From: Diplonema papillatum
Lineage: Eukaryota > Euglenozoa > Diplonemea > Diplonemida > Diplonemidae
Assembly: GCA_030068145.1 (NCBI GenBank)
Contig: JAPJBO010000772.1
Span: 44,679 to 108,678, forward strand
DNA: 64,000 nt
Direction of reading: 5' to 3'
Shown here: positions 1-64,000 of the stretch, in pieces
How the letters are laid out: each line of letters starts with the position of its first letter
How positions within the stretch are numbered: position 1 is the stretch's first letter
The notes under the pieces: model-generated
The model's database searches: none
What the model saw: only the letters and a program-made list of their open reading frames with translations
What the model was told of the DNA's origin: nothing
Translations under genes and position numbers: made by a program

Positions 1-196
1 GCTGCGGTAAAACTAGATGCTGCTACCGCAGGAAAACCCGTGTATCAGTCGCACCGCAACGGACTGACTGTCCGGTGCGCTCACTGTGACCCAGTAAGGC
101 ATGGATTCATGACGGCAACGACTTCAGAATGTACGTACTGTGATAGGCACACAATGATGGGCAAAACGAGTCACTGCGAGTGCTGGATCTGCTCCA

Positions 197-488
197 GCCT
201 GGAGTGGGCAAAAAGTTTGGATAAAGTGCTGGAATGGGCAAAAAGTTCGAAAATAGTGCTGGAATGGGCAAAAAGTTTGGAGATAGTACTGGAATGGGCA
301 AAAAGCTTGGAAAAGGTGCTGGAATGGGCAAAAAGTTTGGAAAAGGTGCTGGAATGGGCAAAAAGTTTGCGATAGTGCTGGAATGGGCAAAAAGTTTGGA
401 AACGGTGCTGGAATGGGCAAAAAGTTTGCGAGAGTGCTGGAATGGGCAAAAAGTTCAAAAAGGTGCTGGAATGGGAATTGGCCCCTAT
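197..488. repeat. Subterminal tandem array at the end of a TIR DNA element
   Basis: Nine head-to-tail units of 29-30 bp, each with the core GAATGGGCAAAAAGTT, end in GAATGGGAATTGGCCCC. The same architecture (GGGCAAAAAGTT units closing on GGGAATTnGCCC) recurs at 34.0-34.19 kb and at both ends of the element at 34.97-36.58 kb. I therefore read this as the right subterminal array of a DNA transposon whose left end lies outside the window. The short ORFs across it are repeat artefacts. Confidence 0.7.
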
Positions 489-697
489 TTTAGCTATTTT
501 TAGCTATAAATAGCTAAAAATAGCTAGCTGGCCAAATAGCTTGCTAAGTCTCACACTGGTCAGGTGGAGCGCCCGTGACTGACAGATGCAGCTGCCTGTG
601 GCCAACCGTCCTCGTCATAACATGGTTGTCATTGTATGCGTACACGTTTGTTCCGGCAACTTAGCCTTCTTTCGTCGGGGATTTTTTTTTTTTTTTT
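489..697. other. Intergenic, near-palindromic TAGC-rich stretch, no gene
   Basis: Positions 491-526 form a near-palindrome of TAGCTATTTTTAGC-type sequence that could fold back on itself. The rest has no convincing coding signal. A T-run at 682-697 leads into the next repeat. Confidence 0.5.
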
Positions 698-848
698 GCA
701 TGAGGCACCCGCAAGTGTCCTCGCAGGTAGGGGCGTTACTGGGCCCGCTTTGTGCCGGAAGGCACGCCACGCGCTTGTTTTCCTTTTGTGTCGCAGGGGT
801 CGAGGTGTGTTGGAAGAGGGCGGGTTGCTTTCCCTGGAGGGTGGGTGT
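698..848 (-). repeat. Retrotransposon 3' tail, copy 1 (family T)
   Basis: A 151-bp block starting GCATGAGGCACCCGCAAG, immediately after a run of T. The same block of equal length is at 1666-1816, again after a T-run. On the minus strand each copy ends in poly(A), the form expected of the 3' end of a target-primed retrotransposon. No coding region is left in either copy. Confidence 0.7.
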
Positions 849-1665
849 AGAAAGTGCTTTGGCATAGGCATCACGCGGAGACCCCCGTTTCGGCCCGTTA
901 GGCAGGTTACGCATCCCCCCACCCGCCGGGCACTCGTCAGACGAGCTACGTGCAGGGGGTTCTGACCTTGTGAAGGTGCAGATTGACCTGACACTCGGGA
1001 CCGACAATGAAATGTCGGTTGCGCGTCCTTCGTGTCAGGCAGGGTCTCCGAGGGCTGAAAGCCCTTGCTTTGGTGTGTCAGGGGCTGGGGGGAGAGAAAA
1101 AGCGTCCTTTTTCGTCGAATCCAAATCCCGTGGTACACTGTGCTGGCTTAGGGGGGTGTCGCTACTCACCCTGTCATCTGACATGCTGCCCTGAAAATGC
1201 TGCGCCTGGAACGCGGTGCCGTTGTGTGCGTGACAGAGAGGAAAAGTGTGTGGTGTGGGGGCTATCCTTTCGAAGCGGACAACATGTCTCGCCCTGGGTC
1301 TGGGGTGTTTTACTTCTCTGAGCAAAAGAGAGTGCCTGCGCTCTGGGAGCCTGGGGGAGGACTCTGGCCCAGGGGTTTGGTGAGTGTTGTGTTTGGCTGA
1401 AGGGGCTCCTTTCTAATCTTCTTGAGTCTGCTACGTCAGGCACGACGCCGTGGCTCCAAGGTTCGCACTGTGCTGGCATAGGGGGGGTGTCGCTACTCAC
1501 CCTGTCTCCTGACATGCTGCCCCAAAATCCCGCCGGGCACCGGCCCTGGGGTGTGGTGCGTTTTTACCTCCGCACTCCTTTCCACCGTCCAGACTCTGTG
1601 TTCGGCGGGGTTTTGCCTTCCGCCCTCTTTGTGTGTGTTCTATTTCGTTCGTTGGTGTTTTTTTT
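849..1665. other. Non-coding filler with an internal ~55-bp direct duplication
   Basis: No ORF here looks like a real protein. The segment at 1136-1190 (CACTGTGCTGGCTTAGGGGG through GACATGCTGCC) is repeated with few changes at 1466-1521. This suggests two offset copies of one 3' region. Low-level similarity to the flanking family T tails implies untranslated retroelement sequence. Confidence 0.4.
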
Positions 1666-1816
1666 GCATGAGGCACCCGCAAGTGTCCTCGCAGGTAGGG
1701 GCGTTACTGGGCCCGCTTTGTGCCGGAAGGCACGCCACGCGCTTGTTTTCCTTTTGTGTCGCAGGGGTCGAGGTGTGTTGGAAGAGGGCGGGTTGCTTTC
1801 CCTGGAGGGTGGGTGT
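1666..1816 (-). repeat. Retrotransposon 3' tail, copy 2 (family T)
   Basis: Second copy of the 151-bp block at 698-848, again preceded on the plus strand by a T-run. It abuts the poly(T) start of a family A fragment at 1826, another example of elements meeting at homopolymer tails. Confidence 0.7.
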
Positions 1817-1825
1817 CCAAAAAAG

Positions 1826-2241
1826 TTTTTTTTTTGGAGCGCGGGACACTGTACAAGCCATGTTGATACAGCGGGGCTGCCGGTATCCGGTTGCTTCCGG
1901 AGCGGTAGTCCAAAAAAATGCTTCTTCAGCACACAGTGAACGCCAGTCTCACTGCGACCTGGGCTGGCCTGCTAGCGAGCAGGTCCGACCAGGTAAAAAA
2001 ACCCGCGATGCAGTGACACTACCCCCTGCAACAGGGTGGACCGCTTCGTCCGGTCGCGCCCCGCCAGATGAAATGACTATTCTTGCCACCCCTTGGGCTA
2101 CCTGAAAGCTCAATTGGTGGAAGAAGTCCTGGCAGGCGGCCGAAGCGGTCCGGTCTTCACGGAGGGCGCTTTTGCGGGCTATTTGCCGCAACTCCGTGAG
2201 TGCTCCAGGACACCACGCTCCGAAGGTGTCCACGACTAGCG
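1826..2241 (-). pseudogene. Family A retrotransposon copy 3, 3' portion
   Basis: After a T-run (1826-1835) the sequence begins GGAGCGCGGGACACTGTA, the common 3' end of every family A copy here. Residues up to the stop at 1949 match the C-terminus of the intact ORF (ALREDRT.SAACQDFFHQLSF). The copy is cut at 2241 by a TIR element and resumes at 4804. The target sequence ACTAGCG is present on both sides, so 1826-2241 and 4804-5568 were once contiguous. Confidence 0.88.
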
Positions 2242-3156
2242 CAGTGTGAGGTTTAGCTACAGTAGCCTTTTGTAGCAGCTATAGCTGCTACAGTTTTTAG
2301 CTACTGTAGCTCCTGTAGCTTTTTGTAGCCTTTTGTAGCCTTTTTTTTGTGCCATCAAAATACGATTCAAACCCATGTGAAACGTCACCCAAACCCGAAT
2401 TCCGCCTGGGTTTCCACTTTTTTTGACGATTGTGGCGTCTGTCAGTGTCGGCAGCGCTCACGTTCTTGCTCTGTAGCAGTGTACAGTCTCCTGCACTTGC
2501 AACTGCAGGCTACAATAGCGAGTCCAACAGTGTGGAGGCTGGCCCCGGGGCTTCGGGGCTGAGCTGGCCCAAGAATGGGTTGTTTTTCGGGTGCGCACTT
2601 TGAAAACAACCAAGGAAATCGGCCGCCCCTGACACGGTCTGGGGGGCTGGCCGGTGCCGGGGCTCTTTTTTTCTCCGGGCTGAGAATGGACTACTACAAC
2701 AGGGGGGCACTTTCTACTGTTTCAACGTTTCAACAGTAGATCCATTCCAGTGCCGCCGCGGGGCTCTCCGCGCGAGGTTGACGGCCTGTGTGGGACTTCC
2801 AAACTTGGTCAATACAAAAACACGTGCGTATCCTTAGCTTTGTGTACGGGCAGGACAGTAAGACAGCCGGACCGTGGCTGCACCGGAGTCTTTCACCAAG
2901 AGTAGCTTTTTGCCCGACATTCTGCATCAGTTCGGTCTTGAGTCAGAGTCTGACGCTTCTCGGCGAGCATCGCGGTAGCCGACTGAGCCTCTTGTCGACT
3001 GTGACGCATGCCGTGTTGGCTACACGGCCTGCTGATACTGGTGGCTATTGAAAGCCTGTATCACAGGCTGCAGTCCGATGAGGACGAGTCACGCATCCGA
3101 GCCACTACTATTGCGCTGCGCAAGGAGTCGTAGTACTGAGCCGCGCCTGAGTTCAC

Positions 3157-3228
3157 TGCTGAGCCGCCAGTCCAGTGCGTGCTAATCCATGTGGTTCATG
3201 TACTTAAAAGAACTCAATGCTGAGCCGC
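3157..3228. repeat. Micro-insertion flanked by 11-bp direct repeats
   Basis: A 50-bp insert (3168-3217) absent from the sister TIR element at 28.8-31.1 kb lies between two copies of TGCTGAGCCGC (3157-3167 and 3218-3228). Its second half, TGTGGTTCATGTACTTAAAA onward, recurs at 45760-45787, there between two copies of a different 11-mer. A nearby GTGGGCGGCA is also shared by both loci. Confidence 0.55.
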
Positions 3229-3937
3229 ACTCACAGTGGGCGGCACTCCCAGCAGAGATGCATCATCCGGCTACGAATCGGTACGTCCAGACCCGGCCCC
3301 GGGCTGCCAACTGTAGCAGTCAAGTTGCAAATCACCAACCACCACGAAGCTTTGTCGAAGGCCGTTAGGCAAAAGAAAACAGTCGAACGACGAAACGGAG
3401 TCATCACGATTTCCCAAGAAGTCTACAGTAGGGTCGGGCATGCGTGCACTCTACGACCCGACCCTACTGTTCCCGGGCACCGACCAGCACCCCGCACGGC
3501 TCAACGTGTGCTGCGTTGCAGGCTAAAGTTTCGTGACACGTCTCGTATTGTTTCCTTGATCATAATTTGGATGAACTCCTCGGTTTGTGAAAACCGAGTG
3601 TGGCTGCCGGCAGCAGTGCCGCGGAACAAGCACAGCGGAGTGACAGCCACGCGTTCGTAGCGCGGTGGCGGCGACGTCTGCAGAGTCTGGGGTGCGGTAA
3701 GGATCGGCAAGGCCTCCGGGTTCAGTCGGCGTTTCGCCAGATCCAGCAGTCTTGAACAGGTGATGACACAGCTGGGAACGGAGACTTTCTTCGAGCTGCC
3801 GGCCATTGACTTCAATTTGAAGCCTACAAGGGTTTCGGCAGACGAGTGTGACCTTACCGAACGACCACCCAGTACCTGCATCTGCAGGCCGCTCACACGA
3901 TTCCGTGACCACGTTTTGTCGTAGATCGCTCACTACT

Positions 3938-4203
3938 TTAATGCTTTAGTGGCCGGACTGCGTTTTTGATTCGTGCTGAGCGGCGTGCTCTTCCCGGGAG
4001 TCCCGCCTGCCGGGAGCGTGCTGCCCGTCGAAAGCGCGCGCCAGGTCGAAGACGAGCAGCATGTGAATCGGCCTTTTTCCGGTTGATTGCGGTGTAGAGC
4101 TGCTTCTCTGTGCCTCTCCCTACCCGGAAGCCTCCGGACTGAGGAGCCCATCGATGGAGGAACGTGGGGCGGTCTTTGATAATGGTCTCCACTATCTTCC
4201 AAA
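3938..4203 (-). pseudogene. Captured non-LTR reverse transcriptase fragment
   Basis: Reading the minus strand gives LWKIVETIIKDRP, then QSGGFRVGRGTEKQLY, and, in another frame, LLVFDLARAFD. These match the RT segment leading into motif A of LINE elements (compare GGFRKGRGPEEQLF and FDLANAFDTVDH of the family B ORF2 here). A frameshift separates the two blocks, so it is dead. The same fragment sits at the same place in the sister element (29337-29520), so it was captured before the element multiplied. Confidence 0.7.
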
Positions 4204-4803
4204 GGGCAGGTGAGTGCGTTCTTCTTGTGGCGAATCCCCAGGAGGGCCCGAGGGGCTTTTGGGGGGCCCCGTCCGATGGGGAGTGACTGGTCTAAACGGT
4301 GGCTTCGGCAGTCCACACTGCAGCATCTGCCCAAGTGTTGGTAAGTGGTGGTACCGGCCAAATACCTGACTCAGCCCGGGGCTCTGGAGTGCAATGAGAG
4401 CTCCAGCCCGGGGCTCCGGGCCCACACTGTCTCGAGTGCTCTTCGCTCTGCTGTTGGGGTCCTGATTGGCTTCGCTTCATGGAACCGTCGTGACTCTGGC
4501 GCCCCAGGCTTCCCTGATGCATCACCCTCGCCGCCTGCGTGGTTGCAGCCTCACCGACCCTCACTGAGGCTCGGTAAGCTGCAGCGGGCCCGGCAGTGAG
4601 GCCACAGTGCACAGGGCAAAGCAGGTGCCAGGAAACACGCCAAAATATGCCCAGAAAACTTCGAAACTGAAGAAATTGGGGCGAAAAGTATCCTGAATGG
4701 GCTGGGAACCCCCCCCAAAAAAAAGAGCTACAAAAGGCTACAAAAGGCTACAAAAAGCTACGCTGTAGCTAGCTATAGCTTTTTGTAGCTAAACCTCACA
4801 CTG

Positions 4804-5568
4804 ACTAGCGGGACAGCGAGCCATTCCCGAGGGTTTGGCTCGTTGTCGATAATGCCGCGGTACTTGCCTTCTTTGACAGCTGTTGCGTAGGCTGTCGCCG
4901 CCCCCCCTGGCTTCTCCGCTGCCCTTTTAGCGTACTGGGGATTCGATGGCTGCAGGGGGAAGGTGACGGCGACATCTAACACAACGGTGGTGCCGTCCCG
5001 GACATAGCTGATGTCCGGGCGCTTCCGCTCCGTGTTCGAAAACACGGGGCGCTCGAACGCCGGGGCCAGCAGCCCGCGGCGGGCGAAGTCAGCGATGACG
5101 TCGCGGAGTGCATTGTGCATTCTCGTCCGGCGGCCGCCGGAGAAGCAACTACGCGCGTGCACTCCGTCGACGTCTGCCGAGCCTGTCCCGCAGAGGCGAC
5201 AGATGCTCGGCGTGGGGGCGATGGGCAACCCGAGCCGAAGCCGGATGGCCACCGCGAGCTCCGCGGGGGATAGCCACAGCCTGGGGTCTGCTTCAGCGTT
5301 GCCGTAAAGCCACGCGGACGCATGTTGGCCGGAGCAGCTTTGACCTTTGGACCTGCTTCAGGGCCAGCGCCGACCCTTGGAGCTGGCCTGACCTGCCCAG
5401 CTCCTCAGTCATCGAGATGATGAGGGCCTTGCGCCGCTCGTCATGAACCGTCGCGGACCACACTTTCTGTCCACGCCCCCCGTAGTTATCCCGTGCCTGC
5501 AGAACGTTCTGGATCTTCTCCAGGACGGAATCAAAGGGTGCAAGGCGCGGGTCTTCAAGGGACGCTAG
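4804..5568 (-). pseudogene. Family A retrotransposon copy 3, 5' part of the fragment
   Basis: Continuation of the copy starting at 1826. The frame encodes the CCHC motif (CRLCGTGSADVDGVHARSC), the RRTRMHNALRDVIADFARRG helix and the endonuclease core RPDISYVRDGTTVVLDV. Near 5330-5350 bases are missing relative to copy 2 (15.97 kb), breaking the frame. The copy is truncated at 5568 where the minisatellite begins. It is closer to copy 2 than to the full-length copy 1. Confidence 0.85.
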
Positions 5569-6023
5569 AATTTAGCATCGCCCGAACTTTGCTTCGCCAG
5601 AACTTAACTTCGCCCGAGCGTTGCTTCGCCCGAACTCAGCTGCGCCCGAACTTTGCTTCACCAGAACTTAGCTCCACCCGAACTTAGGATCACTCGAACT
5701 CATTATCGTTCGAACTGAGCTTCACCAGAACTTAGCTCCGCCCGAAGTTTTGCTTCGCCGGGGGGCGGCGGGGGAGGCGCCCACCCGGGTACCAGCGCCA
5801 AACTTTTCCCGCACTCGGTGGGTCGTCCGGGGGGGGTGTCCCCCCCCGGGTACGAGCACCGACCTTGGCTTCACCCGGACTTTACACCCTGGCCGAACTT
5901 CGCTTCGTGCCCGAACTGTTTTTTAGTACCAGCGCAGCCTGAGCGCTTAGCAACGCCCGAACTAAGCATCACTCGAACTTAGCTTCACCAGCATTGCCCG
6001 AACTTAGCTTCGCCCGAACTTTA
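5569..6023. repeat. Degenerate minisatellite, CGAACTTTGCTTCGCC type
   Basis: Irregular units of roughly 15-17 bp (CTTCGCCCGAACTT / GCTTCACCAGAACTT) interrupted around 5757-5870 by G/C-rich sequence. The same minisatellite occupies 17.73-18.67 kb. Both arrays run directly into the same unique segment, which includes CCCCGAACTTTAACTGCTGCC, so array and tail belong to one repeat family. Confidence 0.8.
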
Positions 6024-6181
6024 CTGTTCCCCGAACTTTAACTGCTGCCTCCAGTCTCGCCACGCGCCGGCCTTAGCCGAGCGCACGTACTTCTTTCAGT
6101 ATCAGTTCAGTTTCTAACCCGACGTTAAATCCGGCCCAGTGAAGCCGTTGCCTACGGGCGTCGACATGTTAAAAAAAAAAA
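6024..6181 (+). mobile_element. 3' tail of a plus-strand retroelement, poly(A) ended
   Basis: The segment CTTTCAGTATCAGTTCAGTT through GGGCGTCGACATG ends in A11. The same tail followed by A(n) ends at 14698. No coding sequence is attached here, only the minisatellite. The poly(A) meets the poly(T) of the family A element at 6182, tail to tail. Confidence 0.7.
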
Positions 6182-9100
6182 TTTTTTTTTTTTGGAGCGC
6201 GGGACACTGTACTCGACATGTTGGTACAGCGGGGCTGCCGGTATCCGGTTGCTTCCGGAGCGGTAGTCCAAAGAAATGCTTCTTCAGCACACTGTGAACG
6301 CCTGTCTCACAGCGACACGGGACTGGCCTGCGCGTGACTGCTAACAGGTCCGACCCGGTAAAAAAACCCGCGATGCAGTGACTCTACCCCCTGCATCAGG
6401 GTGGATCCGCTTCGTCCGGTCGCGCCCCACCAGATGCAATGACGATCCTTGCCACCCCTCGGGCTATAGAAAAGCTCAAGCGGTGGAAGAGGTCCTGGCA
6501 GGCGGCCGAAACGGTCCGGTCTTCACGGAGGGCGTTGGCGCGGGCAATGTGCCGCAGCTCCGTGATTGCTCCTGGGCACCAGGCCCCGAACGTGTCTACA
6601 ACTAGCGGCACCGCCTTCCATTCCCGCGGGTCTGGCTCATTGGCAATGATTGCGTTGTAGACACGCTCCTTGACGGCTACAGCGTACGCGGCTGCTGCGC
6701 CCCCTGGCTCCGCCGCCGCCCGGGCTGCGTAGTGCGGCTGCGAGAGTTGTAGGGGGTACGTGACAGCGACGTCAAGTAGGACGGTGGTGCCATCCCGGAC
6801 GTAGCTGATGTCCGGGCGCTTGCGCCGCGCGTTAGCGAACACGGCTCGCTCGATGGAAGGACCGAGCAGTCCTCGTCGAGCGAAGTCGGCGACGATGTCA
6901 CGCAGCGCGTTGTGAAGGCGCGTTCGGCGGCCGCTGCCGAAACACGTCTGGGCGTGCGATCCGTTGACGTCGGTCGCACCGTGCCCGCAAAGGCGGCACT
7001 CCCCCGGCGCGGCCGCAATTGGAAGCCCCAACCGAAGCCGGACTGCCACCGCCAGCTCGGCCGGAGACAACCACATTGTGGTATCCGCCTCAGGGTTGCC
7101 GTACAACCACGCCGAAGCGTGCTTGCCGGAGCCGCTTTGGATCCGCGCCCGGATCCGGTCTTGAGCCCGGGTCAGGGCCTGACCCTGCAGTTGGCCGGAG
7201 TGGCCGAGCTCCTCCGTCAGCGACTCGAGAAGGTTCTTCCTCTTCTCGGTGGCCAAGGCGGACGACCATGCCTTCTGTCCTCGCCCCTCGTACTCGGCTC
7301 GTGCCTGCATGACGTCCTGGATCTTCTCCAGGACGGATTCATAGGTTGCAAGGCGCGGGTCGACGAGGGACGCTTGGACGGTGTCGTCCTGCTGCCACGT
7401 GAGGTGTGGCAGCAGGGCCGGGGCCACGAGGGCGGGGAGATGCGGCCCCCCGTCCAGCGCCGCGGCGATGTGGGCAATCCCGCTCACGTCCGCACAGCTG
7501 TGGAGGCCGAGGCCGCCCATCCTGACGGGTAGTGACGCCTGTGTCCACGACGCGTCATCGGTTTCGATCCCGGTGATCGTCGCGAGACAGGACTGGGTGA
7601 CGCGGTCGATGCCCGCGTAGTCGAAGACGGGCCCTGTCGCGCGCATGAGGTGCACCACTCCAACGAAGCCGGCACAGAACTTCGTCAGCGTGAGCGCCAC
7701 GTGCGCGTCAGGTAGGGACGCGATCACCCTCAGCTTCCTCTCGGCGCCCTGTGCCACCCGCTCAACGAACGCGCGGATCTTCTCCGGCGATCCGCACGGC
7801 ACACCCAGGTGCTCGATCTCGTCGAGGGAGCACGTCTCGATGCCGTCTAGGCCCGCCGGTACCTCGGCACCCGGGGCAATCGCCAGTCTGCACTTGCCCC
7901 TATTGAGGCTCAGACCGACTGCTGCGGCTCGCCGCTCGAACTCGCACAGCCATCGCGCGATCGAGTCGAGTTCCCCGCCCGTTACCCCGTCGTCGAGGTA
8001 GAACGTCAGGAGCTCGAGGCTGGCCCGGCTCAGCGCTGAGTGGTTGGGCGCGGCCTCCGGCTGCTCCTGAGGTGCCGGCTCCTGTGCTACTGGCCCGGCG
8101 CCCTCCGGATCCTCGGGGGCGCCTCGCGGTATCTGGGCCACCGGCGCCGGCGGAATCGGGCCCGGGAGCGCGAGGGCCGGCTCTCCGGGCTCCGCCGGGC
8201 CCCCGTGGGCTGGGTCCTCGGGTGGCGGTTGCGCTGGCCCCGGCTCGTGCGGTGGCGGTGGCCCCTGCTCAGGAGGGCCCTCTCCGCCTTCCACGGCTCC
8301 TGCGGGGTCCGCGGGCTCCTCCGGCCGCGGAGCCTGAGCGCCCGCCCCCGGGGCCTCTTCCGGCGCCGGCTGGACTGCCGGGCCGACCTGTGGCGCTGCC
8401 GCAGCCTCGGCCGGCGGCGGCGGCGGCGCGATGACGTCCTGCAGCGCCAGGCTGAAGAGGAGAGGCCCCAAGGGGTCCCCCTGTTGCACCCCACGCTCGG
8501 AAGTGAGCGTTTGGTCTCCAACTTGCAGTATGGAGTGCTTCCCGTATGCCGCCATGGTGTACGCCAAGACCTGGGGGGCATGCCTGCTGGCGCTTTGAAT
8601 GATCGCCTCCCTCTGCAGGGAGTTGAATGCGTTCGCCAGGTCGATCTGGAGGATGCCCTTGCCCGCCCCGCCTTCCCTGCGGTACATGGCCGCCACCCTA
8701 CGGACGGCGAGAATTCCCGCGTCCGCTCCGGCCTTCACCCCGACACCGACCTGCCCGCTTCGCAGGAGCACGCTTTGCCCGAGCTCCTTTACCACCCGGT
8801 CGGACGCGAGGACCTTTCCGGCCACCCTCCGCAGAATCTCGCCGCAGGCGATGGGTCGGATGCCGCCCCCTCTTTTCACCAGTGGGACCAGCTTGGCCCC
8901 GTAGAGGTATGGCCTGGCCGCCGCCGAAACCCTCCCGGACGAGAGGGCCCATACCGCGTCTGCCACAGCCTCCTTGAAGGAGCCGGAGCTGTCCCAGAGG
9001 TCCAGCAGGTGCTGCGCAGAGAGCCCGGAGGGGCCGGCCGCCGTGCCCTTCGGCATCTTCTTCAGCAGTCTCCGAACCGCACTCGGCGAGGGCCGTGCCA

Positions 9101-12100
9101 CGTTCAGGCCCTGCATCGCCGGGTCGCCTTGCCACTCCTCGGCAGCCGGGTGGAGGGCCCTGAGCTGCGCCATGGTGGCCTCGTCTGGCGGGGCCGTCTG
9201 CGCTGCCGAAAGCGCCGACACCGCCCGCGAGTAACACCGGTCCCGCGCCCGCTTGATGACCTGGCGCACGGTGGGGGCGTCCAGGTCATCCACTGACCTG
9301 ACCGCCGTCTGGAGCTCGACCCTGTGGTCGTTGTCCTCGACCGGGTAGGCACGCCGGCGCGCGCGACCTTGAGCCTTCCCAGCCGTGATGGCCAAGGCCT
9401 CCGACCAGAGCGTCCCGAACAGGCCGTCCCTCCAGAGTCTGACCCGGCGGCGGAGGGCCTCTGTCACCGCTCTGCGTCCTCCCCGAGTGGTGGCCGCCAA
9501 GATGAGCGGGGCGAAGGCATATACCCGCAGCCACCCCGCGTCGTCAGATGCCCCCCGGAGCACAGTCTCAAACAGGGCGGCGACCTGCGGTTTCGCCGTT
9601 GTGGGGACCCTGTTCAGGGTGGGCACATTGGCCGCGGCTACCTGGGCAAAGGTGAACGGGAGCGCCGCCCCCTGAAACCATCTCCCCGGGGCCGCCTCCC
9701 CCCCTGGGGCCGCCTGCCCCCCCGGGGCCGGGGGGGGCGGGGGCCTCCGCACTGGCTCCAGCCCAGCGGCCACTCGACCTTGGTAGGCCCGGGAGCGGGG
9801 GCACCAACTGCAATGCCTGCCCCTCCGCTCCCCGGGTCCCGCCGCATCCCTGCAGATGCAGACCGCCGCTCCTCCTTGCGGCCCGGCCGGCTGAGCCCTA
9901 ACCGGTGGCGGAGGTACCGGTGGCACGACAGGAATTACTACGGGCGGGGCCGCGGGCGGCTCCCCTGGCGGCCCGGGATTGGGGTGGATGTCCCCGTCGC
10001 AACACAGGTCGTCTCCTCCGCGCCCGGAGGAAACGACCTGTGCGGCGGCGGAGTCATCCATCCCTGTGGCCGCCCAGTGAGCCTGTCGGCCCCTCCTTCG
10101 TGGGCCCGGGTGCCGGGGGACGTCCCCGTCGTCGCACGGGTCGTCGCCGCCCCTTCCCAAGGAGACGTGAATCTCCGGGTCCGGGCTTGCTATCCCGGCC
10201 GCGTGCGCCACCCTCACGCTGTCCGGGAACAGGACGGGCGTAAGTGGCCAGCTGGACTGCGGGGGACCCGGGGGTTGGCTCTCCATGGCCGCTCCCCTCC
10301 CCTGGCCGGGCTGCGCCAACCTGTCCTTCACCCGCGCGGCGATGGCTCGCACTGAGGCGACCAGGCCCGCGCCCCTCCCCAGGCCCGTGTCGGGCTTCTG
10401 CCTCACCGGGGCCGGCGTCCCGACGGGCGATCGTGACGCGGGGCGCTTGGCTCCAGTCGCCGGAGTCCCAAGCGTGGCCCCGCACACCCTCTCCAGAAGG
10501 CGTTGGCTCGCCGCGTCTACCGGGGGTCGCTGCTGCGGTTCCGGTGATCCGACCCCCGGAGCGGGGGTGCCGGATCCGCCGCTGACGTCTCGCTGCTCAG
10601 AGGCCGAGGCTTGCTCCGAACCCTGCGCCGGCTGGCTCGGCCCGGGCGCCGGCGAACCCGGCCGAAGGAAGCCCCCATCCATCGCCTCGGCCCCCTCCGA
10701 CAGGAAGCTGGGCTCCGACGGCACGTACCCCCAGGTGAGCCCGGACGGGGGGGTCTCCCACCCTTCCTCGGGGCCTCCCGGCCGTCTGCGGCGCACGGCC
10801 GCCGGCGTACCGACCGGGGACCGCGATGCGGGGCGCTTGGCCCCCTGCCCCTGGTGGGCTTCAGAGCCCCCGGCCGGCGCCTCGGCCTGGCCCGGTTGCT
10901 GGGCTCCTTCCCGGCAGCCTCCTCCCGGGGGTTCTCGCTGATCGGACCCTCCCTCCGCTGCTGGCGCTTCGGCCGACGGCTGGCTCGGCGGCGCTGCGCC
11001 CGCCCCCGCGCCCCCGTCTCCGGGGTCGGGGCCTCCCTTGTCCCCCCCGTCGGCCCGCGGAGCACCCGCCCCCTCTTGAGCCAGTTCGTCGTCCGACTCG
11101 GAGCCCGAATCCGACCCGTCCTCGCCCGGTCCAGAGCCAGTCCCGGACTCGGAATCCGGAAAGGGGTTCGCCTCCGAGCTCCCTCGCAGGGCGCTCAGGT
11201 CCACCCCGTGCCTGAACTTCCGGCTATGCCGCCTGTCCCGTGCCGAGCTGGCTTGGGCGGCGCCTGCGAGGGCGGCCGGGCCGGCCTCGCCGCCAGCCGC
11301 GACGTGGTCGGCCCGGACTCCCTCGCCTCCGGCGGCCGCGGGTTCGGCCTGGGCGGCCGCTGCTCGGTCGGCCTGGTCGACCTCGCCACTAGCGGCGACG
11401 GGGTCGGCCCGGACGGCCTCGCACCCGGCGGCGGCCGCGGCGGCAGGTTCAGCCCGATCGACCTCGCCCCCAGCGGCGGCGGGGTCAGCCTGGCTGGCCT
11501 CGCACCTGGCGACTGCGGGGTCGGCCAGGTCGACCTCGCCACAAGCGGCGACGAGGTCGGCCTGGACGGCCTCGCACCCGGCGGCTGCGGGGTCGGCCAG
11601 GCCGACCTCGCCACAAGCGGCGACGAGGTCGGCCTGGACGGCCTCGCCCCTGGCGTCTGCGGGGTCAGCCAGGTCGACCTCGCCACAAGCGGCGACGAGG
11701 TCGGCCTGAACGGCCTCGCACCCGGCGGCGGCGGGTTCTGCCTGGACGGCAACGGGGTCAGCCTGGGCCTGGTCGCCCTCCCTGCTTGCCGGCAACGACT
11801 GCGCCCTGGGACGCCCCGCCGGGACTAGCTCGACGTCCCGAGGAGTCGCCGGCGAGGACGCCGCCGACGACCTCGGGAAGTCCACCTCCTCGTCAAAGAG
11901 GCGGCGCCCCACCGGCAGATCGCCGGCCTGGGGGGCCTCGGATGCCTCACGCATCCCAGCGTCCCTTCCGGCCGGCTCCTTTGGCCCAGGGGCTACCGGC
12001 GGCGGGAGGAACGCAAACCCCTGGTGGGGCACCCTCGCCGCCCGCGGTGCGCTCGGCACCAGTGCCCTCTCGGCCTCCTCTTGTGGGGCGAGCCCCCGCA

Positions 12101-13205
12101 AGATCTCCTGCATCTCGCCGAGAGATGCGTCCATCTCGGCGACGTGGGCTACGACGAGCTCGTCGTAGCCCCGACTCGCGGTCTCCCTGCGGTGCTGGGA
12201 GGCGTGCTGAGCGGCCTCGCCGGCGGAGGCGCTCAACCGCCCGCAAAGGCCACAGAGGGCCACCACCGGCGTGGCGGCCCAGCTGCGAAACCACTGGAGG
12301 TGCTCTTCCTCCAGCGCCTCCGCCTCCGCCTGCGCCCGGCGGACTCTCGCCCAAGCGTCCAGAACCGCGGGAAGCTGCGGTCCCTCCGGGAGCTCGTCGA
12401 CGGCGTGTAGCGCCGTGGCCTGCACACCCTTGCTGGAGCGTGCAGGCCTCGGCCCGGTTGTCTGTGCTGTGTGTGTTTGTTTGGTTCGCAAAGGGGGGGG
12501 GTGGTACGAGCGGTTCGCAAACGGCGCTGTGGGTTTGTTGTTTGAAAAAAAGGGGCGTACCTCCCCCGCGCGCTGGTGCCGGTCCGGGCACCGGGTGTTC
12601 CGGCATCTACCCTGCTTGAAGGCAGGGCAAATGGGGAGCAACCGGTGCTCGTACCGGCACTGGCTACGACGACAGCCTGCGCGCCGGAAGTTGAAGTTCC
12701 GACAGACTTCCTCCTTCCGGCCTGCGGGCTGCGCCGTGTTCACACGGGTGTCGGCGGCTGCGGCTGCGGCGACTGCGGCTGCGGCGGGAGCGCGTCTTCC
12801 CTGCCTCAGCGCCTCGGCGAACGTCGGGACGGCGGCATCGACGGCGGCATCGACAGCGGCGGCGGCGGAAGCGTCCTCTCCCCGCGCGACCGCCTCAGCG
12901 AACGTCCGGGGGGCGGCCCGGAGAGACGCGGCGAACGCAGCGGCGTCCGTCGGTGTCCGTGTCGCGGCGGCGGGGCACGCGAACCCCGGCCACCCGGCCG
13001 TCGACAGGGCCGCTGCCCCTGCCGAGAAGGCAGCGGCCAGCTCCCGGCTGCCCGTCCCTGCTCCGAGGGCGGCAGCAGCCGTCCCGGCCCCGCCCGCCGG
13101 AGCGGGGGGCCCGCCACCCCCCGGGTCGGGGGCGGCCATGCGTGTGTTGGTGTGTGTGTGTGTGCTTTTCTCAACGATTTCGCGTTTTTTTTTTTTTTTT
13201 TTTTG
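6182..13205 (-). mobile_element. Family A non-LTR retrotransposon, near full length (copy 1)
   Basis: The antisense element runs from poly(A) (T-run at 6182-6193) through a ~200-bp 3' UTR, one giant ORF, and a short leader with (CA)n and an A-tract (13186-13204 on this strand). Its RT-endonuclease order and CCHC plus PD-D endonuclease place it with the early-branching, restriction-like-endonuclease LINEs (R2/R4/CRE/NeSL type). Other copies are at 1826-5568 (split), 14699-15045, 15046-17441 and 60875-64000. Confidence 0.85.
6396..13139 (-). CDS. Family A polyprotein: CCCH fingers, RT, restriction-like endonuclease
   Basis: About 2247 residues from the ATG at 13139; a non-ATG extension to 13220 only translates the A-tract. 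Order: Ala-rich N-terminus; two CCCH fingers (VCRNFNFRRAGCRRSQCRYEH and the next CPAF block, ~nt 12590-12710), likely RNA binding; a ~24-residue repeat (AAGCEAVQADLVAACGEVDL type, ~nt 11390-11760); acidic and Pro-rich linkers; two 2A-like motifs; RT with motif A ILQIDLANAFNS (~8640), motif B QQGDPLGPLLFSL (~8480) and motif C FYLDDG (~7995); a CCHC knuckle CRLCGHGATDVNGSHAQTC (~6970); and an endonuclease RPDISYVRDGTTVLLDV (~6790). A ~130-residue Pro/Ala/Glu insert separates motifs B and C. The ORF has no internal stop, so it is young or constrained. Other readings across it are shadows. Confidence 0.88.
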   Translation of the reverse strand: MAAPDPGGGGPPAPAGGAGTAAAALGAGTGSRELAAAFSAGAAALSTAGWPGFACPAAATRTPTDAAAFAASLRAAPRTFAEAVARGEDASAAAAVDAAVDAAVPTFAEALRQGRRAPAAAAVAAAAAADTRVNTAQPAGRKEEVCRNFNFRRAGCRRSQCRYEHRLLPICPAFKQGRCRNTRCPDRHQRAGEVRPFFSNNKPTAPFANRSYHPPPLRTKQTHTAQTTGPRPARSSKGVQATALHAVDELPEGPQLPAVLDAWARVRRAQAEAEALEEEHLQWFRSWAATPVVALCGLCGRLSASAGEAAQHASQHRRETASRGYDELVVAHVAEMDASLGEMQEILRGLAPQEEAERALVPSAPRAARVPHQGFAFLPPPVAPGPKEPAGRDAGMREASEAPQAGDLPVGRRLFDEEVDFPRSSAASSPATPRDVELVPAGRPRAQSLPASREGDQAQADPVAVQAEPAAAGCEAVQADLVAACGEVDLADPADARGEAVQADLVAACGEVGLADPAAAGCEAVQADLVAACGEVDLADPAVARCEASQADPAAAGGEVDRAEPAAAAAAGCEAVRADPVAASGEVDQADRAAAAQAEPAAAGGEGVRADHVAAGGEAGPAALAGAAQASSARDRRHSRKFRHGVDLSALRGSSEANPFPDSESGTGSGPGEDGSDSGSESDDELAQEGAGAPRADGGDKGGPDPGDGGAGAGAAPPSQPSAEAPAAEGGSDQREPPGGGCREGAQQPGQAEAPAGGSEAHQGQGAKRPASRSPVGTPAAVRRRRPGGPEEGWETPPSGLTWGYVPSEPSFLSEGAEAMDGGFLRPGSPAPGPSQPAQGSEQASASEQRDVSGGSGTPAPGVGSPEPQQRPPVDAASQRLLERVCGATLGTPATGAKRPASRSPVGTPAPVRQKPDTGLGRGAGLVASVRAIAARVKDRLAQPGQGRGAAMESQPPGPPQSSWPLTPVLFPDSVRVAHAAGIASPDPEIHVSLGRGGDDPCDDGDVPRHPGPRRRGRQAHWAATGMDDSAAAQVVSSGRGGDDLCCDGDIHPNPGPPGEPPAAPPVVIPVVPPVPPPPVRAQPAGPQGGAAVCICRDAAGPGERRGRHCSWCPRSRAYQGRVAAGLEPVRRPPPPPAPGGQAAPGGEAAPGRWFQGAALPFTFAQVAAANVPTLNRVPTTAKPQVAALFETVLRGASDDAGWLRVYAFAPLILAATTRGGRRAVTEALRRRVRLWRDGLFGTLWSEALAITAGKAQGRARRRAYPVEDNDHRVELQTAVRSVDDLDAPTVRQVIKRARDRCYSRAVSALSAAQTAPPDEATMAQLRALHPAAEEWQGDPAMQGLNVARPSPSAVRRLLKKMPKGTAAGPSGLSAQHLLDLWDSSGSFKEAVADAVWALSSGRVSAAARPYLYGAKLVPLVKRGGGIRPIACGEILRRVAGKVLASDRVVKELGQSVLLRSGQVGVGVKAGADAGILAVRRVAAMYRREGGAGKGILQIDLANAFNSLQREAIIQSASRHAPQVLAYTMAAYGKHSILQVGDQTLTSERGVQQGDPLGPLLFSLALQDVIAPPPPPAEAAAAPQVGPAVQPAPEEAPGAGAQAPRPEEPADPAGAVEGGEGPPEQGPPPPHEPGPAQPPPEDPAHGGPAEPGEPALALPGPIPPAPVAQIPRGAPEDPEGAGPVAQEPAPQEQPEAAPNHSALSRASLELLTFYLDDGVTGGELDSIARWLCEFERRAAAVGLSLNRGKCRLAIAPGAEVPAGLDGIETCSLDEIEHLGVPCGSPEKIRAFVERVAQGAERKLRVIASLPDAHVALTLTKFCAGFVGVVHLMRATGPVFDYAGIDRVTQSCLATITGIETDDASWTQASLPVRMGGLGLHSCADVSGIAHIAAALDGGPHLPALVAPALLPHLTWQQDDTVQASLVDPRLATYESVLEKIQDVMQARAEYEGRGQKAWSSALATEKRKNLLESLTEELGHSGQLQGQALTRAQDRIRARIQSGSGKHASAWLYGNPEADTTMWLSPAELAVAVRLRLGLPIAAAPGECRLCGHGATDVNGSHAQTCFGSGRRTRLHNALRDIVADFARRGLLGPSIERAVFANARRKRPDISYVRDGTTVLLDVAVTYPLQLSQPHYAARAAAEPGGAAAAYAVAVKERVYNAIIANEPDPREWKAVPLVVDTFGAWCPGAITELRHIARANALREDRTVSAACQDLFHRLSFSIARGVARIVIASGGARPDEADPP

Positions 13206-13470
13206 TGTCAGAACTGACAACCAGCCATACGGAGGCGAATGAACGGGACCGGGCCGACTGGAAAATCAGCGGTCAGTTGGGAGACTGGGTTAGACGAGTG
13301 AACGAACAATTCCAGAAGCTGACCTGGTCAAGGGGGCAATTCCCCTGGAGAGCGGTATGTTAGGCGGTTCTACATTAACACTGCACATGTTTACTACTGG
13401 TTCGGTTCGCTTCGTGTCTGCACATTTTCTCTACTGTGTCTGTACATGTAGAACACAATGAGGGTGGGCT
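13206..13470. other. Unassigned spacer between family A leader and RNase H remnant
   Basis: No convincing ORF. The stretch around 13260-13370 (GAGACTGGGTTAGACGAGTGAACGA then GGGCAATTCCCCTGG) has recognisable but diverged similarity to 14470-14550. It is probably old untranslated retroelement sequence. Confidence 0.35.
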
Positions 13471-14380
13471 CTAGGTAGCGAAGACTGCGAAGTTCGGTAG
13501 GTCCTTTGTTTTTTGGAGAAGCAGCAGGAGGCCTATGCAGTTGGTTGTTGAGAAAACTTGAGGCAGAGTGGAGGGAGGGGGATATCTAAGTGCGGCGCGT
13601 CTAAGCTTCTCTAATACGTGACAATGTAGTGCGAAGTGTTCTAACATGGTGGTATTCGTTTTTAGGTGGCAATGCCAGCAAATGCCTTTTTGCAAGGCGT
13701 GTTTCCTCGCGTTATCACACAGGAAGTGTTTATTAACGCAGGAGTGACCGGTTCGCAGCGCTATCAGTGCTGTTTCGGCTTGTCTAGTTAAAGTTGGCTG
13801 TAGCCACGTGGGGAGGTGACCATCAGTGGCTCTGAAGTGATAATTATGTGGCCGGGAAGACAACCATTCCTTTTTCAGGGTCTCTACAACACGTGCCTTC
13901 GCAGAATTAAAATCAAGTGGGGCGGGAGTAATTAAGCCAGTGGCAAGGCGAGCAACATTGGCGATCCTGTCTGCGTGTTCGTTCCCCATTATGCCACAAT
14001 GAGCAGGAACATGGTGCAGGACAATATCTGCAGACTCGTTGGCAGCTATTTCTCTCAGGAGAAGTAGAATTTGCGTCGCCAGGGAGTCAGTTTGTCTGAG
14101 ACCGTTTTTAAGGGTCTGCAGACAGCACTGTGAATCAGACAGCAAGACAATCTTTTTACCAGTTAAGCATGGAAGCACATGCTTAACGGCAATAATGCCA
14201 AGAAGTATGGCGACGAGTTCTGCACGGTCAATGTTGGCAAACTTCCCACCACTCGTCATGAGCTCAAGGCTATTGCTAGTAAGCCGACGCAATCGGATTT
14301 TACGTCCACCAATTTTTCGCGGGAATGAGCACAGCAATTCATCCGGGATCGCGTTACGAGTGGCTTTTTCGAGTGGATTT
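13471..14380 (-). pseudogene. 5'-truncated LINE ORF2: RNase H plus zinc knuckle
   Basis: The reading frame, about 300 residues, carries an RNase H fold signature: RAELVAILLGI (Glu), VLLSDSQCCLQTL (Asp) and HHVPAHCGIMGNEHAD (His and Asp). Downstream is a CCHC-type knuckle, CWHC...HFALHC, as in I/Tad-type LINE ORF2 C-termini. The RT and APE domains are missing. The 5' edge of the fragment is an A9-T16 junction at 14382-14406, so truncation occurred at a homopolymer. It differs from families B and C. Confidence 0.75.
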
Positions 14381-14406
14381 GAAAAAAAAATTTTTTTTTT
14401 TTTTTT

Positions 14407-14569
14407 AATTCGGGACCAAGCTTGGTACTGAAGCAACGAACTAACGGAGCCTCAGCTGGAAAGCCGGCGACCAGGTGGGAAACCAATCTAGACGAATGAA
14501 CGAGAAAACCGGAGACTGGCCTAACTGAAGGGTAATTCCTTCTAGCAGTACTGGTGTACTGTGGGAGGG
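14407..14569. repeat. Dispersed repeat AATTCGGGACCAAGC, copy 1
   Basis: Follows a T-run. The first ~60 bp (AATTCGGGACCAAGCTTGGT through CTCAGCTGGAAAGCCG) are repeated at 18753-18812, again after a T-run and just upstream of the family B ORF1. On the minus strand this would be a poly(A)-ended 3' terminus. No protein is encoded. Confidence 0.55.
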
Positions 14570-14698
14570 AGAGGAATTTTCGAATTCCTCCCCGTTTCCA
14601 TTTTTCTTTCAGTATCAGTTCAGTTTCTAACCCGACAGTAAACCCGGCCCAGTGAAGCCGTTGCCTACGGGCGTCGACATGTAAAAAAAAAAAAAAAA
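14570..14698 (+). mobile_element. Plus-strand retroelement 3' tail, second copy
   Basis: Contains the same CTTTCAGTATCAGTTCAGTT through GGGCGTCGACATG tail as 6095-6170 and ends in a ~16-base A-run. Upstream the two copies differ, so either the family is variable or this copy is truncated. A small palindrome (GAGGAATTTTCGAATTCCTC) lies near 14570-14590. Confidence 0.6.
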
Positions 14699-15045
14699 GC
14701 GCCCTCCGTGAAGACCGGACCGCTTCGGCCGCCTGCCAGGACTTCTTCCACCAATTGAGCTTTCAGGTAGCCCAAGGGGTGGCAAGAATAGTCATTGCAT
14801 CTGGTGGGGCGCGACCGGACGAAGCGGTCCACCCTGTTGCAGGGGGTAGTGTCACTGCATCGCGGGTTTTTTTACCTGGTCGGACCTGCTCGCTAGCAGG
14901 CCAGCCCAGGTCGCAGTGAGACTGGCGTTCACTGTGTGCTGAAGAAGCATTTTTTTGGGCTCCCGCTCCGGAAGCAACCGGATACCGGCAGCCCCGCTGT
15001 ACCAACATGGCTTGTACAGTGTCCCGCGCTCCAAAAAAAAAAAAA
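14699..15045 (+). pseudogene. Family A fragment, plus strand, poly(A) ended
   Basis: A 347-bp piece, heavily 5'-truncated, encoding only the last residues of the family A ORF (ALREDRTASAACQDFFHQLSF onward) plus the 3' UTR and A13. It begins directly at the poly(A) of the previous element and ends at an A13-T12 junction with the minus-strand family A copy 2. Confidence 0.85.
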
Positions 15046-17441
15046 TTTTTTTTTTTTGGAGCGCGGGACACTGTACTCGACATGTTAGTACAGCGGGGCT
15101 GCCGGTATCCGGTTGCTTCCGGAGCGGGAGCCCAAAAAAATGCTTCTTCAGCACACAGTGAACGCCAGTCTCACTGCGACCTGGGCTGGCCTGCTAGCAA
15201 GCAGGTCCGACCAGGTAAAAAAACCCGCGATGCAGTGACACTACCCCCTGCACCAGGGTGGACCGCTTCGTCCGGTCGCGCCCCGCCAGATGAAATGACT
15301 ATTCTTGCCACCCCCTGGGCTACTTGAAAGCTCAATTGGTGGAAGAAGTCCTGGCAGGCGGCCGAAGCGGTCCGGTCTTCACGGAGGGCGCTTTTGCGAG
15401 CTATTTGCCGCAACTCCGTGAGTGCTCCAGGACACCACGCTCCGAAGGTGTCCACGACTAGCGGGACAGCGAGCCATTCCCGAGGGTTTGGCTCGTTGTC
15501 TATTATGCCGCGGTACTTACCTTCTTTAACAGCTGTTGCGTAGGCTGTCGCCGCCCCCCCTGGCTTCTCCGCCGCCCGCTTAGCGTACTGGGGGTTCGAA
15601 GGCTGCAGGGGGAAGGTGACGGCGACGTCCAGCACAACGGTGGTGCCGTCCCGGACATAGCTGATGTCCGGGCGCTTCCGCTCCGTGTTCGAAAACACGG
15701 GGCGCTCGACCGCCGGGGCCAGCAAGCCACGGCGGGCGAAGTCAGCGATGACATCGCGGAGTGCGTTGTGCATTCTCGTCCGGCGCCCGCCGGAGAAGCA
15801 ACTTCGCGCATGCACTCCGTCGACGTCTGCCGAGCCTGTCCCGCAGAGGCGACAGATGCTCGGCATGGGGGCGATGGGCAGCCCCAGCCGAAGCCGGATG
15901 GCCACTGCGAGCTCCGCGGGAGAAAGCCACAGCCTGGGGTCCGCCTCCGCGTTGCCATAAAGCCAAGCGGACGCATGTTGGGCGGAGCAGCTTTGGATCC
16001 GCGCCCGGACTTGGACCTGCTTCAGAGCCAGCGCCGACCCTTGAAGCCGGCCTGACCTGCCCAGCTCCTCAGTCATCGAGATAAGGAGGGCCTTGCGTCG
16101 CTCGTCATGAACTGTCGCGGACCACACTTTCTGTCCACGTCCCCCGTAGTTATCCCGTGCCTGCAGAACGTTCTGGATCTTCTCCAAAACGGATTCGAAG
16201 GGTGCAAGGCGCGGGTCTTCGAGGGACGCTAGGAAAGTGTCGTCCTCGTCCAGAAGCATGGCGTGCGGCAGCACGTAGGGGGTCACCAGGGACGGGAGGC
16301 AAGCCTCGCCGTCAAAGGTAGCCGCGATGTGCGCGATCGCCGCTGTGTCGGCGCAGGAGTGCAGGCCCAGGCCACCGAGCCTGACGGGAAGGGAAGCCAG
16401 AGCCCAGGCGGAAGCGTCCGTCTCGATGCCCGTGATCGTCGCCAGGCAAGACTGCGTGGCCTGATCGATGCACGCGAAGTCGAAGACAGCCCCCACAGCG
16501 CGCATGAGGTGGACGACGCTGACGAAGCCGGCGCAGAACTTCAGCAGAGTCAGAGCCACATGTGCGTCGGGGAGGGAGGCTATCATCCGCATCTTCCGCT
16601 CGGCGCTCTTGGCCGCTTCCTCCACGAAGGCGCGCATCGTCTCGGGGGAACCGCAGGGGACGCCGAGGTGCTGGATATCGTCCAGCGGAAAAGTCTCGAT
16701 GCCTTGCAGGGCCTCGGGGATTGTGGCGCCGGGGGCAACGGACAGCCTGCACTTCCCCCGGTTCAGACTGAGCCCGACCGCGGCCGCTCTGTCCTCGAAG
16801 CCCTGCAGCCAGTGACCGAGGGTGTCGAGCTCACCCCCAGCCGCCCCGTCGTCCAGGAAGAACGTCAGGAGGTCAAGCCCCGCCTGGCTCAGCGCGCCAT
16901 CCGTGGCCCTCGGGGCCGCCGGGGACCCCACCGGCGGCGGCGGTGGCACCGCTGGGTCCCCCGAACCTGGGGCCTGAGCCGGTTCTGGAGGGGTGGGCCG
17001 CCCCCCGGCGGCATCGAGAGGCTCCGGCTGGCCGAGCGACGCGGGGGCGGACTCGACGGGCGCCTGCGACGAAGCCGGGGCCGCCGGGACGGGTGGCTGC
17101 TCTCCGGGGTTCGGCGGCACGACGACATCGTGCATGACGAGGCTGAAGAGCAGCGGTCCCAAGGGGTCCCCTTGTTGGACTCCGCACTGGGAGGAGATAC
17201 CCCGGTCGCCCACCACAAGCGCGGAGTGTTTCTCGTACGCCGCTAGTGCGTACCCCAACAGCTGGGGGGCGTGTCGGTTGACACTGCAGATGATCGCTTC
17301 CCGCCGCAGCGTGTTGAAGGCGTTCGCGAAGTCGATCTGCAGGATGCCCCTGTCGACCACGTCCCTGTCGCGGTACAGGGCCGCAACCCTGCGGATGGCG
17401 TGCACGCCAGCGTCGGCCCCCGCCTTAACGCTGACTCCGAC
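15046..17441 (-). pseudogene. Family A retrotransposon copy 2, 5'-truncated, ORF still open
   Basis: The ORF is uninterrupted from the truncation point to a stop at 15171 (744 residues from its first internal Met at 17405). It keeps motif A ILQIDFANAFNT, motif B QQGDPLGPLLFSL, motif C FFLDDG, CCHC CRLCGTGSADVDGVHARSC and the endonuclease RPDISYVRDGTTVVLDV. The inter-motif insert is Pro/Ala rich but much shorter (~80 residues) and unlike that of copy 1. Everything upstream of VGVSVKAGADAG is missing, replaced at ~17441 by the tail of the tRNA-bearing repeat. Divergence from copy 1 (SICRLCGTGSAD versus GECRLCGHGATD) indicates two subfamilies. Confidence 0.88.
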
Positions 17442-17725
17442 GATTTTTCGAGACTGGAGGTCCTATGAACATGCAATGTGAATAGCCTCTATTCGAGCCA
17501 ACCCCACTTTTCTCTACACTAAAAAAGTGTATTGTTTTGTACTAGATAATAGCGCGGAGCTGGCTTTTTCCGTTTTTCGGATTTCATGCCTGTATGGTCC
17601 ACTTCAACAGTGCGACGGTCTCCGGACCCACAGGTCCGCGGTTCGATCCCCGCGCGAAGTGTTTTTTTCGGTTTGAAGTTTTGAGAATTTTTCGAGACTG
17701 GAGGTCCTATGAACATGCAATGTTC
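17442..17725. repeat. tRNA-bearing repeat family, copy 1
   Basis: The unit begins TGAATAGCCTCTATTCGAGCC, contains ACTAGATAATnGCGC, a tRNA-like segment and a T-run, and closes with TTTTTCGAGACTGGAGG then TATGAACATGCAATG. The closing segment is present on both sides (17444-17480 and 17691-17725), so at least one and a partial unit are joined in tandem. The copy at 24124-24883 has the same ends but a different tRNA. It resembles a tRNA-derived SINE family. Confidence 0.6.
17600..17661 (+). tRNA. Degenerate tRNA-like sequence
   Basis: The B-box GGTTCGATCCC is clear, and CACTTC pairs with GAAGTG as a possible acceptor stem. The segment is only ~62 nt, the T-stem pairs poorly and no proper D-arm can be drawn. 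It is followed by T7, a possible pol III stop. I read it as a decayed tRNA head of a SINE, not a working tRNA. Confidence 0.35.
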
Positions 17726-18672
17726 ACCAGAACTTTGCTTCACCCGAACTTCGCCCGAACTTTGCTTCGCCCGAACTTTGCTTCACCAGAACTTTGCTTC
17801 ACCCGAACTTAGCTCCACCCGAACTTAGCTTCGCCCGAACTTTGTTTCGCCCGATCTTAGCTTCACCAGAACTTTGCTTCACCCGAACTTTGCTTCCCCA
17901 GAACTTAGCTTCGCCCGGACTTTGCTTCGCCCGAACTTTGCTTCACCAGAACTTAGCTTCGCCCGAACTTTGCTTCGCCCGAACTTTGCTTCCCCAGAAC
18001 TTTGTTTCGCCCGAACTTTGCTTCACCAGAACTTTGCTTCATCCGAACTTTGCTTCCCCCAGAACTTAGCTTCGCCCGGACTTTGTTTCGCCCGAACTTA
18101 GCTTGACCCGAACTTTGCTTCGCCCGAACTTTGCTTCACCAGAACTTAGCTTCGCCCGAACTTTGCTTCGCCCGAACTTTGCTTCCCCCAGAACTTTGTT
18201 TCGCTTCGCGAACTTTGCTTCACCAGAACTTTGCTTCATCCGAAATTAGCTTCGCCCAGAACTTTGCTTCGCCCGAACTTTGTTCGCCCGAACTTTGTTC
18301 GCCCGAACTTAGCTTCACCAGAACTTTGCTTCACCCGAACTTAGCTTCGCCCGAACTTTGCTTCACCAGAACTTAGCTTCGCCCGAACTTTGCTTCACCC
18401 GAACTTAGCTTCGCCGAACTTTGTTTCGCCCGATCTTAGCTTCACCAGAACGTCCGAACTTTGCTTCACCCAGAACTTAGCTTCGCCCGGACTTTGTTTC
18501 GCCCGAACTTAGCTTCACCTTCGCCCGAACTTTGCTTCATCAGAACTTTGCTCACCCGAACTTAGCTTCGCCCGAACTTTGCTTCGCCCGAACTTTGTTT
18601 CGCCCGAACTTAGCTTCACCCGAACTTTGCTTTACCAGAACTTAGCATTGCCCGAACTTAGCTTCGCCCGAA
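17726..18672. repeat. Large degenerate minisatellite (GAACTTTGCTTCGCCC)
   Basis: About 950 bp of irregular 15-17 bp units alternating CTTCGCCCGAACTTTG and CTTCACCAGAACTTAG. Same family as 5569-6023. The apparent ORFs (LHPNFASPELSFART-type peptides) are translations of the repeat in several frames. Confidence 0.88.
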
Positions 18673-18812
18673 CTTTGCTGTTCCCCGAACTTTAACTGCT
18701 GCCTCCAGTCTCGCCACGCGCCGGCCTTAGCCGAGCGCACGTACTTTTTTTAATTCGGGACCAAGCTTGGTACTGAAGCAACGAACTAACGGAGCCTCAG
18801 CTGGAAAGCCGT
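18673..18812. repeat. Array-associated segment plus AATTCGGGACC repeat, copy 2
   Basis: 18673-18750 (CTGTTCCCCGAACTTTAACT through GAGCGCACGTACTT) matches 6026-6095. After a T-run, 18753-18812 matches 14402-14463. This junction marks the 5' boundary of the family B element, whose truncated ORF1 starts just after. Confidence 0.65.
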
Positions 18813-18814
18813 AA

Positions 18815-19504
18815 TTTTTTCACGAAGCTGAGCTCTGTAAGGGAGAGGCTACCCTCCCCCCCCAGCCCGAAACCAGTTCCGAGCAGGTGTCCCGGACGCA
18901 GGTGGATCTACCAGTTGACAGTGCCGAACCTTTGCTGCAGGCGCCGCAGCCGCACGACACTCCGCTGCCCCTAGTACCACCCCCCGCTACCCGTTCCCCT
19001 TCCCCCGCTAAGCCCCGGTCGGCCCTGAAGACTGGGAAGGGACCCAACACCAAGGACACGGCCGAGCGTGCTGCACGGGAGAGGTCTCTGCTGCGGAAAC
19101 GATCGGCACGTCCCGCTGTGGAACCAGCGCCCCTGCCGCCCACAGCCGAGCCGCCCCGACCCCAATGCACCCCCGAGCTTCGGGCGGATCAACCGCAAAC
19201 TCCTGACCCCGCCCTCGCCACCAGAGCCACCGTCGCGGGCCGGGGCAGAAGTCCGTTTGCGGAGTATCCCCCCCCGCGATCCCGCAGCGCTCCCGAGAGC
19301 CTCACCCCGCAGGGTCCGAGGGGAGCCGGGCGGTCCCCGGCCAGTAACGCAACGCCGCCAACTGGGCTTCTGCCCCAACAGCAACCCTCGCCCCCCGCCG
19401 GAGCACGTTCGACTGAAGGGGGGTCGTTGGCTCTCCCGGGCGACGGGCCGAGCTTCGACGGGTCGTTGCCTGATTACAGCCCCCCGCTCCTATCACAGCA
19501 CTGA
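18815..19504 (+). CDS. Family B LINE ORF1, 5'-truncated
   Basis: The frame is open from the TAA at 18812 to a TGA at 19502-19504. There is no ATG, so the N-terminus was lost at the 5' truncation. The product is Pro/Ser/Arg-rich and looks disordered (PPPATRSPSPAKPRSALKTG; RRKRSARPAVEP-like basic blocks). It has no zinc knuckle and no RRM that I can see. A nucleic-acid-binding, Gag-like role is inferred only from position upstream of ORF2. ORF2 follows in the same frame directly after the single TGA. Confidence 0.6.
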   Translation, partial: FFHEAELCKGEATLPPQPETSSEQVSRTQVDLPVDSAEPLLQAPQPHDTPLPLVPPPATRSPSPAKPRSALKTGKGPNTKDTAERAARERSLLRKRSARPAVEPAPLPPTAEPPRPQCTPELRADQPQTPDPALATRATVAGRGRSPFAEYPPPRSRSAPESLTPQGPRGAGRSPASNATPPTGLLPQQQPSPPAGARSTEGGSLALPGDGPSFDGSLPDYSPPLLSQH

Positions 19505-22500
19505 GGGCAGTCGCCCCCGCATCGAGGGGTAACCCCCCCCGATGCCCACCACCGCGCCCATCCGGCCGGTCCACCCCCCACCCCTGGCGCACCACCGCGA
19601 GCAGCCAACACCAATACTGCTTCGCGCCGGGAGCCGGCCCCTCCGCCGGGTCGCGGCCGGCGGCGGAGGCGCACCGCCAGTACCCCCGCTGCCGCTGCAC
19701 CCTTTGACCCCGATAGCATCCTTTTGATCGTGTCGTTCAACTGCCGATCATTTTGGGCAAGGGAGTCCATCCCTGGCGGTACCAATAGTATCAGCCGAGG
19801 GGTCGCCAACATGTCTCCGAGGATCCCGGACATCCTGCTCCTTCAAGAGACATGGCTCTCGAGCAAGTCCCTTCCCCCTCGCCTCGACGGCTACCGAGTC
19901 TTCAGACGCGACCGAGACGGAGACGCCCGCGGCGGAGGTGTTCTCATCTTCGTTCGCACAAGCCTGCTCGCGACGGAAATCCCGCCCCCTGATATCGACG
20001 CCGACTCCTCTCTAGATTGCGTTGCTGTCGAGATCACTCGCATCGGCCTTCCCCCCCTGAGGGTGTACAATGTGTACCGCCCGCCCCGCAAGGAAGGGAG
20101 AGACCTGTGCATGGAGCCGTTCCCGATGGACGACCACGTGGTCATCGCCGGTGATCTCAACGTCCACCACCCGGACTGGTCTCGGGGAGCCGAGAACACA
20201 GGCGGAAAAATCCTCAGGGACTGGCTCGTCGAGGCGTCTGCCATGACCCTGAACGACCCGTCGGTCTCCACGATGGCCTACCGCCCCCACGCCAGGTACT
20301 CCTCTCCGGATGTGGTAATCTCCACCCCCACCTCCAACATCCGCAATTGGAGAGTGCTGGATTCTTGGGGTACCACCCGGGACCACCTCCCCATGGCGTT
20401 CGAAGTTCCCCGGGGGTACTCCCAGCCGCGCGTCCTCCGCAAAACTTGGTTCTCTTGGGCTCGGGCTGACTGGGATGGCATGATGGAGCATCTCGACGAG
20501 GAGAGCTCTGCCCTACTCGCAAACCGGCCGGCAACCAATGTGCAATTCGCTAAGCGAGTCGCTTCGACGTTCCGCCGTGCTGTACACCAGTTTGTCCCCC
20601 GGTATCGACAAGGACGTCCGTACAAGGAATGGTGGACCCCGGGGCTCTCTGCTCTAGAGCGTGTCAAGGGGGCGGCCTTCACCGACCTCCTCGCCGACCC
20701 TGACGCCCCACACGCACAGCGCGCCTACTCCGACGCGGTCGCCAGATTCGCGTCGGCGGCCACGCAGGCGAAGGCGGCTCACTGGAATGCCTTCTCCGGG
20801 AGGATCAACCGCTGCACGGACATTGGGCTGCTCTTCCGCCTGATCCGCAAGATCGACGGTCGAACGCAGCAGAACAACATCCCCCCCATCCGGCTCGGTC
20901 ACTCATATTATGTGGCCGCAGACGGGAAGACGGAGCTTTTTGGGGATCACCTCAAACGGGTGTGCGGCGGTTCGACAGCTACCAAACCGCCGCCGTGGTT
21001 CCCCGCTAAAGAACCATCCAACGACGACGCTGGCTGCGGGCTCATCACCGCCGACGAGCTCGATCGGGCCCTCGACAACCTCGACCCGAAGACTTCGCTC
21101 GACCCTGACGGGCTTTGCAGTGAGTTCCTCCGCCGACTCACCGACGGTGCCAGGGCCCTCATCCTTGAGTTGGTCAACATTTCGTGGGAGGAAGGCTTCG
21201 TTCCCGAATCCTGGCGAGACGCCCACGTCGTCCCCGTCCCGAAACCAGGACGGGACCACTCCTTGCCGGAGGGTTACCGGCCGATATCTCTTACGAGTGT
21301 GATCTCCAAGGTAATGGAAGTCATCGTGAAGAATCGGCTCGAGTACCTCACGGAAAGCCCGCAGCATCCTGAGGTCCGGCGTTTCAACTCGCGGCAGGGC
21401 GGCTTCCGCAAGGGTCGCGGTCCCGAAGAGCAGCTGTTCTCGATAGTTTCGGCTCTCGACTCTGCCAGGAACCGTCTGCTGTTCACGTGTTTGCTGTCGT
21501 TCGATCTGGCGAACGCGTTCGATACCGTCGACCACGGCAAGCTGATGGACATCCTGCAGCGAAGAGGGGTGCCCGCCAAGTTCCTTCGCTGGATCGAGGC
21601 CTTCCTACGGAACAGGAGGGCGGCCTACAAGATCGACGGAGCGACTGGCCGCTCCTTTGACTTGAATACCGGCGTCCCCCAGGGGACGGTGCTCGGCCCC
21701 CTTCTGTTCCTATACTACATCGACGACCTCGGTTCGGACCTCGATCGGCTGCAGCGCCGCATCCATCAGGACAACGTCGGGGCGACGATAACCTTCTCCC
21801 TGTATGCTGATGATGACGGCGTTGCAGTGGAGGCCCGCACGTTTGCCGCCCTCGAGCAGTACGCGCAAGATGTTGTCGACGTGGTGGAGCGCTGGACGGC
21901 GCAGGCGCTGATGTCCCTGTCCGTTCTGAAGACCAGAGGTGTCTTCTTCGTTGGAAAGAACGCAGCCCCTTTCCCCCCACCGAACGTAGTCTTCAAGGCG
22001 ACGAGGGCTGACGTCCCTGTTCCCCCTGCTGACACCGAACGGCGAGTGTCGGCAGAGGGTAGATTGGTGGGGACGAACACGCCACATGACGGCAAAACAT
22101 TCGTTGGCATCGCGTTCGGGCCCGTAACAGAGGCCAATGCCGGGCTCACACTGCTCCACTCGGTGGTTACCCTTCAGTGGGTTGACAAAGTGAAGCTTCT
22201 TGGGTTAACCATCGACCAAGGATTCACCTTCCTCCCTCACCTCCAACGGGTTGTCGATGGATTCTCGCTGAGGATGAACCTCCTTCGACACCTGGCCGGC
22301 AAGGATTACGGCTTCAACGGCACGGTTCTCCGCACCCTGTATCTCTCCTATGTGCTACCCACGTACACGTACGCACTCGGAATCTACGGGCCATTCATCC
22401 TCCCCGCTAATGGGCCCCTCACAACGCTTGAACGCATGCATCGTCGTGCCCTTACCCTCATCCTGGGCTGTCGCAAAGGCGTCGCTGAATTCGCCGGGCA

Positions 22501-24064
22501 ACAGGAGACTGGTATCCTCCCGATCCGCGCGCTCGCAAAGTGCAGGATCGCGGCCCTCCGGGAGAAGGTTGAATTCAACAAGGTTCTGTGGGCGCACGAG
22601 CTTTCCCTGGACACGCTCCTGAAGTCGACGTCCGACAACATCCGCAAGAAAGCGGGCACGGACGGTTGCCGTCGGGAGCTCCGCGACTTCCATTTGTTCG
22701 CCCCCTGGGTTCCCAGGCCCGACGTCGAGATCTACACGTCGCTGAAAGTCCGCAAGCACGCCAGCAATGCGGAGAAAAAACAAGCGGTGCTGAAACGCCT
22801 GGCGGAACTACCCCACCCGGACTGCGTCGCCTGGCCAGACGGCTCCGTTGTACACGGTGACCCCCCTCTGCCCTCGATCTGCGACGCCAACGCCAGCGCT
22901 GCCCTACGCCCGTGGCTGAGGAGCACGGCGGACCGTACGACCTGGGGGGCTGCCGGCGTGTTTATTGATCTTGGGCCGTCGGTCACCATCAAGCCGGACC
23001 ACGGCCTGCCCGTCAAGCCCACCGGCGACCGACGCACGTTCGATGCCTCTTTGCCCGCCGGCAAGCACCCGCACAGCTACCGCGCCGAGGAGTTCGCGCT
23101 CTACAGCTGCCTGAAGTTCCTCCTGCGCCTCCTCCCGCCAACCCCGACGCCGCTCAACATCCTCGTCCTCAGTGACTCTCAGTCACTCCTGATGACGCTG
23201 AGCCACGGCCCCCATTGCCAGACGCAGCCGTACCCAATCGCGATCTGGCTGCACCTGGCCGAGTTGGAGTCGCTGGGTTACACCGTGACGCTGCAGTTCG
23301 TCTTCGGCCACTGCGGCCTCGAAGGCAATGAGAGGGCGGACAAGACCGCAAAACGTGGTGCACTCGCGTTCATGCGGGCGGCCACCGACGCCGCGGCCAA
23401 GAATCAACCCCCTCCGCTCTCGGCACGCCTCTGCGCCACGGCCGCTAACGGCCGCTATCGTTCCGTCCTCTGGCTGGAGAGCAGTGAAGCTGGAGCACGA
23501 GACGCCTTGGACAGGGCCACCCTCCTCAGGAACCCGTCGTCGTTCGCCAGGTTGGTCTTTGGCCGCCGCATCCCCCGCCCCAAGCACTTGGCACCACGGG
23601 CGGAAAGAGAGGTGCGGCAGCTCCGCACTGGCCACCACCACCTGGTGATGACCATGTACGCCACCGAATGGCGCGACCTCTCGAGGGCGGATCGCAGACA
23701 GGCGTTTCTCCCGTGCCCTATTTGCGGCACCCGGTCGTTGGCCCCGCTGCTCCACCTCTTCGTCGGGTGTGACGCCCCTGCAGCTGTGCAATCCCGGCTG
23801 ACGATGGACGCCGATCTCGACGCGAAGAGCCGCCTCCGCTCGAAGCCTCCGCCCGCCGATGCCATGGAGCGCCTCTGGGCAATCCTCTTCGTCTTCCCGG
23901 AACTCGCCCTGGCCTACCTGCAGAGGTGCGGCACTCTGCCGAGCTACGCCATCCTCGCCGGTCAGGCGTCCGGCGAGCCCGTGGGTGGCGGCGCCAATCG
24001 CTCGATCACGCCTGACGCCGCCTCCTCGCGCTCCGCCGACTCGGAAGACGCGATCTCGCGCTGA
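19505..24064 (+). CDS. Family B LINE ORF2: APE endonuclease, RT, RNase H, zinc knuckle
   Basis: Open for ~1520 codons from the ORF1 stop to the TGA at 24062; the nearest ATG (19811) lies inside the endonuclease domain. APE: SFNCRS, LLQETWL, VVIAGDLNVHHPDW, SSPDVVI, TTRDHLPM (19.73-20.40 kb). RT: PVPKPGRDHSLPEGYRPISL, GGFRKGRG, motif A FDLANAFDTVDH (21.50 kb), motif B GVPQGTVLGPLLF (21.67 kb), motif C YADDDG (21.80 kb). RNase H: AWPDGS, YRAEEFALY, LSDSQSLL, VFGHCGLEGNERAD (22.83-23.34 kb). C-terminal CPIC...HLFVGC knuckle (23.71-23.77 kb). This order is typical of the I/Tad/Ingi LINE group. Catalytic residues are all present, so the protein could be functional if a start is supplied. Confidence 0.88.
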   Translation, partial: GQSPPHRGVTPPDAHHRAHPAGPPPTPGAPPRAANTNTASRREPAPPPGRGRRRRRTASTPAAAAPFDPDSILLIVSFNCRSFWARESIPGGTNSISRGVANMSPRIPDILLLQETWLSSKSLPPRLDGYRVFRRDRDGDARGGGVLIFVRTSLLATEIPPPDIDADSSLDCVAVEITRIGLPPLRVYNVYRPPRKEGRDLCMEPFPMDDHVVIAGDLNVHHPDWSRGAENTGGKILRDWLVEASAMTLNDPSVSTMAYRPHARYSSPDVVISTPTSNIRNWRVLDSWGTTRDHLPMAFEVPRGYSQPRVLRKTWFSWARADWDGMMEHLDEESSALLANRPATNVQFAKRVASTFRRAVHQFVPRYRQGRPYKEWWTPGLSALERVKGAAFTDLLADPDAPHAQRAYSDAVARFASAATQAKAAHWNAFSGRINRCTDIGLLFRLIRKIDGRTQQNNIPPIRLGHSYYVAADGKTELFGDHLKRVCGGSTATKPPPWFPAKEPSNDDAGCGLITADELDRALDNLDPKTSLDPDGLCSEFLRRLTDGARALILELVNISWEEGFVPESWRDAHVVPVPKPGRDHSLPEGYRPISLTSVISKVMEVIVKNRLEYLTESPQHPEVRRFNSRQGGFRKGRGPEEQLFSIVSALDSARNRLLFTCLLSFDLANAFDTVDHGKLMDILQRRGVPAKFLRWIEAFLRNRRAAYKIDGATGRSFDLNTGVPQGTVLGPLLFLYYIDDLGSDLDRLQRRIHQDNVGATITFSLYADDDGVAVEARTFAALEQYAQDVVDVVERWTAQALMSLSVLKTRGVFFVGKNAAPFPPPNVVFKATRADVPVPPADTERRVSAEGRLVGTNTPHDGKTFVGIAFGPVTEANAGLTLLHSVVTLQWVDKVKLLGLTIDQGFTFLPHLQRVVDGFSLRMNLLRHLAGKDYGFNGTVLRTLYLSYVLPTYTYALGIYGPFILPANGPLTTLERMHRRALTLILGCRKGVAEFAGQQETGILPIRALAKCRIAALREKVEFNKVLWAHELSLDTLLKSTSDNIRKKAGTDGCRRELRDFHLFAPWVPRPDVEIYTSLKVRKHASNAEKKQAVLKRLAELPHPDCVAWPDGSVVHGDPPLPSICDANASAALRPWLRSTADRTTWGAAGVFIDLGPSVTIKPDHGLPVKPTGDRRTFDASLPAGKHPHSYRAEEFALYSCLKFLLRLLPPTPTPLNILVLSDSQSLLMTLSHGPHCQTQPYPIAIWLHLAELESLGYTVTLQFVFGHCGLEGNERADKTAKRGALAFMRAATDAAAKNQPPPLSARLCATAANGRYRSVLWLESSEAGARDALDRATLLRNPSSFARLVFGRRIPRPKHLAPRAEREVRQLRTGHHHLVMTMYATEWRDLSRADRRQAFLPCPICGTRSLAPLLHLFVGCDAPAAVQSRLTMDADLDAKSRLRSKPPPADAMERLWAILFVFPELALAYLQRCGTLPSYAILAGQASGEPVGGGANRSITPDAASSRSADSEDAISR

Positions 24065-24779
24065 GGGCGCTCGCCACCTGCTTGCGCGCTGCTGGCTGAA
24101 CGGCGAGCTCGGGGCTGTTGCCCATTTGAACATGCAATGTAAATAGCCTCTATTCGAGCCAACCCGGCTTCTCCTGCAACAATTCTGAAACTGTATTGTA
24201 TTTGGGACTAGATAATGGCGCTGAGCAAGCTTTATTTTTCCCTGGCGAAAAGCATAGCCGGGGCAGAGTCAGCGGGCGCCGGCCTACGGACCGTGCCCAG
24301 TTACGGGCCAGTACACAGCCATAGTCAGTCCCCAACGTCCCGCCGGTGCCTCGATACCCGGCCGTCAAGGCCCTACGGGGAGAGGCACCGCAATCAAACA
24401 AGCAACCGTGTGCTCCGCCACACCACACCATCCTTTCATTCCACCATGCTTCCCACATTCCAACACTCTCCCCCCCTCCGAGTTCCAGTGGCAGAGAAAG
24501 AAAGAAAGAAGCCAGAGGTCTCCCGGGTCTTCCACCTGGCCTCACTCAACCGCCACCTGGCTGGTTTGTGTGAAAGGCTCAGATACTGGACACCCACGCA
24601 CTGATAACCCCCCTGTTCCATAGCCCATCTCTCTTGCATGTGTCTTGTGTCTCTCTGGCATGCCTTCCGGCCCGAAGAGGCCCGTAAAGCCTGCCCGAAA
24701 ACTGGAACGCGGCTCTCCGGAGCCGCCAAAAGAATGTGGTGCCTCTTGCAAAAAAAAAAAAAAAAAAATTTTTTTTGAA

Positions 24780-24852
24780 GCAGGTGTCGTCTAGTGGTTA
24801 GGACGCTCGCCCCACACGCGAGAGATCGTCGGTTCAATCCCGACCATCTGTA
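24780..24852 (+). tRNA. tRNA-Val(CAC)-like gene
   Basis: A full cloverleaf can be drawn: 7-bp acceptor GCAGGTG/CATCTGT with two G-U pairs; D-arm GTCT-AGTGGTTA-GGAC; anticodon arm CTCGC-CCCACAC-GCGAG; 5-nt variable loop; T-arm GTCGG-TTCAATC-CCGAC; discriminator A. The anticodon is CAC. Position 33 is C instead of the near-invariant U, which suggests relaxed constraint. TATTTTT follows directly, a pol III terminator. It is embedded in a dispersed repeat, so it may be a SINE head and not a translating tRNA. Confidence 0.7.
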
Positions 24853-24857
24853 TTTTT
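24853..24857 (+). terminator. RNA polymerase III T-run terminator
   Basis: Five T residues immediately 3' of the tRNA-Val-like cloverleaf. In copy 1 of the family, a T7 run lies after the tRNA-like segment. Confidence 0.5.
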
Positions 24858-24885
24858 CGAGACTGGAGCTATGAACATGCAATGG

Positions 24886-24959
24886 CTAATTCCCATTCTC
24901 GAGGGTGATTCCCCATTATGCTATTAAAGTTTGCTAATTTCCCCATTATGCTATTTACA
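24886..24959. repeat. Flanking direct repeat of the palindromic element (left)
   Basis: Sequence TTCCCCATTATGCTATTAAA then GTTTGCTAATTTCCCCATTA is repeated in direct orientation at 28617-28665, just beyond the right end of the 24960-28607 structure. The length (~48 bp) is too great for a TSD. It may be a subterminal repeat of a host element into which the palindrome inserted. Confidence 0.5.
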
Positions 24960-27900
24960 GGGGGGGGCCAATTACAATTGAGTTCAATTGTAATATAACG
25001 ATACACGGCGTGGAATTGGGGGGTCTCAGACCCCCCCCAAAAAACACTAGTGTATTACAATTGAAGTGCAGCTTGCCTGTTAGAAACACGTTGTTGTCGT
25101 GACTAAATGACAGTACAATGTAACTCCGAGCAAAAACTGAAGGGAAAACCTTCACGGAACAAGCGAAAGGTTCGCGCCCGCAGTTCGGACTCCGAGCCGG
25201 CTCGGAAATACCGCATGCCGTGGGTGTTTCCACCAACACCTGGCAAGACTCCTGCCAAGACTCTTGGCAAGAGAGTACCCTAACTTGGGCCTAAGGTTCA
25301 CTTTCTGGGGCGGTTGCTCAAAATCAGAGCTTCCAACAGCATGGCGACCGCCCGACGAACTTACTGCTTTCTCTTTTTGACAGAGAGCGCTGGCGGCAGA
25401 CGGGTACCACCGATAAATCTGGGGATAACAAGATGTCCCATCCGATGGGCCACCGCCCCCATGCCGGGCCACGGCATAGCTGTCAGCCACAAGGTTGCCA
25501 CATTGTGGCCCCATTTAGCCACAAAGTAGCCACAAACCTTGTGGCTACCTTTGTGGCTAATTATGCAAAATTTTGGTATCACGGAAAACCGCGTGGAACT
25601 AACTTTTTCGGCCAGAAAATGCATCTGAAACACGTTTTCTGACGATTTTGACAGGGTTTTGGGCCAGAATACGGGTTAGTTGCTACACCCTGGGCTCGGC
25701 ATCCTGGTTGCGCACCCTGGGGTACCATTGGTAAACGGTTTAGTAAACCGCTACTGCTACTAAAGTAGTAGTAGGCATTATGCACACAGAATCATGCATA
25801 ATTCAGGTTGGCGAGAGTGACAGACCCATTCTACTTGCAAAGCGCTTACCATTTCTGTCCTGAAACCCTCTGAGAGGGCCTCTCAACCAGCGACCGGCGC
25901 TCTCCGAGCCTCTTGAATGACCCCAGAGGAGGAGTGGGAGAGAGCGGCAAGTACCGCCGCAGCCAAACAGATTTGAATGCTGCCAGAAAGCTGCAAAGAA
26001 AACGTGGCAGCCGTCTGATAATAGTCAGGAGCTGGCGGATGGTGACTGAGCTTGAGCTCCCTGCCGCGGGCCTGCGGCCCGTGCTGCCCTGCTGGACTGG
26101 TATTGTCGCAAGTCAGTCACTTTCAACTTTCCCTTGTGCCTTGGCTGGGCCTGTGCTACAGGAGCCTGCGAGGAATTTCCAAGACGTGTGAGAGATTGCC
26201 CCCGCTACTTTTCTCGGATCTTTGGCTCCTCCTTGAACTCTTTCGGACGCTGATTGCAACAAGTGTAACAGTGCCACTCAGTGACAGCTGTTACAGGGAG
26301 TCAGTCACACTGTCAGTGTGCTCCTGCTGTACTATCATAGTAACTATGCCTGCTGCCGTGTGAAGTTGCGAGCTCTGTGCACTTTGCAAGCAAGCAAGCA
26401 AACTCGCTGGTGACGGGGTACCGAGTAGAAGAGCTGTCGTAATTGTGAAATGCTCCGTTTGCTGGGTCGTTGCTGTCCTGTTTAACCTTGGGTATCTTAG
26501 AATATCAGTGCATCGCCGTTACTAGTACGGCTGTCACCGGCGTGGTTTGGGTGAAAAGTTGGAGACTATGCACCCCGCAACTGAAACGGGTTTGCGGACA
26601 AGCGACCCTTTGAACTAAATTGATTCCTTGCCTGCTCCAAAACTTGGCAACAGAAGCATTGGCAGCTTCGTACTGACTCTGCGGTCTGAAATATCAACAT
26701 CGCTTTCGACGGGTTCGTCTTCCTCCGGTGCACTCTCTGACTCAAAATGTACCAGAACTATGGCATTAGCATTGGTGCTGCGACCGTGTTGGCAAGATGC
26801 AGCAGCTTGTTGTTGTTTTCTGAACTTTTCAAGCCTTGAATTACTTGCAGTGTTGTACGAAGTTACTGATAGAGTTGCCAACGTTGCCGCTGACTCGCGG
26901 CTGAGGATACGAGGCCAGGGCGAAGCAGCTTACCCAAATTCGGGCCCAAAAACCTGTCAAAATCATCAGAAATTGTGTTTTAGATGCATTTTCTGGCCGA
27001 AAAAACTAGTTTCACGTGGTTTTCCTGGGTATCAAAATTTTGCATAATTAGCCACAAAGGTAGCCACAAGGTTTGTGGCTACTTTGTGGCTCCCAATTAG
27101 CCACTAGTGGCTACCTTGTGGCTGACAGCTATGGCCACGGTCACGATTGGCAGTGTCTCCGGCTGGCTCAGCAGCTCCGGAGCCACCGCCACACTGCGAT
27201 TGCCGGCCCATTGCCATGTTTGTGCTTCATGATCCCCGCACACACAGCCAGCTCCAAGACTTTGGCACGAGCACCGGAATCAGCGACATCATCATGATCA
27301 TGCTCAAAACCTTTGGAAGACCCGGGTTCGGAATGCACGCCAAAACCTCGTTTTAAGATTTCTTCTCCGCTTTGGAGGTCCAACATGACTTTTCCAAAAA
27401 AAAGCCGAAACGAAAACGGCCCTGAAACCGCCTCACTGGCTGGCTCACACTCAACGGCAGTGCGAAAGTGTCAGCCGTACTGGGGGGGGCTAATTACTAT
27501 TGAACCGTATAATACAATTGAACCGTATAATACAATTGAACTTTTTTTTCGGGGAATCGGCGCATCCCAACCGTATAATACAATTGAATTGTAATGTTAC
27601 TGTACGGCTGACACTTTCGCACTGCCGTTGAGTGTGAGCCAGCCAGTGAGGCGGTTTCAGGGCCGTTTTCGTTTCGGCTTTTTTTTGGAAAAGTCATGTT
27701 GGACCTCCAAAGCGGAGAAGAAATCTTAAAACGAGGTTTTGGCGTGCATTCCGAACCCGGGTCTTCCAAAGGTTTTGAGCATGATCATGATGATGTCGCT
27801 GATGCCGTTGCTCGTGCCAAAGTCTTGGAGCTGGCTGTGTGTGCGGGGATCATGACACAAAACATGGCAATGGGCCGGCAATCGCAGTGTGGCGGTGGCT

Positions 27901-28607
27901 CCGGAGCTGCTGAGCCAGCCGCCGGTGCTGAGCCGGAGACACTGCCAATCGTGACCCGGCATGGGGGCGATGGCCCATCGGATGGGACATCTTGTTATCC
28001 CCAGATTTGTCGGTGGTACCCGTCTGCCGCCAGCGCTCTCTGTCAAAAAGAGAAAGCAGTAAGTTCGTCGGACTGCGGTCGCCATGCTGTTGGAATCTCT
28101 GATTTTGAGCAACCGCCCCAGAAAGTGAACCTTAGGCCCAAGTTAGGGTACTCTCTTCCCAAGAGTCTTGGCAGGAGTCTTGCCAGGTGTTGGTGGAAAC
28201 ACCCACGGCATGCGGTATTTCCGACCCGGTGCACGAGAAATCAGGGCTCGGAGTCCGAACTGCGGGCTCGAACCTTTCGCTTGTTGCGTGAAGGTTTTCC
28301 CTTCAGTTTTTGCTCGGAGTTGCATTGTACTGTCATTTAGTCCCGACAACAACGTGTTTCTAACAGGCAAGCTGCACTTCAATTGTAATACACTAGTGTT
28401 TTTTGGGGGGGGTCTGGGACCCCCCAATTCCACGCCGTGTATCGTTATATTACAATTGAACTCAATTGTAATTGGCCCCCCCCAGTACAGTAACATTACA
28501 ATTCAATTGTATTATACGGTTGGGATGCGCCGATTCCCCGAAAAAAAAGTTCAATTGTATTATACGGTTCAATTGTATTATACGGTTCAATAGTAATTAG
28601 CCCCCCC
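24960..28607. mobile_element. Palindromic TIR element with L-X-L'-X' organisation
   Basis: Left end GGGGGGGGCCAATTACAATTG matches the inverted CAATTGTAATTGGCCCCCCC at 28466-28483. The left arm L (24960-27480, minus a 1.66 kb insertion) reappears inverted as L' (27600-28483). The spacer X (27481-27600), beginning GGGGGGGGCTAATTACTATTG, reappears inverted as X' (28485-28607). Arms are near identical over hundreds of bases. No transposase ORF is present; ORFs in the arms are shadows. A third, truncated copy of the left end is at 34250-34397. Confidence 0.75.
25475..27133. mobile_element. MULE-like non-autonomous element (AGCCACA family), copy 1
   Basis: Inserted in the left arm of the palindromic element. 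Ends CATAGCTGTCAGCCACAAGG and CCTTGTGGCTGACAGCTATG are inverted, with ~200-bp TIRs rich in AGCCACAA motifs. TSD GCCACGG at 25468-25474 and 27134-27140. The interior (25.88-26.07 kb) shares ~190 bp with 33.15-33.36 kb. It carries no intact ORF. Its terminal sequence relates it to the element at 42296-44218. Confidence 0.8.
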
Positions 28608-28616
28608 AGTAAGCGG

Positions 28617-28831
28617 TGCTAATTTCCCCATTATGCCATTAAAGTTTGCTAATTTCCCCATTACCTACCCCCCCCCGTGTTTAAGATCGCGTTTTTCCGT
28701 GTTTAAGATCGCCCCCCAAAAAAACCGATCTTATACACGGGGGGGCTTAAACACTGGGGGGGGACAAAAACACCCCTTGAACCCGTGTGTCCGTGGCTTA
28801 GAGGACCGAAACACGGCGCAGACGGGACCAG
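28617..28831. repeat. Right flanking repeat and a CCCCCGTGTTTAAGATCG hairpin
   Basis: 28617-28665 is the direct repeat of 24905-24955. From 28670 the sequence CCCCCCCCGTGTTTAAGATCG is followed by a second GTGTTTAAGATCG and then by the inverted CGATCTTATACACGGGGGGG, giving a foldback of ~20 bp arms (28670-28748). No gene is visible. Confidence 0.5.
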
Positions 28832-31148
28832 CAGTGTGAGGTTTATACAAAAAGCTATAGCTAGCTACAGCGTAGCTTTTTGTAGCCTTTTGTAGCCTTT
28901 TGTAGCTCTTTTTTTTGGGGGGGGGTTCCCAGCCCATTCAGGATACTTTTTGCCCCAATTTCTTCAGTTTCGAAGTTTTCTGGGCATATTTTGGCGTGTT
29001 TCCTGGCACCTGCTTTGCCCTGTGCACTGAGGCCTCACTGCCAGGCCCTGCACTGCAGCCTACCGAGCCTCAGTGAGGGTCGGTGAGGCTGCAACCACGC
29101 AGGCGGCGAGGGTGATGCAGCAGGGAAGCCTGGGGCGCCAGAGTCACGACGGTTCCATGAAGCGAAGCCAATCAGGACCCCAACCGCAGAGCGAAGAGCA
29201 CTCGAGACAGTGTGGACTGCCGAAGCCACCGTTTTAGACCAGTCACTCCCCGTCGGACGGGGGCCCCCAAAAGCCCCTCGGGGCCTCCTGGGGATTCGCC
29301 ACAAGAAGAACGCACTCACCTGCCATTTGGAAGATAGTGGAGACCATTATCAAAGACCGCCCCACGTTCCTCCATCGATGGACTGACTCCTCAGTCCGTA
29401 GGCTTCCGGGTAGGGAGAGGCAATCAACCGGAAAAAAGGCCGATTCACATGCTGCTCGTCTTCGACCTGGCGCGCGCTTTCGACGGGCACACGCTCCCGG
29501 CAGGCGGGACTCCCGGCAAGAGCACGCCGCTCAGCACGAATCAAAAACGCAGTCCGGCCACTAAAGCATTAAAGTAGTGAGCGATCTGCGACAAAACGTG
29601 GTCACGGAATCGTGTGAGCGGCCTGCAGATGCAGGTACTGGGTGGTCGTTCGGTAAGGTCACACTCGTCTGCCGAAACCCTTGTAGGCTTCAAATTGAAG
29701 TTCAATGGCCGGCAGCTCGAAGAAAGTCTCCATTCCCAGCTGAGTCATCACCTGTTCAAGACTGCTGGATCTGGCGGAAACGCCGACTGAACCCGGAGGC
29801 CTTGCCGATCCTTACCGCACCCCCAGACTCTGCAGACGTCGCCGCCACCGCGCTACGAACGCGTGGCTGTCACTCCGCTGTGCTTGTTCCGCGGCACTGC
29901 TGCCGGCAGCCACACTCTCATCATCCCAGTTTTCACAAACCGAGAGAGCTCATCCAAATTATGATCAAGGAAGCAATACGAGACGTGTCACGAAACTTTA
30001 GCCTGCAACGCAGCACACGTTGAGCGTTGGTCGGGTCGTAGGGTGCACGCACGCCCGACCCTACTGTAGACTTCTTGGGAAATCGTGATGACTCCGCTAA
30101 CGGCCTTCGACAAAGCTTCGTGGTGGTTGGTGATTTGCAACTTGGGTCGCAAGTTACAGTTGGCAGCCCGGGGCCGGGTCTGGGACGTACCGATTCGTAG
30201 CCGGATGATGCATCTCTGCTGGGAGTGCGGCTCAGCAGTGAACTTGAAATGCAGGCGCTGCGCAGCGCAATAGTAGTGGCTTGGATGCGTGACTCGTCCT
30301 CATCGGACTGCAGCCTGTGATACAGGCTTTCAACAGCCACCAGTATCAGCAGGCCGTGTAGCCAACACGGCATGCGTCACAGTCGACAAGAGGCTCAGTC
30401 ACTCACCCGGCTACCGCGATGCTCGCCGAGAAGCGTCAGACTCTGAATCAAGACCGAACTGATGCTGATGCAGAATGTCGGGCAAAAAGCTACTCTTGGT
30501 GAAAGACTCCAGGTGCAGCCACGGTCCGGCTGTCTTACTGTCCTGCCCGTACTGTAGAGGGCCAGTACACAAAGCTAAGGATACGCACGTGTTTTTGTAT
30601 TGGTTTTGGTCCAAGTTTGGAAGTCCCTGCCGGGGCTCAACCTCGCGCGGAGAGCCCCGCGGCGGCACTGGGAATGGATCTACTGTTGAAACGTTGAAAC
30701 AGTAGAAACTGCCCCCCTGTTGTAGTAGTCCATTCTCAGCGTCGGAGAAAAAAGAGCCCCGGCACCGGCCAGCCCCCAGACCGCACGACTGACTGACAGG
30801 GGCGGCCGATTTCCTTGGTTGTTTTCAAAGTGCGCACCCGAAGAACAACCCATTCTTGGGCCAGCTCAGCCCCGACGCCCCGGGGCCAGCCTCCACACTG
30901 TTGGACTCGCTATTGTAGCCTGCAGTTGCAAGAGCCTTCCCCTACTGCAGCCTGTGCCAGTGCAGGAGACCGTACACTGCTACAGAGCAAGAACGTGAAC
31001 GCTGCTGACACTGAGTGACTGACAGACGCCACAATCGTCAAAAAAAGTGGAAAATCAGGCGGAATTCGGGTTTGGGTGACGTTTCACATGGGTTTGAATC
31101 GTATTTTGATAGCACAAAAAAAAGGCTACAAAAGGCTACAAAAAGCTG
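28832..31148. mobile_element. Non-autonomous TIR DNA transposon (TAGC family), copy 2, inverted and truncated
   Basis: Begins CAGTGTGAGGTTTATACAAAAAGC and is the reverse complement of most of 2242-4803, including the captured RT fragment and the hairpin with arms GTAGGGTCGGG. It stops at 31148 in AGGCTACAAAAAGCT without reaching the outer terminus. A MULE transposase remnant follows with no spacer. Relative to copy 1 it lacks the 50-bp micro-insertion. Confidence 0.8.
29337..29520 (+). pseudogene. Captured RT fragment, sister of 3938-4203
   Basis: Encodes VETIIKDRPTFLHRW then, after a frame change, MLLVFDLARAFDG. The equivalent fragment in copy 1 keeps QSGGFRVGRGTEKQLY, part of which is deleted here (the GGFRVGR stretch is shortened). 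It documents capture of LINE coding sequence by a DNA transposon. Confidence 0.65.
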
Positions 31149-32298
31149 GGAGGTACACATCAGCCCACCGGTGTCTCATTCGACCCAGGTAGACAGACGC
31201 TTCTTCGGCGCCTTCGGCGCCTGATTCCAAGAGAGAGGCAAACGCGACATCGTACATCTCCTCGTTTTCCGCGCGCGCCAGGGAATCGACAAACCTGTCG
31301 AATTCCTGGTGTTTCCAGCGTGCCCTCACGTTCCCCTTCACGTGGACGGTGCAGTTTCCATGGATGACCATAGGAAGCTCTGCCGCGACAATGGCGGCAA
31401 GGCCCTGTCGCTTGTCTGTTACCAGGGTAACCCCGTCGAGGAGAAATGATCTCCTGAGGTGCTGGAGAAACATTGTCCAGGCTGCGTTGCACTCCGCCAG
31501 AAACGGAAAAACTGCGACGCCCAGGGGGAGCAGGTGGCCGTTTGTGTCCAGCGCACACGCTGAAAGAACCACACCTTTCACTTCACCTTTCAAAAAGGTT
31601 CCATCTGCAGTCACGTACCTGTGGTTCAGGAGTCCGAACGCCCTCTTGGAGGGCCCCAGGGCAAGATAGCCATGGTGAAACCGGTCTTCGACCCGGTGCA
31701 CTACGCTGTCGCTTCCTGGGTTGCGGGCGCAGACCTCGCTGAAGAAATCAGCGAGTTTTCTGTACGAGTCTTTCGTCGACCCGTACAGGTCTGTGTGGAC
31801 TTTCCGCAGCGCGGAGCCCGCCACACGGTGAGAGACTGAAACCCCGTGTGCCCCGTGGAACGCGGCAGCCAGCCCCCGTGGACCTGTTTCCGGGTGCTGC
31901 TCGATGAAAGCCCTCATAAGGCTAGCAACGGTCTTTGCCATCCCCTTGGTCCCCCCCTGCCCAATGCTTTCGCAGGTGTGCTCCATTTTGGTAATACACT
32001 TCCACACACCGTGAAGCAGCGCAACGGACAAAAAAAACTCGCACGCCGTGGTGCGCTCCGGGTCCGACTCCGAGCTGGTGTCGGATGCGCCGTCATCGTC
32101 AGGCTGGTCAGGCTGGTCCTGTGTTCTGGCTGTGCATCGGTATATGATGCGTTGTGTGTTTCTGTCTTGCAGAAACAGAGTTTGGCCGCTGGTGTTCGCC
32201 ACCAGCATGACGTGCTCGCAACACGCAGCAGCTGTTGCGAACACATCACCTTCTTTCAGCTCGACGCGCTCCGCAGGCTGGGCAGGCTGTGGCTGCAT
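31149..32298 (-). pseudogene. Mutator-like (MULE) transposase, C-terminally truncated
   Basis: From the ATG at 32298 the protein reads through a poorly conserved N-terminal part to a MULE core: YVTADGTFLKGEVKGVVLSA (first Asp), LLPLGVAVFPFLAECNAAWTMFL (W..FL block preceding the second Asp), GVTLVTDKRQGL (second Asp), GNCTVHVKGNVRARW (the CxxH..N block typical of MULEs). Homology stops at VYLP (nt ~31149), where the frame runs into TAGC-family sequence and ends at 31126. About 383 residues survive; the rest of the catalytic C-terminus is missing. It may come from the autonomous partner of one of the non-autonomous elements nearby, but no TIR links them directly. Confidence 0.85.
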
Positions 32299-32497
32299 CT
32301 TTGTGTTGCTGTCTCCCCCCCCCCCGCGTCCCCCCCTTTCGACTTTTGTTCCCCCCGTATCCTGTTTTGAGTGTGTGTGGTTTTTGCTGCTGGCCGGTCG
32401 CCAGAACTTGGCTTTGAAGGGGAGGTGGCGCTGCTCACCTGCCAGATCTATGCGGGTCTAGCTGCTGCCCCTGAAGCTTTCTAACCATTTTGTGTCT

Positions 32498-32735
32498 ACA
32501 CGCGACTGTGTGAGAATGGTAAGAAATTGTTTGGACTGTGTGAGAATGGTAGCATTTGTTGCGACTGTGTGAGACTGGTAGCATTTGTTGCGACTGTGTG
32601 AGAATGGTAGCATTTGTTGCGACTGTGTGAGAATGGTAGCATTTGTTGCGACTGTGTGAGAATGGTAGCATTTGTTGCAACCGTGTGAGAATGGTAAGAA
32701 TTGTTGAAAAAGTGTGAGAATGGTGTTTACCCCCA
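32498..32735. repeat. 29-bp tandem repeat upstream of the MULE ORF
   Basis: Seven or eight units of ~29 bp with core GACTGTGTGAGAATGGTAGCATTTGTTGC. The position, 200 bp upstream of the transposase ATG, and the GAGAATGG core resemble the subterminal arrays of the other TIR families here, so it may be the subterminal array of the MULE. Confidence 0.7.
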
Positions 32736-33079
32736 TTAAAACATTTTTTTTGGGTTTCGGCGGGTTTCCACCCGTTTTCCACAGTTTCCCGCGGCCTCTA
32801 CCACGAACATGTCCTACCGTTTCGGGAATGGTTTCCCGCAAACCTTTGGATTTGTGTACGTGTGTGAGGATACGGCTAATAGCTTGCTGGTCATGAAATC
32901 TTCAGTACACTCCTTCAGGAGTCCTTGGTTGGTCCAAGACATGGCAGCAACCCGAAGTGCCCGCCCTGGCACTTCGGGTTTGACCCGGCGCCCATCATGG
33001 CCACCGCAGCGGCATTCCACTGTATCTGAATCCACAACTGTGACAACACAAACTGGGCTCATGAAATGATGAAAAGCCT

Positions 33080-33790
33080 CATCTCATGTATGCGCTTCCT
33101 AATTCTGTGCCGAAACCTCTTCAGAATCAGAGCCACTGTTTTACCACGAGTAGTAACCAGCGACGGGCGCGACGTCACGAATGACTCCAGAGGAGGAGCG
33201 GGAGAGACTCAGAGCGGTAAGTAACGCCGCAGCCAATCAAGATTTGAGAGATGCTACTCTTACAGTAGAAGCTGCAAAGAAAAAGTGCCAGTCGTCTGAA
33301 AATAATCAGGAGCTGGCGGATGGTGACTGGATCTTGTCCTCCCTGCCGCAGGCTGGCAGGCTGAGAGAGAGACTGGAATTGCCGGCGAGCCGCCAGGGCG
33401 CATGGCAGGAGCCATTTCTCCTGCCATCATGCAGCCATGTGCCAAGTGTAACCGCCACTTCAACTCTGAAAAAAAATTGACCAAAAAAATTGGACCCCGA
33501 GTTTTTGACCAAAAAATTTGACCCAAAAAATTTGTCCTAAATTTTTGACCCAAAATTTTTGTCCTAAATTCTTGACCCAAAAAATTTGACCCAAAAATTG
33601 ACCCAAAAAATTTCGGTCTAATTTTTTGAATCACTTTGCTGCAAAGTTTGCAAGCTGCTTCTCCTGGTGTAGGTCAGTGAACTAAGGTCACTACATGGCC
33701 GCCGCGCAATTTGCAAGCAAGACGAGCAAACTCAGTGAAGTCTGTGCCGGGGTTTTAAACGGGGTAGCTCGCACACCACCGTCACGTGTA
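33080..33790. repeat. Diverged relative of the AGCCACA element core
   Basis: 33145-33365 aligns with 25881-26070, including ATGACnCCAGAGGAGGAG, and the AAGCAAGCAAACTC segment near 33715 matches 26385. The plus-strand frame from 33181 reads MTPEEERERLRAVSNAAANQD, a charged, coding-looking peptide that is interrupted in the other copy. Terminal repeats are not recognisable here. 33480-33625 is a low-complexity TTGACCCAAAAAATT run. Confidence 0.45.
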
Positions 33791-33808
33791 GAAGCTTGAA
33801 GCAACCAA

Positions 33809-33905
33809 GAACCCGAGTTTAGATGCCGAAGAGGCTGCGGCCTAAGTTAGCATCGAAGAACCCGAGTTTAGATGCCGAAGAGGCTGCGGCCTGAAGTTAG
33901 CAAGG
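33809..33905. repeat. Tandem duplication of ~47 bp
   Basis: The block AAGAACCCGAGTTTAGATGC through GGCTGCGGCCT occurs twice in immediate succession with one small length difference. Confidence 0.65.
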
Positions 33906-33997
33906 GTACCGTCTTCGAATCAGTGAACGCAGCTGTTCTCGCGGTGAAACTTGAGGCAAATGTCTCGGGGAAGTGACATTTTCACCACAAAAACTGG

Positions 33998-34190
33998 AAT
34001 GTTCGAGAATGGGCAAAAAGTTAAATAGTGTTCGAGAATGGGCACAAAGTTACCGAGAATGGGCAAAAAGTTAAAAAGTGTTCGAGAATGGGCAAAAAGT
34101 TAGCGAGTGTTCGAGAATGGGCAAAAAGTTAAATAGTGTTCGAGAATGGGCACAAACATAAGGAAGTGTACTATAATGGGAATTGTCCCG
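33998..34190. repeat. Right subterminal array of a TIR element (GGGCAAAAAGTT)
   Basis: Five or six units of TTCGAGAATGGGCAAAAAGTTA end in TACTATAATGGGAATTGTCCCG. Same superfamily as 197-488 and 34965-36579. It is followed at 34191 by TGAATAGCCTCTATTCG, a 17-bp remnant of the tRNA-bearing repeat start. Confidence 0.65.
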
Positions 34191-34210
34191 TGAATAGCCT
34201 CTATTCGCAG

Positions 34211-34397
34211 TGTGAGGTTTAGCGACAAAAAGCTACTAGTAGCTACTGGGGGGGGCCAATTACAATTGAGTTCAATTGTAATATAACGATACACGGCGTG
34301 GAATTGGGGGGTCTCAGACCCCCCCAAAAAAACACTAGTGTATTACAATTGAAGTGCAGCTTGCCTGTTAGAAACACGTTGTTGTCGTGACTAAATG
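34211..34397. repeat. Nested truncated element ends
   Basis: 34211-34249 is a left end of the TAGC family (CAGTGTGAGGTTTAGCGAC). At 34250 it is interrupted by the left end of the palindromic element family (GGGGGGGCCAATTACAATTG), which matches 24960-25110 until 34397. There it is cut by the next element end. Confidence 0.65.
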
Positions 34398-34560
34398 GGG
34401 TCATTTCCCATTATAGTACACACTTTCTTAGAGTTACCCATTATAGTACATACCTCTTAGAGTTACCCAAGATAGTACATGTTTCCTTAGAGTTGCCCAT
34501 TATAGTACATGTTTCCTTAGAGTTGCCCATTATAGTACACACACTTGAAACTCCTGGAAG
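34398..34560. repeat. Left subterminal array, CCCATTATAGTACA type
   Basis: Starts GGGGTCATTTCCCATTATAG and repeats CCCATTATAGTACAnnnTTCCTTAGAGTT four to five times. Mirror-image in type to the array at 33998-34190, but on the wrong side to be its partner. Confidence 0.6.
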
Positions 34561-34728
34561 GCCCCCAGAAATGCAAGAAAAATGCACAGAAACCGTAGTT
34601 TTTGCTTTTTCTTCGTTTTTTTTAGAGACCCCCCTTTCCCCAGCCGTGGCCCAGGCACGGGCTGCTGGTTGGGTGAAATACCAAAAGAGTACGGTTTCCT
34701 GACTCGGACCTGAGTTTGTGCCCAAAAC

Positions 34729-34964
34729 TTGAGTTCCAAACTTGGGTCCCAAACTTGGGTCCCAAACTTGGGTCCCAAACTTGGGTCCCAAACTTGGGTC
34801 CCAAACTTGGGTCCCAAACTTGGGTCCCAAACTTGGGTCCCAAACTTGGGTCCCAAACTTGGGTCCCAAACTTGGGTCCCAAACTTGGGTCCCAAACTTG
34901 GGTCCCAAACTTGGGTCCCAAACTTGGGTCCCAAACTTGGGTCCCAAACTTGGGTCCCAAACTC
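34729..34964. repeat. 13-bp tandem array, CCCAAACTTGGGT
   Basis: About 18 nearly identical units of 13 bp. Because 13 is not a multiple of 3, every frame gives the same 13-residue peptide repeat, which explains the apparent ORFs on both strands. The array is inverted relative to 35463-35812. Confidence 0.92.
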
Positions 34965-36579
34965 GGGCTAATTCCGATTATAGAACTGTTTTTAACTTTT
35001 TGCCCATTATAGAACAGTCGCTAACTTTGTGCCCATTATAGAACTGTTTTCAACTTTTTGCCCATTCTCGATAACTGTGTGCCCATTATAGAACATTCCG
35101 CTAACTTTGTGCCCATTATAGAACATTGCTAAATCGTCACTTCTGGGACTCGATACCCCAACCTCCAGGCTGCCAAAATCTTGGGTCTAAATTTTGGTTC
35201 CCAACTCGGGGTCAGGTTTTGGGCTCAAGTTTCGGTCCGGTCTGAAGTCTGGGCCTAATTACTGGTAGCGCCAGGCCAGTAACCTGGTAACCAGACTGGT
35301 CCTGGACCTGGATTATGTCATCATGCCACGGAAAAGCCTCGAACAGACCGGGCGGTCTGCTCAGAGTCAGACTGCTGTCAGGCTGCGTGCAGTCTGGTAG
35401 TGTTAGTCTGGGCCTCTGGCAGCTGACGCTTGAAGTTGAACTGGTTGCCGTCTATTGATGACCAACCCAAGTTTGGGGGACCCAAGTTTGGGACCCAAGT
35501 TTGGGACCCAAGTTTGGGACCCAAGTTTGGAACCCAAGTTTGGAACCCAAGTTTGGGACCCAAGTTTGGGACCCAAGTTTGGGACCCAAGTTTGGAACCC
35601 AAGTTTGGAACCCAAGTTTGGGACCCAAGTTTGGGACCCAAGTTTGGGACCCAAGTTTGGGACCCAAGTTTGGGACCCAAGTTTGGGACCCAAGTTTGGG
35701 ACCCAAGTTTGGGACCCAAGTTTGGGACCCAAGTTTGGGACCCAAGTTTGGGACCCAAGTTTGGGACCCAAGTTTGGGACCCAAGTCTGGAACCCAAGTT
35801 TTGGGCACAACCTCAGGAAACCGTACTGTTTTGGTATTTCACCCCATTCTTGAATGGATTTCATAGGCTCGTCACTTCCTGCTGCCGTTGTCAACAGCGT
35901 TGATGCCCAGTTGCAGAACCGACTCCTCCGCGTTGGTTGCAAGCATCTTCCTGCGAAAAACAGCTGATTCGAAGACTTGGCAACTCCTTCAGCCGACTTT
36001 CACCCAGCTTTTCTCGGACCCAAAACTTGGAGTCCAAGTTGGACCCAAAGTCGCGGCCAAGATTTGGACTAAATCCAACCATTGGACCCAAGTTTGGGAA
36101 CAATGCTGGTCGCGACGATCGAGACGTGAAAGCAAACATCACGTGCGAAGAGTAATAAACCCGTGTGCAGGTCTCTTCTACCACGCCGGCGATGCAGAGT
36201 ACCGCCTGCGTGCTAACACAAACTTGAACTTACTCTTGCCACGAGTCTTGGCAAACTTCCGGGTCCAAAGTTGGGAAAAGTAGGCACAAACTCAGGAAAC
36301 CGTACTGTTCAAGTTTTGAACCAGATTTAGACCAAAACCCGTCCTGAAGGTTGTGGTATCGAGTCCCCGAAGTGACGATTTTTGGCGAATGTTCTATAAT
36401 GGGCAAAAAGTTAGCGAATGTTCTATAATGGGCACAAAGTTATCGAGAATGGGCAAAAAGTTAAAAATAGTTCTATAATGGGCACAAAGTTAAGAACAGT
36501 TCTATAATGGGCAAAAAGTTAAGAATAGTTCTATAATGGGCACAAAGTTAAGAAAATGTGCTATAATGGGAATTAGCCC
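34965..36579. mobile_element. TIR element with subterminal GGGCAAAAAGTT arrays
   Basis: Left end GGGCTAATTCC, then CCATTATAGAACTG repeats with ACTTTTTGCCC. Right end has the inverted arrays closing on CTATAATGGGAATTAGCCC. The interior includes the second 13-bp array and no transposase. No clear TSD: the left boundary falls inside the 13-bp array, so either it has been rearranged or the element inserted into that array. Confidence 0.65.
35463..35812. repeat. 13-bp tandem array, CCCAAGTTTGGGA (inverted partner)
   Basis: About 26-27 units of 13 bp, the reverse complement of the unit at 34729-34964, with occasional GGAACCC variants. The two arrays could pair into a very long hairpin with a ~500-nt loop. 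Confidence 0.92.
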
Positions 36580-37209
36580 GCAGGGCACCGGGCGTTTGAA
36601 AAGCACCAGGTTTACATTGGGAAGGATGGGAATCGATCCCCTGGTTGGTGACATCCCTTCGCTGATCCACAAAGCAGATCTTTTTCGGCGAAATTTTGGT
36701 CGCATTCAGCTCCGACCAGAGGGTTGCAATGGGATGGTCCTGGGTGATCGATTCGCGTCCGATCGATCCCCTGATTGGTGACATTCTCCCGCTGGTCTAG
36801 CAGCAGACCTTTTTCGCTTGCGCTCCTGGGACTCCCGGTACCGAAAAGGCGCAAAGGACGCGTCGATGTGCCACGACCATCGCCCAGGCGCCGAGAAAAA
36901 GCAGAAATCGACGCGCAACCGATGAACCTCGACGAGCAATCGAAGAAGAAGCGAAGCACCAAACGCGCGCCTGAGCGCGACGATCAAGACGAGCTAAAGA
37001 GGCGAAAGCATGACACTTCACGCGCGAAGAGATAACCGCGCCGTCGGCGATGCAGATTATCGCCACAGATTCTTTGCATTCTAATCCAAACGATTACACT
37101 ATATTACGCTCGATTACGCTCGATCAGGGGGTAGGTGAATTGGCTCACGCTTCCCTTATGGGTTTCTCCGTTATTTTTTTGGCACGGATTTTTACAACGC
37201 ATCTCTAGC
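36580..37209 (+). other. Upstream region of the methyltransferase gene
   Basis: Contains a 23-bp block ATCGATCCCCTGGTTGGTGA (36631) repeated at 36763 and, at 36775-37035, a Lys/Arg-rich frame (NLDEQSKKKRSTKRAPERDD) that resembles a nuclear-localisation-rich tail. I cannot assign it to a protein. The CACGCGCGAAGAGATAA segment near 37020 has weak similarity to 36135-36155 inside the adjacent TIR element. Confidence 0.35.
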
Positions 37210-37328
37210 ATGACTTCGAACGAAACTCAAAATGCAAGCAGGAAACGAAACGTGGATCGATGGGAAGTGATTTACACCTCGATGAAGGCAGATGCAGCAT
37301 CCGACCTCTTCAGCGTAGTCGACTACGG
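37210..37328 (+). CDS. Methyltransferase exon 1
   Basis: ATG at 37210 opens MTSNETQNASRKRN, then DRWEVIYTSMKADAA and FSVVDYG. The exon ends after GACTACGG in phase 2, before GTTTGT. Joined to the A at 38361 it recreates a Gly codon and the SAM-binding motif I VVDYGADEGYFS. A longer in-frame start exists at 37135 but has no coding character. This splice is inferred from protein logic alone. Confidence 0.65.
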
Positions 37329-38360
37329 GTTTGTCGTCCTTTACTTTCACATTTGTCCCAATTTATAAATACCCCACGAGCCTTATTATTAGGTTGGACC
37401 CCGGCTCGCAAAAGCGGTAGAGGAGATTCAAGCTAAGACCATTGCGTCAAGCTTCGTTTCACGGGATCGACTTGCAGCAGTCGAGGTCGCAAGTCATGAA
37501 GAGCTTGCGGAGCGGTATACCTACAATCGGAAGGACACACAATTCGAAGGGTTTGGTTCTTCAGGTAGGTATGGGCCGATATCGCATGACGGGTTTCCAG
37601 TCCAAGCTTTCAAGTAGAGCCCACTTATCCCGATGGCTGAACGTCACTTTCAACCGCTTGGTTTCATTGCCATCACAAACGTCTATCCGGACATCCTTCG
37701 CTACGTGGCACAGCAAGAAGGTCCAAAACGGTAGGAATCTCTTACATCCCAACCGTGCCCCTGTATCCCACTTCAAACCTATTTTGTGCCCTGCAGTCTG
37801 TCAGCGCAGACGCACCGGAGCCTTCGATACCCAATCGGGCGTCTTCCCACCGCATCGCGACCACCACGATTCGCCACGAGACTGTCCGGCACGACAGCTG
37901 CAGATGGTCTTCAGTCTCAATGACCAGGAGACTCTAAACTACCGAACCTTTACCTCAAGATACGCTAAACGCGAAGCCGTGTGCCTGCCACCTTTCGTGA
38001 CGCTCCGTCAACGCTAAGATTATGCAGACCTGCTAACACTGCAGAAACGGCACCCGCGCCAGGTTGTCGGCCGGGTGGAGACTTGCCGTGCCACGGCGCG
38101 AAATAGAAACAATGTACAATTCTAAATGCATTCAACAGCAGTTCAGTTTCGCGGGGGCCGGGATTGGTGGGGCATGCTTTGAATACAAGTGTGCGCATTT
38201 AGCCCTCCTGAGGCACCCCCTCGTGTTGCAACCCTGTGTTGGACCTCTTCACGCCTCTCTGCATGAAAATCCTGTTGTGGTGAATCGATCCGGTCAATAG
38301 CCTTGCAGCTAACAAAGGTCTGCCCGCATGAGAAAGCCTTGAAAAGCAACCAACGCACAG
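37329..38360 (+). other. Inferred intron of the methyltransferase gene, GT-AG
   Basis: 1032 bp, 5' GTTTGT and 3' AACGCACAG. It carries two protein-like blocks in the plus strand that do not join to the flanking exons in phase: LAKAVEEIQAKTIASSF (37.40-37.56 kb, ending in a good CAG|GTAGGT donor) and AERHFQPLGFIAITNVY (37.64-37.73 kb). They may be exons of an alternative or older transcript, or a captured fragment. I could not build a single consistent frame. Confidence 0.5.
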
Positions 38361-39048
38361 AGCCGATGAAGGGTACTTCAGCATCTCCACGGCCTTCGCC
38401 TTTCCGCAAGCCACGGTCATCGCCGTTGACATGGGCGGTGTCGGGGGATCAATTTGGAAGAAGGGCGACTATGACGTGCTGAAGATACAAGAGACAAAAA
38501 TCGGGGATTACGGCGTGGCTCCGAGAGTGGTAATCTGCCAGACGGCGGCGAAGCCGGATCACTTTTTTGCGCTGGACAAAGCAGGTACAGGGCATGACTA
38601 CCAGTTTGTCCTCAGTGTGTTTCACTGGTTCACGATGGAAGATAGACAGTCGTTTGAAAAAGTCCTTGTCCGGCTCTTTCGTAACGCGAAGACAACGTTC
38701 ATAGAGCTCCCCATCGCCGGGGATTACAGTGAGCGCTTCATGAAGCAGGTTGGCTCGCAGTATTTTACGAAGTGGTATGACGGCAGGTCGGACATCGCGC
38801 AAATCATCCGCGACTCGCTCATAGCACAAGGCGCAACAGGAGTTGTGAAGAAGATTGGATCCGTGAAATGGCTCCCCGGGGACAAAAAGAAGGGTGAGAG
38901 AGACTGGGACCGCGAAGTCTTCCGCGTCGACCTCGACGAGCACGCGCCGCTGCCGTTTGACTGCCACGCGCACTTCGCGATCTACGGGTGTGCGCCCGAG
39001 ACGAACCCCGCCAAAGTTGCCTACAGCAAATGCGTCGACGCTGATTGA
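38361..39048 (+). CDS. SAM-dependent methyltransferase, exon 2 (class I fold)
   Basis: With exon 1 gives a 268-residue protein. Motif I DYGADEGYFSISTAF spans the splice; motif II ends in VIAVDMGGVGG; YQFVLSVFHWFTMED resembles motif IV and the strand-4 region; the C-terminal half (FIELPIAGDY, WDREVFRVDL) completes a Rossmann-type alternation. The G-x-x-x-G loop is intact. The substrate is unknown. It is the only gene in the window that looks host-derived and intact. It is flanked on both sides by repeats, so it could itself have moved. It ends at TGA 39046. Confidence 0.7.
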
Positions 39049-41796
39049 ACCCCCTTCGGCAGCCGCGATTGCGCAGACTGGTCTTTGAGTCCTTGCACCG
39101 TGTGTTGGATTCATGCGTGGATCTTGACTAGCACATCCACGACAGCTATCCGTAACATGCCAGTGTGCGCGCACCATTCGCTCTGCGCCTTGCGGACAAG
39201 CATGAGCAGTAGATCGTGGGATCGAGTTTGGAATGGAACCAAGTTCATTATGATGTCTGGGGTTTGTTTGAGCATCAGCGCTGCAGGAAGACCGTTAGAG
39301 AAACCAAGCTCCCATCTGTGCACACCATCTCACCATTTGTAGCTCACCGTCCCATTGTCGCATTCACTGGCCACTTTCGAGCCAGGTTTGGCGGACGTCG
39401 GCTGTTAGGTGTCCGCAGGCCTGTATTAAGCCGGTCCTCCCTATCTCCTGGAACTGCATCGAATTGCCTGCCGCTGTTCATTGTAGCGAATCGAGGTCCA
39501 CCACGGTATCCCCTGGAGCTGCATTCTTCTGTCTATCACAGTCTATCAGGAGGGATGGACCGGCTTATGTATGATGAAGAAAAGATGGATCAACACAAAC
39601 CACAAGGTCACTTACACAAGTCATTCCACACGCGGGTCTCGGGCTGCTGCACACAAGAGACAAGTGCAAGCGAGAGCTTCCGTCATATTTTTGGCTTTGC
39701 TTCCTCTAGCGAACGATGGCACCTGCATCGGCGTCGGTGTCCTAACCTGTGAATAGTCCTTGTTCCGGCTCGGGAATGCGCATTGCGGAGCTTTTCCTTC
39801 TAGTCATGCATGGAGAGCAACTGCAGTCACACGTTGCCAAGGAGGAAATACCCAACGCAGATGGTGTTACCCACAACGCTGAATATAGAAGTTTGATAGA
39901 AGTTGTATGGTGTAGGGGGTGTCACTTTTTATTGTTATAATGATGGTGCACAACGCTGACGTTTTCTTGAGCCAAACTCCCGTTTTCTGCGCGCAAGCCC
40001 AACTGCGGTTGTGGTTCGCGCTGCACGGGGCCCTTTGGACCCATTTCGGGCGTGGTAGAGGCGCTACCTCCAGTACTTTCTGACCACCTGTGATGTTCAT
40101 CTTGGCAAGAGACCAATGTGCAAGCGACCTTGCGTTTCTTGGGCTGATGCACTGGATGGCTCGCCTCGGCTTTTCCCTTCCACAAGGGTGTTGTCCTGGC
40201 CGGCTGGCTGGGCGCCTGGCTGGGCGACTGGCTCCGTTTTGCATCACAGCCGCGCCAAAACGACGAGCCACCGGCGTTGCTGACGTGGTCACCGTATTTC
40301 AAAACAGCCGCGGCAATCCCGCCATGCACTGCTCGTAAGCGCCCAGTGCTATCTGGGAGAGGACTGGTGCGGCTTCCGCTGCCATCTTTCCTTGTTTCAG
40401 CATAACTTTGTTCACGATCATCCTGAACGTAAATGACATTGTGATGTGCAGATTTGCTCCTTCCCTGGTCCATTTAACCCCTTAACTCCGGGCTCTCAAC
40501 TTTTCCCTATTTATTTTTTTGGTCGAAATCCAAGCATAAAAGTTCGGCCCCCTCCTTAGCCCTTCGAGGGTGCATTTGAAGTTTGTGTGACATTTTTTGC
40601 AACTGAGCTCTTCGCATTGAGGGTTTTCCGTCTGGCATACACACGGTGGCCCTCAGGACAGTCGAGCGTCGAGCCCTGAGCTTCTGGATTGGTTTAGGGC
40701 CTTTTTCCACCCCCGGCCACCCGACCAGCATTTTAGCTAAAGGTGGCCAAATACCACCGCTAGGGGGTAAGTCTTCTGAGGGTCTAAAATACGTGGTATA
40801 TCAGTCATTCCCAGAGAAGCAAGAGGAAGAGTGCCGGGGGTTTCATGCGGCAAAAAATCAGGTGGCAGTGTCGGAACCTCGTTAAAGAATGCGTGTGGCA
40901 TTGTTCTCACCGCAGTCGTGGTCGGCGCTTTGCCCGAATTTGCTACTTCCAGAGGGTATCGAGAGGCAGACGGATTCTGCTCCGCCGAAAGGCACGCTGT
41001 GTAGCATCCGAAGCAGATACGTCTGGGGGGTGCATAGACAGGAGCGTTCACAACAAGCATCCAATTCGGACAGCTTGAAGGCGCCTGTCGAAGTAGTCTT
41101 TGCTGTCGCTGTTTGGAACCTTGCACCTTGCAGTCGTAGTTGTTGCTGCAGTGGTAGTCGTGTGCACTTCCTCCGAAGATGCGTGGCACCACAATCCTGG
41201 AGGCACTTCAAACAGATGAATTCCTCTTGTACCAGTCTCTTCTTCACTTCGAGCACACGCGCCACTCGGGCTGAAGAAACGAAGCAACCTTTCTCCAGGG
41301 TTTCGCACCGCAGATTTTGCAGCATCCCAGCTCTGAAGTGCGCTCATAGGGGATGGCAATATGCCTGGTGAACCACCAAATCCTCCGAGAGTGCTACTCC
41401 AATCGACATACCCGATACACGGCCTTGAATAGAGACACCAACGAGCTGGCCCAACTTTACAGCTGTGATGCCAAAACTGACCAGGTGTGTCAAAGTCAGA
41501 AATGTTGCCACCGTGGTCTATTTGATTCAAAAAAGCCACATCACGAAAATTCAAAACCCATGTTCTTACCGACGTACGTTGTTGATGACCCGAGGTTTCT
41601 GCTCTCCGCACCTGCCACGGCAGAGTTTTCTTGCTGCGCGTTGCTGGGTGGGACACAGCAGGTTCAGTTCTCTGGCAGGGGTATGCGCGATCTGCTGATA
41701 AACAATTGGGCCCACTGTTGTTTGACTTGCCGTATCTTGGTCTGAGATTCCCAGAAAACGGTGTAAGTGCCTCATTTTCTTTGTATTATTGCCTAG
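39049..41796. other. 2.7 kb without a recognisable gene
   Basis: Several ORFs of 60-200 codons occur on both strands, none with a domain I recognise. On the minus strand, 40.88-41.66 kb has Cys/His-rich text (CLKCLQDCGATHLRRKC) that could be the tail of a decayed DNA-transposon protein, but the frames do not hold. Near 39880-39925 the sequence CTGAATATAGAAGTTTGATA is shared with 51805-51830. Confidence 0.4.
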
Positions 41797-41839
41797 GAAT
41801 GCGGGAGTGGCACTCCCGCACTTTTTCACTCCCGCATTC
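41797..41839. repeat. Hairpin at the 5' edge of the RT-USP element copy 1
   Basis: GAATGCGGGAGTG and its perfect reverse complement CACTCCCGCATTC are 13-bp arms, with a third partial arm between them. It lies 20 bp upstream of the point where Penelope-type RT homology begins. Confidence 0.6.
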
Positions 41840-41859
41840 ACTCCCCCAAATGAATTGAA

Positions 41860-42286
41860 ATGTACACAAAGATTCCGCAGAATCAGATCGTTGACTATGT
41901 CATGTCTGCAGTTGCGGAGGCTTTCGAGTACATGACGTCCGAAAAAGGAGCGAACGTGGAAGCCCAACGAGCCAAGCACCGTTTCGAGTTTGGGAAACCA
42001 GACGAATCGAACACAACCTCCTACAGTGTCGCGGAGATTCGGGAACTGGTCGAATTCATTGTCGGTAACACCTTCGTCACGAACGGCGGAAAGTGCTACC
42101 AGCAGGTCACAGGAATCCCCATGGGCGGCAATGCAAGCCCGGACCTCGCCAACCTATACTGCTACTGGTGCGAAAAGCAGTACATCGACGGCCTGGTCGC
42201 AAACGGATTGCAAGAAGAAGCCAGGAATCACGCCGACAGCGTCAGACATTCATTGACGACTTCTTGACCTGGGGCGTTCGACCACC
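41860..42286 (+). pseudogene. Penelope-like RT-USP element copy 1, part 1 (RT core)
   Basis: Begins abruptly inside RT motif A (MYTKIP; compare DFTTMYTNLP in copy 2), so the N-terminal half of the RT is missing. It continues through LVEFIVGNTFVTNGGKCYQQ, motif B GIPMGGNASPDLANLY, and motif C FIDDFLTW. A 1-nt frameshift near 42240 separates motif B (frame of 41860) from motif C (frame of 42249). Motif spacing and the Q-x-x-G-I-P-M-G-G-x-x-S-P-x-L-A-N-L-Y string are those of Penelope-like elements. The coding region is then split at 42295 by a TIR element and resumes at 44219. Confidence 0.82.
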
Positions 42287-42295
42287 GCCGGAATC

Positions 42296-44218
42296 AGGGC
42301 TGGTTAGCCACAACTTGCCACATTGTGGCCCATTTAGCCACAACTTTAGCCACAATGTTGTGGCTAAATTGTGGCTAAATGTGCCAAAATTTTGATCGAA
42401 AAAAAGACCACCCAAAACACGCTAAACACCGTTTTTTGTGTGGATTTTCGCGTTTTTTGGATGGTTTTGGGTATTCTGGGCCTCATACCCCCCCAACAGA
42501 CCTCGAGTTCGCTTTTCGTGGATTCGAGTGGTTTTTGCCAACTTGCAGCCAAGTGCTGGGGTGACTCAGGCAGAATTCGCTATTATTTTGCGAAATCCGC
42601 GGCTTGTGGGGGTTTTCCCGGTTGGTACTGGACCTTTTCGACAATTTCAGGTGGATTCTGTGCGAATAAACGGGGGAAATCCTTGCCAGGCTCCTCGTTC
42701 CACACGTGGCCACACGTGACGAAGCTCCCCAACCGGACTTCTATGTTATTTCTAACCGGAGCCGACAACAAGGCACCCCAGAAACCGTTCCTCTCCCGAC
42801 CTAACGGAGCTAAAGGATGGCCAGGTACATTCATGTTCCCATGTTTCCCTCTCAAAAGGCTAAGGCCCAGGCTCCGTACACTTCAAAAAAAAGAAACGTG
42901 GCAACCGTGTGGCGACCAGCCCTGTCCAGACCGATTCAATGGCCGGCGATTTTGAACACTGTGGTATTTTCGACAGCAGGACTCGGCCCAAGTCCCGGGT
43001 TAGGTTGTCATCGCGGATAATGACTTCAACAGTCCACTACGAATGCGACACGATCATGTCCGCAAACCCGTTGCACAGGATTTGCACCGACCCGTGCACC
43101 AGTTTGCTGTCGGTTCCTTGCTACTGTAAAAAGTTTCCGTGTTCATCGATTACTTGTTGCAACTTGTTGCATTGCAAGCAACCTATCCTGGACTCAGGCT
43201 GGGGGCTGATTTCACCGTCAAATTTGATGCCATGATGAGAACGCGAAACCGAGAGTCTGGTAAGCACATGACTGGCGCATTGCACGGTGCAGAGTACGGA
43301 AGAGTACACTGCGCAGCGGTGCTGCCTGCCAAGCGGGTCACCTCCTCCTGAACACCGAGCCGGATGACGGTCACTGGTCTCGCCGAGCCTGGGCAGTGCT
43401 ACACCGTGCAGTGCACGGCGATGCAGAGCTGATGCGCACCGGTTGTGCTACAACCTGTTGTGCATCTCCCTCGGGTGCGGCTCCGAGCAGCACCAACCTG
43501 GTGACCAGGCTCGGTGCGATTCGCACTGAACTAAGCCGTGACGAAGAAGAACGAAAAAGCGGATGAGTGGATGAGTGAACGTCGTTGCATGCAGGTCCGC
43601 GGCTGGAACAACTTCAATTCAGAATGTCAGTGGCATGAATTGAAGGCAGTCAAGCTTTCGCAGCCTGAATCAGGACTGCTGAGAGGAAAGGCGAGTCCCA
43701 GTCGACTCTCGAGCTCTTGGGAGTGGCAGTGGCAATGAACCCGGGACCGCGGTAGCATGAACCATGTTTGGGACGTGCACGTGACACGAAGATACTCATC
43801 CCGTGTTGCGCAGCGCACGGGAACGGGGAGCCTGGCAAGCATTTCCCCCGTTTATTCGCACGTCGAAAGGGTCCAGTACAAACCGGAAAAACCCCCACAA
43901 GCCGCGGGTTTCGCAAAATAATAGCGAATTCTGGCTGAGTCACCCCAGAAATTGGCAGCACGTGGCTGCAAGTTGGCAGAAACCACTCGAACCCACGAAA
44001 AGCGAACTCGAGGTCTGTTGGGGGGGTATGAGGCCCAGAATACCCAAAACTATCCAAGAAACACGAAAATCTACCCGAAAAACGGTGTTTAGCGTGTTTT
44101 GGGTGGTCTTTTTTTCGATCAAAATTTTTGCACATTTAGCCACAATTTAGCCACAACATTGTGGCTAAAGTTGTGGCCCAATGGGCCACATTGTGGCAAG
44201 TTGTGGCTAACCAGCCCT
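42296..44218. mobile_element. MULE-like non-autonomous element (AGCCACA family), copy 2
   Basis: Ends AGGGCTGGTTAGCCACAACTT and its exact inverted complement. TIRs extend ~380 bp (42296-42690 and 43838-44218). A perfect 9-bp TSD, GCCGGAATC, is at 42287-42295 and 44219-44227. Long TIRs plus a 9-bp TSD are diagnostic of Mutator-like elements. The interior has no transposase. Removing the element and one TSD copy restores the RT frame exactly, so the RT element was there first. Confidence 0.93.
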
Positions 44219-45656
44219 GCCGGAATCTGTCTACGGCATGGAGTACGGAGAAACATCGAAAGGTGTCGACGACGTAGTCTTTTTGGGGATGCGGATCCGG
44301 ATGGAGAGGGATACCAAAACGGACTTCATTCGGATGTCCGTCCTGGACAAGGATGAGGAATTCCCCTGGTATCCGATCAAGTACACGCACGTCGAATCAA
44401 CGGTACCACGGAACACCGGAACCTCGATCTTCAAAGGCGCTCTGATTCGAGCAGCGCGCATATGTAACAATATGCCAGATCTGAAAGTCGAGATCATGAA
44501 GGTCCACTACCGACTCCGCAACCGTGGATTCTCTGGACGGGAACTCCGACACACGTTCGACGCGTTCGTTGCGCAGACGTACGGGAAGTACGAACTGGAT
44601 GCGCGAGTGCTATCACGGTTCTACCACTTCGTCGGAAAGGCCTTTGACGAAGGACGCTCGACCAACGAAGAGAAACCGTACATCAGCATCCGTTCACCGC
44701 AACCACCCGATGTTTCACCGAGACCTCCACCCGGGAGAACCTCGCCGCAGAAAACGTCGCCACACAAACCCGAACCCACCAGCACTACGCACCTTGCGAC
44801 GAAGCCAACAAACCCACCTGGACGCAACGGCATAAGGAACATCCGCAACTCATGTTTCTTTGCCGCCAGCGTTCAGTTCCTGGCGCGAAGGACCTCCTTC
44901 CGACTGCAGCTCGCAGGCCTTTCGCACCCGAACACCAACCAGTTGAAGGTGCAGCAGCTGTTCACGGATTTCGACGCAGGCCGTGACATCCACGGAACAA
45001 TGGCCACACTACGAAGCCTTGTCTTCGACACGACGACAGACGACTCCGCGCAGCGGGACGTGCACGAACTGTTGACGTGGATACGCTCTTGCGTAACGGA
45101 CGACGACGACGACCAAGCGACGGTGACATACTCCCGACTGACAACGTGTACAACATGCGAAGAGTCTTCACGAGCACTGCCGGCGTCAGAACCGTTCCTG
45201 ATGGTTGAACTCAAAAACAGGGAGAAGCCCTACACCGAGTCAGTAGAGGATCTGATAAAGAAAGTGAAAAACAAGAGAGCAACCAAAGTGGACGACTTCC
45301 CCTGTAGCACCTGCAACAAAAGGACCGTTGGACTCACGAAGGAGTATTACACATTTCCAAACCAAATGGATGTAGTACTGCAACGAGCACAGCTGTCGAA
45401 AAAAACACGCGAAGACATCAAAATACCAGCCCGCACCCCGATCCGGCCAACCATTCTGATCGGGGAAGACTCCTACACGGTAAATGGCTTCATCATCCAC
45501 ACCGGAAGAGCGACGGCGGGTCATTACTATACCGTGCTAAAGGAAAATGACGAATGGGTGTGCTTCGACGACCAGCAGGTATTCGTACTCTCATGGGAGG
45601 AATGTGCCAGAAGATTCACAACGAATGGCTACATCATCTCTCTCGAGAAAGCGTAA
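44219..45656 (+). CDS. Penelope-like RT thumb fused to ubiquitin-specific protease, copy 1 part 2
   Basis: Continuous with part 1: ESVYGMEYGETSKGVDDVVFLG, then the RT thumb (SIFKGALIRAARICNN, HYRLRNRGFSGRELRHTFDA). After a Pro-rich linker (PPPGRTSPQKTSPHKP) comes a complete USP (peptidase C19) domain: Cys box GIRNIRNSCFFAASVQFL (Cys ~206 from the ATG at 44238), QRDVHELL block, paired CTTC and CSTC zinc-ribbon cysteines, His box VNGFIIHTGRATAGHYYTVL (His ~429) and WVCFDDQQV (Asp ~444/445), ending GYIISLEKA. Catalytic Cys, His and Asp and the finger cysteines are all present. No GIY-YIG endonuclease is visible. The stop is directly after the USP. Confidence 0.85.
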
Positions 45657-46085
45657 ACACTTTCACCTGGTGGAAGTAGTGCCCCGTGGCGGTTGGTTAC
45701 GAGCCACAACACACAAGGGACGGTGCCACGGCATGATTCGGCAGCCGCTGCTAAACGAATGTGGTTCATGTACTTAAAAGAACTCAATGCTAAACGAACA
45801 TCAACGTGGGCGGCATAGAGAAAGAAGAACTTCTCTACGGCACCAGAAAGTCCAAAAAACCATGGTAAAGAAAGTAGAAGGAGAAAAAAGAAGTTGTCGA
45901 CAACGAAAGAAAGAAAAGAACAGAAAATAAGACTCTGCATTCCGCGAAGAAGACTTGATGCTAGCATCAAACACATGAGAGGCAAGTAGCGCCTGAACAC
46001 GAAACTAAGATTTTCCCCCAACCGGTGGGGGAGGCCGCCGTGTATACTGATCAAAATAAAGTACTTTATTGTTTCTGTACTTTAT
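45657..46085 (+). other. 3' flank of the RT-USP copy 1
   Basis: No ORF of note. Holds the 28-bp micro-insertion at 45760-45787 between two copies of TGCTAAACGAA (45749-45759 and 45788-45798), and a shared GTGGGCGGCA. Ends in AAAGTACTTTATTG repeats and an 18-base A-run at 46089-46106. Confidence 0.5.
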
Positions 46086-46125
46086 TGGAAAAAAAAAAAA
46101 AAAAAACTGAAGTACTTTATTGAAA

Positions 46126-47340
46126 ATGCCAAGCGACGGTGAAGTGCTGTTAATTGGGGACGACGAACTGCATGCAGCGTTGGAGAAAGTTTACTCACTG
46201 TGCGGCGAGGTTAGCGAAGTGAAGAAGGTCATGGAGAGCATCGGGCAGGTTGCGCGGGTGTCGAAGGTGCGCAGTGCGGGCGGGTACTACAAGGGTAATG
46301 TAGTCAAGCTGCTGGAGATGGAGGGCGAATGTGACTTGCTCCAGCTGACGAGAGCCGCCGCGGAGCACCGATTCTCGATTAACCCAGCGGCGTGGATCAT
46401 CACCCCCCCTCAAGGGATTGAACTCGAAGCTTTTCAGAGGCGCACCGCCAGAGACGACCCCTTTTCCAATCCCCCGTCTGACATAATAGAGGCAATGGAG
46501 AAGGTCGGCATGAAGGCGTCGATACTGCGCTACTCGGCCACGGGGTATCGTGTATACGCCGACCGGGAGTCGGAGGGGCTGATTGGCGCCTTCGCTGAGA
46601 GGTTGGACGCCGCTGGCATTGCGGTCAAAAGGGATGGAGTGTTCGTGAAGTCGAAAGAGCAGGCGGCAAGGGACAGGGAGGCCTACAGGGAACGGCAAAG
46701 GGAGGAGTACGGGGTTGTTGGCCTCAGCAGGACGCTGGCGGACTACGAGGTGCAGTTGGCTCTGAACCACGCAGGGGTGACAGCTGACGTCGAACTGGTT
46801 CCCGCGTACGGGCTGACGAGGACGACAACGACATTTGTGGTGAAGGGATTGGACGACGAGGAGGAGGCGCTTTTACAAAGTCTGCAGATCAAGATCGGTG
46901 GCAGGGACATACGTTTTGGAAGGCTCGGGGTGATGGTGGGTGCTGGAGCCGAGTCCATGCAGTCCCCCGGAACGTATGCCCAAGCAGCAAGTCGCAGCGA
47001 GGCCAGCTCAGCGGGAGAAGAAGCCGACGAGGGACTCCTGGGCGGGAAGGGACAGGAAAGCAGGCCCCCGGGAGTGAATGGAAAGAGCAACGACAAAGCG
47101 GCTTCGAAAGGGCGTGGAGCTGGAAAGATGGGCAAGGGAGAGAAAGCAAAGGGAGGCGGGAGGTCGGCTGCTGTGGAGTACACGGTGGGCGCGAAGCGAA
47201 GCCTGGCGCGAGAGGGCGAGGAGTCATTGTCCCCGCCGGCGAAGAGTAAGCCCGGGGAGCGGGGTGGGGAAGGCGGGATGGAGACATCTCCGCCGGGAAC
47301 CCCCCGTCCTAGGGTCGACCCCGAGGACGGCTCATATTAG
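46126..47340 (+). CDS. Family C LINE ORF1
   Basis: 404 residues from the ATG at 46126 (MPSDGEVLLIGDDELHAAL). Starts with an acidic/helical part (EKVYSLCGEVSEVKKVMES), then an RRM-like or wing-like region (TTTFVVKGLDDEEEALLQSL), then a low-complexity basic tail (KSNDKAASKGRGAGKMGKGE). No CCHC knuckle. Likely the RNA-binding, nucleoprotein-forming ORF1 product, inferred from position. The leader has an A-run and three AAGTACTTTATTG repeats. It ends at TAG 47338; ORF2 overlaps its last 28 nt in the -1 frame. Confidence 0.7.
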   Translation: MPSDGEVLLIGDDELHAALEKVYSLCGEVSEVKKVMESIGQVARVSKVRSAGGYYKGNVVKLLEMEGECDLLQLTRAAAEHRFSINPAAWIITPPQGIELEAFQRRTARDDPFSNPPSDIIEAMEKVGMKASILRYSATGYRVYADRESEGLIGAFAERLDAAGIAVKRDGVFVKSKEQAARDREAYRERQREEYGVVGLSRTLADYEVQLALNHAGVTADVELVPAYGLTRTTTTFVVKGLDDEEEALLQSLQIKIGGRDIRFGRLGVMVGAGAESMQSPGTYAQAASRSEASSAGEEADEGLLGGKGQESRPPGVNGKSNDKAASKGRGAGKMGKGEKAKGGGRSAAVEYTVGAKRSLAREGEESLSPPAKSKPGERGGEGGMETSPPGTPRPRVDPEDGSY

Positions 47341-50300
47341 CCACGGTGAACGAGTCAGTGACAAGCAACCCCAACAACTGCTTATCAGCCGCATCAGTCA
47401 ATCCCTCCCTTTCCATACCTCCCGAATCATCAGTCAGTTCCTCCCAAACACACCCGATATCAGCTTCAACCAACTCCTTCCGACCGCAAGAAGCGCACCC
47501 GCCGCTAGTCATTCCGCCCCTGAGAGCCCGCCGTTTCCTCCCTCTCGACAGGCACTTGATCCTCCTGTCGTGTAATGCCTCCTGTAAGATGTGTTTAGAG
47601 AGATTTTTCTCACGCTTGCCGGCTGCCGATGTCCTGGCGGTGAACGAGATTGGCCGCGAGCCCACGATCTTCCGCGAATACGCAACCCGTGCCGGATGGA
47701 CTGTCGTGGTGGTGGGCACTTGCCCCTACGCGGACGGGCACCCCCTGGCCCGGACGGCGATACTGATCAAGAAGCAATCCCTGATTACAGTATCTCAGTG
47801 CTACACCGGTTACGGTGCGTGCAGCGCAGACCTGCAGGTGGCGGGCGAGACACTAAGGGTAGTGAGTGTGTACGTCCCTTGCCACAAACGCGATTCCCTG
47901 ACCGACCGACTCGGAGACTGGATAGCGCAGCGGGCGCGGGACTGCATGACCGACTTCGCGGTTGTCGGCGACTTTAACCCACGAACTACGCCCCAGGTGG
48001 AGCGCCGCATGCGGAGGGAGAATCTGCAGGAATTGGTGCGGTCGCGAACAACTTTTTCGAGGTCGAACGCCACGTCGTCGCTGGACAGAGCTTTCGTGCC
48101 GAGAAGGTCTCGATGGAGCTTGAGCAGCATTCGATTCACCGGAGGAAGCGACCATGCTGTTCTGTCCCTACGCTTCGACAAGAGCCTGAAGAGGCCTCCG
48201 GCCATGGTGTACCCCACAAAGCGCCAAACCCTCGACCAAGCGACCTTTTCCCAGATGCTCGACGCCCTCGATGAAACGGGTGCTCGCCCACCCCCTCGAC
48301 CCAGAAGCACGAAGGTGGCGAGGCTGCAGGATGCCCTATATCGTCGAATTATACTCCGAAGCAGCGCCGGCGCACAACTGAAGTCGACCCTAAATGCAGA
48401 GATTCGGTCGATCCGAAAGAAATTGGACGCGGCCGGGCAACACCACAAGTCTCCAAACCTGTCATCACCTTATCAGCCACCGATGCTGGAGAATCCCGCC
48501 GTCTTTACGGCGTTCCTCCGGAACAAATACCAATCTGACGCCCTACACCCACCGATAATCCTGCCCCGCGACGCCGTACCGATTGCGTTGTCGGCCGAAG
48601 ACGTCAGCGCGGCGATAGCTGTCATCCGGTCCACTGCTCGAACAGCTGACTTCTCACCGAAGTTTTTAAAAACAATGTCAGAGAGAACTCTTGAGTCAAC
48701 GACAGCTGAGCTCAACAGATGGACTCGTGAGGGCGTACCGGCGCGACAGCGAGTGTCTTGGATTTTCTTATTCTGGAAGGGGAAGGCGATGCGAACGTCG
48801 GATCCGAGGGGGTACCGGCCAATTGCAATAATGCCTCTCTTTGCAAAGCTGCAGCACTCGGCATTGTATCTGAAAATGAAACCGTTGGTACAGTCATTGG
48901 TCCAGATGCACGAGTTCCAGTTCGGATGCGGTAGGCAAAGCGGGGCGGCGCAGGTGGTCCTCCATGCACGGGAGTGGCTGGAATCAGAGATGGGTTCTGA
49001 GGAAGACGACGAGCGCTTGCTGCTCCTGGTAGACGTCCGGGCCGCCTTCGACTCGATTCCGCACGGAAGGCTGATACAGACGGTAGAGAGGCTGCTTGGC
49101 CCCGAATGGGCGAAGACAGTAGCAAGGGTAATCGAGGGCCAGGAGGTGACGATTGTTCACTACGACGGGTTTACCCCGCCGGTCGGCTTGGGGCGAGGCG
49201 TACTCCAAGGCTCACCCCTCAGCGTACTCCTCTTCGTACTGTACACCTGCGAGCCCCCCCCGAGGGAAGAGACCCGGGCGTACGTCGATGATCTGGTGGC
49301 CCGAACAACAAGGTCACGCCTCCCAGCTACTTTTGGGGCGCTCCAATCGTGGTCGGCGTCGAAAGGGTTGGAGCTGGCTGAAGACAAGATCCTTGTATTG
49401 GCGAAGACTCCCTTCGTGTGGAGCACTGAACCTCACCGCGAGACCGTGAACCGCGCAAAACTGCTGGGTGCCTGCCTGCACGCGGACAGACGAACGAGAG
49501 GGTGCGAGAATGACGCGAAGAACTTGGAAAGGCTGGCACGCCTGGTAGACTTCACCAACTCCCACGTCTACCGCTCGACAAGACGTAAGTGTGCCTTCTT
49601 CCGCAGCCACGTACTGCCCACCCTGTCCATGCACTGCCTATCCTCCTGCTTCGACCCAAGAGCACCCAAGCTGGTAGCTTCTCACGCAAGTCTCTTCCCG
49701 AAGCATCGCCACAGTAGAGGGATTAAGGAATTTGCATGGTGCAAGGACGGCTTCGCGTGCCCGAACGTGGAACATTACGCGGCACTTCAACGAACGCGGG
49801 CGTACCTGGCTCACCGACCCAACGAAGAAAGGGACGCCCTCCCTGTAGCAGGCTTCCGTCGAAGGCCCCCCCGACAAACAGCCGTGGGAGAGGACATACT
49901 CTCGCAGATCGACGTGATGCTGGGCCGGGAATTCTTGTTGACGCATGATGTTGTGGTGGCGAGCGATGGGGGTTTTCTCGAGGACGAATCGCGCGGGTCC
50001 GCCGGAGTCAATTTCGGAACGATGTCCTTCGGCTGCCTGCTAAGCGGAACCGTGACCTCGAGCACAGAGACCGAACTGGCGGCAATGATGCTGTTGGCAA
50101 CCGTGCTGAGACGGTGGGATGTCGCCCCCGAGAGGGTTTCGTGGTACAGCGACAGCGAAGCGGCCATCCTGCGAATCCGCCGAAAGGAGCCCGGTGACCC
50201 CGTGGCAGGCGTGGTCGGCGAGTATGAGCAGTGCCTCCGATGGGGTAAGGGACACGCCGACAACACCGACATCAACGGCGCAGATGAGGCGGCGACGCGG

Positions 50301-50846
50301 GCCCTCCAGGAGAGACTTCCGGTTCTGGACGTTGAGCTCCTGTATCGGAAGAACGGGGTAAGAGCTGTTTGCTGTTACGCCGCAGAGGACTTCCCGCAGC
50401 TGGAGAGCCCCATTCGGTACGTGAAGCGCGTGTGGCAGTACAGCCGGACAAAGACGGCGACGAGGAGCATACGGGAACTTGCGTCGGCGGAGACAACGAA
50501 GGGGAGTACGCTCCGCTCCCTCGAAGCACTGCCCGGCGCCGTGGACCTCTTGCAAGCGATTATCCGGCGAGCGGTGATGCCGCGAGCCACCCGGATCGCC
50601 TGCAAGCGGTGCGCGGCGCTGGCCAACGCGCAACACGTCCTGCTCGCAGATGATGCGACGCACAACGAAGTGTCCGACATCCGTCACGCATACCCCACCG
50701 ACCCGCCACAACTGAAGGGACTGCTCGCGGACTTTGCAAAGAAACGAAGAGACACGATCCGGCACGTGGCGAAACGCGTGAAGGTCCTGTGCGACGACCC
50801 GTTAGCGGCACGGTGGTCCTCGCTAGTTTTGAGATATCTCGAGTAA
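47313..50846 (+). CDS. Family C LINE ORF2: APE, RT, RNase H
   Basis: Open from 47313 to TAA 50844, ~1177 codons; no ATG before the endonuclease, so translation probably depends on ORF1 (overlap, -1 frame) or on a non-ATG start (GTG 47346). APE: LLSCNASCKMCL, LAVNEIG, AVVGDFNPRT, GGSDHAVL. RT: SDPRGYRPIAIMPLF, motif A LLLVDVRAAFDSIP (49.02 kb), motif B VLQGSPLSVLLF (49.20 kb), motif C YVDDLV (49.28 kb). RNase H: VVASDGGF, TETELAAMM, YSDSEAAIL, GHADNTDINGADEAA (49.95-50.29 kb). A Cys/His cluster ACKRCAALANAQH lies near the end. The RT is compact between motifs B and C. The catalytic set is intact, so it may be the youngest autonomous LINE in the window. Confidence 0.85.
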   Translation, partial: GRPRGRLILATVNESVTSNPNNCLSAASVNPSLSIPPESSVSSSQTHPISASTNSFRPQEAHPPLVIPPLRARRFLPLDRHLILLSCNASCKMCLERFFSRLPAADVLAVNEIGREPTIFREYATRAGWTVVVVGTCPYADGHPLARTAILIKKQSLITVSQCYTGYGACSADLQVAGETLRVVSVYVPCHKRDSLTDRLGDWIAQRARDCMTDFAVVGDFNPRTTPQVERRMRRENLQELVRSRTTFSRSNATSSLDRAFVPRRSRWSLSSIRFTGGSDHAVLSLRFDKSLKRPPAMVYPTKRQTLDQATFSQMLDALDETGARPPPRPRSTKVARLQDALYRRIILRSSAGAQLKSTLNAEIRSIRKKLDAAGQHHKSPNLSSPYQPPMLENPAVFTAFLRNKYQSDALHPPIILPRDAVPIALSAEDVSAAIAVIRSTARTADFSPKFLKTMSERTLESTTAELNRWTREGVPARQRVSWIFLFWKGKAMRTSDPRGYRPIAIMPLFAKLQHSALYLKMKPLVQSLVQMHEFQFGCGRQSGAAQVVLHAREWLESEMGSEEDDERLLLLVDVRAAFDSIPHGRLIQTVERLLGPEWAKTVARVIEGQEVTIVHYDGFTPPVGLGRGVLQGSPLSVLLFVLYTCEPPPREETRAYVDDLVARTTRSRLPATFGALQSWSASKGLELAEDKILVLAKTPFVWSTEPHRETVNRAKLLGACLHADRRTRGCENDAKNLERLARLVDFTNSHVYRSTRRKCAFFRSHVLPTLSMHCLSSCFDPRAPKLVASHASLFPKHRHSRGIKEFAWCKDGFACPNVEHYAALQRTRAYLAHRPNEERDALPVAGFRRRPPRQTAVGEDILSQIDVMLGREFLLTHDVVVASDGGFLEDESRGSAGVNFGTMSFGCLLSGTVTSSTETELAAMMLLATVLRRWDVAPERVSWYSDSEAAILRIRRKEPGDPVAGVVGEYEQCLRWGKGHADNTDINGADEAATRALQERLPVLDVELLYRKNGVRAVCCYAAEDFPQLESPIRYVKRVWQYSRTKTATRSIRELASAETTKGSTLRSLEALPGAVDLLQAIIRRAVMPRATRIACKRCAALANAQHVLLADDATHNEVSDIRHAYPTDPPQLKGLLADFAKKRRDTIRHVAKRVKVLCDDPLAARWSSLVLRYLE

Positions 50847-52260
50847 ATCAGCACTGCGTCTTGTGTGGGGGGCAACGGAAGAGGAAGAAGTGGAAAGAGA
50901 AGGGATCGGAGCGGTAGGGAAAAGGGAGAGTGAATGACTAACAATATCAACGGAAGGAGAAAAAAAGAAAAGAAAAAAAAAACGCTAACCCAAACAACTT
51001 CCGCCGGTAGAGAAACCTCGCCTAAAGAAATCAACTGCCTTCGGGTAGGCTAGTCTGACACTAGTTGTCGCAGGGTTTAAGTTAGGGCCGGTTTTCCGGT
51101 TTCCAAAACCGGCTTTCGGCTAAACCCGGTTTTGGAAAAAAAAAAAAAGTGGAATTCGCCCCAGCCCGGAACCGGCTTGTTCACTACTACACTGCACTGC
51201 TGCAGTGCACTACTATTCTGCACCGCGGATGGCATTCCAAATGACGTTCTTTCCTCGTACGTAGAGACCTTTACTTCTGGGGAAAGAAAGCTTGCATATA
51301 CGTCTCTCGAAGACCTCAAAGCTGCCCAAGAACACGCCATGACCCTGAGAAAGAGTTGTGAAAAGAGCTGGTGGATCTGATGACCAGCGGTATTGCTACA
51401 CGTAAACAAAGATTCCGAAGCCATCGTCTACCTCCCTGTTTGGGTCTCTGCTGTTTCCTCCCCTGACTTGCAGTTTACTTGTTGCACCTGTAGGCTTCTC
51501 CCGTTCTCTGTTTTGCAACTGAGCGGGCACGCTTGGGCGCAGCGGCATGGTGTTACCACGTTGCAGCATCGCTGGTGAAATGGCGGGTACATGTGTAGGG
51601 CAAGGAGGCGCGGCCGAAGGCCGATGCCGCCGCAGGCCGGAAACGTGGCCCCGGGGATGCGAATGAGGGCCGGGAACGCGTCCGAACCGCAGTGCAGCGC
51701 TGACAGGCAAAAACCGGGAAAACCGGGAATAGAGCTAAAAAGAAAATCCTAACTTAACCCCTGGTTGTCGTCGGGAAAAAAAAAAAAAAGTGACGCACCC
51801 CCCCTGAATATAGAAGTTTGATAGAAGTTATGTAGTGGGTAACACCAGCAGAGATTGCAGTCGTAGCCAGTCTGCTCAAATTTTGTGCAAGGTGCCGCGA
51901 TCCAAGTAGAGATATCCGCCGAGCTCCGATGCCGCCCAGCGTCTTCACAAACGCGCGAGCTAAAGGGCCGGGTCGAATAATAACACCTGAGTTATAATCC
52001 AATCTGTCGAATACCGAAGAATATTCCGGGGGGCACGATGGGTCGAACAATAGCAGGGATCAAATAATGATACTCTTTTTTGAGAGGATGGCTTAGGGAA
52101 CTCGCGCGTTTCCAGGGAGGTTCTGGGTGAAGTTGACACGTTGAGGCTGGAAGTGCCTTCTCATCCCCCAAGTTCATGGCCACCTGTAGAGACATTCATA
52201 GCCAGAAGAAATACTCTGACACAGACTAAGCGAAACACAAAAAAGGGGAACTGGGGAAGG
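50847..52260. other. 3' UTR of family C and unassigned repeat-like DNA
   Basis: Purine-rich 3' UTR to ~51000 (AAAAAAAGAAAAGAAAAAAAAAA). Two further A-runs (51135-51148, 51777-51791) look like old poly(A) tails. The plus-strand frame at 51132-51380 reads SSYVETFTSGERKLAYTSLE, an unrecognised, possibly captured fragment. 51805-51830 shares GAATATAGAAGTTTGATAGA with 39.88 kb. Confidence 0.45.
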
Positions 52261-52833
52261 ATGCGGTTTTACCCGGAGTTAAACGGCTACGTGTCGGCTC
52301 CGGTGCTGTGTGCGGTGCCGCTCGCGTACATCAGCGTGCTCTACATGCTCCGCTTCTATATGGAGGATAAGAAGGCTATGCAGCTCAGCGTACTGATACG
52401 GCTGTTCAATGCCTGTCAAGTGGGCCTAGCAGTGCTCATGACGTACAAACTCGCAGCGAACTTCATCGTGTGGAATCCGTTCATGTCAAACACTGAATTC
52501 ACTGCCTACACTGAGTATTGGCTGTTTGTTCACTACCTCGGCAAGTACCTCGACCTCTTCGAATCCGTCATCATCGTGCTCCGAAAGCGCACATCTCAGC
52601 TAACAACACTGCACCTCGTGCACCATTCATCTATCCTCGTCATCTGGGGCTGGCTCCTGAACGTGGGCCTCGCAAACGGTACTGCTTCATACGGAGCCTT
52701 GGTCAATTCGTTTGTGCACGCAGTTATGTACGGTATGCTTTTGCGATTGAATGTGTTGAAATTTTGCGTCCGAGAAACTGCCGAATCCAGCCTGCCAACA
52801 TCCCCAGATTGCGGCATCATCGGTAACGTGTAG
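52261..52833 (+). pseudogene. Fatty-acid elongase (ELO family), C-terminally truncated
   Basis: ATG at 52261; MRFYPELNGYVSAPVLCAV begins a multi-pass membrane protein. ELO signatures: KYLDLFESVIIVLRKR (the KxxE/DxxD region), LHLVHHSSI (the HxxHH box, di-iron site) and NSFVHAVMYG (the NxxVHxxMY block). ELO enzymes condense malonyl-CoA with acyl-CoA in the ER. Normal proteins run ~270-300 residues and continue after MY with Tyr-rich membrane helices and a Q-x-x-Q motif. Here the sequence diverges after MYG and stops at 190 residues. A GTATGC directly after ATGTACG could be a donor site of an intron, but I found no downstream exon before the RT-USP element begins. Confidence 0.75.
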
Positions 52834-53281
52834 ACCAAGACACCGGCTTCACCGGGCACTTCAGCGAGCTTCGTTACTTCACCGAGTGGTCCTGACAGAT
52901 TCCCTGATTGCCCGTCTGCCATACCAAGCGGCCATTGCAACCGCAAAAGCAAGTACAGTGTCCAGCGCAGTGATTTTTAAGGGTCCCCACTTGTGTTTTT
53001 GCCTTCATTAACGATACTTGATGCTAGAGTTCTGCTCAGCTCTGACCAATGAAATTGCGACAAGTCCAGTACTTCTGCTCTGAGGGGAAGGCCGCCCGGG
53101 TCCGTGCAGCTCCCTGGTAAAATCCGACACTACCGTGGCTACAAGAACATTCAAGGACACGCGATCGGACACCTTTTCGATATAACACAAGACAAAGGCC
53201 TCACTGAGTGTATCAAGCGCGAACGAAAATACCGCTGCTACCAGGACCATCACGCACTCGAAGAGGGACTACACTTCCATA

Positions 53282-56200
53282 GATGAATACGTAGAAAAAT
53301 ACTACCCGTCGGAACCAAACGCTTCCGCTTTTGGAACAGCGTTGAAGGACGAACTTTCGGGACGCCTCGCCACCTTACCACCATCTGACGAAGAACGTTG
53401 AGCCGTATCGCATCGCAAGAACTCAAGAGACTCAAACAAGACCTGGTGATACTGCCCGTAGACAAAACCACACACGACTTCGGTTTTTGTTGCAAGGCGT
53501 ACTACACAAACACACTACGGGAGCAAATACAAACCAGTGCCACATACAAGAAGCAAAATATTACGAAGACCCAGCTACAACAACAGCACAAGCAGCAACT
53601 CGAGCCTTTCAAACTACAAGCACAAGGCGGACTACCTTACCTCTACGGCAGTCTTAAATTACATAAAGCCGAACCGAGTTTCCGGTGGATTGCGGGCGTA
53701 GCAACAGACATTGTAAGGAAAGACAACAAGACAACCGCGCGCAAGCAGAAACCGAAAGCAACTACTACGAACGCCCACCTAGAGCTGTCCGGACTGCTGA
53801 AGGCTATAATGCGGACGATAAAGGAAAAGGACCGACGGAACCAACGACAGACGGGAATAAAGAAGGTCTTCTTCACCGAGAGCCCCGACGACATAGCCCT
53901 CAACGTCAAACAGCGTCAAACCCATCTGAGATACAAAACACCCACCGACCACGACTTCACGACAATGTACACCAACCTACCGCACGCGGATCTCAAGCGC
54001 AGGGTTGGTTCAGCTGTCGACGAAGCTTATGAATACGAGGAGAAACACGGCCACAACCACCTCACCCGAGGAGCTAAGCAACAGGGCAAAAAGACTTTTA
54101 GTTTCGGCAAAGGGGCGAACAAGGCGCCCTACTCAACTTTGTCATCGACAATGCCTACATCGAGCAGGACGAAACCATACTACGCCAGACGGAAGGCATA
54201 CGGAGGCAATGCAAGTTCGGACCTGGCGAACTTGTACTGCTACAGTGTGGAGTCCGAGTACATAGACGGACTGCTAGCAGATGGCAAAGTCGACGAAGCC
54301 AAAGCCCACGTCGACACATGGCGATTCATAGATGACTTCCTCCAATGGGACTGCAAACCACCACCTCAATCACTCTATCGTATGGAGTACAAAGAGACGA
54401 CAGCTGCACGCGACGACATCGTCTTCCTTGGAATACGTATACGCATTGAACGACCCGCAACACCACACCCACCACACATAAGACTAAGCGTGCACCCCAA
54501 AACCTTCGGCACCCGGTTCACACACTACCAGACCACCGCCCCCAAATCACAGGCCAGCGGCATATTCAAAGGCTCACTGATAAGGGCAATCCGACAAACC
54601 AACCACTGGCAGGACCTTCGCGTCGAGATCCAGCGCAACGTATACGCGATGCTCGAACGGGGGCACCACCCCAGAGTCCTCTACCCCCCGTGGCAAGCTT
54701 GGCTGACGGAGGAGTTCCGAACCCTACCACGACTACACAGCCAGTTAAAACCGTTCTTAGGGTACAGCATTGCGCGTTTCAAGAACGGCAAACCGCGCAT
54801 GGAAGAGCCAGAATACGCCGGAAGACACCAACCCCTTAACTTCAAACCAGCCGAACTGCCTGTAACACCGGACGATCGCGACTCAATGACAGACAGCCAC
54901 TCCTCAACTACCCACGAACACGAGGAAAGACCAACAACCCTCCTTTCACAACCACAACCACAGTTCACCTTGAAACACCGAGTAGCCAACCTAGCAGCAA
55001 CCATCACTTTAGCGGCAGCAATCGCAGCCGCCGGAGCGAGGACCATGTCGAAACTCACGAGATACACCACCACAAACTCCTGTTTTCTGCAAGCGGCCCT
55101 CAACTTGATCGCCGCCACAGACATGGCACAACAAGTAGTCACATACCACGACTGCCCAACACACACGAAAGGCGAATGCACGGCAGCTGTCCACGCTTGG
55201 GTGACAGGAAAACGGACGCAAGCAACACTGCTGCACGTTTTCGCCAACATCGACGGACCGTTCGGCAACGGGCAGCAATGCGACCTCGGGGAAGTGCTAA
55301 GGGCCATCACCACAGCACTTCTTGACGAAAACCTCGCACACCAAGCTTGCCAGCAACATCGCCCTGACGCTTTCAACGGTCTACGACATACAACGACGAC
55401 GACAACTACTTGTAAAAACTGCAACCACAACAAAACCAACCCCCCCGAAGACCACGACATAACCTTTCTACCTCCAATCGACAACTCGATCCAACGGTGC
55501 TTGAACAACCTCAAACCTGGCCCCGCCGCCGACTACAGATGCGAAGTCTGCAAAATCACCGATACCACCCTCACAACAACAACATTTCACCGCATTAATT
55601 CAATGCTGTTGATTCAGCTTCAAAGAGCCCGTAGACACGAAGCGACGAACCGTACCGCTATACGCGCCGACCACTCTATCACGCTGCCAGGACAAAACAC
55701 ACCACTCGTTCTCAAAGCCATAGCAGTACACTCCGGCCACAACAACGCAGGGCACTACGTCATCCACGCCCTCAACGATATCGACGCTAACCAACGATGG
55801 ACGCGCTTCGACGGACTACAGACGCACTCCACTTCGACACAAAACTACGCCGACAACGAAGTTTACCTCTGCGTCTACCAGCTCAAAGACTACCCACAGA
55901 CGGATGTCCCGCCACCCATAGACCACAACCACTATGAACCCCCAAAGCCTGCCACGTCCAGAACCACAACACAAGAGCCGGACTCGACGCAAAGTATACT
56001 TAGAGCCATGCGCGGAGACGAGACATCTACCGACACACCCACACAACGACACGACAGCACACAAACACCCACAACACCAGGCACGTCACAGACCTCCAGT
56101 ACCACCGCGGAAACAGAGACCAGCAGTGAAGACGACTTACGATGTCCCCACTGCCACACACGCACAACAACAACCGGCCTCAAACTGAAGGGAAAACAAG

Positions 56201-56430
56201 GATTACGGACGCACCTACGTTACTGCAAGAAGAAACCAACCAGAACTAAGTCACAAGCAGAAACAACGCTGCGAAGCACCACCCAGAAACGAGAGAGATG
56301 TCCCTACTGCCACAGCGACGGACGAACCGTGGGGAAACCACTCTTCAAAAGTCTACGACACCATAAGCCCTGGTGCAAAAAGAAGCACTGTAAACAACGC
56401 ACAGCAACGACGACTCCATCAGACGAATAA
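53282..56430 (+). CDS. Penelope-like RT fused to USP deubiquitinase and zinc fingers, copy 2
   Basis: Main frame 53398-56430, ~1010 codons. An upstream frame (IDEYVEKYYPSEPNASAFG, PPSDEER) joins by a frameshift at ~53398. RT: LKQDLVILPVDKTTHDF, YLYGSLKLHKAEPSFRWIAG, motif A HDFTTMYTNLP (~186), GGNASSDLANLYCY (B), RFIDDFLQW (C, ~310), thumb GIFKGSLIRAIRQTN. Paired frameshifts between ~54115 and 54200 hide FVIDNAYIEQDE and damage the IPMG part of motif B. USP: Cys box TTNSCFLQAALNLIA (Cys562), GQQCDLGEVLRAI, CKNC and CEVC, His box AVHSGHNNAGHYVIHAL (His786), RWTRFDG (Asp805). Then a Thr/Ser-rich linker and two fingers, CPHC...H...C (~916) and CPYC...H...C (~968). No GIY-YIG nuclease. Function inferred: retroelement protein able to remove ubiquitin. 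Confidence 0.82.
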
Positions 56431-57409
56431 CCTCACTAACCACGGGTACCCAGTGTGCCCAGAGTGCCTTAACTGTGGCGAGCAACGAACAGTTTTACCC
56501 TGCAAATCTACCCAAAAAAAACCTTATTTTAGGACGGAAACAACCCGCACCACGTGAAGCACCGCAAGTGCCGCGAAATCCAAGCACCACACTGCGAGAA
56601 AATACATATAAACGCGGACAACAGACCGGTACGGGCTACAAGGCAACCCCTGCTCAACTTGTAGAACGTGGGGGGCCCAAGACTACACTCCACGAAGGAA
56701 TGTACTTGGTGTCGGTCACAAACAGTCCCGGACATGGCTAGCCATAACCCATAACGAAAGCGTGCACGCAATATACAACCCGTAACCACATAGCCCTTTC
56801 TTGCTCTAAGAGAACCCATTCATGAACGGTCACACGGAGACCCTAAAACCCCGGAATTTTAAGCGAACTTTAACTCTAAAATATACCCCCCCAGCCAGTA
56901 CTAATGAACAACGATCTCAGCCGTCCCCGGCAAAAGCAGGCATGACACCCGTTGTCGAAAGGTGATAGATACACACTGGATCACCGCACTGACGTTTGTC
57001 CCTACCCTTAACCAGAACCGCAGCCGAAAGCGAGACAGACTGTTACCCGAACTCAGAACAACAAAAACAACACATACAAGATGCCTTACCTTTCTCGGCA
57101 TCTCCATCATTTCACACCGAATGGCGCACGTTCCTGCTATTCGCACATAGCTTTCCATAGTACCCCGCAACCGGGGTAAGGGCTGAAAGTGGCACATAGT
57201 GCGTGCCTGGTGGGAAATGGCGGTTTTGCCGATAGCTCTATCTTCCGCCCCGCATGGCCTGCACATCTCCGAACTTCCCGTTCTGACGTTGTCATCGCCA
57301 TTCCTATCCAATCGAGTCGAAGTATTTCCAGTACAGTGGCAAGAACAATTTGGACGCTTTTCATGCTCTCTCACGGTAGGAGGTCCTCGCCGGAGAGTGG
57401 CAGCCCGAG
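56431..57409. other. 3' flank of RT-USP copy 2, no gene recognised
   Basis: Short ORFs only. 56475-56741 reads NEQFYPANLPKKNLILGRKQ, unrecognised. Could include the 3' UTR of the RT-USP element; no poly(A) or terminal repeat is visible to define its end. Confidence 0.4.
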
Positions 57410-57832
57410 GTGTGGCCCGCCCGGCAGGCGCGGCCGCAGCCCTTCCACCAGGAGGCGCCGCAGCCCCTCCAACAGGCGGGACCGCAACCCGTCCAGCAGG
57501 CGGGGCCGCAACCCGTCCAGCAGGCAGGGCCGCAGCCCTGCCAACGGGGGGGGCCGATGCCCTTCCACCAGGAGAGGCCGCAGCCCCTCCAGCAGGCGGG
57601 GCCGCAGCCCTTCCAACAGGCAGGGCCGCAGCCCTTCCTACTGGCGGGGCTGCAGCCCTTCCTGCAAGGGGGACCGCAACCCTTCCAGCAGGCAGGGCCG
57701 CAGCCCTACCAGCAGGCAGGGCCGCAGCCCTTCCAGCGGGCGGGGTCGCAGCTCTTCCAGCAGGCGGGGCCGCAGCCCTTCCAGCAGGCGGGGCCGCAGC
57801 CCTTCCAGCAGGCGGGGCCACGAGCCCTTCAG
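57410..57832 (+). repeat. 24-bp minisatellite encoding PQPFQQAG repeats (left half)
   Basis: About 17 units of CAGCCCTTCCAGCAGGCGGGGCCG. As 24 is a multiple of three, one frame gives an octapeptide repeat (PQPFQQAG) and the others Ala/Pro- or Arg/Ser-rich repeats. It continues at 60875 beyond a 3.0 kb insertion and there runs in frame into a family A N-terminal domain, so it is an expanded coding repeat of a family A copy. Confidence 0.75.
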
Positions 57833-60800
57833 CAGTGTGGCTTTTGTGTACACAAAATTACACATTGTGTACACAAAATTACACAAAGCATTACACAAAA
57901 TTACACAAAAAATTACACAAAATTACACAAAGCATTACACAAAATTACACAAGAATTACACAAAGGATTTCACAGTGTATTTGGGCTCGAAATCGCTTTC
58001 GGAACCTTTTTCGCGACATTCCCGTCACATTTTGGCCTCAGCTTTGCCCCGTGAGTGAATTTGGATGTCTTTCGAGAAATTCACAGCTGGCAGACGAGTC
58101 TTCCCCACCACCACCACCACCACATCAGACTTTAGCCACCTCCTTGTCACGAACTTTCCTGCACGGCCAACCTTAATAAGGTCCTTATCGAGGCATCGTT
58201 TCAAGGAGAATGGCTTGCACTGAATTTGCCTCACTGGCCGCGGTAGCCTATGTGCGTACTGAGTAGGTTCGGGTGTCAAGAAGAGTGAGAGTGTGAATCG
58301 ACATCAATGATGGACGACTCCAGCCTCAGGACCCAGGCCGCAGGCGAGACCCAACGTGACTTCGTTGTTATCTACAAGAACGAACACTTCCGTGTGACTC
58401 TGAGTCAGAAAGGGGCGCTGGAAAGATCTTGCGCAGAATTCTTCTACCCGGAACTTCTCTTTCCGGATGTGCCGAAGCCTGTGACGAAGGTCCTGCCACT
58501 ACTGTAGTTACTGGAGAGGCGGGATCACGGCCGCTGAACACAAGGCCCCACGCACGAGAGCAGACAGCGAGGAAGGCCGGTGAAAAGGTGCGCGCCGTGC
58601 CGCAGGCGACTCCGCAAAGCTGCCACCTCGTACGGCAGGTTCCGCCCACAGGAACTACTCATCGGAATGGCAACGCAAGCAGGCCCGATGGAAACACGAA
58701 GTGAAGCGCGAGAGACGGACTACAGAGACGGGACGCGAGCCGTGCCAAGGGAAGACCGGGCGTTGGGAATCGTCAATGATCGTGCGAAACCGGAAGAAGT
58801 CCAAAAACGAAGCAGCATCGACATGGAAGCACAATCCAAGGACAGCCAAGCAGGCCTCCCAGGGCAGGGGAACCTACGGCGGTGAAGTAGCGAAGCTCAC
58901 TCGAGCGACCGATGAAGTCCCTTGTCAATACCAACGACGGTAACACGCATGCACAATGCCGGATGCTAGCTTCTGTCAAGAGCATGCGTGGCACAGCCGT
59001 GAGAGGCATTGGCTCACTCTGTCCATACCACTACTGTAGTTACTGGCTCACATGGTTGAAGGGAAACTCTTTTTGGTTCGACTCACGGTTCTGGGACCGT
59101 TGTCGCTTCATTGCGAAGGAATCCTGGGGGGACGTGGGCCCGGTCCGGGAGGGCAAGTTCTCAAGATCAGTCGCTGTTGTTGAAGATCCATTGATCGGGA
59201 AATCCTTCTTCAGAACCATGCGATTCAACTCGCGATACGTGATGCTCGTTCTCGGACCCGAGAACGAGCATCACGTATCCAACACCCAGTTATGCTGAGA
59301 CAGTGCGTGATGATCACTCGACCGATTCGGACACTTCAGTGTGAACACACAGCACGTCACTGCAAAAAGTTCGCTGCGTATACCAACCTACTCGGCTCTG
59401 CGCAGAGCACGAACATGAAGCCGCAGTGCCGCACGGAAACTGAGCACTGCCCCCCTTCGCCTTTTCGGATAGCGTGGCGAAAGCCGCAGTGCCACTCGAA
59501 GCTCGCAAGCAGCCGCCAGAACCTGAGCCCCGGCTGAAGGACACAGGCGAGCAACGAGTGCGTGTAAGTTACGTTAGTAATGTGTAGTAGGCACCGTTCG
59601 GAACAGCTGAAGGCCTAAACGGGAAAAGTCAGTGCCTGCATACGGACAAGCCAAGCAACCAACCTATCTTTCCCCCCAGGGCCCATACTACTTATGTAGT
59701 ATCCGGAACAGCTCAGTGTGTACCCCGCATAGCCGCTGTGCCACAACTCCCAGTGGCATGAACAGTCGCCGCGAACGACTACGTCGGGATCTATAGATTG
59801 TCGGATCGAGACGGGCCGCCGTCGTTGCTCGAGCAAACACTGCCACTACTCGGAGACCTGGCGCTCCGCTCGGGCTGAGCGGGCTCCCGAGCGGCGTGCC
59901 TCGATCCTCCCGACATCTGCGGCGATAGTCTATCGCCGGCTTCGCAGTCACCTCTTTGCACGTGAAGTGTTGTGCTCATCTCGTCATGATCAACTTCGTT
60001 GTCGTCGCTTCATTGCTCGCGCAGGTGCCGTTATTCCAACCTTCGCTCTCAATTCTGGTTCCCGCGCTTTTCTGCACCTTCTGGTCTTTCCGGTAGCCAG
60101 CACCACGTTCTCGCGCTTCACTCGATTCGGAGGTAATGCCGCCGGCGAGGCTCTTCGGTGCCACTTTCTCAGCGTTTATTTGCCTTTAGGTAAACCCCGT
60201 TTTCTTCTTCGTTGAATGATAGCACGCCCCCACCGCGCACGATGATGCACCTTCCTGTCCAGGTCAACGGCTCCTCCGGATTTCGCCTGCAACTGCGATG
60301 CTCACTCGGTGCAGCACCGGAACGTGGCGCCGACTCCGTCCCACCTGGCACGGGCGACCTCGAAGGCTGAGTAGCTTCGCAATGAAGCGACAACCTCAAC
60401 GGCCCCGGAACCATGAGTCGAACCAAAAAGAGTTTCTTCGCCACTGTGAGCCAGTAACTACAGTAGTAATGATGTCGATTCACAATCTTCTTGACACCCA
60501 AGCCTACTTAGTATGCACGTCGGCCCAGTGGGGCAAAATCAGTGCAAGCCGTTCTCTTTGAAACGGTGCAGACCTACAATACACTGTAAGGGCCTTACTA
60601 AGGTTGGCCGCGCACAAAGGTTCGCGACAAGGATGGTGGCTAACGCCTGGTGTGGTGGAAGACTCGTCTGCCAGCTGTCAAATTTCTCGAAAGACTTTCA
60701 AATTCACTCACGGGGCAAAGCTGATGCCAAAATGTGACGGGAAAGTCTCGAAAAAGGTTCCGAAAGCGATTTCGAGTCCCAATACACTGTGAAATCCTTT

Positions 60801-60874
60801 GTGTAATTTTTGTGTAATGCTTTGTGTAATTTTGTGTAATTTTGTGTAATTTTGTGTGGACAAAAGCCACACTG
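57833..60874. mobile_element. 3.0 kb palindromic TIR element inserted in the minisatellite
   Basis: Ends CAGTGTGGCTTTTGT and CAAAAGCCACACTG are inverted. TIRs of ~250 bp carry tandem AAATTACACAAAGCATTACAC subterminal repeats. Internal arms also mirror each other (59026-59115 and 60380-60470, ACTACTGTAGTTACTGG and GGTTCGACTCA motifs). The flank CTTC(C)AG on both sides gives an imperfect ~7-bp TSD in the 24-bp repeat. No transposase. A hAT-like or MULE-like origin is plausible. Confidence 0.75.
59235..59278. repeat. Perfect 21-bp hairpin in the centre of the TIR element
   Basis: Left arm ATACGTGATGCTCGTTCTCGG (59235-59255) and its exact complement to 59278 are separated by 2 nt. The surrounding sequence is ordinary. 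A stem this long and perfect implies recent formation or selection. Confidence 0.8.
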
Positions 60875-62184
60875 CTTCCAGCAGGCGGGGCCACAGCCCT
60901 TCCAGCAGGCGGGGCCGCAGCTCTTCCAGCAGGCGGGGCCGCAGCTCTTCCAGCAGGCAGGGCCGCAGCCCTTCCAGCAGGCAGGGCCGCTGCCCTACCA
61001 GCAGATGGAGCCGCTCCCCTTCCCGCAAGAGGGGCCGCGGTCGGCACAGGAGCAGGAGGAAGGTGACGCCGGGATGCGAGAGGCGGCCGAGCGCGCCACC
61101 CCCGCACCCCGTGACCCGGTGGGGCGCCGCCTCTTCGGAGAGGACGGGGTGTTCTCGGGCTCCACGCCTTCGTCACCCCGAGGGGAGGAGCTGGCCCCAG
61201 CGCGACGCCACAGGGCGCAGTCGGTGGGCGGGGAGATCTTCGCCACCCCAAGCGACGAGGGCGACCAGGCTGGCCCAGAGGCAGCCGCCCAGGCGGACCC
61301 TAACCCCGCCGCCGTAGGGGGAGAGGACGACCAGGCCAGGCCCCCAGGCGCCGCACCGGCCGGCCCCGCAGGAGTCGTTCAGGCCGACCCCGCGGCAGTC
61401 GTCCAGGCCGACCCCGCAGCCGCCGCCCAAGATGACCTCGTCGCCGAGGGCGTCGTTGGAGACCCGGGCGCGCCCCCAGCCGCCGTACAGGACGGGGTCG
61501 CGGCCGTCGATCAAGGTCTGGTGGCCGAACGCGCGGGGGACGACCAGGCCGGCCCCGGCGCCGCGAGGGGCGAGGTCGAACTCGCAGCCGCCGGCCAGGC
61601 GGACCTCCCCTCCGCGAGCGGCACGGCCGGGCAGGCCGTCACGGACTGGCTCCGGGGGCAGCGGGTCGCGCTCGGCATGGTCTCGAGCGACCTGGAGCCC
61701 TTCCCGGACTCAGAGTCCGACTCTAGCTCGGAGTCGGACTCGTCGGGACCCCCCCCCACGGAGTCCGATGACGAGCCGGGGCAAGGGGGCGGAGGACCGG
61801 GCGGACCGCGATCCGACCGGGGAGGCAGTGGGGGGCCCGACCCCGGGACGGGAGGAACGGGAGCGAGCGGTGCGCTAGCGGGCCAGCCGGCCGGAGCGCC
61901 GGCAGGGACTGGAACCGACCAGCCGGACGCCCGGGATGGAAGCTCGGGGGAAGGGGCCCCACGACCCGAGCAGCCGGGGGCGAGCGCGCCGCAAGCGGGC
62001 CAACCGGCCGAGGTGCCGGCGGCGGGGGCAGGAACCGACCGGCCGGACCCCCGGGAGGGCGACTCAGGAGAGGGCGCTCCACAACCTGAACAGCCGGCGG
62101 TCGGGGCGCCGGCCGTGGAGCCGGAGGTAGCGCAGGGGCCGAGTGCCAAGCGGCCGGCATCGCGCTCACGCCGGCCGCCGTACG
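60875..62184 (+). pseudogene. Family A N-terminal region, diverged copy
   Basis: After the last PQPFQQAG units the frame reads DAGMREAAERATPAPRDPVG and RRLF, matching DAGMREASEAPQAG...PVGRRLF of copy 1; then the 24-residue-type Ala/Asp repeats (VQADPAAVVQADPAAAAQDD), LEPFPDSESDSSSESDS (copy 1: ANPFPDSESGTGSG) and AKRPASRS. A small deletion before TPAAVRR shifts frame. It is interrupted at 62185 by the VIPER-like element and resumes at 63966 (AGACAACCGGGCGCC, equivalent to VRRRRPGG). A third family A subtype, opposite in orientation to copy 1. Confidence 0.8.
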
Positions 62185-62285
62185 CTCACAGTTTCACTGA
62201 GGGAGTTGATGCACCACGAAAAGTCGATTAGAGAACTTAACACAGCCTTCAGGGTGTGGTTGGTTCAAAGAGAAATTCAAGTTTT
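62185..62285 (+). repeat. Split direct repeat A1
   Basis: 101 bp from CTCACAGTTTCACTGAGGGA to CAAGTTTT, identical to A2 at 63658-63758. A1 breaks off at 62285, 20 bp short of the A2/B2 border, consistent with an internal deletion that removed its end. Confidence 0.88.
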
Positions 62286-62288
62286 TAA

Positions 62289-63476
62289 GAGGAGTGCGGT
62301 TCGACCCGGGATTTCAAGACCGGGTTTTACGCGATCGAGATTCCACCGGAGTCGCGTCACCTCTTCCGCTTCGCTGATTCCGATGGCGGTTGGTGGGAAC
62401 TGCTGCGGCTTCCCATGGGACATTCGTGTGCACCTGAGATAATGCACACACTGGCAGCGGTGGCCGGCGGACACGAGGACTTCGTGCGTCCGGAGTTTGC
62501 GGAACGGGATGTCATCGTCGACATCTGGATCGACAACATCCGGTATGCGGGCAAGAAGCCGGCTGTGCGGCTCGCGACTCGGAGGCTGGACCAGACCGCG
62601 GAGGAGTGCGGCCTGACGTGGAAGCCGTCCGATTCGCAGACTGCCGCCACACGGTATGAGTTCATCGGGGTCGATTGGGACCACGTTGCTCATCGTGTGG
62701 CTGTCTCACGGAAGTTGCGAAGAAAGCTGATGGAGGCGCGCTACACGCTGAAGTCGTCGCCCACCGTGCTGGCGTGCGAGCTCGAGACTCTCGGCGGCCG
62801 TTTATTGCATGCCTCTGCGGTCGCCGGCATTTTTCCGGGCTCGTTTTGGTTTGCGTTGAAGTTCTTTCGACGCATAACCAACTCGTTGAACCGAGGGGCT
62901 CGGCTGCCCTCTGATAGAGTTGAAGTTTCTCCGTGTGTTCGTTTGTCGCTCCAAGAGTGGATTGACTCGGTGCTGAAGCCGAGGGCCGTTCCCACTCTCG
63001 AACAGTCCCCACGTATCACGGCCTTCGTGGACGCGAGTAAGAAAGGCTGGGGGGGTGTCCTTGTTGACTCGCGCACAATGGAAGTGACCGTGTTGGGTGG
63101 GTCTTGGAACTCTGCGGAGAGCTCGTTGCACATAAACGAGTTAGAGGCTATTGCCTTCAAGTTAGTTGTCTTGGCTCTGCCGCCCTCGATTAGAGGTGGG
63201 AGAGTGGACATTGTGGTTGATAATACCACTGTGAAAGGAGTGGCCCGTAAGGGGTCCTGTTTGAAAAGTGCCGTCTTGAACGAGGCGGTAGTTAAAGGAC
63301 TGGAACGCGTGCGTTCCTTGAATTGCGCTGTTTCTGTACGATGGGTCAGGAGTGAGGGCAACCCTGCGGACTTGCCGTCACGCGTACCGCTGACCATGAT
63401 TGGCGCTGATGCGCTCGATTCAATTGTACTTGCGGTGAGGCAGTTTCTCACTGGCGTTGTGGTGGATGGAAGGTGA
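62289..63476 (+). CDS. RT-RNase H of VIPER/Ngaro-like element, N-terminally deleted
   Basis: Open from 62289 (first ATG 62415) to TGA 63474, ~395 codons. RT motif A region RDFKTGFYAIEIPPESRHLF, motif B LLRLPMGHSCAPEIMH, motif C IWIDNIRYAG, where the usual second Asp is Asn, as remembered for VIPER/TATE-type RTs. RNase H: ITAFVDASKKGWGGVL (Asp), SLHINELEAIAF (Glu), DIVVDNTTVKGVA (Asp), VRWVRSEGNPADLPSR (final Asp). The stop overlaps the start of B1, the place expected for the last ORF in the VIPER order. RT fingers are missing. Confidence 0.82.
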   Translation, partial: EECGSTRDFKTGFYAIEIPPESRHLFRFADSDGGWWELLRLPMGHSCAPEIMHTLAAVAGGHEDFVRPEFAERDVIVDIWIDNIRYAGKKPAVRLATRRLDQTAEECGLTWKPSDSQTAATRYEFIGVDWDHVAHRVAVSRKLRRKLMEARYTLKSSPTVLACELETLGGRLLHASAVAGIFPGSFWFALKFFRRITNSLNRGARLPSDRVEVSPCVRLSLQEWIDSVLKPRAVPTLEQSPRITAFVDASKKGWGGVLVDSRTMEVTVLGGSWNSAESSLHINELEAIAFKLVVLALPPSIRGGRVDIVVDNTTVKGVARKGSCLKSAVLNEAVVKGLERVRSLNCAVSVRWVRSEGNPADLPSRVPLTMIGADALDSIVLAVRQFLTGVVVDGR

Positions 63477-63658
63477 CCTCGCCCAAGCTCGTTTCCCCGG
63501 GTTAAGGCAGTCACTCAACATTCCCTTGCGCTAGTGCTATCAGTTACAAAGACGTGTTCTTACTTCTCCCTTTCTCCTAGGCAGTTCTCGTCAGACAATA
63601 CGAAGAGCAGAAGCTCTTCTAGGCAGTTCTCGTCAGACAATACGAAGAGCAGAAACTC
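63472..63658 (+). repeat. Split direct repeat B1
   Basis: 187 bp from GGTGACCTCGCCCAAGCTCG to AGAAACTC. Ends in a 41-bp tandem duplication (CTTCTAGGCAGTTCTCGTCA...AAGAGCAGAA). Confidence 0.88.
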
Positions 63659-63778
63659 TCACAGTTTCACTGAGGGAGTTGATGCACCACGAAAAGTCGA
63701 TTAGAGAACTTAACACAGCCTTCAGGGTGTGGTTGGTTCAAAGAGAAATTCAAGTTTTCCCACCCTCCCTAACCCCCC
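63658..63778 (+). repeat. Split direct repeat A2
   Basis: Matches A1 for 101 bp, then continues with a C-rich 20-bp end (TCCCACCCTCCCTAACCCCC) not present at A1. It shares CTC with the end of B1 and B2, a candidate recombination core. Confidence 0.88.
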
Positions 63779-63965
63779 GGTGACCTCGCCCAAGCTCGTT
63801 TCCCCGGGTTAAGGCAGTCACTCAACATTCCCTTGCGCTAGTGCTATCAGTTACAAAGACGTGTTCTTACTTCTCCCTTTCTCCTAGGCAGTTCTCGTCA
63901 GACAATACGAAGAGCAGAAACTCTTCTAGGCAGTTCTCGTCAGACAATACGAAGAGCAGAAACTC
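63779..63965 (+). repeat. Split direct repeat B2
   Basis: 187 bp, same as B1 apart from one base in the tandem part. Marks the right terminus; family A sequence resumes at 63966. Confidence 0.88.
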
Positions 63966-64000
63966 CGCAGACAACCGGGCGCCTCCGAGGACCCCTGGGA
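63966..64000 (+). pseudogene. Family A N-terminal region, resumption after insertion
   Basis: CGCAGACAACCGGGCGCCTC reads RRQPGASEDPW, equivalent to RRRRPGGPEEGWE of copy 1. Together with ...CCGGCCGCCGTACG at 62172-62184 it gives PAAVRRQPG, so the host sequence was interrupted cleanly. Cut by the window edge. Confidence 0.7.

Follow-up and report, generated by a model that had tools for sequence, protein, structure and literature searches.

Can the reverse transcriptase (RT) of a mobile element carry a deubiquitinase of its own, and what would such a fusion do? The initial annotation of the window (the whole stretch of 64,000 nucleotides of Diplonema papillatum DNA analyzed here) raised this question by reading positions 53282 to 56430 as a single frame in which a Penelope-type RT runs into a ubiquitin-specific protease (USP; peptidase family C19). 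The RT-USP fusion is strongly supported by our analysis: the USP family PF00443 is matched at full length twice, the catalytic and zinc residues are kept, and the same order of parts recurs in a second, diverged copy of the element, which had been overlooked and is the strongest evidence for the fusion. At the level of the sequence, the fusion, its two diverged copies (termed copy 1 and copy 2 herein), and the retention of the catalytic and zinc residues can be regarded as established. The predicted proteins point to a retroelement lineage, probably a Penelope-like element (PLE) that encodes no endonuclease; its RT and thumb are followed by a Ser/Thr/Pro-rich linker and then by the USP domain (Table 1).

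Table 1. Features of the two RT-USP copies (positions are those of the window; a dot marks a feature given no strand)
Feature	Position	Strand	Details
Copy 1	53389..56430	+	Order RT, thumb, linker, USP, two Cys/His stretches; single open frame
Copy 1 RT core	53443..54441	+	LVILPVDKTT 53443, GSLKLHK 53647, DFTTMYTNLP 53953, GGNASSDLANLY 54202, RFIDDF 54322, VFLGIRI 54421
Copy 1 RT stretch, apparently out of frame	54120..54203	+	Other frame resembles copy 2; directly 5' of motif B
Copy 1 USP (peptidase C19)	55069..55878	+	PF00443, residues 561-830
Copy 1 USP residues	Cys565 (codon 55081), Cys675/678/718/721, His789 (55753), Asp808 (55810)	+	
Copy 1 USP motifs	NSCFLQA 55075, CxxC 55411 and 55540, GHY 55750	+	Cys box to His box 55075-55758
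Copy 1 C-terminal CxxC...HxxxC pair, finger-like	56143..56376	+	From sequence; 3' of USP
Copy 2 RT core piece	41860..42295	+	MYTKIP, GIPMGGNASPDLANLY, FIDDFL; upstream part missing
DNA transposon in copy 2	42296..44218	.	1,923 bp; inverted-repeat arms of 264, 102, and 42 nt (95, 91, and 95% complementary)
Copy 2 thumb, linker, and USP	44219..45653	+	USP 44829-45635; thumb 37% identical to copy 1
Copy 2 USP motifs	Cys box 44847, QRDVHEL 45051, CxxC 45147 and 45303, GHY 45519, FDD 45564	+	

The copy 1 open reading frame (ORF) runs from stop to stop over 1,013 codons and ends with a stop codon, against a maximum of 329 and a median of 161 codons in 500 first-order Markov shuffles of positions 53000 to 56700. 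The single frame first described thus holds from position 53389 on, but not for positions 53282 to 53388, which contain in-frame stops; coding bias there gives no support to the frame originally proposed, the ORF frame scoring slightly better despite its stops. In frame, no ATG occurs before codon 141 (position 53809), which lies 3' of the first RT motifs, suggesting that the 5' end has been damaged, contains sequencing errors, or is read in another way. Codon bias trained on positions 54322 to 56427 ranked the ORF frame top, by small margins, in the untrained windows centered on 53460 to 54270, except at 54180. At about 54120 to 54203, translation in phase 2 resembles copy 2 with a score of 36, reached by 2 of 2,000 shuffles, versus a score of 12 for the ORF frame, reached by 979 of 2,000; coding bias is nearly equal in the two frames here (0.02 versus 0.00). 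This likeness suggests that copy 1 was altered just 5' of RT motif B while its ORF stayed open, and copy 1 appears either to be slightly decayed or to bear sequencing errors. The sense strand of positions 53389 to 56427 is A/C rich (32.7% A, 32.4% C, and 14.3% T), and copy 2 has a similar but weaker bias.

The USP domain proposed initially was confirmed by a search against PF00443 (cutoff, 23.9 bits), which copy 1 matched with an E value of 3.1e-11 (43.8 bits; profile positions 6 to 254 of 254) and copy 2 with an E value of 7.3e-17 (62.2 bits; profile positions 2 to 251 of 254). The Cys box, zinc cysteine pairs, and His box described for copy 1 were likewise recovered. N563, C565, C675, C678, C718, C721, H789, and D808 are identical in the two copies; these eight positions were selected for the roles that we assume from other USPs (N563, C565, H789, and D808 as catalytic residues and Cys-box Asn, and the four CxxC cysteines as zinc ligands), and their identity counts as support rather than as a probability, because the alignment depends in part on positions of this kind. 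Against the Protein Data Bank (PDB), a joint profile of both USP domains matched 90 distinct sequences at an E value of ≤0.1, the best being USP36 (2.6e-08), and the best 60 of these 90 were all ubiquitin or ubiquitin-like C-terminal hydrolases. Searched alone, the copy 1 domain had 45 matches at an E value of ≤1, all of them USPs (best E value, 0.0021), and the copy 2 domain had 84, the best 60 of which were all USPs (best E value, 4.5e-07). An AlphaFold2 model of the USP domain, built from 2 sequences, reached a mean pLDDT of 35.1, a score too low for the model to be usable, which we attribute to too few relatives. The element shares with the C19 USPs (USP36, USP4, USP28, USP5, USP15, and Ubp8) the Cys box, the QQ.D/QRD box, the CxxC-CxxC site, the GHY His box, and the FD motif; it differs from them in that the domain is fused to an RT, and both copies have LQRA where USP8/Ubp8, USP15, and USP36, the three PDB proteins whose printed alignments cover the site, have LKRF. 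Copy 1 continues beyond the USP domain with two Cys-Cys-His-Cys stretches missing from the initial annotation, which match no Pfam family above the cutoff, and copy 2 ends directly after the USP domain without them.

Copy 2 was found by a tblastn search of the copy 1 ORF against the window. It lies at positions 41860 to 45653 on the same strand, 7.7 kb (about 8 kb) upstream of copy 1, and repeats the RT-USP order. Its RT core is 38% identical to that of copy 1 (tblastn E value of 1e-18 at positions 41860 to 42246 and of 8e-19 over 135 columns; 42% identity in a MAFFT alignment), and its thumb and USP domains were matched at positions 44211 to 45653 with an E value of 2e-26. The copy starts abruptly at a middle RT motif, and the upstream part of its RT was not found in the window at an E value of 5; near position 42246, the RT changes frame, so that FIDDFL lies in another frame just 3'. 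Its longest frame has 481 codons, versus a maximum of 328 in 500 shuffles of that region. The RT and thumb-USP parts are separated by a DNA transposon flanked by a 9-bp target duplication, GCCGGAATC (positions 42287 to 42295 and 44219 to 44227). When the flanks are joined at this duplication, the sequence reads continuously as FIDDFLTWGVRPPPESVYGMEYGE, from RT to thumb-USP in frame, indicating that both parts formed one ORF before the insertion. The longest open frame of the insert has 195 codons, which suggests that it is non-autonomous, and the length of the duplication suggests that it is probably of the Mutator type. A Mutator/MULE transposase ORF of a kind able to drive such an insert is located at positions 31129 to 32457 (minus strand; PF00872, E value of 5.5e-10; PF10551, E value of 2.4e-08).

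How the two copies are related was asked of the USP domains directly. They are identical at 60 of 265 aligned residues (22.6%), and their kinship is real by a global alignment score (z = 8.3; 300 shuffles), by phmmer (E value of 2.7e-05 when the domain was searched together with 1,000 shuffles; 19.4 bits), and by BLASTP (E value of 5e-07; 35.8 bits). Their common LQRA and their same place behind the thumb favor one old capture of the USP. In phmmer comparisons, USP5 is a better match to copy 2 (32.6 bits) than copy 1 is, so that a single old capture is favored by the sequences but not proved, and a later USP replacement or a second capture is possible. Since a diverged second copy has a like arrangement, the RT-USP pairing looks lasting rather than accidental, and in these sequences it looks like an architecture kept over a long divergence.

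Of the two halves of the fusion, the RT is the less well supported, with weak profile matches. All RT motifs named in the initial annotation are present and in the order described, but the RT of copy 1 alone had no Pfam match at an E value of 10, its whole ORF had no RT match in NCBIfam, and neither PHROGs (searched with the RT, the USP, and copy 2) nor PADLOC (searched with the RT) gave a match. The RT piece of copy 2 matched the group II intron RT model TIGR04416 (E value of 0.0049) and RVT_1 (E value of 0.21), both far below the cutoff and over the motif B region. A comparison of the RT profile with that of two non-LTR RTs of the window, each built from just two sequences, gave a probability of 0.6% and no support; searches of the PDB with the RT part included no RT among their matches, and its AlphaFold2 model, with a mean pLDDT of 38.2, was too poor to be usable. 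The RT motifs of PLEs follow the order DK(G), K.HK, YT.(I/L)P, GG..S...AN, F(I)DD, and a motif of the FLG/FLD type. The motifs of the element resemble this order, which is that of Penelope/Poseidon, Neptune, and Athena/Terminons (Naiad/Chlamys also being counted among the PLEs), and by the order and wording of its motifs, we consider the element to be probably of the Penelope type.

Three further marks of many PLEs, a GIY-YIG endonuclease, a hammerhead ribozyme, and pseudo-LTRs, were not found where they were sought. No GIY-YIG-like pattern was present in the six frames of positions 51000 to 58500 and 39000 to 47000, which is compatible with a divergent or lost domain, and neither ORF had a GIY-YIG Pfam match. 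Within positions 51700 to 58300, copy 1, the copy searched for pseudo-LTRs, is not bordered by long direct repeats. Rfam found no hammerhead in positions 52800 to 57300 at an E value of 5, where sR55 was the sole match (E value of 4.2, below the cutoff), and none across the window at gathering scores; a loose pattern of the hammerhead core had two minus-strand matches, at 47433 and 18543, which lack Rfam support. Adjacent pairs of telomere-type units (TTAGGG, TTTAGGG, and similar) were absent from the window. According to the available text of two papers, endonuclease-deficient PLEs exist, and Terminons have been reported with extra enzymatic ORFs, e.g., for a GDSL esterase and a DEDDy exonuclease (PMC6431247; PMC5408684), so that a missing GIY-YIG domain is compatible with the PLE class. 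What sets the element apart from these PLEs is the USP fused in frame 3' of the thumb.

The make-up of the window marks it as eukaryotic, and it contains many other mobile sequences. A non-LTR retrotransposon ORF of 1,519 codons (positions 19505 to 24061, plus strand) encodes an AP endonuclease and an RT, with an RNase H match below the cutoff. Further RT-bearing ORFs are located at positions 47313 to 50843 (plus strand; RVT_1, E value of 1.3e-13), 15174 to 17462 (minus strand; E value of 1.7e-06, just below the cutoff), and 6399 to 13265 (minus strand; E value of 1.8e-08; 2,289 codons open). An RNase H ORF lies at positions 13474 to 14451 (minus strand), and the ORF at 62289 to 63473 (plus strand) weakly matches a retrotransposon RNase H family (PF17917; E value of 8.4e-05, below the cutoff). 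Just upstream of copy 1, positions 52084 to 52830 (plus strand) encode a segment of an ELO fatty-acid elongase (profile positions 9 to 157 of 242); the remaining C-terminal exon was sought by motif and not found, and an intron may divide the gene, or the element may have disrupted it. Two kinds of tandem arrays were also observed. A 24-bp GC-rich unit and a 10-mer of the TACACAAAAT type form adjoining arrays at both 57424 to 57964 and 60798 to 61038, with the 10-mer in opposite orientations, and the 13-bp arrays AAACTTGGGTCCC (34725 to 34967) and ACCCAAGTTTGGG (35465 to 35801) consist of one unit in opposite orientations (98 and 97% matches).

What might the USP do for the element? The explanation that we put first, tentatively and at somewhat less than an even chance, is that it acts in cis as a deubiquitinase that spares the RT, or the ribonucleoprotein (RNP), from ubiquitin-dependent loss. 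The USP would be active and would strip host-placed ubiquitin from the element's own RT or RNP, this would give the polymerase time to arrive at chromatin and reverse transcribe its RNA, and the finger-like C-terminal stretches of copy 1 would aid nucleic acid binding. The covalent fusion of the USP to the polymerase favors a substrate in cis, for which the protease/deubiquitinase of tymoviruses, which stabilizes its own polymerase, is a precedent. Damage in both copies counts against this explanation, namely, that of the motif B region and 5' end in copy 1 and the missing part, frame change, and insert in copy 2. Moreover, the same traces in the sequence would be expected if the USP acted on chromatin or interfered with host defense.

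In the first of these two alternatives, the USP, tethered by the RT and the finger-like stretches, would remove ubiquitin from H2A/H2B and so open or mark the site of integration, possibly standing in for an encoded endonuclease. We consider this an unlikely explanation, but one with several points in its favor: Cys/His stretches do stand behind the copy 1 USP, no GIY-YIG-like pattern was seen near either copy, and the best PDB match of the copy 1 domain is "Ubiquitin carboxyl-terminal hydrolase 8" of 3m99 (E value of 0.0021), which we take to be yeast Ubp8, the SAGA histone deubiquitinase. That match is weak, however, with no single stretch passing alone and USP7 following at an E value of 0.0032; the better matches of copy 2 and of the joint profile are to other USPs (USP5, USP15, and USP36), and copy 2 has no finger-like stretches after its USP. 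We find it similarly improbable that the USP acts in trans on ubiquitin-dependent silencing or restriction by the host. The kept active-site residues suit such a role, and the available text of one paper discusses the domains related to apoptosis and ubiquitination in Burro elements as possibly meddling in host systems (PMC6431247), but a role in trans needs no covalent fusion to an RT and lacks a known target.

Rather than a mobile element, the locus might represent a domesticated RT-USP family of host genes derived from a retroelement; the kept catalytic residues would fit this view, as would copy 1, for which no element ends, terminal repeats, or target duplications were found. We consider this rather doubtful, as copy 2 is disrupted and lacks its upstream RT part, the 5' end of copy 1 is damaged, and transposable elements crowd the neighborhood. 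Still less probable is a USP that processes the polyprotein of the element itself: although it sits between the RT and the finger-like stretches in one ORF, USPs cut after the C termini of ubiquitin or ubiquitin-like proteins, and Pfam finds no ubiquitin-like module in the copy 1 ORF. Finally, an RT relic lying beside, or assembled with, a host USP gene by chance, for which the local frame damage in copy 1 and the crowding of the region with mobile elements might speak, is rejected, because copy 2 (23 to 38% identity) keeps the order with a frame continuous across the empty site, and the 1,013 stop-free codons of copy 1 far exceed the shuffled maximum.

A broader proposal joins the preferred cis explanation to its chromatin alternative: the two copies may belong to a clade of their own among telomerase-related retroelements that encode no endonuclease, with the USP as a standing core domain of the polymerase protein, selected for deubiquitination of the RT/RNP or of target chromatin. 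We judge the chances of this proposal to be evenly balanced.

Searches for further relatives covered viral, prokaryotic, plasmid, and phage collections. Five protein scans of viral contigs yielded 1, 65, 80, 14, and 86 pattern stretches and a scan of prokaryotic genome contigs yielded 61, none of which was confirmed, and tblastn of plasmids and phages gave no match; these results say little, since none of the collections was eukaryotic by design. The PLE motifs, run as DNA patterns on viral contigs, picked out two contigs whose ORFs did not look RT-like by eye, and then none. In the literature, searched by titles and the starts of abstracts and with Repbase outside the search, no report of a USP in a PLE was found, so the RT-USP fusion appears, provisionally, not to have been described previously in this class. 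The nearest parallels lie in other kinds of elements. Helentron/Helitron2 elements, according to the available text of PMC6431247, carry an OTU-like cysteine protease (Helinoto is named in a title in the reference list of PMC7599744) and are likewise mobile elements bearing a deubiquitinase-like domain; they are rolling-circle DNA transposons with an OTU-like protease, whereas an RT element with a USP is found here. Burro elements are giant Gypsy-like LTR retrotransposons with AIR1/RING, MATH/TRAF-C, and BIR motifs and are thus, as far as that text goes, retroelements with extra domains linked to ubiquitination, as here; unlike the present element, they are LTR elements, and the available text names no USP in them (PMC6431247).

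The RTs of mobile elements must outlast ubiquitin-dependent turnover by the host, and a deubiquitinase built into an RT would open this question to a direct test by one active-site mutation. The USP would also join the deubiquitinase-type domains of transposons, such as the OTU-like domain of Helentrons, and would extend the known domain plan in the Penelope/telomerase part of the RT tree.
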